Source: a virus. From it: DNA of 34,641 nt. Under the pieces are notes generated by a model that saw nothing but the letters and a program-made list of their open reading frames with translations, was not told the origin of the DNA and ran no database searches. Location of the stretch: IMG/VR virus record IMGVR_UViG_3300033004_000005, positions 1-34,641 of that record. One strand, 5' to 3'. The position numbers and the translations under genes are program-made. Shown piece after piece: positions 1-34,641 of the stretch (position 1 is the first letter of the stretch; each line of letters begins with the position of its first letter).

Positions 1-47
1 TGTTACCGCTCGGTACGGTGGATAAGTCGGTGCTATAAAAGAGAAGA

Positions 48-67
48 GCCGCTCTGGGAGGAGCGGC
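48..67 (-). other. Hairpin, possible leftward terminator
   Basis: Arms 48-54 (gccgctc) and 61-67 (gagcggc) form a 7-bp GC stem with a 6-nt loop. Read leftward, the stem is followed by a pyrimidine-rich tail (cttctctttta), so a weak terminator on the minus strand is possible. No leftward gene lies directly upstream of it in the window, so its role is unclear. Confidence 0.35.
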
Positions 68-76
68 CCTTCGGTT

Positions 77-110
77 GGGGGATACGTTTGTCATGCCGAC
101 GAACGCCCCC
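77..110 (+). terminator. Long hairpin ahead of first gene
   Basis: Outer arms ggggg (77-81) and ccccc (106-110) enclose inner arms 85-92 and 98-105, which pair completely on the plus-strand RNA if one U-G pair is allowed. A short ttcct tail follows, weak for an intrinsic terminator. It may close an operon ending left of the window or fold in the leader of the DUF1376 gene. Confidence 0.4.
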
Positions 111-155
111 TTCCTAACACTCTAGGCTGCCAAGCGCAAGCCGGGAGGGGGATAA

Positions 156-848
156 ATGAAGCGACCTTGGATGCCCCTATACATAGGGGACTTCTTAACC
201 GATACCACACACCTGATGGCTACCGAGACAGGGGCTTACCTACTCCTGCTAATGCATTATTGGACCAATGGCCCAATCCCGGACGATAATGCGCGGTTAT
301 GTCGTATAGCAAAGATTCATCCACCCCACTGGAAGCGTATTCGAGCAGCCCTGGAGCCATTCTTCGATCTTACTAAGAGGCCGGGCTTATGGTCACACCA
401 CAGAGCCGATCAAGAGCTTACTAAGGCGGACGAAATCTCTAGCAAACGCAAGAAGGCTGCCATGCAAATGCACAGCAAAAGCTCTGCAAATGCAGAGCAA
501 ATGCACACACAGTCACAGTCACAAAGTAAGAAAGAAGAAGAGGCTGCTTCCAATGTCCCATTGAAAGCCCCTTCTTTTAAGGTTTCTAAAAAAGGGAACC
601 AACTTCCCGCCGACTGGCGCCCGGCCGAGCGGCATTACGCGGAGGCTGCCGCGCTAAATCTCCCTAGGGCTACTGTGGACAGGGAGGCTCAGAATATGCG
701 GCTCTGGGCGGTTGCTAATGCCAACAGGGCGGTCGCCCGCAAGGCTAATTGGGATGCGACCTTCTCCAACTGGCTAAGGCGAAAGGCCGATGATGGACAG
801 AAAAAGCAGGAAATCAATTGGAACAGTGGGATCGAGGGGGTAATCTAG
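156..848 (+). CDS. DUF1376 (YdaU-like) phage replication-region protein
   Basis: 230 residues. The first ~85 residues carry the DUF1376 signature: PWMPLYIGDFL, then T.HL.A.E.GAYLLLL.HYW, then an Arg/Ile-rich winged-helix-like stretch. Residues ~90-145 are a polar, Gln/Ser/Lys-rich linker; the C-terminus (~150-220) is a second conserved block with Trp residues (LPADWRP, NWDATFSNWLRR). Known family members sit beside helicase or helicase-loader genes in phages and are taken to act in replication initiation; the biochemical role is not established. ATG 156 has a strong Shine-Dalgarno ggaggggg five bases upstream. The helicase gene begins two bases after this stop, so the two are co-transcribed and probably coupled. 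Confidence 0.85.
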   Translation: MKRPWMPLYIGDFLTDTTHLMATETGAYLLLLMHYWTNGPIPDDNARLCRIAKIHPPHWKRIRAALEPFFDLTKRPGLWSHHRADQELTKADEISSKRKKAAMQMHSKSSANAEQMHTQSQSQSKKEEEAASNVPLKAPSFKVSKKGNQLPADWRPAERHYAEAAALNLPRATVDREAQNMRLWAVANANRAVARKANWDATFSNWLRRKADDGQKKQEINWNSGIEGVI

Positions 849-849
849 T

Positions 850-1668
850 ATGGGTGATGTAATCAAGCTCCGCCCCAGGGGGTGCTACACGCTGGCTGAC
901 CTTCCCCAGCGTGAGGATATCCGCAAGCTGGCTAAGAGTACGGGCTGGGAGAAATTGGACGAGCTATGGCGGCTCTATCCCGGTCAGTTTGTGATGGTCA
1001 CTGGAATCGCTGGCCACGGCAAGTCAACCTTCGTGCTAAACGTGGTCGCCAACATGGCGCACGATTTTGGGGTGAGGACGTTTCTGTTTGTACCGGAGAA
1101 TGAGCAGAGCATTCGGGACAAGATGCGCCTGATCTGGGGCGAGCGGGAAGGATTCAAATACTTCTGCGAGAATCAGTGCATTGTTCAATCTGCGGTCGAG
1201 GATTCCTTCGGCGATGACCCGATGGACCTCAGGAGTGTGATGGAGAGGGCGGCTCAGGTAATCGAGCGCGATTCTGTCGATGTTGTGGTGATCGATCCAT
1301 GGAACGAGCTGGAGCACCTTAAGCCGCAAAACCAATTGATGACCGATTACATCAGGGATGCCCTGATGTGGCTTAAGCGCATTTGTCGGCATTACGCGGT
1401 CACAGTGATTCTGATCGCGCATCCGACTAAGGCGGTGACGGAGAATGGGGGAAGGCAGCCAACTCTGGCCGATATCGAGGGATCAATGAATTGGTATAAC
1501 AAATGCGATAATGGATTGATTGTTACGAGAAACTTCAGCGCAAATTATGCCAAGGTTGTGAGTGCAAAGGTGCGCGAACATGGCGCTGGCCGTATAGGCG
1601 AGTGCCATTTTGAGGTTAATCCAAATACGGGGAGATTTACGCCGCAGCCTGGAGGTTTGTCGCTGTGA
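850..1668 (+). CDS. DnaB/Twinkle-type RecA-fold helicase domain protein
   Basis: 272 residues, about the size of the C-terminal motor domain of DnaB or T7 gp4/Twinkle without a primase part. Walker A is GIAGHGKS (52-59), Walker B is VDVVVIDPWNE (143-153), a Gln/His sensor segment is ILIAHPTK (~186-193), and the late motif D.EGS..WYNKCDNG (~208-222) is typical of Twinkle-like phage helicases. It should hydrolyse NTP and unwind or load on DNA at the replication fork, as a ring. The DUF1376 protein just upstream is the likely partner. No primase (zinc and TOPRIM) domain is present, so priming must come from elsewhere. ATG 850 follows a gaggggg Shine-Dalgarno in the end of the previous gene. Confidence 0.8.
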   Translation: MGDVIKLRPRGCYTLADLPQREDIRKLAKSTGWEKLDELWRLYPGQFVMVTGIAGHGKSTFVLNVVANMAHDFGVRTFLFVPENEQSIRDKMRLIWGEREGFKYFCENQCIVQSAVEDSFGDDPMDLRSVMERAAQVIERDSVDVVVIDPWNELEHLKPQNQLMTDYIRDALMWLKRICRHYAVTVILIAHPTKAVTENGGRQPTLADIEGSMNWYNKCDNGLIVTRNFSANYAKVVSAKVREHGAGRIGECHFEVNPNTGRFTPQPGGLSL

Positions 1669-1820
1669 CATTCCAGGAGCACATGGAGCGGGCGGAATTA
1701 TTTCTGGAACAGGCTGAGGAGTCGGCTGCCGCACTTAAGCAATGGATGGCCGATTGGAGAAAGCGGCAGCAGCCGAAGGAAAGGGACGATGATGATATTT
1801 ACGATGAAGATAATTGGTGA
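1665..1820 (+). CDS. Small hypothetical protein, coupled to helicase
   Basis: 51 residues from GTG 1665, which overlaps the helicase stop as GTGA; ggagg at 1651-1655 is a well-placed Shine-Dalgarno. The protein is helical and highly charged: a Glu/Ala-rich N-terminal half (EHMERAELFLEQAEES), a Trp-containing centre (QWMADWRKRQQ), and an acidic Asp-rich tail (DDDDIYDEDNW). Function unknown. Its 3' end overlaps the end of the convergent gene at 1799-1969 by 22 bases. Confidence 0.6.
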   Translation: MTFQEHMERAELFLEQAEESAAALKQWMADWRKRQQPKERDDDDIYDEDNW

Positions 1821-1969
1821 GGCGCATGCTTGATGCAAAGTGTCTCCCATGTTTCTTTGGTAAATTCAGAATCGGGAGTTAAGCAAAAGCGAATAGCGCC
1901 ATGTTCAAAGTCCTTCATGGAAATGAATCTACCGCACACATCGCATCGATTCCAAGGCTTCTCTTTCAT
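1799..1969 (-). CDS. Small Cys-containing (zinc-ribbon-like) protein
   Basis: 56 residues starting at ATG 1969 behind an aggagag Shine-Dalgarno. It has RCDVCGRFI near the N-terminus and LCIKH near the C-terminus, so one CxxC pair plus a C/H pair that could bind one zinc. It lies just downstream of the U-tailed terminator 1989-2027, so it may be expressed from read-through only. Function unknown. Confidence 0.55.
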   Translation of the reverse strand: MKEKPWNRCDVCGRFISMKDFEHGAIRFCLTPDSEFTKETWETLCIKHAPHQLSSS

Positions 1970-1988
1970 ATTTCTCTCCTGCGCGCGT

Positions 1989-2027
1989 AAAATAAAACCC
2001 GGCCGCATGGGGGTGCATGCGACCGGG
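1989..2027 (-). terminator. Rho-independent terminator of the leftward block
   Basis: Arms 1998-2009 and 2016-2027 form a 12-bp GC-rich stem that pairs fully on the minus-strand RNA (one U-G pair, which is a C-A mismatch on the plus strand). It is followed leftward by ttttatttt. This is the only hairpin in the leftward region with a clear U tract, and it lies near the leftward end of that block. Confidence 0.8.
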
Positions 2028-2035
2028 GCCGTATT

Positions 2036-2070
2036 CACACCAGCATAGTGCGTGAGGGTATGCTGATGTG
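2036..2070 (-). other. Second hairpin beside the terminator
   Basis: Arms 2036-2047 and 2059-2070 form a 12-bp stem (inner part cagcata/tatgctg). As with its neighbour, one position pairs only as U-G on the minus-strand RNA, supporting function in leftward transcripts. No U tract follows directly; it sits upstream of the true terminator and may protect the 3' end. Confidence 0.6.
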
Positions 2071-2076
2071 AGGTAG

Positions 2077-2418
2077 TTACTGAGATTTTTCTTTCCTTAG
2101 TTCAGTGAGAGTCTTGTTTTGGCGCCCGCTCTCGAAAGCTTCGTCCATTGTCGGTGGACCATTCTCGGCAATGCTGCCAAAGATCGGGTGCGAGCACTTG
2201 TAAAGTTTCTCTACCCTTACTCTGGTTTCATCGCTATAGTAGCCGGCATAGTAGCCGAGATTCTGGCGCTCGATGCTCTCGGCCTCTTTTCTGGTCTTGC
2301 CGAATGTCATTGTGTGGGCGACGCATTTCTCAAAGTATGCGTCGGCTTCCTTCTGGTCCATTATTTCCATGGCTGGACCGTACTTGTCGCCAATGGTAGT
2401 CTTTTGTCCCCAGTCCAT
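2077..2418 (-). CDS. Conserved-looking phage protein, function unknown
   Basis: 113 residues from ATG 2418, chosen because ggaggag lies just upstream; a longer reading is open but lacks a ribosome site. It is soluble and mixed alpha/beta in appearance, with a Tyr-rich stretch (NLGYYAGYYSDETRVRVEKLY), then KCSHPIFG.I and a charged C-terminus. This pattern recurs, from memory, in other alphaproteobacterial phages without assigned function. It begins two bases before the stop of the gene upstream. Confidence 0.65.
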   Translation of the reverse strand: MDWGQKTTIGDKYGPAMEIMDQKEADAYFEKCVAHTMTFGKTRKEAESIERQNLGYYAGYYSDETRVRVEKLYKCSHPIFGSIAENGPPTMDEAFESGRQNKTLTELRKEKSQ

Positions 2419-2419
2419 C

Positions 2420-2896
2420 TTACTCCTCCACATTGAGCAAGCGAACGAACCGACCTTCATTCGGCTTGCTGGGATTATTCAAGTCCTTGAACTCAGACAG
2501 CGTAGGCTTGCCATGCTCTGGTCTGAGGATGTAATACTGCCCGGAACGCTGCGAGCCGTCGATATCCTCTGCCTGAATGAAGATGGCTTCGCGTCTGTCC
2601 TGGTGATGCTCCAGCGATTCTGAGAAGTCGAGCTTATTTACATCCGTCTCCGGCGGCATCTCAAGAACCCAGGCTTCAAGCAATGCGACATAGCGCACGA
2701 CTCTATGTCGCTTGAATGTTACCTTAAGGGCAGATGCGAATGCATCTCGCTGCTCTCGGTCTGGCATCTGGATGCAGATCGGGAAGATTTCCCCATTCTC
2801 CCGCTCGCATACCCACATAGGGTGGATCATTCCCTGTTTCTTGAACAGATGCTGTGCCGCTTCCTTGCCGTGCTCCATCAGTTGGTCTAAGGTCAT
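2420..2896 (-). CDS. Hypothetical phage protein
   Basis: 158 residues from ATG 2896, the first Met after the upstream gene's stop. The Shine-Dalgarno is poor, suggesting translation by coupling. The sequence looks like a compact alpha/beta domain (MIHPMWVCERENGE, then FPICIQMPD, RYVALLEAW) followed by EHHQDRREAIFIQAED and a basic tail. No family was recognised. The run of overlapping genes 2077-3236 behaves as one transcription unit. Confidence 0.6.
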   Translation of the reverse strand: MTLDQLMEHGKEAAQHLFKKQGMIHPMWVCERENGEIFPICIQMPDREQRDAFASALKVTFKRHRVVRYVALLEAWVLEMPPETDVNKLDFSESLEHHQDRREAIFIQAEDIDGSQRSGQYYILRPEHGKPTLSEFKDLNNPSKPNEGRFVRLLNVEE

Positions 2897-2903
2897 GTGC
2901 GTC

Positions 2904-3236
2904 TCATAGGCGTTTATCGATGTAGTCAGAGATTTCTTTGAAGGACTTGCCGTCATCATTCATGTTAGCTAAGTTAATTTGTGTTTCGTGCTTCATTCCA
3001 ACCCTACGCAGAAGGCTTGCGCCAATCAATTGTGAAGGGTCGCTATTATTGCCGACAAGCTTACCGTCCAGGTATGGAACGAGGGCTGCCTCAATGGGGC
3101 GCCATTTGGCTCCAACAACATTGCAAAGGACGCCGAGACAACAATATCGACCGTCCCTTTTTAGGCGATCCTCGCCTTGCTTGTATTTCCCACTGCGAAG
3201 CGCCCTTACCCATAGCTTCTTGATCTTCTTATCCAT
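2904..3236 (-). CDS. Conserved small phage protein (YCCLGVLC type)
   Basis: 110 residues. ATG 3236 is preferred over ATG 3242 because it lies nine bases from ggagg. The opening KKLWVRALRSGKYKQG, the RYCCLGVLCN motif and the closing LANMNDDGKSF.EISDYI match, from memory, a widespread phage and prophage family of unknown function. Two adjacent Cys plus one three residues on are conserved in that family. Confidence 0.7.
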   Translation of the reverse strand: MDKKIKKLWVRALRSGKYKQGEDRLKRDGRYCCLGVLCNVVGAKWRPIEAALVPYLDGKLVGNNSDPSQLIGASLLRRVGMKHETQINLANMNDDGKSFKEISDYIDKRL

Positions 3237-3267
3237 CGTCATTGTCCTCCGCGTAAATTGACAAATA

Positions 3268-3287
3268 GCTGGGCATTAGCGCCCAGC
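3268..3287 (-). other. Hairpin with ATTAGC loop
   Basis: Arms 3268-3274 (gctgggc) and 3281-3287 (gcccagc), loop attagc. Leftward the tail is tatttgtcaattt, moderately U-rich, so it may terminate part of the transcripts. Its core gggc-attagc-gccc is identical to that of the hairpin at 14731-14762. Confidence 0.55.
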
Positions 3288-3302
3288 AAGTACATTGGTG
3301 TA

Positions 3303-3590
3303 TTATGATTTTCCGCTGTTCTTGCGCAGCGAGTAAGGGGTCTCCTTGAGGTCGATTCCCATGGCTCGGAATGTAGCCATGACAGTACAATACTGAGGGC
3401 GCCTAGTTCCGCCCTGCTTCTTTCTCCGCCAGTTGCCGAGCGTGCCGACCGACACGCCGGAGATATCATGGATATCGCCGTAGGTCATGTCGCTCTCGGC
3501 AAGGGCTGCTTCGAACCTATCGAGGATCGGATCACGCTCCTTGAAGGGGTAGGTCCGATAGACGGAAAACTTTCTGGGTGTCTTAGCCAT
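3303..3590 (-). CDS. Helix-turn-helix DNA-binding protein
   Basis: 95 residues. Residues ~24-70 form an XRE-like helix-turn-helix: DRFEAALAESDMTYGDIHDI, then SGVSVGTLGNWRRKKQGG as turn and recognition helix, then a helix with MATFRAMG. N- and C-termini are basic. It probably binds phage operator DNA as an early regulator. The start codon overlaps the stop of the next gene upstream (TAATG), so the two DNA-binding-type proteins are made together. Confidence 0.7.
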   Translation of the reverse strand: MAKTPRKFSVYRTYPFKERDPILDRFEAALAESDMTYGDIHDISGVSVGTLGNWRRKKQGGTRRPQYCTVMATFRAMGIDLKETPYSLRKNSGKS

Positions 3591-3946
3591 TAGCGCACGA
3601 CCTCATAAACGCCGGGCTCCTTGGTCTTCTTCAGAAAGCCATCTTTCGTCAGGCTCTGAAGAGCGTAGGAGTAACCGTTGGGGCTGTAGCCCTGCTCTAC
3701 AAGATGCATGCGCATCTCTTTAACGGCGACTTTCTTGCGTCCCTTTACAAAGGATTGCAAGATATTGACGGAGCCGCCGGGAGCAGTTGTCCAAGACTTT
3801 GCCTTAGTCTTGGGCGCGTGATGGCCGTTTGCAACGGCGGCCCCTCTGATCGGAAGCGCAACGGGCGGTTCCAATGTATGGCCATCGAGCAGATGAAGGA
3901 CTTCAACCACCTTCTTGTCCGCTACGATGCATTTGATTTCAAACAT
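3590..3946 (-). CDS. Winged-helix-like phage protein
   Basis: 118 residues. The N-terminus (MFEIKCIVADKKVVEVLHLLDG) resembles a short beta-rich dimerisation segment; a low-complexity linker follows; residues ~60-118 look like a winged helix (VNILQSFVKGRKKVAVKEMR, LVEQGYSPNGYSYALQSL, GFLKKTKEPGVYEV). Such domains bind DNA or sense transcription signals. ATG 3946 follows the shared leader aacggagaac. Partnered with the HTH gene immediately downstream. Confidence 0.6.
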   Translation of the reverse strand: MFEIKCIVADKKVVEVLHLLDGHTLEPPVALPIRGAAVANGHHAPKTKAKSWTTAPGGSVNILQSFVKGRKKVAVKEMRMHLVEQGYSPNGYSYALQSLTKDGFLKKTKEPGVYEVVR

Positions 3947-3978
3947 CGTGTTCTCCGTTGGTTGGGGCTCCCCTTACT

Positions 3979-4038
3979 CCCGGTGAGCATTTGCGCTCAC
4001 CGGGTACTAAGGAGGGCAGTCGGGGACCGACGACTGCC
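3979..4038 (-). other. Tandem hairpins downstream of the AAA ATPase gene
   Basis: Hairpin A: arms 3979-3988 and 3995-4004, a perfect 10-bp stem with loop atttgc. Hairpin B: arms 4015-4022 and 4031-4038, 8 bp. They fill the 103-base gap between the ATPase stop and the next start. Neither has a U tract. Confidence 0.65.
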
Positions 4039-4049
4039 TCACGGAGCCA

Positions 4050-5534
4050 TTAGTTCATTCGGTCGTGGATTTCGTCCACTTTCTCCTTGATCTTGCGGGT
4101 TCGCAGGCTAACCATGGTGAGAGAGTCGTTCTTGGCTCCCGCGCCATTTTCCGGCTCTCCTTGCACGACGGCCTGGAGGCTTTCGGCCAGCTTATCCGCA
4201 TTGGACTGCTTCTTGGTGTCCCGATTGAGCAGCGCCAGATGGGCCTTCATGGTCTTGGCTGCAACGACCAAATCCTCATCGCTGAGTTTGGAATCGCTGC
4301 GACCGATCATGCCCAGCTTGGCTCGCTCGACGCACTCCCGGATCGTTGCGGGAATCTGTCCGGCAAGTTCCTTGGCTGCCTTCATCACTTCGGCAGTCAA
4401 AGGCAGGAGATTGCCAGCATAAGCCCGCAACAGACGCTCCACCGCCTCCTGCGTCGGAGCCCTGAGCGAAATCACTGCATCGAGGCGACCCGGCCGAAGA
4501 ATGACCGGATTGAGCTTCTCTGCGAAGTTAGTCGTCAGGATCGTCATGATCTCCGAACGCTTGGAAACCACACCGTCGATGGTGTTGATGAGATCATTGG
4601 CGGCCTCATCACGTTCCGTCATCACGCGGTCGATATCCTCTGCGAAAACGACCGCAGGAGCATAACGATTAGCGAACTCCAGAGCTTGGCGCAAGCCCCG
4701 AACGTTGTCCAAGAGGACAAAAGTCCACCCGTTCTGTTCGCAGACGTTGGCCGTCATTCTTGCGGTGAGCGACTTGCCGGTGCCGTAGGGGCCTTCCAGC
4801 AGGACGCCTCGCTTGAGCGGGATGCGCTGCTTACGGCAAGATGCCGTATGCTTGATCGGCACCAGGATACTGGTATCGATTTGGGCCTGAATATCCGCAT
4901 CGAAGATCAGGGACGATTCGGAGGTATCCGAAACATCCATGAACTGCGGCGGATTGTTGATATTCAGGTCGCCATCGTCATCGACGCCGAGGCGAATCGC
5001 CTTGCCGCGATAGATGCTCTGCTCCTTGACGATCTTGCGCGTCTTGGTGGCGAGTTCCAGCAGGATATGCCGGTCACGCTTCTTGAAGGTTCCGTGAATG
5101 ACAAGAACGTGCTTACCTTCATGGAGGGTCGGCTCGGTATTGACTTTCTCGTCAATGCCGGGAAGCTTGAAAGCGCCAATTGGGCACTGAATCACGTCTT
5201 CGTCGCGATGGCCGGTCTTGACCGAGATCATGACAGGCGGCCGTGGGCCGAAGAAGCCCGGCGTTGGAACCGGAGAAGCCCAGCCATAAAGCTCCGTCAT
5301 TGCTTTGACGAAAGCAACGGCGGCATCGAGCGGGTAAGCATCGATGATCTCGAACAGCCCAAATGGCTGGTTGTCATCTTGCAACTTACGCTGAAGCGCC
5401 TCGATGGCTTTCTCGGTCGGCATATTGCCGGGATCGCCGGGCAACGTGATGGCGCGGCCGTGATGCTCAATCGGCACATCGAGCCGGTCCCAATTGATCT
5501 TGTTCTTCTCGTCAGTCACAACGACATTCGTCAT
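4050..5534 (-). CDS. AAA+ ATPase of the FtsH/Cdc48-like class
   Basis: 494 residues. An N-terminal domain (~1-225) of unknown fold is followed by an AAA+ module: Walker A GPYGTGKS (248-255), Walker B VVFAEDID (295-302), sensor 1 TTNF (334-337), arginine-finger region LRPGRLD (346-352), and a helical lid with REC.ERAK. The AAA core recalls the FtsH, proteasomal and BCS1 branch rather than clamp loaders. No protease domain or membrane segment follows, so it is more likely a remodeller or unfoldase that acts on a protein or nucleoprotein partner. The shared leader tcacggagaac precedes ATG 5534. It is the longest gene of the leftward block. An antisense frame of equal length on the other strand is a shadow. 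Confidence 0.8.
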   Translation of the reverse strand: MTNVVVTDEKNKINWDRLDVPIEHHGRAITLPGDPGNMPTEKAIEALQRKLQDDNQPFGLFEIIDAYPLDAAVAFVKAMTELYGWASPVPTPGFFGPRPPVMISVKTGHRDEDVIQCPIGAFKLPGIDEKVNTEPTLHEGKHVLVIHGTFKKRDRHILLELATKTRKIVKEQSIYRGKAIRLGVDDDGDLNINNPPQFMDVSDTSESSLIFDADIQAQIDTSILVPIKHTASCRKQRIPLKRGVLLEGPYGTGKSLTARMTANVCEQNGWTFVLLDNVRGLRQALEFANRYAPAVVFAEDIDRVMTERDEAANDLINTIDGVVSKRSEIMTILTTNFAEKLNPVILRPGRLDAVISLRAPTQEAVERLLRAYAGNLLPLTAEVMKAAKELAGQIPATIRECVERAKLGMIGRSDSKLSDEDLVVAAKTMKAHLALLNRDTKKQSNADKLAESLQAVVQGEPENGAGAKNDSLTMVSLRTRKIKEKVDEIHDRMN

Positions 5535-5821
5535 TACGGTTCTCCGTGAGGTTAAGATGGTTTAGTGGCCGGGCCAGTGCTCAAGGTGGGATTTCAGACT
5601 CTGATCGTTGCCGTGTACCACTCGCGTGTCGAAATCGGCTGCCGAAGCAGCGTCATGCCACCCTGATGGAATGGACTTGATCCACGCCTGTCTACCACTC
5701 TCTCCTGAGAGTGAGGCTGTGCCCGGCCACCAAAGACTTGCCTAGGCAAGTGGCGGCCATTTCCGCCCCAATGCAGCGCCATAGCCGGGGAAAGCGTGAC
5801 GCTGCATCAGGCCGGAAACCC
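5535..5821 (-). other. Structured intergenic region (no gene)
   Basis: No credible gene is visible in 287 bases. It holds a hairpin 5696-5702/5707-5713 (cactctc/gagagtg), a palindrome cttgcctaggcaag at about 5737-5750, and a nested hairpin with outer arms 5760-5765/5813-5818 and inner arms 5771-5778/5800-5807. It may be a 5' leader of the ATPase mRNA or an internal processing site; no convincing promoter was seen. Confidence 0.5.
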
Positions 5822-6337
5822 TTAGTGCAGGCTTCCTGGCGTAGAACGGCGCTGAGCGAGGAACTTGTTCATCGGATCGTTGGATTTTGCGATGATATCC
5901 TTCAGGGAGTCGAGCATCTGCGGATCGACAAAGCCATCGACTGGCTTGCCAATTATACTTTCGACCCGCTGAATGGCGCTCCACATGATATCGGGACTGA
6001 ACTCGATCATCATGCCGACTTCATTACTCTGTCCATCGCGGCCAGGAACAACATCTGGAGACATCTGATTGACCAGGATGGCTGCCAGTAGGCGACTCGT
6101 TGTATTAGATAGCTTGCCGACATTCTCCGGGCCTACATTTCGATCCTTGTCCCCATGCCAGCCTATAAGTTGTGATAGGACGTGGATCGCGCCGATTGCT
6201 CCGGTTGCGGCAATCAGTACGGCATCAAGCTTGTTCTTGCTTTCATTCGTCGCAGCCATGATGGCAGTCTGGGTTGCAGTCGAGACAAGTTGGGCAAGTC
6301 TATCCGCAGTATTTTGTACTTCAATCGGTGCCTGCAT
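5822..6337 (-). CDS. Hypothetical phage protein with hydrophobic helix
   Basis: 171 residues from ATG 6337 behind leader ccacggagaacc. It is mostly helical; residues ~38-60 are Ala/Ile-rich (LDAVLIAATGAIGAIHVL) and could form a buried or membrane helix. The C-terminal part (MMIEFSPDIMWSAIQRV, DPQMLDSLKDIIAK) is acidic and helical. No family recognised. The last codons of the gene upstream overlap its start by 17 bases. Confidence 0.6.
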   Translation of the reverse strand: MQAPIEVQNTADRLAQLVSTATQTAIMAATNESKNKLDAVLIAATGAIGAIHVLSQLIGWHGDKDRNVGPENVGKLSNTTSRLLAAILVNQMSPDVVPGRDGQSNEVGMMIEFSPDIMWSAIQRVESIIGKPVDGFVDPQMLDSLKDIIAKSNDPMNKFLAQRRSTPGSLH

Positions 6338-6581
6338 TGTGGTTCTCCGTGGTTGCTGACATTCGCCGCTGCGTTTCTGTCAGGGCGTATTCGAGAAAAT
6401 AAGCGAGCCAGTCTGGATCGTTCTCCTGTTGAAGCGTGATGTTGATTCGCCCCAGGGAAGGCTTAACGATCTCGTCCCGGCATCGCTCATGGAAATGCTC
6501 AGGATCGCTCTGTAAGAGAAGGATGGCCCGAGTGAGTTCTTCGTCGGTAAATGCAAGTCCGAGTGTGATCTCGCGGGGCAT
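6321..6581 (-). CDS. Small hypothetical protein
   Basis: 86 residues from ATG 6581, preferred because aagga precedes it by seven bases; ATG 6596 or 6614 in the same frame are alternatives, the last lying inside the hairpin 6601-6632. Sequence: PREITLGLAFTDEELTRAILLL, then polar, then DPDWLAYFLEYAL. Helical and acidic, function unknown. It ends inside the next gene. Confidence 0.5.
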   Translation of the reverse strand: MPREITLGLAFTDEELTRAILLLQSDPEHFHERCRDEIVKPSLGRINITLQQENDPDWLAYFLEYALTETQRRMSATTENHNAGTD

Positions 6582-6600
6582 CGGCCGTCCTTCCATCTTC

Positions 6601-6632
6601 TGTTCTTCCCTCATGAAATGAGGGGAAGAACA
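6601..6632 (-). other. Hairpin over a translation start
   Basis: Arms 6601-6614 and 6618-6632 pair over 14 bp with one bulged C and a 3-nt loop. It lies just upstream of the start chosen for 6321-6581 and could limit ribosome access or mark an RNA processing site. No U tract. Confidence 0.6.
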
Positions 6633-6655
6633 AGAAGATGATGCTCCTGGCCTAT

Positions 6656-6835
6656 TTATGCCATTCTGCACTCATTATGTGGCTCAATGGCGCTGTTGAT
6701 GGTCTGCGTGTGAAGCGTTTTATCGCATCGCGCGCAGAAGAACTCACGGAACCATCTGTTGCGGACAATGCCGACAGGATGTCACGATGTAGGCGTCATG
6801 CGATGGCCGATCAGGAAGCAGAGGATGCGTTTCAT
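6656..6835 (-). pseudogene. Small Cys protein interrupted by an in-frame TGA
   Basis: ATG 6835 overlaps the stop of the Ala-rich gene as ATGA. The frame reads MKRILCFLIGHRMTPTS, then TGA (6782-6784), then stays open for 41 codons in the same frame (HPVGIVRNRW, FFCARCDKTLH, ending at TAA 6656-6658). N-terminal KR.LC.LIGH and the later CARC fit, from memory, a common family of ~60-residue phage zinc-binding proteins, so both halves look like one gene. Other genes in the window end in TGA, so general recoding is unlikely: a point mutation, sequencing error or local read-through are the options. Confidence 0.55.
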
Positions 6836-7656
6836 CGCTTCACCTTGCGCTTAGTCTGCTTGGCAATGGCAGTGAGAATCATTTTATCGAGTAGTTTCTT
6901 TTGGGCAGCCCAGGCGGCAGCCCCGGCATCCCAGGCGGCATCCCCGGCGGCAGCCCTGGCGGCATCCCTGGCGGCATCACTGGCAGCCCTGGCGGCAGCC
7001 CAGGCGGCAGCCCTGGCGGCATCACTGGCAGCCCTGGCGGCAGCCCTGGCGGCATCCCAGGCGGCATCACTGGCAGCCCTGGCGGCAGCCCAGGCGGCAG
7101 CCCTGGCGGCATCATTGGCAGCAGCCCTGGCAGCCCTGGCGGCATCCCAGGCGGCAGCCCTGGCAGCCCCGGCGGCATCCCCGGCGGCATCCCAGGCGGC
7201 AGCCCTGGCGGCAGCCCTTGATGTCTCATCGCCAGTCTCTAAATAATCCCTAACGAGACGTGGGCAGTCCCAGAGATGGATGACGCTGAGGGCGCACTTT
7301 CTCGCAAATTCGCGTAAGATTGGTTTTGCGTCTATGCGGGAGATATAGGTTCGTTCTCTCGCGACTGATTTATCTTCTTCATGGACCTTTTTGCCGCCGA
7401 GAGAGACGCGGAATAGGATATTCCCTGGCGCATAATTCAGTGCGTCCAGAACCGATGGAGACGCATGAAGTCCCTGCTGGCACATGATCGGTTCGCATTT
7501 CACCTTATGTGTAATGCCAACCTTGATTTTGCGTCCGTCTCCATAACGCAAGCGCTCGGTTGCGTCTGAAAAGTACCATCCAAGCCACTTCTTCTTAGTG
7601 GCGACCTTTTTCTTTACAGGATTGCGCTTAACGGCCTTACGCTTAGCTTTCCTCAT
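6832..7656 (-). CDS. Ala-rich repeat protein with phage N-terminal domain
   Basis: 274 residues. A Lys/Arg-rich start (MRKAKRKAVKRNPVKKK) leads to a globular domain, ~24-145: LGWYFSDATERLRYGDGRKI, GITHKV, MCQQGLHAS, DALNYAPGNILFRV, ending CALSVIHLWDCP. This resembles a phage family I recall as DUF7666. Residues ~147-250 are an alanine-rich array with four-residue rhythm (AARA, AAWD, AASD, AAND) predicting a long amphipathic helix. The tail is basic. The repeat coding DNA is a 12-bp tandem array, open in several frames. ATG 7656 follows ccacggagaaa. Function unknown; the repeat could be a spacer or oligomerisation rod. Confidence 0.7.
   Translation of the reverse strand: MRKAKRKAVKRNPVKKKVATKKKWLGWYFSDATERLRYGDGRKIKVGITHKVKCEPIMCQQGLHASPSVLDALNYAPGNILFRVSLGGKKVHEEDKSVARERTYISRIDAKPILREFARKCALSVIHLWDCPRLVRDYLETGDETSRAAARAAAWDAAGDAAGAARAAAWDAARAARAAANDAARAAAWAAARAASDAAWDAARAAARAASDAARAAAWAAARAASDAARDAARAAAGDAAWDAGAAAWAAQKKLLDKMILTAIAKQTKRKVKR
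6904..7219 (-). repeat. 12-bp degenerate tandem repeat within the Ala-rich gene
   Basis: About 25 units of ggc(ag/at)c-c-n-n-ggc type, with some 9-bp partial units, all multiples of 3 so the frame is kept. Neighbouring copies vary mainly at one or two positions (cct, cca, ccc, act, att). Length variation by slippage is expected without loss of frame. Confidence 0.9.
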
Positions 7657-7719
7657 TGTATTTCTCCGTGGTGCAGGCTGGGAGGGCCGTCTTAGGCCCC
7701 CCGTGTCTGCATCGCAGAA

Positions 7720-8079
7720 TTATGCGCCGATAACCGCAGGTGCCTCCTCCGTGGCGCTGATATGGAAGAGATTGAAGGGGCCGACACGAACCGCCTTCTC
7801 ACCCTTCTTGACGAGGCGCCCCTTCTCGAACCACTTGCGGTACGTGAGGACATTCTCGCGGGGCTTTACATCCTGGATGCCCTTGGCAGCGAAGGCGGCG
7901 ATGCAGTCGGCATCGTTCTTGGCGGCGAACACCGCCTTCTCGGCATCGGTCAGCTTCTGCCGGCCGCGCGGCTTCTTGGCGTTCTTCTTGCCCTTGGCCT
8001 TCTGCGGGGCCTTGTGGCCCTTGGCAGCGAGCGCGGCCTGGACGGCGGCAACGATGGTAGCCATATCTTGAGCCTGCAT
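7720..8079 (-). CDS. ArdC-N-like small protein (paralogue A)
   Basis: 119 residues from ATG 8079 behind leader ccacggagac. Layout: hydrophobic Ala-rich start (MATIVAAVQAALAA), Lys-rich linker (APQKAKGKKNAKKPRGRQK), helical middle, then PRENVLTYRKWFEKGRLVKK with GEKAVRV and a final LFHIS. The last part resembles the N-terminal ssDNA-binding domain of ArdC-like antirestriction proteins (WLTYKQA...GGxVRKGEK); this is an inference from a short motif. A diverged second copy lies at 14778-15137. Confidence 0.6.
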   Translation of the reverse strand: MQAQDMATIVAAVQAALAAKGHKAPQKAKGKKNAKKPRGRQKLTDAEKAVFAAKNDADCIAAFAAKGIQDVKPRENVLTYRKWFEKGRLVKKGEKAVRVGPFNLFHISATEEAPAVIGA

Positions 8080-8118
8080 TGTCAGTCTCCGTGGTTGGTG
8101 GTGGTCGTCGGGGTGGGA

Positions 8119-8165
8119 TTCCTTCATTTCCCTTCCCTACTCAAGGTAGGAAGGGAATGAAGGAA
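8119..8165 (-). other. Long hairpin, TTGA loop
   Basis: Arms 8119-8140 and 8146-8165 pair over ~19 bp with two bulges. The loop on the minus strand contains TTGA. It fills the gap between the 8170-8394 gene and the paralogue A gene. No U tract. Confidence 0.75.
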
Positions 8166-8169
8166 GAAA

Positions 8170-8394
8170 TCAGCGGTGATGTGTCTGGATGCGCGGGAGG
8201 GGGTTGCCGGGGAAATTTCCGTCAATGGAGTATTTAGCCCTATCCCTCTCTGCCTTGGGCAAGCTATCGTAAACGCGATATGAGGATTGATAGTTGCGAG
8301 ATAGGAAAACTGGATTCCAGCCATTTGGCCCAAGCAACATTGGATCATTCCACTTAGGCCGCGTATCAGGTGGCAGCTTGCGTCTCTTGCGCAT
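8170..8394 (-). CDS. Small hypothetical protein
   Basis: 74 residues, basic, Pro- and Tyr-rich, with MRKRRKLPPDTRPKWNDP, GPNGWNPVF and YDSLPKAERDRAKY. ATG 8394 follows the leader gacggagac. Function unknown. It starts back-to-back with the rightward small terminase gene, so the 38-base space 8395-8432 is a divergent start region. Confidence 0.6.
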   Translation of the reverse strand: MRKRRKLPPDTRPKWNDPMLLGPNGWNPVFLSRNYQSSYRVYDSLPKAERDRAKYSIDGNFPGNPLPRIQTHHR

Positions 8395-8432
8395 GGCTTG
8401 TCTCCGTCATAAGCATCGGTTATGATTGGCGA

Positions 8433-9047
8433 ATGGCACCGTTGACGAATCTTAAGCACGAAGTCTTCGTGCGCTCGTATGTTCGCCGCCAGATCGATGC
8501 ATTCAAGAACAAGCCTGAGGGCTGGCACGGTCGCGGCTACGGCTTCATCTGGCGCGCTTACAAGGATGCCTACCCGCATGTGACCAAGCATACGGTCCTG
8601 CTGGCGGCCTCTTACCGATTGCACAAGAAGCCTCACATCCAGGAGAGGATACGTGAAGTCATGAAGAAGATGCTCACCCGGATGGATATCACCGAAGAGC
8701 GCATCCTTACCCAGTATCAGGATGCCTACGATCTTGCGGCGCAACAAGGCAAGTCGGCCGACATGATCTCGGCATCGACGGCTCAGGCTAAGCTGGTTGG
8801 GCTGCTGCGTGACCGCATCGAGGCGGGAGCGCCCGGCGATTTCGATAAGCTGGAGAACGTATCCGACGTTCTGGCGGCCGTAGAGAGGCAGGCAGGCCCA
8901 GAGGCTGCGTTAATGCTTGCCAAGGTGCTGGGACTAAGCCCCCCAGAAGACTCCAACCAGGAGCCTTCTGAAGGGCCCACAGAGGCAGAGGATCAGAATA
9001 CCGCCGATCTGGAGCGGCTTGATCCTCCAAGTGGGTCGGTGAATTAA
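8433..9047 (+). CDS. Terminase small subunit
   Basis: 204 residues from ATG 8433. Matches the Terminase_2 pattern: LTNLKHEVFVRSYV, then FIWRAYKDAYPHVTKH as HTH, then AASYRLHKKPHIQERI, then TRMDITEERILTQYQDA and a long helix with ASTAQAKLVGLL, ending in an acidic Pro/Glu-rich tail that would contact the large subunit. The small subunit recognises phage DNA at the packaging start and feeds the large subunit. It is the only rightward gene among leftward early genes and is 16.8 kb from the large-subunit gene, which is unusual; most phages keep them adjacent. The Shine-Dalgarno is weak. The hexamer array begins four bases after its stop. Confidence 0.85.
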   Translation: MAPLTNLKHEVFVRSYVRRQIDAFKNKPEGWHGRGYGFIWRAYKDAYPHVTKHTVLLAASYRLHKKPHIQERIREVMKKMLTRMDITEERILTQYQDAYDLAAQQGKSADMISASTAQAKLVGLLRDRIEAGAPGDFDKLENVSDVLAAVERQAGPEAALMLAKVLGLSPPEDSNQEPSEGPTEAEDQNTADLERLDPPSGSVN

Positions 9048-9050
9048 TAA

Positions 9051-9218
9051 GACCCAGACCAAGACCCAGACCAAGACCAAGACCAAGACCTAGACCTAGA
9101 CCTAGACCCAGACCTAGACCTAGACCAAGACCTAGACCAAGACCTAGACCAAGACCCAGACCCAGACCCAGACCAAGACCTAGACCAAGACCTAGACCAA
9201 GACCTAGACCAAGACCTC
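9051..9218. repeat. Hexanucleotide array GACC(A/C/T)A x28
   Basis: Twenty-eight contiguous hexamers fill exactly 168 bases. Twenty-seven are GACCHA and the last is gacctc. Only the fifth base varies (a, c or t; never g). It starts four bases after the terS stop and ends 25 bases before the next leftward gene. A leftward reading gives Ser-Trp/Ser-Arg repeats but has only a TTG start and no ribosome site, so it is probably non-coding. Its position suggests a binding array for the small terminase (pac or cos-type site), as an inference. Confidence 0.95.
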
Positions 9219-9243
9219 TTATTTGCTGGCTGGAGCATGGTGG

Positions 9244-9501
9244 TTACTTCATCTGGCCAAAGCTCTCGATTGATTGGCGGGTTACATACCAATCATTCGG
9301 GAGCGGCTGTGCATCTTTCCATCCGCCAGAATTAAGGGGGCCTGTTTCGTAGACGATTTTGGCCTCACTGAGCTTGACGCAACTATCATTCACCCCGACG
9401 AGTTTTCCGGTGTAGATATACACGCCACAAAACAGGGTGATGGATTTACCGAGGAACGATTCCAGTCCCTCGCCTTCAACCTCAGTCACAACGACTTTCA
9501 T
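9244..9501 (-). CDS. Small beta-rich phage protein
   Basis: 85 residues from ATG 9501; the nearby ATG 9507 is too close to the leader ccacggaga. MKVVVTEVEGEGLESFLGKSI, then FCGVYIYTGKLVGVND and CVKLSEAKIVYETG suggest a five-strand SH3 or Sm-like barrel, followed by GWKDAQPLPNDWYV. The pattern is familiar from other phages but unassigned. An RNA-binding role is only suggested by the fold guess. Confidence 0.65.
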   Translation of the reverse strand: MKVVVTEVEGEGLESFLGKSITLFCGVYIYTGKLVGVNDSCVKLSEAKIVYETGPLNSGGWKDAQPLPNDWYVTRQSIESFGQMK

Positions 9502-9527
9502 AAGCATTCTCCGTGGTTGGTGGATGA

Positions 9528-9755
9528 TTAATTGACTGTGCGATTCTTTGGCCAGTCGGTGAAGTCATCAGAGTCGTCATCTTCCCCCGGAAGGGTGCTG
9601 TAGAGAGCTTCGCGGGCAAGCTCTCCCAGGCGGTGTCCTGGGATGCCGCTTGAGGCGGCTTCCATCCAGAGCACCATGAGCTTGATTTTAAGCTCCGGCG
9701 TAGGGTACTGGGCGACAATAGGCTTTACTGCCGCCTTAAACTCAGCTTCGGTCAT
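9528..9755 (-). CDS. Small helical protein
   Basis: 75 residues. MTEAEFKAAVKPIVAQYPTP, then ELKIKLMVLWMEAA, then LGELAREALYS and an acidic C-terminus (GEDDDSDDFTDW). ATG 9755 follows leader aacggagaac. Its layout (helix, helix, LA.EAL) resembles that of the next gene 9770-10027 (RPIFAQP, LADLATEALSEA), so the two may be distant paralogues. Function unknown. Confidence 0.6.
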   Translation of the reverse strand: MTEAEFKAAVKPIVAQYPTPELKIKLMVLWMEAASSGIPGHRLGELAREALYSTLPGEDDDSDDFTDWPKNRTVN

Positions 9756-9769
9756 ATTGTTCTCCGTTG

Positions 9770-10027
9770 TCAGTCGCGTGAGCTAATTCCCAATTCCTGC
9801 CGCATGGCTTCCTTGGGGGTCTGGCCTCTCTTGATGGTGAATGCCATGGCCTCCAGCGGTCTGGCTTCGCTAAGGGCCTCCGTGGCGAGGTCTGCCAAAT
9901 CTCTGGCAGAAAATCCCTCTCTGCGGGCGGCAGTGAGAATATCATTCACCTGTTGCGCGGTCTCCTCGCTATGGGGCTGCGCAAAGATGGGTCGCAGCAA
10001 GTCCTTGATTTCTACTCTTGTTCTCAT
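9770..10027 (-). CDS. Small helical protein
   Basis: 85 residues from ATG 10027, behind aacggagaac. MRTRVEIKDLLRPIFAQPHS, then QQVNDILTAARREGFSARDL, then LADLATEALSEARPLEAMAF and KEAMRQELG. Helical and charged; similar in plan to its neighbour 9528-9755. Function unknown. Confidence 0.6.
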   Translation of the reverse strand: MRTRVEIKDLLRPIFAQPHSEETAQQVNDILTAARREGFSARDLADLATEALSEARPLEAMAFTIKRGQTPKEAMRQELGISSRD

Positions 10028-10046
10028 ATTTGTTCTCCGTTGGTGG

Positions 10047-10196
10047 TTACAAGTTACGATTTTTGACCTCGATGGTTTTAATATCGAAAAAGCTAGCAGC
10101 GATGGTGGCTGCCATAAGTCCCACTCCGGCAATCGGCTGGGTTACCAGAAGTGATCCTGCGGCAAATCCCAGGCCGCATATAAAGAGAGATTTCAT
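10047..10196 (-). CDS. Small membrane protein, 49 residues
   Basis: Starts MKSLFICGLGFAAGSLLV and continues with a second hydrophobic stretch (IAGVGLMAATIAASFF) before a charged tail (DIKTIEVKNRNL), so one or two membrane helices are likely. ATG 10196 overlaps the stop of the gene upstream as ATGA and has ggaggaag upstream. Possibly a small inner-membrane early protein; holin-like size, but no evidence for lysis. Confidence 0.55.
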   Translation of the reverse strand: MKSLFICGLGFAAGSLLVTQPIAGVGLMAATIAASFFDIKTIEVKNRNL

Positions 10197-10363
10197 GCCA
10201 CTTCCTCCAATTCCGGCTCTTGTCCAGCCATGATGTTAAGTGTCTCGGCGAAATCCTCGTCATGGATTTCCGGTGCCTGCTTGCGCTTATAGGCGCGGCA
10301 CATGAGCGTGATGGACATGATTTCCTCAGCCATAAGCTCATGGATTTCGACAGGATCGAACAT
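10193..10363 (-). CDS. Small acidic protein, 56 residues
   Basis: Begins MFDPVEIHELMAEEIMSI, contains CRAYKRKQAPEIHDEDFAE and ends with an acidic helix (GQEPELEEVA). ATG 10363 follows leader ccacggagaacac. Coupled by ATGA to the membrane protein downstream. Function unknown. Confidence 0.6.
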   Translation of the reverse strand: MFDPVEIHELMAEEIMSITLMCRAYKRKQAPEIHDEDFAETLNIMAGQEPELEEVA

Positions 10364-10387
10364 GGTCCGTGTTCTCCGTGGTGGGGC

Positions 10388-10432
10388 ATCTATCTTCTAT
10401 GCCCTCCTCAATGGAGGGGCATAGAAGTAGAT
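10388..10432 (-). other. Long hairpin, TTGA loop
   Basis: Arms 10388-10407 and 10413-10432 pair over 19 bp with one bulge on each side. The minus-strand loop is ATTGA. It fills the gap between the CxxC protein gene and the 56-residue gene. No U tract. Confidence 0.75.
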
Positions 10433-10434
10433 GG

Positions 10435-10692
10435 TCAGGCTCCCTGCGCGCCAATTGCTTCGTTTGCCGCCTTAAAGACGACTTCGGAGCATTTTGGGCA
10501 GAGCAATTTCTCAAATGAGCTATCTGCCACGGCATTACCTTGGTAATCATAGGCCGTGCGGGCTATCTTAAGTCGTGTCCAGTGTGGTGGTCGGCTGTCT
10601 CCGTAATGCCCATGCGCATTCTCCTGAATATGCTTGAACGCACAGGCATCGCATGTGTACTCGTAGGATGTTGGAATCTCCCGAATTCCCAT
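10435..10692 (-). CDS. Zinc-ribbon-like protein
   Basis: 85 residues with CDAC near residue 14 and CPKC near residue 65, the two halves of a probable four-Cys zinc site. Between them is a His/Arg-rich stretch (HGHYGDSRPPHWTRL). ATG 10692 overlaps the upstream stop as TAAATG, with gggagaag as ribosome site. Probably nucleic-acid or protein binding; no specific family recognised. Confidence 0.65.
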   Translation of the reverse strand: MGIREIPTSYEYTCDACAFKHIQENAHGHYGDSRPPHWTRLKIARTAYDYQGNAVADSSFEKLLCPKCSEVVFKAANEAIGAQGA

Positions 10693-10896
10693 TTACTTCT
10701 CCCTGAAGTCGCGGCTATTCGGCAATTTCCATGATGATCCGCGCACAGTGCCGCGAATATCATTCTGCGCGAGCCATTGTTCGGCATCATTGATGGTGAA
10801 ATCCGCCTTGAATGGCGTATGCTGCCATGGGCAGATGCAGCCCGTATCCGTTACGAGCCATCCATTTACGAGGGTGTAATAGGGCCAGTCGAACAT
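10693..10896 (-). CDS. Small hypothetical protein
   Basis: 67 residues, aromatic-rich: MFDWPYYTLVNGWLVTDTGC, CPWQHTPFKADFTI, EQWLAQNDIRG. ATG 10896 is coupled (TAAATG) to the gene upstream, with ggtgga nearby. Looks like a compact beta-containing domain; function unknown. Confidence 0.6.
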   Translation of the reverse strand: MFDWPYYTLVNGWLVTDTGCICPWQHTPFKADFTINDAEQWLAQNDIRGTVRGSSWKLPNSRDFREK

Positions 10897-11061
10897 TTAT
10901 TTTCCACCGGCGAATAAATGCGCAGCAGAAGAGAAATTAAGTCCGCTGGCGAAGAAACAGGTTGCAATGTACCATATACGGAATGGTAGGTCTGGGGTGG
11001 CACATGCCACCAGTCCGGCGATCAAGCATAGTGCGCCGACAAATAGATTAAACCATTTCAT
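10897..11061 (-). CDS. Small membrane protein with lipobox-like motif
   Basis: 54 residues. The N-terminus MKWFNLFVGALCLIAGLVAC ends in LVAC, which fits a lipoprotein signal (lipobox plus Cys20); a second hydrophobic stretch (WYIATCFFASGLNFS) follows, so a plain two-helix membrane protein is also possible. Strong ribosome site ggaaggagaa before ATG 11061, inside the gene upstream. Its role is unknown; superinfection exclusion or envelope interference would be guesses. Confidence 0.55.
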   Translation of the reverse strand: MKWFNLFVGALCLIAGLVACATPDLPFRIWYIATCFFASGLNFSSAAHLFAGGK

Positions 11062-11245
11062 TTCGATTCTCCTTCCTGGCGGCTGTACGCTCGCTGATTT
11101 CCTGCTCGAATGCAGCGATCATGCTTTCGATGCGCTTCTTGGATGTGCGTAACTGCTTGAGTCGCTTACCTAAGAAGCGTATTCTGTACTCGTTGAATGG
11201 GACGTTGAGTGGGTCACTTAGGTAGGCTGTTGGCATCGCTATCAT
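11048..11245 (-). CDS. Small basic coiled-coil-like protein
   Basis: 65 residues: MPTAYLSDPLNVPFNEYRIR, then a Lys/Arg helix (LGKRLKQLRTSKKRIE) and MIAAFEQEISERTAARKEN. ATG 11245 or 11236 could be used; neither has a good Shine-Dalgarno, but the start lies inside the gene upstream, so coupling is likely. Function unknown. Confidence 0.5.
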   Translation of the reverse strand: MIAMPTAYLSDPLNVPFNEYRIRFLGKRLKQLRTSKKRIESMIAAFEQEISERTAARKENRNEMV

Positions 11246-11456
11246 TCGTAATGCTGAAAGCTTCCTTGAAAAGCTCCGGATCGGCGGCCATTACGAGCCA
11301 TGCGGCGCCGCTAAGAATGAAGGTATCGAGATTGCCGCATCTCATGGCCATCTCATCATCCTTAACGGCTGCTTCGCGCAGGCGAAGCAAGCAATTGCGG
11401 GCCTCCTCTTTGGTAACTGGGTATTTCAGCAGATTTCTCACGATGAAATCCTCCAT
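11214..11456 (-). CDS. Small helical protein
   Basis: 80 residues: MEDFIVRNLLKYPVTKEEAR, NCLLRLREAAVKDDEMAMRC, then AAWLVMAADPELFKEAF. Helical, function unknown. The Shine-Dalgarno before ATG 11456 is weak. Overlaps the next gene by 32 bases. Confidence 0.5.
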   Translation of the reverse strand: MEDFIVRNLLKYPVTKEEARNCLLRLREAAVKDDEMAMRCGNLDTFILSGAAWLVMAADPELFKEAFSITNDSDANSLPK

Positions 11457-11487
11457 TGGCCATCATCAGGCATCGCATGACGGTGCT

Positions 11488-11510
11488 ATCGGGGAGTATT
11501 AATCCCCGAT
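11488..11510 (-). other. Intergenic hairpin
   Basis: Arms 11488-11495 (atcgggga) and 11503-11510 (tccccgat), a perfect 8-bp stem with 7-nt loop, between genes 11214-11456 and 11517-11801. No U tract on the leftward side. Confidence 0.6.
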
Positions 11511-11516
11511 TTCGGC

Positions 11517-11801
11517 CTACTTGGGCTGGAATTCCTTAGCTTCTGGTCCGCAAGTCGAAAGGCGACTACGTTGTGTGGAGCAGAAGAAGAACTTAGGTTT
11601 TTCTTGCGCAGGAGCGCCAGTAAGCTCCTCTTCTGATAGCTTTTGTGGGTATGGAGCATTAAGGCATTTGGCGAACCTATAGCGATACTGAAGCCATGTG
11701 ACTGGCGCCATTATCCACCCAATCACAGGTATCAAGGCGAGCCACAACCACGAATTATCCGGCTTACAGAACTTGCAGTCCTTGCAATATTTCGTTGACA
11801 T
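11517..11801 (-). CDS. Cys-rich membrane-associated small protein
   Basis: 94 residues. The N-terminus YCKDCKFC is a possible metal site; residues ~18-38 (WLWLALIPVIGWIMAPVTWL) form a clear membrane helix; after it come KCLNAPYP and FFFCSTQR with two more Cys, then a polar tail. Cys residues on both sides of the helix are unusual and may bind metal or form disulfides. ATG 11801 has taggagaac as ribosome site within the end of the upstream gene region. Confidence 0.6.
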   Translation of the reverse strand: MSTKYCKDCKFCKPDNSWLWLALIPVIGWIMAPVTWLQYRYRFAKCLNAPYPQKLSEEELTGAPAQEKPKFFFCSTQRSRLSTCGPEAKEFQPK

Positions 11802-11810
11802 ATGGTTCTC

Positions 11811-12020
11811 CTACTTGGGCCGCGTGGAGAGGTAACCAGCCTTGGCCTTGTAATTGGTCAGGGCGGCGGCAGCGATCTTATCGTTCTCGCTGTAGCGAGC
11901 GAGGTGCTTGGTGATGCGCTTGATGTGGGACTTGGCGTGACGATTCTCATTGCGGTAGCGCAGGTTCTGCGCCGACTTGCGGGTGCGATCCTGCTTGGAA
12001 TTCTTCTGCTTCTGAGCCAT
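11811..12020 (-). CDS. Very basic small protein (bS20-like look)
   Basis: 69 residues, about 30% Lys/Arg/His. MAQKQKNSKQDRTRKSAQNL, then RYRNENRHAKSHIKRITKHL, then ENDKIAAAALTNYKAKAGYL. The order of basic helices followed by D..AAAAL recalls ribosomal protein bS20, but that is a weak impression and a nucleic-acid-binding phage protein is as likely. ATG 12020 has a strong ggaggac ribosome site. Confidence 0.55.
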   Translation of the reverse strand: MAQKQKNSKQDRTRKSAQNLRYRNENRHAKSHIKRITKHLARYSENDKIAAAALTNYKAKAGYLSTRPK

Positions 12021-12043
12021 TTAGTCCTCCGATGGCTGTGGGA

Positions 12044-12292
12044 TTAGTGTCGGCCCGGAATGACGATTTCCTTGGGCTCTCCGGGCGGCTTATACTGCTC
12101 GAACGGATTGCCATTTACCAAATGGCCGAGCGGTTCCATCTGATAATCATCGCCGGAGTCATCGACAATGCAGATGACGGCGCGGTATTCTCCGGTTTCC
12201 TTATCCTCGCATTGCAGTAAAGCGAGGCGTCCGTCTCGTGCGGCTTCGCACAAGGCGTCGAATTTCTCCTGGTCGTGGGCCTTGATAGCCAT
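12044..12292 (-). CDS. DUF6117-like protein
   Basis: 82 residues from ATG 12292 behind ccacggaggaa. The sequence HDQEKFDALCEAARDGRLALL, CEDKETGEYRAVICIVDD, then EPLGHLVNGNPFEQYKPP fits my memory of DUF6117, small alphaproteobacterial proteins often on plasmids and phages. Function unknown. A small mixed alpha/beta domain is expected. Confidence 0.65.
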   Translation of the reverse strand: MAIKAHDQEKFDALCEAARDGRLALLQCEDKETGEYRAVICIVDDSGDDYQMEPLGHLVNGNPFEQYKPPGEPKEIVIPGRH

Positions 12293-12309
12293 TAATTTCC
12301 TCCGTGGTT

Positions 12310-12393
12310 TTAGTGCATTACAGGCGGTATGAGCCCGATCAAGATACCAAAGATCAGGCCCATAGAGAGTCCGGTGAGGATGATTTTGAGCAT
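12310..12393 (-). CDS. 27-residue membrane microprotein
   Basis: The frame reads MLKIILTGLSMGLIFGILIG then LIPPVMH, one membrane helix with almost no soluble part. ATG 12393 overlaps the upstream stop as TAATG, a typical coupling junction. Its ribosome site is weak. The coupling and the uninterrupted hydrophobic reading are the evidence. Confidence 0.5.
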   Translation of the reverse strand: MLKIILTGLSMGLIFGILIGLIPPVMH

Positions 12394-12740
12394 TATTCAG
12401 TCTTGCTGAAGAGCTTGGCCAGCTTTTCGCGGCGGGTGATTTCCTCAAGGACTGCCTTTTTGGGCAGATGCTCGATATGACGGTATTGGTAAGCATCCCC
12501 GTAGGGCAGGTGGATCAGGCAGGCGTTCTTGCCGTCTGCGAGCATGTAGCAGGCGTAACCATCGCCAACCAGGAACATGGCGATTTTGCCGGTATGCGGG
12601 CCATTCCAGCCGTTGTCGCGCAGCCATTTAGCAAGCTGTTCCTGGTGATCTTCCTTCCGCTTACGCTCGCGGTCAGTGTCGTAATTGGCGTAATCCGGCT
12701 CGGGGAACGGTACTTCATCCGGGCATGTGAATACTTTCAT
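12393..12740 (-). CDS. Hypothetical phage protein
   Basis: 115 residues from ATG 12740, six bases after ggaga. MKVFTCPDEVPFPEPDYANY, a charged helix (RERKRKEDHQEQLAKWLRDN), then GKIAMFLVGDGYACYML and ACLIHLPYGDAYQYRH as a likely beta sheet, then a basic helix. Looks like one folded domain of unknown function. Confidence 0.6.
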   Translation of the reverse strand: MKVFTCPDEVPFPEPDYANYDTDRERKRKEDHQEQLAKWLRDNGWNGPHTGKIAMFLVGDGYACYMLADGKNACLIHLPYGDAYQYRHIEHLPKKAVLEEITRREKLAKLFSKTE

Positions 12741-12770
12741 GGCGATCTCCATGGTTTGTGCTGGTCCTAC

Positions 12771-12807
12771 GTGTGGGCTCTTCTACTCAAGTAGAGAGAG
12801 CCCACAC
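12771..12807 (-). other. Long hairpin, TTGA loop
   Basis: Outer arms 12771-12781 and 12797-12807 (11 bp) plus inner ctac/gtag pair around loop tcaa (TTGA on the minus strand). It follows the kinase-like gene. No U tract. Confidence 0.75.
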
Positions 12808-12818
12808 TAGGGGATGGT

Positions 12819-13397
12819 CTACGCGCGATTTGCGTAGGCTCGCTGATTGGCGAACTGAGCATTACGCAGCATGGCGATATCGCGGGTGCGCAGGCGCTTG
12901 GGTAGGTCGTCTTTGGATGAACTGCTGGCTCTTAAGGGGTCGGTGATGACGAGCGAACCGTCCTGGCGGCACATCCAATTACCATCGTGGAGATCGTCGG
13001 CCATAGGGAATTGTGTTTGCAATTCCTCGATGAAGGCTTTGATTTTCAGGGCTTCCGGCGATCTTGTGCCGGAGTAAAGGCGAAACAAAGCTTGCTTTCG
13101 CAAGTCTCTGGCCTCTTCAGTAAGCGGGTAGAGACGTTCCATGCTTGCGGCGTAGAAGCTGCGATGGTCCTTTTCGATGAAGTGGAACGAGTGAACTTTA
13201 GGTGCGATGGTGCCTGCGTAGCCCATTTTGGTGGCCCAGAAGATGTATTTAGGCCAGTCATCGCATGATCGGCAGACTTTGATTACGCGGTCGCTCCCGG
13301 CTGGCGCGAATACGTCCGAGTAGAGGCCCGAGCCAAGTTCCTGGAACTTATGTTTCCTGAGGAAACTCAGGAGCTTATCCGACGAAATGGTTGCCAT
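12819..13397 (-). CDS. Mini protein-kinase-fold protein
   Basis: 192 residues, shorter than usual kinases (~260). Visible kinase-like marks: glycine-rich loop LGSGLYSDVF (21-30), the beta-3 Lys in RVIKV (K40), a hinge-like MERL (86-89), a catalytic-loop match ADDLHDGN (133-140) that keeps the Asp (D135) and Asn (N140) of HRDxxxxN, and ITDP (151-154) in place of DFG. It may phosphorylate a host or phage protein or a small molecule early in infection; a kinase-like non-catalytic role is also possible. ATG 13397 follows acacggagatg. Confidence 0.65.
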   Translation of the reverse strand: MATISSDKLLSFLRKHKFQELGSGLYSDVFAPAGSDRVIKVCRSCDDWPKYIFWATKMGYAGTIAPKVHSFHFIEKDHRSFYAASMERLYPLTEEARDLRKQALFRLYSGTRSPEALKIKAFIEELQTQFPMADDLHDGNWMCRQDGSLVITDPLRASSSSKDDLPKRLRTRDIAMLRNAQFANQRAYANRA

Positions 13398-13445
13398 TAG
13401 CGCATCTCCGTGTTACGCTGTTGGGGATCATCGGGATGGTTCTAC

Positions 13446-13484
13446 GTTCCCTTCCCTCTGCAAGAGCAAGAGAGGGAAGGGAAC
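13446..13484 (-). other. Perfect 14-bp hairpin
   Basis: Arms 13446-13459 and 13471-13484 (gttcccttccctct) pair without mismatch around an 11-nt loop. It lies between the 43-residue gene and the kinase-like gene. No U tract; the sequence gtagaac follows leftward as it does after hairpin 14295-14334. Confidence 0.8.
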
Positions 13485-13497
13485 TAGGGAGTGTGGA

Positions 13498-13629
13498 TCA
13501 GTTCGGCTTGGAATCGCGCGTCTGCGCCTGCTTGCGGATGACGGCTTCCTTAAGCTTCTCGGCCAGGGCGGTTTCGAGCTTGGCGTTAAGGGGCTTGCGG
13601 ACGAGGCCGGCGAGTTGGAACAGTTGCAT
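13498..13629 (-). CDS. 43-residue basic helical protein
   Basis: MQLFQLAGLVRKPLNAKLET then ALAEKLKEAVIRKQAQTRDS. A single amphipathic basic helix after a hydrophobic start. ATG 13629 follows acggaggac, the variant leader. Its start is just downstream of the upstream gene's stop. Function unknown. Confidence 0.55.
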   Translation of the reverse strand: MQLFQLAGLVRKPLNAKLETALAEKLKEAVIRKQAQTRDSKPN

Positions 13630-13632
13630 GAT

Positions 13633-13980
13633 TCAGTCCTCCGTTTCGCAGCTAATGAGAAAATCGAAGCCCATGTCGATTAGCTCTGGCAGGTCGTCTC
13701 CGACGACGCACCAAGGGCCATTTGAGCCATCGAAGGTCGGCAGTTCGCTTTCCTCGTGCGATTCCACGACCATGAAGGCGCCGTGGTACAGCGAATTGAG
13801 GCGCGGATCGCGGTCACCAACAGTGAAGCCGAACTTACGCAGGCAATGGGCCTTTATGCGGGTCACATCTGCCTCTGTATCGGCTGAAAGCAATCCGAAC
13901 CCGATAAGCGCGGGGTCATCGAAGATGCCTTCCTGCCTCGCCTTAATGGCTTGGAGAGCCCATTTAGCGTCAGGGTGCAT
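13633..13980 (-). CDS. Hypothetical phage protein
   Basis: 115 residues from ATG 13980 behind tcacggagg. MHPDAKWALQAIKARQEGIF, then HCLRKFGFTVGDRDPR, SLYHGAFMVVESHEESEL, and an acidic end (PELIDMGFDFLISCETED). Soluble alpha/beta protein, no family recognised. The phrase NGPWCVVGDDLPE near the end and the neighbour 14047-14271 share a similar acidic character. Confidence 0.55.
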   Translation of the reverse strand: MHPDAKWALQAIKARQEGIFDDPALIGFGLLSADTEADVTRIKAHCLRKFGFTVGDRDPRLNSLYHGAFMVVESHEESELPTFDGSNGPWCVVGDDLPELIDMGFDFLISCETED

Positions 13981-14013
13981 AGATACCTCCGTGAAGGTTG
14001 ACACTCCACCGCT

Positions 14014-14037
14014 AAGCGGCTTATTGCTAAGCCGCTT
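14014..14037 (-). other. Perfect 10-bp hairpin
   Basis: Arms 14014-14023 (aagcggctta) and 14028-14037 (taagccgctt), loop ttgc, between two small genes. No U tract. Confidence 0.7.
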
Positions 14038-14046
14038 GCCGGTAGA

Positions 14047-14271
14047 TCAGTCAGACAGTTCGCCGGATTGAGAAATGCGCTCGAATGTGTCGCCCATAGG
14101 GAAGCAACCGAGGATCACGTCGCCGTTAGCGAGCACGAACCAGGACCATTTAGAGCGACCATCGTTGCTTTCGTCGGATTGGCGGATCACCATTTCCGCC
14201 TTATCGGGGCTGGCGCGGAATTGGGTAGCGATGATTTCGTCATCATCGGTAACGATGATTTGCTCGATCAT
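14047..14271 (-). CDS. Small acidic protein
   Basis: 74 residues from ATG 14271, with gaggga as ribosome site. MIEQIIVTDDDEIIATQFRA, KAEMVIRQSDESNDGRSKWS, FVLANGDVILGCFPMGDTF. A small beta-rich domain is likely; function unknown. Confidence 0.55.
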   Translation of the reverse strand: MIEQIIVTDDDEIIATQFRASPDKAEMVIRQSDESNDGRSKWSWFVLANGDVILGCFPMGDTFERISQSGELSD

Positions 14272-14294
14272 GTTGATTTCCCTCGTTGTTCTAC

Positions 14295-14334
14295 GCTCTC
14301 TCACACTCCCATCAATGGGAGAGTGTGAGAGAGC
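14295..14334 (-). other. Long hairpin, TTGA loop
   Basis: The arms run from 14295 (gctctctcac) to 14334 and pair over ~17 bp with a 2-nt bulge. The minus-strand loop is TTGA. It lies between genes 14047-14271 and 14352-14516. No U tract; gtagaac follows leftward. Confidence 0.75.
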
Positions 14335-14351
14335 TAGTGGCTGGTCAGTTG

Positions 14352-14516
14352 TCAGGCTTTGCGGGCGCAATAGACCGCCTGAATGGCGGCGGTCAGTTCG
14401 GACCATTGGTCTTCGACCAATTCGTAGTCGGCGCCTTCAGCCTCGCTTTCGACCATTCTGGTCGAGAGGTCTTCGGCCGCCTTCATGACGGCGCGCAGCA
14501 AGTCGAGTTCGGTCAT
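14352..14516 (-). CDS. 54-residue helical protein
   Basis: MTELDLLRAVMKAAEDLSTR, then MVESEAEGADYELVEDQWSE and LTAAIQAVYCARKA. ATG 14516 has a strong aggaggct site. The frame is open further upstream but without a start. Acidic helical protein, function unknown. Confidence 0.6.
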   Translation of the reverse strand: MTELDLLRAVMKAAEDLSTRMVESEAEGADYELVEDQWSELTAAIQAVYCARKA

Positions 14517-14526
14517 GCTTAGCCTC

Positions 14527-14691
14527 CTATTCGGCAGCGTGGATAAGCTCGTTAATGCGATCATTCCACTCACGGAACGTGCGATCACCCCACCTCTCAA
14601 GAGGTGCAAAGCCATCACCGGCTTCATCATCGAACGGCTCAGGCTCGATATGAGCAGGCACATGGCGGCAGTTCTGAGCAAGCGTTAGCAT
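14527..14691 (-). CDS. 54-residue hypothetical protein
   Basis: MLTLAQNCRHVPAHIEPEPF, DDEAGDGFAPLERWGDRTFR, EWNDRINELIHAAE. ATG 14691 follows aaggat. The C-terminal helix (RWGDRTFREWNDRIN) looks conserved-like. Coupled to the next gene by close spacing. Function unknown. Confidence 0.55.
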   Translation of the reverse strand: MLTLAQNCRHVPAHIEPEPFDDEAGDGFAPLERWGDRTFREWNDRINELIHAAE

Positions 14692-14730
14692 ATGCACATA
14701 TCCTTATGCGTAGGTTTGTTGCGGCTAAGG

Positions 14731-14791
14731 CAACAATAGGGGCATTAGCGCCCCTACTGTTGTCGCTGAAGCGACAGTCAGGCGACCTGAC
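14731..14791 (-). other. Three tandem hairpins after paralogue B
   Basis: Hairpin 1: 14731-14743/14750-14762, core gggc-attagc-gccc, one pair that is U-G only on the minus-strand RNA. Hairpin 2: tgtcgc-tgaa-gcgaca at 14761-14776. Hairpin 3: gtcagg-cga-cctgac at 14777-14791, which includes the stop codon of the gene at 14778. No U tract. Confidence 0.75.
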
Positions 14792-15137
14792 TGATGTGGA
14801 ACATCGGGTAGCCCATCTGCTTCGCAGACATCCAAGGGCCTTTGACCCAGAGGGGCTGCTGACCGTTAAGAACGGTCTTGCCCTGTGCGGCCCAGCCACC
14901 GGCGGTGAGCACGTTGACGCGAGGAACGACGTTGGCAAAGCCAGCCTTTTCAAAGGCTTCCTTGGTGAGAAGCTCCAACTGGAGCTTACGCTCGGCCTTC
15001 TTGTCGAGCTTGGTCTTAGGCGCTGCCTTAACGGCAGCCTTGACCGAGAACTTCGCAGCTTTTGCGGGCTGCTTATCGAGCGTCTGGACGACGGCAGCGA
15101 CGATGGCGGCGAGCATTTTCGGGTCGATCTTGGTCAT
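14778..15137 (-). CDS. ArdC-N-like small protein (paralogue B)
   Basis: 119 residues, the same length as 7720-8079. It begins MTKIDPKMLAAIVAAVVQTL, has a Lys/Ala-rich linker, then NVVPRVNVLTAGGWAAQGKT, GQQPLWVKG and a closing MFHISQ. Compared with paralogue A it keeps the pattern (A)IVAAV, P-R-x-NVLT..W..GK, and the final FHIS. ATG 15137 follows cccacggagat. Two diverged copies in one operon suggest an ancient duplication. A DNA-binding role by analogy to ArdC is only an inference. Confidence 0.6.
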   Translation of the reverse strand: MTKIDPKMLAAIVAAVVQTLDKQPAKAAKFSVKAAVKAAPKTKLDKKAERKLQLELLTKEAFEKAGFANVVPRVNVLTAGGWAAQGKTVLNGQQPLWVKGPWMSAKQMGYPMFHISQVA

Positions 15138-15163
15138 TTGCGATCTCCGTGGGCTGAGAGGGA

Positions 15164-15201
15164 TTTCTTAGCCTCTCACAGCGAAGCAAGAGGCTAAGAA
15201 A
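15164..15201 (-). other. Perfect 13-bp hairpin with shared 12-nt loop
   Basis: Arms 15164-15176 (tttcttagcctct) and 15189-15201, loop cacagcgaagca at 15177-15188. The loop is identical to that of hairpin 15390-15419 although most of the stem differs. Confidence 0.8.
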
Positions 15202-15219
15202 GAGAGAGATTAGATGCAC

Positions 15220-15351
15220 TTAGGCGAAGCGCAGGAGGAAATCCTCGATCTTGCTGCAAATCCATCCCATTCTGGGATGATCGTATCCGAAGTGCTCGAC
15301 GCGCTGCGCCATCATGATGATGCGATTTTCATAGTTGCGGAACATTTTCAT
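15220..15351 (-). CDS. 43-residue hypothetical protein
   Basis: MKMFRNYENRIIMMAQRVEH, FGYDHPRMGWICSKIEDFLL, RFA. ATG 15351 lies after tcggagac, a variant of the shared leader. Helical, mildly basic; function unknown. Confidence 0.5.
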   Translation of the reverse strand: MKMFRNYENRIIMMAQRVEHFGYDHPRMGWICSKIEDFLLRFA

Positions 15352-15389
15352 TGTTCGGTCTCCGATTTCAGTGTTTGGGAGGGCCTCGA

Positions 15390-15419
15390 AAGCTCTCTCA
15401 CAGCGAAGCAAGAGAGCTT
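15390..15419 (-). other. Hairpin with the same 12-nt loop
   Basis: Arms 15390-15398 (aagctctct) and 15411-15419 (agagagctt), loop cacagcgaagca, the same loop as at 15177-15188. Confidence 0.75.
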
Positions 15420-15799
15420 GAGAGAAGGGAAGATTAGATGCGCGCGTGCGCGAAGCTCTAAGCCTTACAAAGGCTTAGCCTCGATACCTTGCCGAGCCGC
15501 TTCGTTCACGGTTCGTCCAGCTAGAGGAGGAAGGGTTGGGAAGGTGGAGTCGCCCGCATCATGGCGGGTCATAGCCTGCCTCACGTACAGGCTTAGCTTA
15601 CGCTAAGCCATTGCCGTTGCAGTGCTTTGATCTCGTTCTGTTCGTCATCTGTTCACGCTCTGTCTGCTGCTATAGCAGCAGCCTGCCGCCGGCCAAGCCA
15701 TTGATTCAGTTAAGCTTTGCTTAACTGGGTCCGGTCCATACGGGCGGGGCGCGCGTATTGAATTAACTTCTTTATATTTTCTCTTTCAACTCCAAACTC
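15420..15799 (-). other. Hairpin-rich, mostly non-coding stretch
   Basis: Apart from one doubtful 35-codon frame, I see no gene. Stem-loops: 15458-15465/15471-15478; 15590-15597/15602-15609 (loop ttac); a palindrome 15664-15681; and 15707-15715/15719-15727 (loop ttt). Stems 1 and 2 share the motif ctaagcc/ggcttag. An AT-rich tract follows at about 15757-15790 with a weak leftward promoter-like pair (ttgaaa, then ttaatt at 17 nt). Confidence 0.6.
15465..15572 (-). CDS. Doubtful 35-residue ORF
   Basis: MTRHDAGDSTFPTLPPLAGR then TVNEAARQGIEAKPL. ATG 15572 has gaggcag seven bases upstream, and its stop falls inside a hairpin. Nothing else supports it, and low complexity makes chance plausible. 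Confidence 0.3.
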   Translation of the reverse strand: MTRHDAGDSTFPTLPPLAGRTVNEAARQGIEAKPL

Positions 15800-15973
15800 T
15801 TAGCCCAAAATTTCATAGACAATGTTCTTAAACTGTTCGTCAGGCTTAGGCCACACCTTTGTTGGGTCCCCTTCGCGATAGTAGACTGGGAACCCTATTA
15901 AATCCTTTAGGGAGCTTCTGGATGTGAGTTCATCGAACTCCTTGGCTGGGATAGGGATGATTTTATAGCGCAT
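15800..15973 (-). CDS. 57-residue hypothetical protein
   Basis: MRYKIIPIPAKEFDELTSRS, SLKDLIGFPVYYREGDPTKV, WPKPDEQFKNIVYEILG. ATG 15973 follows agggaag. It reads as a compact alpha/beta protein. Second gene of the leftward operon from promoter 16094-16138. Function unknown. Confidence 0.6.
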   Translation of the reverse strand: MRYKIIPIPAKEFDELTSRSSLKDLIGFPVYYREGDPTKVWPKPDEQFKNIVYEILG

Positions 15974-15985
15974 GGGCGGGCTTCC

Positions 15986-16057
15986 CTAGCCTTTGCAGAT
16001 GAAGCCTAGGGTGAAGGCTATGCAGAAGAGGAGGAGACAGAAGATGGCGAATTCCAT
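15986..16057 (-). CDS. 23-residue membrane microprotein
   Basis: MEFAIFCLLLFCIAFTLGFI then CKG: a single membrane helix with three Cys. ATG 16057 has aggagt eight bases upstream. It is the first frame of the leftward operon, right after the divergent promoter region. Confidence 0.5.
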   Translation of the reverse strand: MEFAIFCLLLFCIAFTLGFICKG

Positions 16058-16093
16058 GGGGTGGGACTCCTGACTTTCTGTAGATGGGACCCT

Positions 16094-16138
16094 TGACTAT
16101 TGTGTCAAACTATGCCAAATAGTGACATATGGTGTCAA
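16094..16138. promoter_or_regulatory. Divergent promoter/operator region
   Basis: Leftward promoter: -35 TTGACA (complement of 16133-16138), 18-nt spacer, -10 CATAGT (complement of 16109-16114). Two inverted half-site pairs overlap it: TGAC-N6-GTCA at 16094-16107 and TGAC-N7-GTCA at 16123-16137, 29 bases apart. A second leftward TTGACA box lies at 16103-16108. A regulator that binds both sites would control both the leftward early block and the rightward genes. The rightward promoter is not clear. Confidence 0.55.
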
Positions 16139-16428
16139 GCAATAAGCGGGACCGTCTGGCTCTGCTGAGAGAGCAGAGGGAGCGGAAATGGACGGACAGC
16201 CAGACAAAGAGGGTGTCAGAGCCCTTGGCATCTGCACCTGTGGGTGCGACACCTTCAGAATCAAAATCTACTCCTGTGGCTGGCATAGGGATCATTGCGT
16301 CCGCTGCAACAAGGCGTGGTCGGCCTTTAGCGAGGGACAGGCACAAGACCCTGGAAGCACAGAAGCCGTGGGAGAAGGAAGGGATGAGCCGTAGGACTTG
16401 GTATCGCAGACGTAGGGAGGGGAAGTGA
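16129..16428 (+). CDS. HTH-type phage protein, possibly leaderless start
   Basis: 99 residues. The N-terminus is basic and helical (NKRDRLALLREQRERKWTDS); the middle (31-58) is low-complexity Ala/Ser/Pro; the C-terminus has GRPLARDRHKTLEAQKPWEK and GMSRRTWYRRRR, a short HTH motif seen in many alphaproteobacterial phage and plasmid proteins. It probably binds DNA. ATG 16129 lies inside the second operator half-site and has no Shine-Dalgarno; a stop two codons upstream rules out an earlier start. The gene therefore may be leaderless. It overlaps another good ORF (16188-16394). Confidence 0.6.
   Translation: MVSSNKRDRLALLREQRERKWTDSQTKRVSEPLASAPVGATPSESKSTPVAGIGIIASAATRRGRPLARDRHKTLEAQKPWEKEGMSRRTWYRRRREGK
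16188..16394 (+). CDS. Cys-rich zinc-finger-like ORF in an alternative frame
   Basis: 68 residues in a different frame within 16129-16428. ATG 16188 has a good ribosome site (agagggag). The core GICTCGCDTF, then SCGWHRDHCVRCNKAW carries six Cys (16, 18, 20, 30, 37, 40) and two His, as in a zinc ribbon. Its strong part coincides with the low-complexity middle of the other frame, and its tail (residues 48-68) is poor where the other frame codes its HTH motif. Either two overprinted genes, or a frameshifted fusion of one protein. Confidence 0.5.
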   Translation: MDGQPDKEGVRALGICTCGCDTFRIKIYSCGWHRDHCVRCNKAWSAFSEGQAQDPGSTEAVGEGRDEP

Positions 16429-16667
16429 TGAAAAAGCCCCTCGGCCTCAAGAAAGCTATGGACCTGATGCGGCTGCCGGGAACTCGGCTGGTCAAGATGT
16501 TCACCCACGGCAGTCCTGAAGGCTTTGCCCACTACGTCATCCCTGGCGGATATGTCGAGCCAGATACGGCCGACAAGATCAAGGCCAGGGCAGATGTGAC
16601 CGCCTCCAAGGATGGCCTGTTCCCGAACTCGGACCAGACCTGGAGAATCGCAAGAGAGGGAGAATGA
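16428..16667 (+). CDS. Conserved small phage protein
   Basis: 79 residues from ATG 16428, overlapping the upstream stop (TGATG), with agggagggg before it. MKKPLGLKKAMDLMRLPGTR, then LVKMFTHGSPEGFAHYVIPG, YVEPDTADKIKARAD, and DGLFPNSDQTWRI. The combination RLPGTRLV.M.TH and DGLFP...QTWR is familiar from alphaproteobacterial phages, unassigned. GTG 16425 is an alternative start. Confidence 0.65.
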   Translation: MKKPLGLKKAMDLMRLPGTRLVKMFTHGSPEGFAHYVIPGGYVEPDTADKIKARADVTASKDGLFPNSDQTWRIAREGE

Positions 16668-17206
16668 GAGAAACACCAACGATTCTGGACGCTGGCCACC
16701 AGCACACGATCTATGGCCTCGGTAATCTCGCCCAGGGTAACGTCGTCCAAGGAACCGCCGTCGCCATGCCATTCGCCGGCTTAGCTCAGCAAGGCAATCT
16801 AGGGAATCAGTTCAAGGCCGGTGCGGCAACAGATTGTTCCGCTGCTTACGCAGCGGCTCTCAGAATGGCAAAAGATTCCGAGATGTTTGCCAGCTATCCC
16901 GGTTTGATCAAATCGCAGAAGAAGGAGAGCCAAGTGACTCGTAGACTCGTACAGGTATTCATTGCCGATCCGAATGAGAATGTTCCATTGGAGGATTCTC
17001 TTCTCTATTCTGGCGACCAGAAGCTTACCGATGCGACCGATCAGGAACTGTTCTTCGAGATCGACATGCGAACGATTCTGGCCGATCACAATAAGAAGCG
17101 TGTGACCTTCAAGGTGAAGAATCATAGCCTTGATCGAGATGTCTTTCTGGAGCCTGCCAAGATCAGGGACCTTAAGATGGTCGTCGTGACCGTCGCAGGA
17201 TTCTAA
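16664..17206 (+). CDS. Hypothetical phage protein
   Basis: 180 residues. N-terminal ~80 residues are Gly/Ala/Gln-rich (GLGNLAQGNVVQGTAV, GLAQQGNLGNQF); C-terminal ~90 are a folded beta-rich domain (VTRRLVQVFIADPNENVPLE, DQELFFEIDMRTIL, KRVTFKVKNHSLDRDVFLEP, KMVVVTVAG). ATG 16664 overlaps the previous stop as ATGA; the nearest purine-rich site is only 2-3 bases away, so a downstream start near MAKDSEMF is possible. Function unknown. Confidence 0.6.
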   Translation: MRETPTILDAGHQHTIYGLGNLAQGNVVQGTAVAMPFAGLAQQGNLGNQFKAGAATDCSAAYAAALRMAKDSEMFASYPGLIKSQKKESQVTRRLVQVFIADPNENVPLEDSLLYSGDQKLTDATDQELFFEIDMRTILADHNKKRVTFKVKNHSLDRDVFLEPAKIRDLKMVVVTVAGF

Positions 17207-17270
17207 CCTGGGTGGCTGAACCCAGGATAGGCGGGATGGAGGTCAGCTTTCATCGGGACTGCTGATCTCC
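17207..17270 (+). terminator. Two hairpins after the rightward operon gene
   Basis: Hairpin 1: cctgggt/acccagg at 17207-17226. Hairpin 2: arms 17238-17247 and 17261-17270, fully paired on the plus-strand RNA if one G-U is allowed, followed by gtttcgtct. It may be a weak terminator or attenuator; the U tract is imperfect. Confidence 0.45.
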
Positions 17271-17291
17271 GTTTCGTCTCAAGGAAGGACC

Positions 17292-17423
17292 ATGGGAAGC
17301 AACGATCCAGTCAAGCGCAATGAGTTCGCTCTCCCGCCATCCAATGACCGGGATGCAATCATCCTCATTGTCGCCTCCGGCCTGTTCTTGCTCTTTGTGA
17401 TTGCCGGAGTGATCTTCGGATAA
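17292..17423 (+). CDS. 43-residue membrane protein
   Basis: MGSNDPVKRNEFALPPSNDR then DAIILIVASGLFLLFVIAGV, IFG. A polar N-terminus is followed by one C-terminal membrane helix. ATG 17292 follows aaggaagg. Typical layout of a small tail-anchored phage protein; function unknown. Confidence 0.6.
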   Translation: MGSNDPVKRNEFALPPSNDRDAIILIVASGLFLLFVIAGVIFG

Positions 17424-17427
17424 GTCG

Positions 17428-17916
17428 ATGGTCTCGCTTTACAAACGTGCCAACGCGCGCCAGAATCGTGTCCTCAAGATCGTCGAGGGAGCGGTCAAGA
17501 ACGCGGCCGACCACCATCCCGAGTTCAACTATACGCCCCGCTTGGCTCGATCCATTGCCAAGCGTGCGGCAGGTACACTGACCGCCCAGTGGCGGGATGT
17601 GTTGGCGATATCGATGATATCGTCAGACGGGCTAGGCCAGACACCCGCGCATCTGGATAGCCGCCCGGAGTCTCATTGGAGCCAGAATCCGGGAGCGAGA
17701 GGTGGAGATATTTTGGGCTCTCCATCTCGCCATCAGGGTGGGGCTCAGGGTATCAAGCCCCACCCTGTCTTGCGCAGGATCATCAAGGAGCTTTCTCTCA
17801 AGGTCGGGGAGTACAAGCGCCGAGGGCTTCTGTCGCAGAATCTCGATCACATCAAGGCGGAAGGATTGATCGAGGCCCTGCGCATCATTGATCGTCTAAT
17901 GAAGAATCAGAAATAA
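17428..17916 (+). CDS. Hypothetical basic phage protein
   Basis: 162 residues from ATG 17428, four bases after the previous stop. Helical N-terminus (YKRANARQNRVLKIVEGAVK), RLARSIAKRAAGTLTAQWRD, then a Gly/Ser/Pro-rich linker (~65-110) and a second helical domain (PHPVLRRIIKELSLKVGEYK, GLIEALRIIDRLMKN). Function unknown. Its end overlaps the end of the convergent sugar operon by ten bases. Confidence 0.55.
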   Translation: MVSLYKRANARQNRVLKIVEGAVKNAADHHPEFNYTPRLARSIAKRAAGTLTAQWRDVLAISMISSDGLGQTPAHLDSRPESHWSQNPGARGGDILGSPSRHQGGAQGIKPHPVLRRIIKELSLKVGEYKRRGLLSQNLDHIKAEGLIEALRIIDRLMKNQK

Positions 17917-18155
17917 TAGAGTGATGCCGCAATTGAGGCCAGAACCGGATGCCTCTTCAGGAAGTCCCTGGTTGCCAGAATATAGCCCTTCCCGGTCGGC
18001 TTGCCGTATATCTTCCAGTACTGATACTCATGCAGGCATATCTGGCTGGGCTCATACAGGCTGACAGTCCAATCATCCTCCTTGAGCCACTCCTGAAGAA
18101 GCTGAGCGCGAACCTCAACCTGAATTTGATACCGTGAGGGGAACAGTTCCCTCAT
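17907..18155 (-). CDS. Last gene of the sugar operon, unknown
   Basis: 82 residues: MRELFPSRYQIQVEVRAQLL, EWLKEDDWTVSLYEPSQICL, HEYQYWKIYGKPTGKGYILA, then a hydrophobic tail (PVLASIAASLYYF). ATG 18155 overlaps the stop of the Cys-rich gene (ATGA). No family recognised; it may have nothing to do with sugar metabolism. Confidence 0.55.
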   Translation of the reverse strand: MRELFPSRYQIQVEVRAQLLQEWLKEDDWTVSLYEPSQICLHEYQYWKIYGKPTGKGYILATRDFLKRHPVLASIAASLYYF

Positions 18156-18310
18156 TTACGCTCCCAGAGCTTGCACCACATATCAGCTTCAATGCGCCCC
18201 TCGACCTTGGTGCATGAATCGGTCTTGGGTCGGAAGTGCCGACAGTTCCCGCAGTGGGAAGCGACATGTCCCTTGGAATACCCGACAGAGACCTTGCTCT
18301 CCTTCTTCAT
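18152..18310 (-). CDS. 52-residue Cys-rich (CxxC) phage protein
   Basis: HCGNCRHFRPKTDSCTKVEG, then I.ADMWCKLWERK. Four Cys in the order CGNC, SC, WC fit a common small phage family (HiPIP-like or zinc-binding). ATG 18310 overlaps the NeuB-like gene's stop (ATGA), so it is translated with the sugar operon. Function unknown. Confidence 0.65.
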   Translation of the reverse strand: MKKESKVSVGYSKGHVASHCGNCRHFRPKTDSCTKVEGRIEADMWCKLWERK

Positions 18311-19311
18311 GGTATCCTGTCCCCTCGATAGTAATTCTTCTTGGCCTTTTGCCCTATCAAGCGCGGCAGCAGTTTCGGGGCTCCGCCATATCCAGGCCGG
18401 ATTGATCGTACATTCTCATGCGAGAATTCCTCTCCCGCCTCGATATCCCTGACCACATAGAGCGACCGTCTTAGCTGACGGCCGCTTGTCTCCAGCGGCC
18501 TCTCCTTCATGGCCTCATGTGTCTGCCTGACCGCTACCGCCATGGCAGAGAACTCGCTGGGTGTCAGGGAGAATTGATCATCCTCCGTCTTGGGACCATT
18601 CTCTAGTTTAAGATGCTTCTCGATGATGACGGCTCCCAGGGCAGTTGCAGCAATCGGAATGGCATGACCGAGCGTATGATCCGAGATGCCGATGGGGTGC
18701 TTGAACACCAGCAGTTGGTCCAGGGCAGAGATTCTCCCCAGATTGGCGTGCTCTATCGTCCCTGGATACTCCGAGGTGCAATGCAGGAAGGCCGTCTTTA
18801 CGTCTCGTGCTGCCTCCTCGGCGTCTAGGATTTCTCGGTCCGAGGCGAGTCCCGTAGAGATGATAAGAGGCTTCCCTGTCCTGGCGGTATACGAGATGAG
18901 GGGGGTATCCACCACCTCAAAGGAAGCAATCTTGTACGCGGGACAGCCGAGGTGTTCGAGTAGGTCAACGCTAGTGCGGTCGAAGATAGAAGAAAAGATC
19001 GGTATGCCTTCCTCCTGAGCGAAGCGATAAAGCTCGCGATGCCATCCCAGCGGGGTGTGGGCCTTTCCGTAGAGTTCATAGAGGCTTCTCCCTTGCCACA
19101 AGCCGCTCTGGACGATGAAGTCGGGCCGCTTGATGTCGAGCGTAATGGTATCAGGTTCGTAGCACTGTGTCTTGACGGCATCGGCACCGGCTCTCTTGGC
19201 CGCAGAGATCAGCCTCTTGGCCCGCTCAAGGGAGCCGCCATGATTGCCGCTGATCTCGGCAATCAGATAGGGCGGCTGACTGTGGTCGATCTTGCGTCCG
19301 GCGATATCCAC
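18307..19311 (-). CDS. NeuB/PseI-type nonulosonic acid synthase
   Basis: 334 residues, usual size ~340. It condenses phosphoenolpyruvate with a six-carbon N-acetylated sugar to give a nine-carbon acid (Neu5Ac, legionaminic or pseudaminic acid). TIM-barrel part: YLIAEISGNHGGSLERA (15-31), AGADAVKTQCY, KAHTPLGWHRELY, PIFSSIFDRTSVDLLE, CPAYKIASFEVVDTPLI, KPLIISTGLA, PIGISDHTLGHAIP, AVIIEKHL. C-terminal ~275-334 is the antifreeze-like SAF domain (RRSLYVVRDIEAGE, NYYRGD). The AEISGNHGG and AHTPLGWH forms resemble PseI more than bacterial NeuB. Start is GTG 19311 with ggaggagcga upstream; it overlaps the aminotransferase end by 49 bases. Confidence 0.9.
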   Translation of the reverse strand: MDIAGRKIDHSQPPYLIAEISGNHGGSLERAKRLISAAKRAGADAVKTQCYEPDTITLDIKRPDFIVQSGLWQGRSLYELYGKAHTPLGWHRELYRFAQEEGIPIFSSIFDRTSVDLLEHLGCPAYKIASFEVVDTPLISYTARTGKPLIISTGLASDREILDAEEAARDVKTAFLHCTSEYPGTIEHANLGRISALDQLLVFKHPIGISDHTLGHAIPIAATALGAVIIEKHLKLENGPKTEDDQFSLTPSEFSAMAVAVRQTHEAMKERPLETSGRQLRRSLYVVRDIEAGEEFSHENVRSIRPGYGGAPKLLPRLIGQKAKKNYYRGDRIP

Positions 19312-20438
19312 TCGCTCCTCCTGTCGATGGCGTGAGCCACATACTCCACCACTTCCCGCATTCGCCTGATATGATGTGCCTTGGGATCGTGGTCGCAGAC
19401 ATCGAATGTAATGATCTTCTCGTGCTCGATTCTATATGCTTCCGGGCATTTGTCTGGCGACTTGAATACCTCTGTCAGGAGCTTTGAGTATCCCTCACGC
19501 ATCGGAAAGCCGCGTAGATTGAGTTCATGGACCAACTTTCGTCGTCGCGCCGGATTATCCACCAACGCAGACCATACATAGTATGAGTGGGTGCAATCGA
19601 TGTCCGTGACAGACGCTGCCATCCATGGGATGTTCTTTGTCATGTCGTTTAGGATGTTGCCCAGCCGCCTCCGCCCCTTGATGATCTCTGGCCCTCTGGC
19701 AAGCTGCGCACATGCCATGGCCGCAGTTGGCTCAGTCATTCTGAGGTTGAGGCCGGTATGACCAGATGGGGCCAACTCTCCATGGTTGATGGCCATTCTA
19801 AGTGCCCGACTGTATCCTTCATCCATAGTGCAGACCACTCCGCCTTCTCCAACCTGGAGGTGCTTGTGGACATTAAGACTGAAGACTCCCATGTGACCGA
19901 TGGTCCCGGCATAATGCTTTCCCTCCTTGGCATAGATCGACTGGGCATTGTCCTCGATCATGACGACCTTCATGTCGTCACACCAGCAGCGTAACACGGC
20001 AAGATAAGCCGGGTGTCCGAACAGGTTGGTGACGATCAATGCCTTCGGTGGCGGTCTCAGCGAGAGGAGCTTTGGGTCGAGCGAATAACGGATCGGCTCA
20101 ATGTCAATAAATCTGACATGTGCGCCAAGTACTTTGGCGACGGCCGCTGTCGCCGACATAGAGTAGGGCGTTGTCCAGACTTCATCGCCTGGACCAATAC
20201 CTGCTGCCATGGAAGCAGCGAGGAGCCCGCTTGTAGCTGAGTTACAAGGAATTGCATATCTGCATCCGAAGACATCTGTCCACTCCGTTTCTAGTCTGTC
20301 TGTCCAATATCCGCCTCGTGGCGTCGATCCCCCCAGGTAGCCGGAGAGCGGTCGCTTGAGTGCCTGGAGGACATTGGTTCTCTCTCTGTGTCCAATCGTA
20401 TTGAATGGAGGTAATGCTCCTAGAGTCGGCCCGTCCAC
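19263..20438 (-). CDS. DegT/DnrJ/EryC1/StrS sugar aminotransferase (PseC/SpsC-like)
   Basis: 391 residues from GTG 20438, preceded by gggagg; a longer frame exists but would overlap the previous gene far more. PLP enzyme: IEDNAQS (161-167, Asp for the pyridine N), VFSLNVHKHLQVGEGG (185-200) with Lys192 as the Schiff-base residue, N-terminal YLGGSTPRGGYW.DRLE and the cofactor contact NSATSGLLAA. It probably transfers an amino group from glutamate to the 4-keto sugar made by the SDR product, as PseC or SpsC. The N-terminus ('DGPTLGALPPF...IG..ER..VLQALK') is as in pathway homologues. Residues near the C-terminus are less conserved. Confidence 0.85.
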   Translation of the reverse strand: MDGPTLGALPPFNTIGHRERTNVLQALKRPLSGYLGGSTPRGGYWTDRLETEWTDVFGCRYAIPCNSATSGLLAASMAAGIGPGDEVWTTPYSMSATAAVAKVLGAHVRFIDIEPIRYSLDPKLLSLRPPPKALIVTNLFGHPAYLAVLRCWCDDMKVVMIEDNAQSIYAKEGKHYAGTIGHMGVFSLNVHKHLQVGEGGVVCTMDEGYSRALRMAINHGELAPSGHTGLNLRMTEPTAAMACAQLARGPEIIKGRRRLGNILNDMTKNIPWMAASVTDIDCTHSYYVWSALVDNPARRRKLVHELNLRGFPMREGYSKLLTEVFKSPDKCPEAYRIEHEKIITFDVCDHDPKAHHIRRMREVVEYVAHAIDRRSEWISPDARSTTVSRPI

Positions 20439-20602
20439 TTGGAGACCTCCCTGTCGTTTTTGGTAATCTTCTTCATGATCTTGCGTGCTTCCTTCGGGGC
20501 ATGGCGGAAGGCCAGTCGTAGTAAATCCATCCAAAGCCTATTGTTGCTCTGGCGAATGCCGGCAATGTATGAGATGATCTCGTCGGGATCATGTTCCCTC
20601 AT
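20420..20602 (-). CDS. 60-residue accessory protein in the sugar operon
   Basis: MREHDPDEIISYIAGIRQSN, NRLWMDLLRLAFRHAPKEAR, KIMKKITKNDREVSKWTGRL. A helical small protein; the core R..NN..WMDL.RLAF...P..A is, in my memory, seen in small proteins near cell-surface sugar genes in Alphaproteobacteria. It may help enzyme assembly or be a subunit. ATG 20602 has a strong ggaggaag site inside the end of the SDR gene; its end overlaps the DegT start by 19 bases. Confidence 0.6.
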   Translation of the reverse strand: MREHDPDEIISYIAGIRQSNNRLWMDLLRLAFRHAPKEARKIMKKITKNDREVSKWTGRL

Positions 20603-21449
20603 GTAACGCTTCCTCCAGTTCCTTCATCGTCATACGTCTTGCTCTATCGCTGGTATTGTCGAAGTCCATTCCTTCGTGCATCTTCTCCCATGCGGGCAGG
20701 CCGGTGATCTTCATCTTGACCTTCATCGCGTCGGCAAGATCGGCCAGTCGGTAGGCGGGCAGCCTGGGGATATGAACCTTGTTGAGATTGGGCGAGGCTA
20801 TGGCCCGCAATACCAGATCGACAGCTTCGTCCATGCGCATGAAGAATCGAGTGCATTCTGGATGCGTAACAGGAACTTCTGTTGCGCCTTTAGCAATAAG
20901 GGCCTCCCAAGTTGGGACGACTGAGCCTGTTGATCGCCAGACATTACCGTAGCGGCACACGGCGAACTTAGGACCATTCCAGCCAGTAGTATTGTTGGCA
21001 GCCAGGAAGATCGATTCCGCCATGGCTTTGCTGAAGCCATAAGGGCTGACCGGATGAAACGCCTTGTCGCTGGAGAGGGCGACGACCCTCTTGACCCCGG
21101 CATCCTGTGCAGCTTCAATGACATTGATCGCTCCATCAACATTGGTCTTGACCATCTCGACCGGATTGTAGTGACCTACCTCGATCCTCTTAAGAGCCGC
21201 TGCATGAACGACGATATCGATCCCTTCCATAGCCCTGCGCAGCCTGTCTCTATCGCGCACATCACCGATGAAGAATCGAAGCATGCAGTCAGGGTCTATG
21301 GGGGCCAGTTCTTGGTGCATGAGGAACTGACGGAATTCCCCCCTCGAAAATAGAGCGATCCGATCTGCGGCAAAATCACGCTCCGTGAGCAGTCGTCGTG
21401 TGAAGGCGGTGCCGAATGCCCCAGTAGCCCCTGTTATTAGGAACTTCAC
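20589..21449 (-). CDS. Extended SDR nucleotide-sugar dehydratase (PseB/FlaA1-like)
   Basis: 286 residues, at the short end of the PseB/CapD family. Rossmann TGATGAFG (7-14), GDVRDRDRL, VVHAAALK, catalytic SSDKA (126-130) and YGFSK (Y137, K141), RYGNV, TRFFMRMDEAV. In the family, UDP-GlcNAc is converted by 4,6-dehydration (with C5 inversion in PseB) to a 4-keto-6-deoxy sugar, the first step to pseudaminic acid. Start is GTG 21449, overlapping the upstream stop as GTGA, with gagggc as ribosome site. Whether it inverts C5 cannot be told from sequence alone. Confidence 0.85.
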   Translation of the reverse strand: MKFLITGATGAFGTAFTRRLLTERDFAADRIALFSRGEFRQFLMHQELAPIDPDCMLRFFIGDVRDRDRLRRAMEGIDIVVHAAALKRIEVGHYNPVEMVKTNVDGAINVIEAAQDAGVKRVVALSSDKAFHPVSPYGFSKAMAESIFLAANNTTGWNGPKFAVCRYGNVWRSTGSVVPTWEALIAKGATEVPVTHPECTRFFMRMDEAVDLVLRAIASPNLNKVHIPRLPAYRLADLADAMKVKMKITGLPAWEKMHEGMDFDNTSDRARRMTMKELEEALHEGT

Positions 21450-23452
21450 GACGTAGCCCTCAGCGGCGCTGCTGTAACAACGGAATTTCCGATACGGGAG
21501 TCTATATCCTCAAGCTCCAGTGCATCCTTAATGACGCCAAGGGTCTTCTCATATGCGATTCTGATCCGGTCGATCTCCGGCTTCTTGATTGCATAGGACA
21601 TATTGTGACTGTTGATGATCAGTACGCCGTTCTGGATCATCTCCATCATGAATAATGTTCTGATCTTGTCGTCTCTGAACCAAAGCATCCGGCGTGATGG
21701 ATGGCCAGAGAGCTTGATATGATCCTCAAGATCAGCATTGGCGATCAATGTCTCCACTCGGTCTGATAAATACCATCCATTGTCCTGGAGGTAGTTGCAC
21801 ACGTTCTCTCGCTCCATCTTGTTGATGGTTGCTATGGCTGCCGCAATGGAGAGTGTCTCCCCGAAGAAGGTTCCGGAGTAGAAGATGTTGTTTGGCGGCT
21901 CGCACAACTTCATGATGTTACGTCTGCCAACCAGAGCAGAGATCGGCATGCCGTTACCCATAGCCTTGCCGAAGCAGGCAAGGTCCGGCGTTACACCGAA
22001 GAACTTCTGTGCCCCGCCCAGGCTGTAGCGAAAGCCAGTGATGATCTCGTCGAAGATCAGGACGATTCCGCGCTCAGTGCAGTACTCACGTAAAAACTTG
22101 AGATATTCCGGGTTGTCGTTTGGCTCGACAATAAACGCGGCGATCTTATCATATCCAGGTCCCCAATCCTGGGTCCCATAGGGAACTCGATGGGTGAGGC
22201 GACGCACGCTCTCTGGAATTCCCTTGTAACGATCAGTCGGCCCCATGGACCAATCAGCCCATCCATGATATCCTGATAGGAGTACATGATCTCTCCCAGT
22301 GTATGCCCTGGCCAGCCTGATGGCGGCGGTTGTTACATCGGTCCCGGTCTTGCCGAACTTGACCATCTCGGCACATGGGATGTGCTTGACTAGCAGTTCG
22401 CTTAGCTCGACTTCCCTGTCGCTTGCCAAGCTGAAGCTGATACCGCGATTCAACTGATCCCTAATTGCCGCATCAACGTCGGGATCGCGGTAGCCAAGGA
22501 CCACAGGCAGAACAGCGTTAACAAGGTCCACGTAATCATTCCCGTCCACATCATAAATATGGCTACCATCTGCATGCGTGACGTAGAGAGGAGCGCGTCC
22601 TCCAGGGAACTGAATATGTGACTTGCTGAAGGTTTGGCTTCCGAATGGAATGGTAGAGAGAGCTTTTGATAGTAGAGTATCCGACCTTCTGAATGTTCGC
22701 CTTGGTTGCTCTTCTTGGGAAAGAACAGAATAGAACCTTTCGTTTCGTGTCCATCGCTCATTGATCTTCCTCAGTTCTGGTTCCTTATCAAGGATGCGAA
22801 GTATACTTGTATAGTTTGCTGGGGCGCCAAGCCTGGAGGCGACTGCTTTGCAGAACTCATAGTCATCCTTGGTATCAAGGACCCATCGCTCCTTATGCAG
22901 TCCCGGTAGCGGGCAGGTAAGATTTGCAGCCTTGAATCGATGACGGTTCCGGCTCATGTATTGGCAGACACAATCACGGTCAGTTAGTCTGGTGGCTTCT
23001 AGATGGGAGACATGCAGAGCCTCCCAGGTAAAGCACTCAACATCCAATCCGTCCGGGTAGGTGGGCGGATCAACATTGCAGGCGTAGTCTGCCCCTGTCA
23101 TTTCCCGCAACTTAACGACCTCAGTGATGATTTGAGGATCAAGGAAAGGACAGTCTCCAGTAAGTCTAAGAATTACATCAGCCTTGTGTACCGTGGCACA
23201 CTGATGGAATCGCTCAAGTACATCCGTCTCGCTGCCGCGCCAGTAAGTGATCTGTTCTTGTTCGCACCACTCGGCAATTGGATTGTCTTGATCTAGTACA
23301 GATGTGGCGATAATAACATCATCGACGCCGATTGCTTCATGAGCAGCAATATATACCCACCACAGCACAGGGTATCCGCCCAGGTCCTTGAGAACCTTGC
23401 CGGGGAATCTCGTACTGCCCATACGGGCTTGAATGATGGCGATAGTTTTCAC
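21446..23452 (-). CDS. Fusion: SpsF-like cytidylyltransferase + class III (GSA-type) aminotransferase
   Basis: 668 residues in two domains. Domain 1 (~1-225) is a CMP-sugar synthetase of SpsF/CTP_transf_3 type: IIQARMGSTRFPGKVL (6-21) and RLTGDCPFLDP (96-106). Domain 2 (~255-660) is a PLP enzyme like glutamate-1-semialdehyde aminomutase: DVDGNDYVDLVNAVLP, FGKTGTDVTTAAIRLARAYTG, SGYHGWADW, FDEIITGFRY (D468), and FGKAMGNGMP with Lys496. Domain 1 should activate the sugar acid with CTP. Domain 2 should transaminate or isomerise a further amino position. Such fusions occur in bacterial glycan clusters. Start is GTG 23452 with ggaagg, overlapping the upstream stop as GTGA. Confidence 0.85.
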   Translation of the reverse strand: MKTIAIIQARMGSTRFPGKVLKDLGGYPVLWWVYIAAHEAIGVDDVIIATSVLDQDNPIAEWCEQEQITYWRGSETDVLERFHQCATVHKADVILRLTGDCPFLDPQIITEVVKLREMTGADYACNVDPPTYPDGLDVECFTWEALHVSHLEATRLTDRDCVCQYMSRNRHRFKAANLTCPLPGLHKERWVLDTKDDYEFCKAVASRLGAPANYTSILRILDKEPELRKINERWTRNERFYSVLSQEEQPRRTFRRSDTLLSKALSTIPFGSQTFSKSHIQFPGGRAPLYVTHADGSHIYDVDGNDYVDLVNAVLPVVLGYRDPDVDAAIRDQLNRGISFSLASDREVELSELLVKHIPCAEMVKFGKTGTDVTTAAIRLARAYTGRDHVLLSGYHGWADWSMGPTDRYKGIPESVRRLTHRVPYGTQDWGPGYDKIAAFIVEPNDNPEYLKFLREYCTERGIVLIFDEIITGFRYSLGGAQKFFGVTPDLACFGKAMGNGMPISALVGRRNIMKLCEPPNNIFYSGTFFGETLSIAAAIATINKMERENVCNYLQDNGWYLSDRVETLIANADLEDHIKLSGHPSRRMLWFRDDKIRTLFMMEMIQNGVLIINSHNMSYAIKKPEIDRIRIAYEKTLGVIKDALELEDIDSRIGNSVVTAAPLRATS

Positions 23453-23718
23453 TTCTTGCCTTCCAAAGTCTGCGCTAAGAACAGGAGTCGTCCGATATCT
23501 TTCATAAGATCATGGAAAACGCCGGCATCATCTATGTTGTGATGTGAGGCGATCTTGCGACAGTAGAATCGGATAAGCTCAAGTCCCTCGTCCTTGACGA
23601 GGACATTCTTGAACCACAGCTTCTGCATGCCTTGATCGAGCTTAAGCTGAGACTCGTAGTCGTTGATGATCTCTTTGATCAGCCTGTCATGCCTGCCTGC
23701 CTTCTCACCTCTAGGCAT
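23449..23718 (-). CDS. 89-residue accessory protein of the sugar operon
   Basis: MPRGEKAGRHDRLIKEIIND then YESQLKLDQGMQKLWFKNVL, LELIRFYCRKIASHHNIDDA and FHDLMKDIGRLLFLAQTLEG. Helical. ATG 23718 has aaggg; the longer frame to 23754 is less likely. It overlaps the oxidoreductase end by 40 bases. Function unknown; phage small-gene style rather than sugar enzyme. Confidence 0.55.
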   Translation of the reverse strand: MPRGEKAGRHDRLIKEIINDYESQLKLDQGMQKLWFKNVLVKDEGLELIRFYCRKIASHHNIDDAGVFHDLMKDIGRLLFLAQTLEGKK

Positions 23719-24548
23719 ATTTCGAGTACCCTTAGTGCTTCCGCGCCTGTGCATCCTGGAGTCTCCTTGCCTTCGATTCTATCGATGAATGCTTTCATTT
23801 CGTCTATGTAGTCCTGATCGTATGATCCCCGACAGTGAAACCAGTCAGCCTGCTCCTTATCTGGCGTAAGGAGAAAAAGATTCCTGCTTGGCAGCGTACA
23901 GGTAATTCGTCCCGTCTCGCCCTGAATTGTGAAGTGTCTCTGCTCCGGCTTGGTGATATAGTCGAGATGGATCGTTGATCGGCACCCATTCTCATGGGTT
24001 ATAAGGATATCCGCCATGTCATCGCATCCGTCGATGATGCGGACAGATGACGCCTCCAAATGTCCAGGTCCGAGAAGATGAAGGGCGAGATCGATCTCAT
24101 GGCTCCAGTTGAGGACAACTCCATCGCGCAGGTAGGCTGGCTTGTCGTTGAACTGGCCGCATGTGAAGTTTGCCCACAGAGGCTTGCCGATTCTGCCGGC
24201 ATTGATCCATTCAATAGTCTTGAGGACGCAGCCGTGGAATCGCAGATTGTATCCAATCATGCATGGCAGAAGGTAAGAAAATCTCTCTTTATCTGAGAGA
24301 GGCTTCTCAATGAAGGCAGGCTTTCCTGCCTCTCCCGCCATTACGGCGTGCTGGTAGTGTAGTCTGGTTGGGCTGGCTATTACAAATGCATCCACTTCTC
24401 TCTTAAAGTCTCCACCATCTACTCCGATCTCAAATGGGACTTCTAAGTCTGGTCTGATATCTGCCCCATAGACGCTATGACCAAGCGCCACTAGATTCTT
24501 GGCATGTCTCATCCCTATGCTGCCAAGCCCGATGACGCCGATCTTCAT
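23679..24548 (-). CDS. Gfo/Idh/MocA NAD(P)-dependent oxidoreductase
   Basis: 289 residues, slightly short for the family (~340). N-terminal Rossmann GVIGLGSIGMRHAKNL (4-19), VIASPTRLHY, EKPL (81-84), then a C-terminal alpha/beta domain with the usual NWSHEIDLALHLLG (H150, D153). It would oxidise or reduce a hydroxyl of a sugar nucleotide or free sugar. Not part of the standard pseudaminic or legionaminic route, so with the class III aminotransferase it may introduce an additional amino group (oxidise then transaminate). ATG 24548 overlaps the upstream stop (ATGA). Confidence 0.85.
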   Translation of the reverse strand: MKIGVIGLGSIGMRHAKNLVALGHSVYGADIRPDLEVPFEIGVDGGDFKREVDAFVIASPTRLHYQHAVMAGEAGKPAFIEKPLSDKERFSYLLPCMIGYNLRFHGCVLKTIEWINAGRIGKPLWANFTCGQFNDKPAYLRDGVVLNWSHEIDLALHLLGPGHLEASSVRIIDGCDDMADILITHENGCRSTIHLDYITKPEQRHFTIQGETGRITCTLPSRNLFLLTPDKEQADWFHCRGSYDQDYIDEMKAFIDRIEGKETPGCTGAEALRVLEICLEVRRQAGMTG

Positions 24549-24862
24549 GTGCGCTTCCTTGGCTTAGAATCAGCAGCTTGCTTTCCTCGCCAATGAAGCT
24601 GGCGCCTTATTACCCGCATGTCCTTGCCGGCTGGCTTGGGGGCTAGGAGGGCTTCATTGATCCGATCAGAAATGAGATGGTACATCTTATTCTCCATCTC
24701 GTATCTGGAGCACAGGTGATGTCGAACAATGAGGACGATCTGGTCATGTAAATGGTCTACCCTGATATCGGCATCCAGGACTCTCTTCCCTCTGTTGGCC
24801 GACCATATGCCGGGCAATAAGAGATCGCGAAAGCCGGCCAGAGAATTAGGCATTGTTGCCAT
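24545..24862 (-). CDS. 105-residue protein with a capsid-like N-terminus
   Basis: Start ATG 24862 overlaps the GNAT stop (TAATG) with ggaaga upstream. It opens MATMPNSLAGFRDLLLPGIW, then RVDHLHDQIVLIVRHHLCSR, EMENKMYHLISDRINEAL and a basic tail. Residues 11-20 (FRDLLLPGIW) closely match residues 8-17 of the major capsid protein (IRDLLLPGLW). That may be chance or a shared capsid-interaction element. Function unknown. Confidence 0.55.
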   Translation of the reverse strand: MATMPNSLAGFRDLLLPGIWSANRGKRVLDADIRVDHLHDQIVLIVRHHLCSRYEMENKMYHLISDRINEALLAPKPAGKDMRVIRRQLHWRGKQAADSKPRKRT

Positions 24863-25356
24863 TAGCGGAATCTTCCGAATAGAACGAGATCGGAGTAGCT
24901 GCCCTCGAAAGAGAAGTGAGACAGGCGGCGCCCCTCTTCCTGCATTCCGTACTTGCGGAAGAGCTTGATCATGGGGGCATTCGCCGCCATGCAACCGCCT
25001 TCGATACGGCGCATGTTCAAGGTATCAAACAAAATTTCGCAGAAGGTGGACCACGCTGAGTATCCATGGCCCTTCCCCTGGAAGTCAGGGCCGATCAGGA
25101 TACCAACGTCGGCCACTCTGTTGTGCGTGTCGATGTAGGCGGAGACGGTTCCAATCAACTCTTTATCCAGATGTATTTCCCTCAGGATATTGTCTCGATG
25201 TTCAATGAAGGATCGGATGTACTGAAGCTGGGTATTGGTTGTGTGTGTCTTGTGTCGCTGTTCCGAGTATTGGGTTACCGTCTTATTATTGAGCCAATAG
25301 GCTTGCGTCTTCAGTGCGCCAATGTCGATGCGCGGCAACTCCAGGGTAATGCTCAT
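24862..25356 (-). CDS. GNAT N-acetyltransferase (PseH/SpsD-like role)
   Basis: 164 residues. Acetyl-CoA motif QGKGHG (93-98) follows a beta strand (VGILIGPDF), preceded by ELIGTVSAYID; later RRIEGGCMAANAPMIKLFRK and a C-terminal HFSFEGSYSDLVLFGRF are of the RimJ/RimL-like type. By position it would N-acetylate the amino sugar intermediate, the PseH or SpsD step. Overlaps the next gene upstream as ATGA. A protein target is possible, but the context favours the sugar. Confidence 0.8.
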   Translation of the reverse strand: MSITLELPRIDIGALKTQAYWLNNKTVTQYSEQRHKTHTTNTQLQYIRSFIEHRDNILREIHLDKELIGTVSAYIDTHNRVADVGILIGPDFQGKGHGYSAWSTFCEILFDTLNMRRIEGGCMAANAPMIKLFRKYGMQEEGRRLSHFSFEGSYSDLVLFGRFR

Positions 25357-25526
25357 TTCTTCTTAGCCTTTGGCTTGTTCGGCTTGATGTGGGTGGCAAG
25401 CTTAAGGGCGACCTCAAAGAGGTTCAGGATCGCCTCGGATTCCTGGCTGTATCCGCCGAGCTTGCGTCTGCGCTCTACTGTGTCAGATAGCCAGAGTCGT
25501 AGGGCCTCAAGTTCTCTTTTGTCCAC
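25353..25526 (-). CDS. 57-residue helical protein
   Basis: Starts with GTG 25526 after gagagg: VDKRELEALRLWLSDTVERR, RKLGGYSQESEAILNLFEVA, LKLATHIKPNKPKAKKK. Helical with a basic tail. Coupled to the GNAT gene (ATGA) and lies inside the end of the gene upstream. Function unknown. Confidence 0.55.
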   Translation of the reverse strand: MDKRELEALRLWLSDTVERRRKLGGYSQESEAILNLFEVALKLATHIKPNKPKAKKK

Positions 25527-25795
25527 GATTCCTCTCTTATGGCTCCTGTTGCGATATACTCAAACCCCGGTCCGATTCCGTTGTGCCAGTCCACCATGCC
25601 ATCCTTGGTAGGAAGTCCGAGGCGGCGCTGGGTTAGATGCACCCGGCCCTTTCTCGCCATTTGCCCAGCCATGACGGCAGCCTTGATGGCTCCCGGATTC
25701 CCATTCCTCTCCATGTCGAGATGGCCCACGAAGTAGACGACCTTCTGCCCCGGTCGGATGGTGAGCAATGCTTCCATTACTGTTTCGTTCTGCAT
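25475..25795 (-). CDS. First gene of the sugar operon, conserved-looking phage protein
   Basis: 106 residues: MEALLTIRPGQKVVYFVGHL, DMERNGNPGAIKAAVMAGQM, GRVHLTQRRLGLPTKDG, then FEYIATGAIRE. The pattern V(Y/F)..GHL..(E/D)R, then G.V.L.QRR is familiar from alphaproteobacterial phages, unassigned. ATG 25795 with a weak gaga ribosome site. Divergent from the terminase gene. Confidence 0.6.
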   Translation of the reverse strand: MQNETVMEALLTIRPGQKVVYFVGHLDMERNGNPGAIKAAVMAGQMARKGRVHLTQRRLGLPTKDGMVDWHNGIGPGFEYIATGAIREESWTKENLRPYDSGYLTQ

Positions 25796-25836
25796 TATGG
25801 TTTTCTCATGGCAAGTGAGCCTATCTATCGGATTAA

Positions 25837-25865
25837 TTGATTCGGTGTAGAGTAGCGATTAGATT
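25837..25865 (+). promoter_or_regulatory. Sigma70-like promoter for the late operon
   Basis: -35 TTGATT (25837-25842), 17-nt spacer, -10 TAGATT (25860-25865), near the consensus. It lies in the divergent gap between the sugar operon and the large terminase gene. Initiation is expected about 20 bases before the terminase start. No equally good leftward promoter was seen in the same gap. Confidence 0.65.
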
Positions 25866-25891
25866 TTTGCTGTTATTCACAGGAGAGTTCA

Positions 25892-27544
25892 TTGGGGGCG
25901 AGGGAAGCAGTCCTGAAGGCGGCAGAGCGCATCATGCTGCTCAAGGACCGCGAGACTTACGAAACCAGCCTCTTAGACTTTGCCGATTACGTCTGGCCGG
26001 TGGTCGAGCCGGCGATTCCCTTTGTCAAGGGATGGGTGATCGAAGCGATAGCCGATCATCTTGAGGCGGTCGAGGCTGGGGATATCCGCCGGTTGCTCAT
26101 CAATGTTCCGCCGGGTTTCACCAAGTCTCTCCTGACAGATGTGTTCTTTCCGGCGTGGCTATGGGGGCCGAGGAATCGTCCTCATATGCGGTTCTTGTGC
26201 GCGGCCTATTCAGAGCACCTGACGGTTCGCGACAACATGCGTTGCCGGTCGATCATCATCTCAGACCGCTACCAGCGGCTCTGGAGCAGTCGCTTCAAGG
26301 TCTCTACCGACCAGTTCACCAAGATCAAGTTCGCCAATGATAAAACGGGGTGGAAGCTGGCGACTTCGGTTGGTGGCATCGGTACGGGAGAGCGGGCGGA
26401 TATCGTTATCGTAGACGACCCGAATAACCCCATGGAGATGGAGTCTGAGCCCGTCCGCAATACTACCAAGATGTGGTTCACCGAAGTCCTTCCCGACCGC
26501 CTCAATAATCAGGAGACCAGCGCGATCATTGTGATCCAGCAGCGTACCCATGACGACGACGTAAGTGGTATCGCGATCTCCAGGGAGATGGGATACGAGC
26601 ATCTAATGATTCCAATGGAGCATGATAGCTCTAGGCATTGTATTACCTCTATTGGGTGGGAAGACCCAAGAGTCGATGATGGGGAACTGGCATGGCCGGA
26701 GAGGTTCCCTCAGTACGTCGTCAAGGAACTTGAGCGAGACAAGGGTCCTTACGCCTATGCATCCCAGTATCAGCAGTCGCCGGCCCCCAGAGGCGGCGGC
26801 ATTCTCAAGGAGGCATACTGGCAGTTATGGGATAAGCAGGACAGTAACGGCAAGGAGTATTTCCCGCCCTTCCAGTTCGTCCTGGCCTCTCTGGACACGG
26901 CCTATACCGAGAAGCAGGAGAACGATGCCTCGGCTCTGACGATCTGGGGCGTGTTCCGCGAGCGGCCAGTGATCGATGTGGGGCCGGAGGCGCTCTGGCA
27001 GCCCAGAGATACACCTACGATTGTAAGAAACAATCTAGGCAACCCTAAGATCATGCTGATCTATGCGTGGCAGGGTCGCTATGAATTTCACGAACTGATT
27101 CAGAAGGTAATCGAGACATGCATTCCAGGTCAGATTCCTGGGGGCGGGCCATCTTTTCCTGTGGATAAGTTATTAATTGAAGCAAAGGCCAGTGGCTTGT
27201 CGGTCGGCCAGGAGCTTCATCGCATGTTCCGATCTACTGGCAAGATTGGAATTGATCTCATCAATCCAACAGCTTACGGGGATAAGGTGGCTAGGGTCCA
27301 CGCTATCGAGCATCTCCTGGCAGATGGGATGGTGTATGCTCCCGACCGAGCGTTCGCAGATATGGTGATTGACCAATGCTCCAGATTCCCGCGCGGCTCT
27401 CGGGATGACCTTGTGGATACTGTCTCCATGGCGCTTCGTTATTTGCGCGACAGCGGCTTCGCTTTGAAGAACTCCGAGTATGCTATCGAAGATGAGCCGA
27501 GTTTAAGCTATAGTCAAAACAACGTTGCCCTTTATCCGGTCTAA
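25892..27544 (+). CDS. Terminase large subunit (ATPase and nuclease)
   Basis: 550 residues. It powers DNA packaging into the procapsid and cuts the concatemer. N-terminal ATPase: INVPPGFTKSLL (70-81) is a deviant Walker A, IVIVDDPN (171-178) Walker B. The C-terminal RNase H-like nuclease has VLASLDTAYT.KQENDASAL (about 330), LIEAKASG and a closing DDLVDTVSMALRYL with acidic residues. The start is TTG 25892, supported by aggagag six bases upstream; an ATG start is not available in frame. First gene of the rightward late operon. Confidence 0.9.
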   Translation: MGAREAVLKAAERIMLLKDRETYETSLLDFADYVWPVVEPAIPFVKGWVIEAIADHLEAVEAGDIRRLLINVPPGFTKSLLTDVFFPAWLWGPRNRPHMRFLCAAYSEHLTVRDNMRCRSIIISDRYQRLWSSRFKVSTDQFTKIKFANDKTGWKLATSVGGIGTGERADIVIVDDPNNPMEMESEPVRNTTKMWFTEVLPDRLNNQETSAIIVIQQRTHDDDVSGIAISREMGYEHLMIPMEHDSSRHCITSIGWEDPRVDDGELAWPERFPQYVVKELERDKGPYAYASQYQQSPAPRGGGILKEAYWQLWDKQDSNGKEYFPPFQFVLASLDTAYTEKQENDASALTIWGVFRERPVIDVGPEALWQPRDTPTIVRNNLGNPKIMLIYAWQGRYEFHELIQKVIETCIPGQIPGGGPSFPVDKLLIEAKASGLSVGQELHRMFRSTGKIGIDLINPTAYGDKVARVHAIEHLLADGMVYAPDRAFADMVIDQCSRFPRGSRDDLVDTVSMALRYLRDSGFALKNSEYAIEDEPSLSYSQNNVALYPV

Positions 27545-27546
27545 AC

Positions 27547-30054
27547 ATGGCACCTCCAGGCAGCAGACCGCTGCAAGACCCGTATCCTCGCCCGACCAGC
27601 CCGCATCTGCGGGTGATCCAGGGCGGGCTTCAGGATGGGCCAAGCTCGATGGAGGATGGGGCGCTCAAGATCGAGCACCCTGATGGCTCCGTTACCATCA
27701 ACTTCAATCCTCAAGCACCTGAAGATGCTGACGTAAACAGCAAGAAGTTCGATGCCAATCTGGCCAAGAGCCTTGACGATGACGCTCTTTGCAGCATGGC
27801 GACGGACCTTCTGGAGGGCATCCAGCGAGACGAGCAGTCCAGGCGGGAATGGCTTGAGACCCGCGCCAGAGGCATCGAGCTTCTCGGCCTTAAGCTGGAG
27901 AGGCCAAGATCGAATGCCGGCGATTCCTCTGCCCCCTTGGAAGGGATGTCGGTAGTTCGCCACCCGTTGTTGCTTGATGCGACTGTTTCATTTCAGGCGA
28001 CGGCGCGCGGCGAACTGCTGCCAGCCTCCGGCCCGGTCAAGGTGCGTAACGATACACCGCCTCAGCCAATGGTTCCTCCGCAGCAGACCAATGCTCAGCA
28101 GCAACTTGCTGAGAGCCTGGAAGCATTGGATGAGTTAGGGCAAGCACTCGAAAAGGATATGAATCATTACTTGACTGCGATTGCGACGGAATACGTTCCA
28201 GATACTGACAGAATGTTGTTCTATATTGGATTTGGCGGAGATGGGTTCAAGAAAGTCTATAATTGTCCATTGCGTCAACGTCCGGTTTCCGAGAGCGTGG
28301 ACCCGGAAGACTTGATCGTTTCCAATGCCGCGACCGATCTCAATAACTGCGGCCGTGTTACGCACAAGATCAAGATGCGCAAGTCGGTACTTAAGCGCAT
28401 GCAGATACTGGGGGCGTACCGAGATATCGACCTTTCCCCGCCGCAGGTTTCGTCACCGACCGTGGTCGATCAGAAGAAGGAGGAGATTGACGGTCGCAAG
28501 AGCGTCGATCAGCGTCCGGAGGACAGGGACTACGAAATCTACGAGTGTTACTGCGAGCTTGATATCGATCAGTTCGCGCCGCCCAAGTTCAAGGGCAAGG
28601 GTCTTCCGCTCCCATACAGGGTGACGCTTGAGAAAGAATCGCAGAAGATTCTGGATATCCGGAGGAACTGGAAGGAAGATGACAGGCAGTGTCGCGCAAG
28701 ACCATTCTTCGTCCAGTTTCCATTTATACGCGGCCTTGGATTCTATGGGCTGGGCTTTATTCACCTACTCGGGAATACCGCCAATGCTCTCACTGGTGCG
28801 TGGCGGCTCATGCTCGACAATGGAATGTTTTCTAACTTTCCTGGATTCCTGTTCGCCAAGGGCGCGGGGAGACAGAACACCAATCAATTCCGTGTAGCTC
28901 CTGGCTCCGGTGTCCCGATTGATGTGGGGGCGCAGCAGAGCATCAAGGATATGGTTATGCCGCTTCCTTACAAGGAGGCGAGCCCCAGCTTTGCTGCCTT
29001 CATCCAGCATGTGGAAGAGGTTGGGCAAAAGCTGGCTTCTACGGCCAACATGAATGTTGGAGAAGGGAAGCAAGATGCGCCTGTGGGAACCACGCTTGCC
29101 CTTATTGAACAGGCCACTAAGGTCCTTGATTCAGCGCATAAACGCCTTCATGCCGCTCAGGCCGAAGAGTTCAAGCTCCTCAAGGAGCGATTCCGGGAAG
29201 ACCCAGAAGCCTTCTGGCGGCACAATCGAAAGCCGGCCATCCAGTGGCAGAAGGACCAATTCATCGAGGCACTCAGCCACCATGAGTTGGTTCCGGTAGC
29301 CGACCCGAACAATCCGACCTCTCTGCATCGCATTGCCAAGGCTATGGCGATCAAAGAGCTTCAGAAGGGGAATCCTAACCTATACGACCCGGTTGCGGTC
29401 GATATGCGGATCATGCGGATTGTGGATATCGACCCGCAGGGGCTGTTCCGGGCACAGCCGGCTCAGCCGCCGCCCGACCCAAGGCTCATTGCGATTCAGC
29501 AGAAGGCCAAGGCGGAAGAGGCCAAGGCACAGCTTGCTCAGCTTGAGCTTCAGCTTAAGTCCGCACAGAACCAGTCTACGGCACAGAATCAGGCGGAAGA
29601 CCGGGCTTCCCGCGAACGCATCGAACAGCTTAAGATCGCCATCGAAACGCTAAGATTGGAGCAGGAAAAGATCATCCACGCTCATGACATCAATCGGGAG
29701 AATACTTCGGCTCATCATGAGTTAATTCGCGACCATCTTTCGCATCAGCAAGAAATGGCGCATAATGCTATGGAGCGGCAGCAGGATTTGGCTCACTCGG
29801 CTATGGAGGCTCAGCATGAGGCTCATGGCGGGGTGGTCAAAACTGCGATTGAGTTGGAGACTGAGCGCCGCAAGCACGAGGATCAGTCGCGCCGGGACGA
29901 AGAGAATCACCGCCGCAAAGTGGCCCGCGAGGAAGAAGAGCATCAAATGAAGATGCAGCATGAGCGGGAGATGCATCAGGCAAGGCTGGAAGCTGCCAAG
30001 CAGATGGCTAGGGCTAAGCCTAAGAAGGAGAAGGCCGGTGGAAAGAAAGAGTAA
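27547..30054 (+). CDS. Portal protein with long C-terminal coiled coil
   Basis: 835 residues, in the range of large portals. It forms the dodecameric DNA gate at one capsid vertex. An acidic N-terminal ~140, then the central portal domain: DVNSKKFDANLA, VRHPLLLDATVSFQATARGE, FYIGFGGDGFKKVY, FVQFPFIRGLGFYGLGFIHL, TGAWRLMLDNG, SSTANMNVGEG-type stretch, GTTLALIEQATKVLDSAHKR. The C-terminal ~190 is Gln/Glu/His-rich coiled coil (KAQLAQLELQLKSAQ, RDEENHRRKVAREE) with a Lys-rich end. Starts two bases after the terminase stop; the ribosome site is weak. Family recognised from pattern, without a search. Confidence 0.85.
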   Translation: MAPPGSRPLQDPYPRPTSPHLRVIQGGLQDGPSSMEDGALKIEHPDGSVTINFNPQAPEDADVNSKKFDANLAKSLDDDALCSMATDLLEGIQRDEQSRREWLETRARGIELLGLKLERPRSNAGDSSAPLEGMSVVRHPLLLDATVSFQATARGELLPASGPVKVRNDTPPQPMVPPQQTNAQQQLAESLEALDELGQALEKDMNHYLTAIATEYVPDTDRMLFYIGFGGDGFKKVYNCPLRQRPVSESVDPEDLIVSNAATDLNNCGRVTHKIKMRKSVLKRMQILGAYRDIDLSPPQVSSPTVVDQKKEEIDGRKSVDQRPEDRDYEIYECYCELDIDQFAPPKFKGKGLPLPYRVTLEKESQKILDIRRNWKEDDRQCRARPFFVQFPFIRGLGFYGLGFIHLLGNTANALTGAWRLMLDNGMFSNFPGFLFAKGAGRQNTNQFRVAPGSGVPIDVGAQQSIKDMVMPLPYKEASPSFAAFIQHVEEVGQKLASTANMNVGEGKQDAPVGTTLALIEQATKVLDSAHKRLHAAQAEEFKLLKERFREDPEAFWRHNRKPAIQWQKDQFIEALSHHELVPVADPNNPTSLHRIAKAMAIKELQKGNPNLYDPVAVDMRIMRIVDIDPQGLFRAQPAQPPPDPRLIAIQQKAKAEEAKAQLAQLELQLKSAQNQSTAQNQAEDRASRERIEQLKIAIETLRLEQEKIIHAHDINRENTSAHHELIRDHLSHQQEMAHNAMERQQDLAHSAMEAQHEAHGGVVKTAIELETERRKHEDQSRRDEENHRRKVAREEEEHQMKMQHEREMHQARLEAAKQMARAKPKKEKAGGKKE

Positions 30055-30187
30055 TGAGCAGGCCCCTCAGGCTCCTGAGGATAAACACGGCCCCAAGTAT
30101 GACAACGATGTACCGCTCTCTGGCTGGCTGCGCGGTACAGATGCAACCAAGAGACCGGGCTTTGCCAAGCCTTGGGACAAGAGGTAA
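30038..30187 (+). CDS. 49-residue late protein
   Basis: GTG 30038 starts inside the portal end, behind aaggagaagg. Reads VERKSNEQAPQAPEDKHGPK then YDNDVPLSGWLRGTDATKRP and GFAKPWDKR. Pro- and charge-rich, with a DVPLSGWLRG..A..PGF motif. Not found by length limits but supported by the ribosome site and position in the late operon. Function unknown. Confidence 0.6.
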   Translation: MERKSNEQAPQAPEDKHGPKYDNDVPLSGWLRGTDATKRPGFAKPWDKR

Positions 30188-30189
30188 CC

Positions 30190-30675
30190 ATGGCTCATTC
30201 CCATCACGCTCACCGCGAGCATAAGGCTTCCAAGGCTCGTGTGAAACACATCCTCGGCCATAAGCATGGTGGCGCTGCCCATTCGGACGCGGCCGAAGAC
30301 CGCAAGATGATCAAGGCCGCGATTCACACCCATGAAGCCAAGATGCATGGGCATAAGTCGCATGGCCGCCTGGACAAGTTTGCTCGTGGTGGTGCAACTA
30401 AGAAGGGCAAGCATCATACGCAAGTGAATGTCGTCGTAGCGCCGCACGGGGGCCCTCCGTCTCCCGGTGGTGCTCCCGCCGGGGCTGGGGTTGGTCCTCC
30501 CCCGCCCCTCCCCGGCGGCCCGCCTCCTGGCGGCCCGATGATGCCCCCACCGGGGGGTGGCATGCCTCCAATGAAGCGCGGCGGTCGAGCCTATAAGCGC
30601 GGGGGCAGCGTCCATATGACGGCTGGCGCCGACTCCGGTGTTGGTCGCCTCCAGAAGGCGCACAAGAAGCATTAA
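30190..30675 (+). CDS. His/Gly/Pro-rich late protein
   Basis: 161 residues from ATG 30190 behind aagaggtaacc. N-terminal ~90 is His/Lys-rich (HSHHAHREHKASKARVKHIL, RKMIKAAIHTHEAKMHGHKS), then a Pro/Gly low-complexity segment, then a basic tail with the motif GGRAYKRGGSVHMTAGADSG and VGRLQK. That tail (MTAGAxSGxGRL) recurs, from memory, in phage proteins between portal and protease or capsid genes. Likely virion- or assembly-associated; metal binding by His is possible. Confidence 0.65.
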   Translation: MAHSHHAHREHKASKARVKHILGHKHGGAAHSDAAEDRKMIKAAIHTHEAKMHGHKSHGRLDKFARGGATKKGKHHTQVNVVVAPHGGPPSPGGAPAGAGVGPPPPLPGGPPPGGPMMPPPGGGMPPMKRGGRAYKRGGSVHMTAGADSGVGRLQKAHKKH

Positions 30676-30872
30676 TGGCCAGAACGCGATTCCATTCGCT
30701 GCTGGCCGCTAGGCTTGGGGAGGTAATTGTTAACCGCTCTGAGCAGTTGACAAGTGGCTCTGCAAAGGATTACTCGCAATACTTGGCTCAAGTAGAGTAT
30801 TTGAATGCTCTACGAGATGTTCTCAAGATTTGCGATGAGGTGAACGCAGATGAGTTTGGTCCTTCCACGTAA
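30675..30872 (+). CDS. 65-residue late protein
   Basis: MARTRFHSLLAARLGEVIVN, RSEQLTSGSAKDYSQYLAQV, EYLNALRDVLKICDEVNADE. ATG 30675 overlaps the upstream stop (TAATG). Helical; small proteins of this layout (SGSAxDYxxY.xxV..L.AL) sit at this place in many phages. Function unknown. Confidence 0.65.
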   Translation: MARTRFHSLLAARLGEVIVNRSEQLTSGSAKDYSQYLAQVEYLNALRDVLKICDEVNADEFGPST

Positions 30873-31263
30873 CGCCATCAATACTATTTCCCAGGCGAGC
30901 GACCCCAAGCGGGCAATTCTTGATTTCGTGGGAGACCTCAGCGGGGTCGAGCTAATTGGTGATCGAATCCTGATTGGCACGTATATCCGCCCGGAGAAGA
31001 CCAGGGGCGGAATCATTCGCCCCGATTCCAACAAGGACGAAGACGTTTGGCAGGGCAAGGCAGGGCTGGTTCTCAAATGGGGACCGGATGCCTTCGTCAA
31101 TCCCGAGACGGGCAATCTGTATGATCAGGTGGTCCAGGAGGGTGAATGGTGCGTCTTCTTTATTGGTGACGCTAAGCCATTGCACGTCAAGGGATATCCT
31201 TGCCGAATCGTGCGGGACACGAGCATCTGCATGAAGATCAAGGACCCAGAGGCGGTCCTGTAA
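30850..31263 (+). CDS. GroES-like co-chaperonin
   Basis: 137 residues, longer than bacterial GroES (~95). The core VELIGDRILIGTYIRPEKTR then GGIIRPDSN, GKAGLVLKWGPDAF, GEWCVFFIGD fits Cpn10: a mobile-loop segment (RPEKTRGGIIRPDS) and the small beta-barrel. An N-terminal extension (AINTISQASDPKRA) is extra. T4 gp31 and other phage GroES homologues help host GroEL fold the capsid protein; its position just before scaffold and capsid fits. ATG 30850 has gaggtgaa upstream and lies inside the previous gene. Confidence 0.7.
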   Translation: MSLVLPRNAINTISQASDPKRAILDFVGDLSGVELIGDRILIGTYIRPEKTRGGIIRPDSNKDEDVWQGKAGLVLKWGPDAFVNPETGNLYDQVVQEGEWCVFFIGDAKPLHVKGYPCRIVRDTSICMKIKDPEAVL

Positions 31264-31273
31264 GGAGATGGCC

Positions 31274-32263
31274 ATGCCCCGTTTGCGACAGCCGAAAGAG
31301 TCTGCTCCTAAGGCCAGCGTGCGATTCGAGCAGGAAGAAGAGACTAAGCCCAAGGACCCGAATGCTCCATTCGAGCAAGAAGAGGAAGAGCCTGAAGTCA
31401 TTGTAGCTGCTGAGAAACAGGCCGAAAAAGACGCCTCAGAGGACCTCAAGAAGCAGATTGCTGCACTGAAGGCGGCCGAGCAGCAGCAGCGAGAGCGGGC
31501 TGATAAGGCTGAGCGTGAACGTCAGCAAGCTCGTCAGGAAGCGGCAGAGCGCGCAGCGGAGATCGAGAAGACTAGGGGCGAGGTCATCCAGACCCGCGCT
31601 GATGTTATCAACAGGGCTATTGCGGCTGAAACGGAGGCGGCCGAGGCCGCAGAGCGAGAGTATGTCGCTGCCAGAGCCAATGGGGACGCCGAGGCAGAGG
31701 TCAAGGCTCAGCGGCGTCTGGCCAGGGCTGAGGCAAATCTAGCCAATCTCCAGAACGGCAAGGCTGCCATCGAGGCGGAGATCGAGGAGACCAAGAGTCG
31801 TCCGGCCCCCAAGAAGGAAGAGCCTCCTCAGGGCGACGGTCTGGATCAAACGACCCTGCCGGATACGGCCAAACGATGGCTCAGGGCTCACCCGGAGTAC
31901 CTGACCGACAACCGCAAGAATGCCAAGATTCAGTCTCTACATTGGGATGTAGTCGATGAAGGACATGCCCCATTCTCTGATTCCTATTATGAATCTCTTG
32001 AGATACATCTCGGAATCCGCAAGGCGCCTAGGAAAGAAGAGCCTGAGTCGGAGGAAGAAGAGGCCAATTCGGGGATGGTCAGCGCCCCGGTAAGTCGTGA
32101 GCCGCCAGCCAGCGATGGCTCTCGTAAGCCTGGAGTTGTAAGACTTTCTCCGGCTCAGCGCGAGGCTGCCAAGATGGCGGGCATCACTGAAGCTGAATAC
32201 GCCAAACAGCTTATGAGGCTTCAGGCAGAAAAAGATTCTGGGAACTATGGAGAGCGCAGATGA
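31274..32263 (+). CDS. Scaffold-like coiled-coil protein
   Basis: 329 residues from ATG 31274, six bases past aaggag; ATG 31268 is too close. Acidic N-terminus (QEEETKPKDPNAPFEQEEEE), a long coiled coil ~45-170 (EKQAEKDASEDLKKQIAALK, RAEANLANLQNGKAAIEAEI), a disordered acidic linker, and a C-terminal helical domain (LSPAQREAAKMAGITEAEYA). The size, coiled coil and position before decoration and capsid genes fit an internal scaffold of the procapsid. No protease domain was seen. Confidence 0.7.
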   Translation: MPRLRQPKESAPKASVRFEQEEETKPKDPNAPFEQEEEEPEVIVAAEKQAEKDASEDLKKQIAALKAAEQQQRERADKAERERQQARQEAAERAAEIEKTRGEVIQTRADVINRAIAAETEAAEAAEREYVAARANGDAEAEVKAQRRLARAEANLANLQNGKAAIEAEIEETKSRPAPKKEEPPQGDGLDQTTLPDTAKRWLRAHPEYLTDNRKNAKIQSLHWDVVDEGHAPFSDSYYESLEIHLGIRKAPRKEEPESEEEEANSGMVSAPVSREPPASDGSRKPGVVRLSPAQREAAKMAGITEAEYAKQLMRLQAEKDSGNYGERR

Positions 32264-32838
32264 ACGAGCCAGTCACTACGACCCCTGCCCCGAAGCGTCG
32301 CGGTCGTCCACCGAAGGCTAAGACGGAAGTAAAGGCTGCACCGACCCAGCCCAAGCCTCGGTATAAGATGAAGGCTAAGCCGAATTGGGAAGATGTCGAA
32401 GACATTGCCTTTGAGGATGCGCCGGATCGCCTGAGAATCGCCAAGGAGCTTATTCCTGAGGGTATGGACCTCCAGTGGGTTACCGATAGTGTTTTCGGTC
32501 AGGCATTCCCGCAGCGTCGGGCTGAATTCGAGAAGCGGGGATGGACTCCGGTTCATCAGGAGGACTTCGACGGCCAATTCGACGGCATGTTCATGCCTAA
32601 GGGCACCCAGGGCGAGATCAAGGTAGAGGGTGTAGTATTGATGGCTCGCCCTTTGGAATTGAGCAGAAAGGCCAAGATTTTGGACCGCCGAAAGGCCAAT
32701 GAGCAGGTACAGATCAAGGAAGCCTCGCTGCGTGGCGGAGAACTTCCTGGTGTTACACTTGACAGCCAGCATCCTAACGCAGTAAATTCCAATCGAATTA
32801 ACAAATCCTACGAGCGGATTCCGATCCCCGAGGATTAA
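32260..32838 (+). CDS. Late protein with AT-hook-like start
   Basis: 192 residues. ATG 32260 overlaps the scaffold stop as ATGA. N-terminus PVTTTPAPKRRGRPPKAKTE has a GRPPK AT-hook-like motif, then DVEDIAFEDAPDRLRIAKEL, IPEGMDLQWVTDSVFGQ, RRAEFEKRGWTPVHQEDFDG, and LMARPLELSRKAKILDRRK. Usually found between scaffold and capsid genes in such phages. Function unknown; a head-assembly role is inferred. Confidence 0.65.
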   Translation: MNEPVTTTPAPKRRGRPPKAKTEVKAAPTQPKPRYKMKAKPNWEDVEDIAFEDAPDRLRIAKELIPEGMDLQWVTDSVFGQAFPQRRAEFEKRGWTPVHQEDFDGQFDGMFMPKGTQGEIKVEGVVLMARPLELSRKAKILDRRKANEQVQIKEASLRGGELPGVTLDSQHPNAVNSNRINKSYERIPIPED

Positions 32839-32920
32839 TCGTACAAGTCCCGCCTCGCGCTGAGGTGGCTCATCCAGACCAGACTGTGGCGCTCACGGTC
32901 GAAGTCTATAGGAGGCCACC

Positions 32921-33556
32921 TTGGCTAACGTATATTCTCCTTTCGGTTTCCGTCAATTTGGCCGTGCTGAGGGCGGGTCCCCGACTGCTGGGTTTGATCG
33001 CTGGCCGCTTCTGTCGTCAGACACCAATACGTACTTTACTGGTGATCTTGTCGCAGTAAGCTCGACGCCAAGCGCGCTGGGAACCACAATTGCGCCCTAT
33101 GTGGCTGCATCCAACTATGTTGCCCTCGGCGTTTTCATGGGCTGTGAGTACTACAGCCCGACTGTCGCCAGGGTGGTGTGGTCTCCATATTTCCCCGGAA
33201 GCGTTGGCTCTTCCGCCATCGGCAACGCCTATGTTTGCACCGATCCGGAGCAGAGATATATCGCTCAGGTTTCGACCACCAGCGCGATCTTCAACTCTTC
33301 GTGGATCGGCCTAGGCGTTACGCTTGCTACTTCCGGCTCAGGAAATACGCTGAGCGGCATTTCTGCCCAGGCGATTGCTTCGTCGGTTACGCCGACCGTG
33401 CAGTCAGCAACCTCCCCATTCAAGGTAGTGGATGTTTACCAGAACTGGGCCCCTCCCGGAACTAACGGCACATCGTCTGGTTCCGAAGGCGCGCAGATCG
33501 TGGTTCTCCAGCCCAACAACTGGTTCCGTAACGCTCTTAACGCTGCGTCTACCTAA
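32921..33556 (+). CDS. Probable capsid decoration protein
   Basis: 211 residues from TTG 32921, eight bases past a perfect aggagg. MANVYSPFGFRQFGRAEGGS, then LVAVSSTPSALGTTIA, GVFMGCEYYSPTVARVVWSP, YFPGSVGSSAIGNAYVCTDP, then a Thr/Ser/Gly-rich C-terminal. The NPFGFR...G...G and GVF.GCEYY....R..WS.YWP-type pattern is what I recall of head-decoration proteins directly upstream of the capsid gene. TTG may limit expression. Confidence 0.7.
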   Translation: MANVYSPFGFRQFGRAEGGSPTAGFDRWPLLSSDTNTYFTGDLVAVSSTPSALGTTIAPYVAASNYVALGVFMGCEYYSPTVARVVWSPYFPGSVGSSAIGNAYVCTDPEQRYIAQVSTTSAIFNSSWIGLGVTLATSGSGNTLSGISAQAIASSVTPTVQSATSPFKVVDVYQNWAPPGTNGTSSGSEGAQIVVLQPNNWFRNALNAAST

Positions 33557-33587
33557 TTGAGTTAAGGCCCCTAGGGCATCAAACAAC

Positions 33588-33607
33588 GGCAGGCGTAGGT
33601 GCCTGCC
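33588..33607 (+). other. Hairpin before the capsid gene
   Basis: Arms 33588-33594 (ggcaggc) and 33601-33607 (gcctgcc), loop gtaggt, in the 89-base leader of the capsid gene. No U tract. It may protect the capsid mRNA or mark processing. Confidence 0.6.
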
Positions 33608-33645
33608 ATGCCCCAGGGTTGGAATAGGGATAAGGATCATCTGCG

Positions 33646-34566
33646 ATGCCCGTCGCACTGAGTCAGATTCGCGATCTTCTTCTGCCGGGCCTGTGGGGCA
33701 TTTCCGGCAAGTATCCCATGATCGAGCGTCAGTGGCCGAAAATCTTCCGGCAGACCGACTCGAACATGGCCCTGGAGCGCAGGGCAGCGATGCGCTATCT
33801 CGGTCTTGCTCAGTTGAAGCAAGAGGGTGGCGTTACCGCATTTGATAACAACGCCGGACAGCGTTACGTCTACAACGCTGAACATTTCGAGATCGGCCTT
33901 GGGTATGCCATCACCCGCAAGGCCATCGACGACAACCTGTATAAGTCAGAATTCGGCCCCTCGAACGATGGCCTGATGGAATCGTTCAAGGAAACCGAGG
34001 AAATCTACGCTGCCAACGTCTTCAACAACGGCAACGTCTATAACGCGGCGATTGGCGGCGATGGTGTCTCTCTCTTCAGCACGGCGCATCCTATCGATCC
34101 GCCCAACGCCAACATCGCCAACCAGCCAAGTCCGGATGTTGATCTGAATGAGACAACGCTTCTAAATGCTCTCATCACGATCCGCACCAATTGGCGCGAT
34201 AACGCCGGCCTGAAGATTCACGCCAGGGGCCGCAAGGTCCTGATCCCAACCGGGCTTGAGCCGGTTGCGCTTCGTCTGTTCCGTTCCGAACTTCGCCCTG
34301 GCACGTCAACCAACGACGTGAATGCGATTCAGCATATGAATGAATCGCTCAAGGAAGGCTTCATGGTGTGGGACTATCTCACATCACAGTTCGCTTGGTT
34401 CATCCTGACCAACCACGACGGCCTGATCTTCTTCCATCGCAAGCCGTTCGAGATGGACATGAGCGTGGAATTCACGACTGATAACCTTCTGGTTAAGGGC
34501 TATCAGCGATATGTTCCGACCTACTACGACTGGCGCTCCTCATGGGGCACCTTCCCGACCTCGTAA
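33646..34566 (+). CDS. Major capsid protein (HK97-type fold likely)
   Basis: 306 residues. N-terminus PVALSQIRDLLLPGLWGISG, then MIERQWPKIFRQTDSNMALE, E-loop-like RRAAMRYLGLAQL, a long domain with HFEIGLGYAITRKAIDDNLY, the turn SLFSTAHPIDP, NAGLKIHARGRKVLIPTGLE, and a C-terminal LVKGYQRYVPTYYDWRSSWG. It matches phage major head proteins (Mu gpT-like/HK97-like group) as I recall them. It lies after the decoration protein. ATG 33646 has aagga upstream. The product forms the icosahedral head. Confidence 0.85.
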   Translation: MPVALSQIRDLLLPGLWGISGKYPMIERQWPKIFRQTDSNMALERRAAMRYLGLAQLKQEGGVTAFDNNAGQRYVYNAEHFEIGLGYAITRKAIDDNLYKSEFGPSNDGLMESFKETEEIYAANVFNNGNVYNAAIGGDGVSLFSTAHPIDPPNANIANQPSPDVDLNETTLLNALITIRTNWRDNAGLKIHARGRKVLIPTGLEPVALRLFRSELRPGTSTNDVNAIQHMNESLKEGFMVWDYLTSQFAWFILTNHDGLIFFHRKPFEMDMSVEFTTDNLLVKGYQRYVPTYYDWRSSWGTFPTS

Positions 34567-34574
34567 GGTGATCC

Positions 34575-34641
34575 ATGATTGGAACCCTAAGACCGTTTCT
34601 TAATCTGGTGGCAACGCAATTCGTTGTATCTGCCGGGGTCA
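34575..34641 (+). CDS. Start of next late gene (partial)
   Basis: ATG 34575 follows aaggtgatcc, eight bases after the capsid stop. The frame reads MIGTLRPFLNLVATQFVVSA and stays open to the window end. It is too short to identify. Confidence 0.55.
   Translation, partial: MIGTLRPFLNLVATQFVVSAGV

Follow-up and report, generated by a model that had tools for sequence, protein, structure and literature searches.

The pseudaminic acid (Pse) pathway of Campylobacter and Helicobacter comprises PseB, PseC, PseH, PseG, PseI, and PseF, and pseudaminic derivatives occur on rhizobial surface polysaccharides (PMC4270759, PMC7816849). Single surface-modifying phage genes are already known. Kapi1 (PMC8787464) and atr29/atr30 of A. 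baumannii (PMC6586298) are cases of phage-coded change of host surface sugar, and phage-borne O-acetyltransferases have been proposed to modify host nonulosonic acid (NulO) in the Acinetobacter capsule (PMC6586298). Kapi1 and atr29/atr30 act on an existing polymer, whereas the locus described here encodes a near-complete precursor pathway in which no transferase was detected. Unlike phage seroconversion cassettes, it showed no glycosyltransferase for a host polymer among the families tested. A near-complete NulO pathway fixed in a phage clade is new within the scope of our searches: the cassette was absent from 50,697 deposited phage records, which held only three synthase matches, all distant, and no phage NulO cassette was reported in the literature that we searched with partial coverage.

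The window that we analyzed is one metagenomic contig of 34,641 nucleotides (positions 1 to 34,641 of IMG/VR record IMGVR_UViG_3300033004_000005). Its cassette shares with the Campylobacter/Helicobacter pathway a dehydratase, a DegT aminotransferase, a GNAT acetyltransferase, a PEP-condensing PseI-type synthase, and a CMP transferase. It differs from the bacterial pathway in that PseG is lacking, PseB, PseC, and PseH are matched only under the curated cut-offs, the CMP transferase is SpsF-like and fused to a class III aminotransferase, and a Gfo/Idh/MocA enzyme is added.

Gene layout and enzyme assignments

An earlier note on this DNA, made without database searches, had assigned six genes between 17907 and 25795 to sugar enzyme families within one leftward operon. 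Pfam and profile searches verified the coordinates and families of all six, the best Pfam E value per gene ranging from about 1e-10 to 1e-75. The cassette forms one leftward run (minus strand), immediately divergent from the plus-strand gene for the terminase large subunit (terL, 25892..27544; phrog_38, 1e-83), our phage marker for the tree. The genes for the portal protein (27547..30054; phrog_1216, 4e-31) and the major capsid protein (33646..34566; phrog_371, 7e-10) are also on the plus strand.

The first gene of the operon (25475..25795) encodes a 106-aa protein without a Pfam match, and the operon of the related phage L039 likewise begins with a protein resembling it. Two small genes inside the operon are conserved in the cassette phages. 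One, close to the operon start (25353..25526), encodes a 57-aa protein for which 14 phage homologues were aligned. The other (20420..20602) encodes a cassette-associated 60-aa helical-hairpin protein with an NNxxWM motif, for which AF2 predicted two helices (pLDDT 93); it also occurs in some other NulO phages, and no homologue was found in the bacterial clusters that we fetched. Two further gene calls had no Pfam match, an 89-aa protein without assigned function (23449..23718) and a 105-aa ORF with a low coding score (24545..24862), at whose place relatives carry one or more SAM methyltransferases, as judged by gene order. The distal end (17907..18310) holds two small called ORFs of 82 and 52 aa, the latter with a single match, in L004. 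Promoter and terminator scans gave results no better than chance.

The synthase (18307..19311; NeuB and SAF domains) scored 393.4 bits against the PseI equivalog model TIGR03586 and so passed its cut-off of 340.25, and its nearest solved homologue is a pseudaminic acid synthase (PDB 8h2c, E = 8e-82). Placement of the synthase with PseI, which the earlier note had named as support for its reading, was thereby met. Residues K47, K127, H212, E231, H233, and R305 are kept in 18/18 phages. The SDR dehydratase (20589..21449; Polysacc_synt_2, PF02719, 4e-75), a PseB/FlaA1-like UDP-HexNAc 4,6-dehydratase, matched the FlaA1 structure 2gn4 (9e-64); the PseB catalytic residues align with FlaA1, and D128, K129, Y137, and K141 are kept in all 22 phages compared. 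Its 301.7 bits against the PseB model TIGR03589 lie under the cut-off of 407.75. The DegT/DnrJ/EryC1 PLP aminotransferase (19263..20438; PF01041, 3e-48), in a PseC/LegC-like position, has a GTG start at 20438 that agrees with relatives and a PLP lysine kept in 20/20 sequences (K224 in the numbering of the 19263-20534 ORF); it scored 130.8 bits against the PseC model TIGR03588, far under the cut-off of 423.5. The GNAT N-acetyltransferase (24862..25356; PF13302, 3e-14) occupies the PseH position, did not reach the cut-off of the PseH model TIGR03585 (28.8 versus 93.1 bits), and has spermidine acetyltransferases as PDB relatives. The legionaminic models were not reached either (LegB, 69 versus 475; LegC, 133 versus 420).

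The SpsF-like cytidylyltransferase fused to a GSAM-type class III aminotransferase (21446..23452; CTP_transf_3 and Aminotran_3 domains, PF02348 at 4e-23 and PF00202 at 1e-47) has PDB matches 5i92 and 6oew, and the fusion is kept in phages with 54-62% identity. The Gfo/Idh/MocA NAD(P)-dependent oxidoreductase (23679..24548; PF22725/PF01408; PDB match 3ezy, a dehydrogenase, 8e-13) retains its EKP motif in 36/36 phages. Catalytic residues were invariant across 18-36 phages per enzyme, establishing that the cassette enzymes are intact with conserved active sites.

The proposal that five of the six steps of a known pathway are present therefore held for enzyme families, with PseB, PseC, and PseH under their equivalog cut-offs and the sixth step (PseG/NeuC) absent. 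Membership in the canonical Pse or legionaminic (Leg) pathway was rejected, as several curated cut-offs were missed and PseG was absent. The missed PseC, PseH, and PseB cut-offs leave product identity open, and the missing PseG step, together with the unexplained extra aminotransferase/oxidoreductase pair, means that the exact product is not fixed. A CMP-activated sugar acid, as the earlier note had claimed, is thus supported at the level of enzyme class; the exact sugar is inferred, without chemistry. These same features could suggest that the product is not a glycan-used nonulosonate but something related, such as a modification of nucleic acids or small molecules. We consider this very unlikely, since the PseI equivalog cut-off was passed, the cytidylyltransferase domain is intact, and chromosomal relatives of the fusion lie near PseB, DegT, and PseI genes.

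Phage ownership, distribution, and hosts

In a terL tree with 44 cassette-bearing and 16 cassette-free members, the distribution of the cassette was explained by one gain. Where a record extended 2 kb or more upstream of terL, the cassette lay at the same place, divergent from terL, in 34/34 clade members and in 0/13 sister phages. NeuB was not found anywhere in 17 sister records, including those of 61.9 and 68.0 kb, although many of the others are fragments. Gene order was near-constant in the 17 loci laid out, with L055 rearranged, and the major capsid protein is 77-90% identical within the cassette clade. The window being a single metagenomic contig, host contamination or a chimera joining bacterial sugar genes to phage genes had to be considered. 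This artefact is all but excluded, because the cassette-terL junction recurs with the same position and order across dozens of independent contigs as well as terminal-repeat genomes (two complete relatives of about 75 kb have 127-bp end repeats), and because cassette GC and codon usage match the remainder of the phage. The cassette thus belongs to the phage and is fixed clade-wide. The earlier note's claim of phage ownership held strongly, and neither finding that it said would refute its reading was seen, namely, the same operon at the identical position of a host chromosome without the phage genes or degraded active sites.

Chromosomal NulO clusters with the same fusion were found in Paramagnetospirillum marisnigri (L105), Agaricicola taiwanensis (L111), and Aeromonas molluscorum (L115). 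They share with the phages the fusion, nearby PseB, DegT, and PseI genes, and, in L105, an adjoining Gfo gene, but differ in gene order, with fusion identity of at most 49%; in L105, PseI is on the opposite strand. Recent capture from a host was not supported, as no bacterial cluster with the same order was found and the best fusion match was 49%. Strict co-descent of cassette and terminase was also rejected: the Mantel correlation was only partial for the cassette (r = 0.25-0.60, versus 0.85 for portal and capsid), suggesting that alleles were probably exchanged. The PseI tree does not show a single origin for all cassette PseI sequences. In partial inventories of the protein families of two genomes, no integrase was noted.

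No hosts are known. GcrA was above cut-off in 12/16 cassette phages, with a weak match in one more; its presence in most complete relatives points to alphaproteobacterial hosts. The closest named relatives mostly infect Alphaproteobacteria, and we infer that the hosts likely belong to this class. A search through related prophages in Alphaproteobacteria yielded only distant terminases (best about 37-44%). Hyphomicrobiales genomes encode PseI with identity of up to 55%. Many uncultured phages, whose hosts are probably Alphaproteobacteria, thus form one large group that carries an intact gene set for a sialic-acid-like sugar at one fixed genome position, and the cassette connects phages with a surface sugar class known from rhizobia. 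Immune mimicry, also suggested by the earlier note, is unsupported, as environmental Alphaproteobacteria are the apparent hosts.

Missing steps and possible uses of the product

Profile searches of 16 cassette phages detected no PseG; PF02350 and PF04101 were absent from the same phages and from the window, and a PseG/NeuC UDP-sugar hydrolase was found in no phage record examined. In contrast, all four fusion-bearing chromosomal genomes tested (L105, L112, L113, and L115) had PseG-family matches, of which two passed the cut-off. GT2, GT4, and MptE-like/MAF families gave nothing above cut-off in the 16 phages, nor did Glyco_tran_28_C; this negative is limited to the families tested, as the profiles do not cover all glycosyltransferase families. 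A hidden hydrolase or glycosyltransferase was thereby rejected within the families searched. The phage thus probably depends on its host for both activities.

Without expression or chemistry data, we can credit only as much as we doubt that the operon is a clade-wide module making a modified pseudaminic-type NulO as a CMP-sugar during infection. The PseB-like enzyme would convert a UDP-HexNAc, its inferred substrate, to the 4-keto-6-deoxy sugar, which the DegT enzyme would aminate and the GNAT enzyme (with a formyltransferase in some relatives) would acylate. After release by a host UDP-sugar hydrolase, the sugar would be joined to PEP by PseI, giving a nine-carbon acid. By analogy with WlbA/WlbE and KdnB/KdnA, the Gfo/Idh/MocA enzyme and the class III aminotransferase probably oxidize and then aminate one more position, the order of these steps being inferred. 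Methyltransferases would add variant groups in most relatives, and the cytidylyltransferase domain would charge the acid with CMP. Host glycosyltransferases, invoked because the phage has none of the tested families, would place the variant NulO on capsule, lipopolysaccharide, or flagellin, an inferred use, and competing phages and progeny would then meet an altered surface. The reading that we prefer, in which infected cells display a phage-specified NulO for receptor change or superinfection exclusion, could as readily prove wrong as right. The size of the cassette would call for a reason beyond supply if all hosts already have NulO synthesis of their own.

The main rival, which remains possible, is virion decoration, whereby an unrecognized phage or host transferase moves the CMP-sugar to capsid or tail proteins and so alters adsorption or shields virions. 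In its favor, the clade has the cassette as a fixed feature adjoining the packaging/structural module, many unannotated proteins of the complete genomes could include a novel transferase, and one genome encodes two proteins with lectin-like Laminin_G_3 domains. Against it, no tested glycosyltransferase family exceeded its cut-off, and the operon diverges from the structural genes and stands at the head of the other, early-type transcription unit. The choice between virion and host-surface decoration, both raised by the earlier note, is not decided by sequence. Metabolic supply, in which the phage boosts an unchanged host sugar to sustain envelope or flagellar synthesis during infection, would fit the similar enzyme sets with PseG-family matches in alphaproteobacterial chromosomes. 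It is unlikely, since decorating enzymes and even the synthase differ between phages and the hydrolase occurs in no phage, which is odd for plain supply.

Extending the preferred reading of host-surface conversion, a bolder version, which we hold less likely than not, is precursor substitution by the whole clade: with no transferase of its own, each phage would make its own variant CMP-NulO for host transferases to install. The NulO may be new, with the Gfo and class III aminotransferase pair supplying one more amino group, and variable methyl, formyl, and acetyl enzymes plus synthase swaps may form a per-phage surface signature against competitors. More broadly, although the role is inferred, remodeling of surface sugar chemistry seems to be central to how these viruses infect. 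The cassette makes phage control of adsorption through surface sugars testable and is a compact means of reaching nonulosonic acids that may be new.

Variation among relatives and other NulO phages

Accessory decorating enzymes (methyl-, formyl-, and acetyltransferases) differ between phages around a fixed core, a pattern that fits selection for surface diversity. The copy in the window lacks the methyltransferases that are usual in relatives, one phage carries a swapped synthase, and a 46-kb partial record (L076) has the cassette without the synthase. Other phage lineages (L010/L012/L014/L023, L017, L011, and L015) carry a PseI-type synthase and sugar enzymes beside phage genes, on backbones that differ from that of the cassette clade. 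The L010 and L017 lineages lack the fusion and add a WbuX-type amidotransferase and a Pse_Me-ase methylase.

Cassette enzymes and their place in a phage clade

The window, a virus record of 34,641 bases, represents about half a genome. An earlier note had proposed that it carries a nonulosonic (nine-carbon) sugar acid (NulO) cassette, and all of the genes named there lie where it had placed them, in a leftward operon (17907-25795): a synthase (18307-19311), a DegT aminotransferase (19263-20438), an SDR dehydratase (20589-21449), a cytidylyltransferase fused to a class III aminotransferase (21446-23452), a Gfo/Idh/MocA enzyme (23679-24548), and a GNAT acetyltransferase (24862-25356). The synthase passes the NCBIfam PseI equivalog cut-off (393.4 versus 340.25 bits), and the solved structure closest to it is 8h2c, a pseudaminic acid synthase (E = 8e-82). 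The dehydratase, DegT enzyme, and GNAT protein resemble PseB, LegC/PseC, and PseH, respectively, each under its NCBIfam cut-off. Their nearest solved structures are the FlaA1 dehydratase 2gn4 (9e-64) for the dehydratase and WbpE for the DegT enzyme; those of the fusion are GSAM (5i92) and a cytidylyltransferase (6oew). The residues that we take to be catalytic, from alignment to solved homologues and what is generally known of these families, are conserved: PseI K47, K127, H212, E231, H233, and R305 (18/18 phages); PseB D128, K129, Y137, and K141 (22/22); the PLP lysine of DegT (20/20); the class III aminotransferase lysine (23/23); cytidylyltransferase R10, S13, R15, and K19 (28/28); and the Gfo EKP motif (36/36).

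The flanks of the cassette are clearly phage (primosomal protein, DnaB-type helicase, terminase, portal, and capsid). A synthase search of IMG/VR returned 23 loci, 7 of which (L002 to L007 and L022) share the gene set, in the common order GNAT, methyltransferases where present, Gfo, fusion, PseB, a small gene, DegT, and PseI. The set adjoins the large terminase gene, terL, on the opposite strand in six of the seven; the examined part of L004 contains neither terL nor GNAT. A terminase search gave 80 loci, a few from the same records; these were the best 80 of 167, leaving deeper branches unsampled. Counting only loci that extend 2 kb or more upstream of terL, the cassette was found there in all 34 whose terminase is ≥51% identical to that of the window and in none of the 13 below 51%. 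On the terminase tree, its presence (44 rows with, 16 without) is accounted for by one change, at a branch with full support (SH-aLRT 100, a quick method). No NeuB was detected in the records of sister phages, the terminase relatives without the cassette, including those of 61.9 and 68.0 kb; many of these records are fragments. Two genome records of the cassette clade, G005 and G007, have 127-bp terminal repeats and were taken as complete genomes of ∼75 to 76 kb. The cassette occupies 10.7% of G007 and persists between this genome and the window while most other early genes differ. Its GC content and codon usage match the rest of the phage. Contamination or chimerism of the contig is therefore excluded for practical purposes by the clade-wide placement beside terL, the terminal-repeat genomes, and the matching composition.

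Fixed core and changing decorations

Most relatives carry one or two SAM methyltransferases (MTa, MTb). The window has none, and a 105-aa ORF (24545-24862, minus strand) stands in their place. Formyltransferase is present in loci L079 and L055, and a second SDR, which in L036 is an RmlD-like reductase, in L036 and L041. The synthase of L039 (L039:1901-2920) is a different NeuB-like enzyme, under both the PseI and NeuB cut-offs, that groups with Dechloromonas sequences, with the rest of the cassette kept. In L055, the synthase has moved from its usual position, and the 46-kb record G014 (locus L076) contains the cassette with no NeuB-family synthase anywhere in the record, possibly through loss or relocation. 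Mantel correlations with terminase distances were 0.25 to 0.60 for cassette genes versus 0.85 for portal and capsid, showing that cassette genes track the terminase in part only. The PseI tree places the window inside a clade of eight cassette phages that is supported (100/98), but taken together the cassette phages do not form a single clade in it. Since the core is fixed while the decorations change, we infer diversifying selection on the precise structure of the sugar.

Two small proteins are also conserved in cassette phages. One is encoded at 25353-25526 (minus strand). The other, a 60-aa helical hairpin with an NNxxWM motif encoded between sugar genes (20420-20602, minus strand), is kept in nearly all of them and in other NulO phages (L013, L015, L018, and L019); it matches no Pfam family, and no copy was seen in the bacterial clusters compared. 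The N-terminus of the 105-aa ORF, MPNSLAGFRDLLLPGIW, resembles that of the capsid protein (33646-34566), MPVALSQIRDLLLPGLW. A YspA/cpYpsA-related SLOG-family gene is inserted inside the cassette of L007 (L007:7292-7636). A small protein (RRLVQVFIADPNENVPL...) lies outside the cassette in the window (16664-17206, plus strand) and inside it in L006 (L006:1799-2281) and L031 (L031:8723-8995), as if it might be mobile.

Missing hydrolase and transferases

A search for PseG found none in 16 cassette phages; all four tested chromosomal genomes with the same enzymes gave PseG-family matches, two above the cut-off. Epimerase_2 (NeuC type) and Glyco_tran_28_C were absent from the 16 phages and the window, and GT2, GT4, and MptE-like/MAF transferases gave no match above cut-off in cassette phages. 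For two genomes, most of the other proteins were also scanned against Pfam, and no glycosyltransferase was among the families examined (25 of 30 in one scan). These absences hold at profile sensitivity, and not every glycosyltransferase family was covered. If they are real, infection would need a host supplying both hydrolase and transferases.

Our best reading, which could as well prove wrong as right, is that the phage specifies and CMP-activates a nonulosonic acid that host transferases would place onto the cell surface; product, hosts, expression, and phenotype are inferred only. Alternatively, the virion itself could be decorated by an unrecognised transferase. We consider this unlikely, and it remains possible because unannotated phage proteins could include a new transferase. 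A precedent for phages altering sugars of this class comes from acetyltransferases encoded by phages, which have been proposed to modify host NulO (PMC6586298). In most phages, Gfo is encoded next to the fusion; loci on chromosomes from distant phyla also group genes for Gfo, a cytidylyltransferase, and a class III aminotransferase. Oxidoreductase-aminotransferase pairs such as WlbA/WlbE and KdnB/KdnA are responsible for adding a further amino group; by analogy, Gfo and the class III aminotransferase would introduce one into the phage sugar.

Other NulO phages, hosts, and virion type

Loci L010, L012, L014, L023, and L017 carry a different NulO cassette with a WbuX-type amidotransferase. A pseudaminic-associated methylase is above cut-off in L010 and L017, with homologues in the other three, and L010, where this was checked, encodes a HisF2/WbuZ-like protein. 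In L011, cytidylyltransferase, aminotransferase, and Gfo are present but unfused. Phage genes flank these other sets. A search of 50,697 deposited phages yielded only three synthase matches, all distant, and no phage among them matched 80% of the length of the fusion. No account of a phage module of this kind turned up in the literature searched, the coverage of which was partial.

Of 16 cassette phages, 13 gave a match (e.g., G012:C1:32071-32517) to GcrA, a regulator known in Alphaproteobacteria, and 12 of these exceeded the cut-off; the search control matched Caulobacter and, unexpectedly, Sulfolobus. Judged from sequence alone, these homologues may influence host cell-cycle transcription. 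The named phages closest in terminase or capsid include those of Paracoccus, Roseobacter, Caulobacter, and Pelagibacter; an uncultured Manatee Spring phage is the closest of all. Hyphomicrobiales genomes encode PseI up to 55% identical, and pseudaminic acid derivatives occur in rhizobial surface polysaccharides (PMC4270759, PMC7816849). The SU10-type adaptor encoded by G007 points to a podovirus-like virion, again an inference from sequence. The protein encoded at 12819-13397 (minus strand) in the window matches the phage protein-kinase family phrog_15752 (E = 2e-13) and is possibly a host-takeover kinase.
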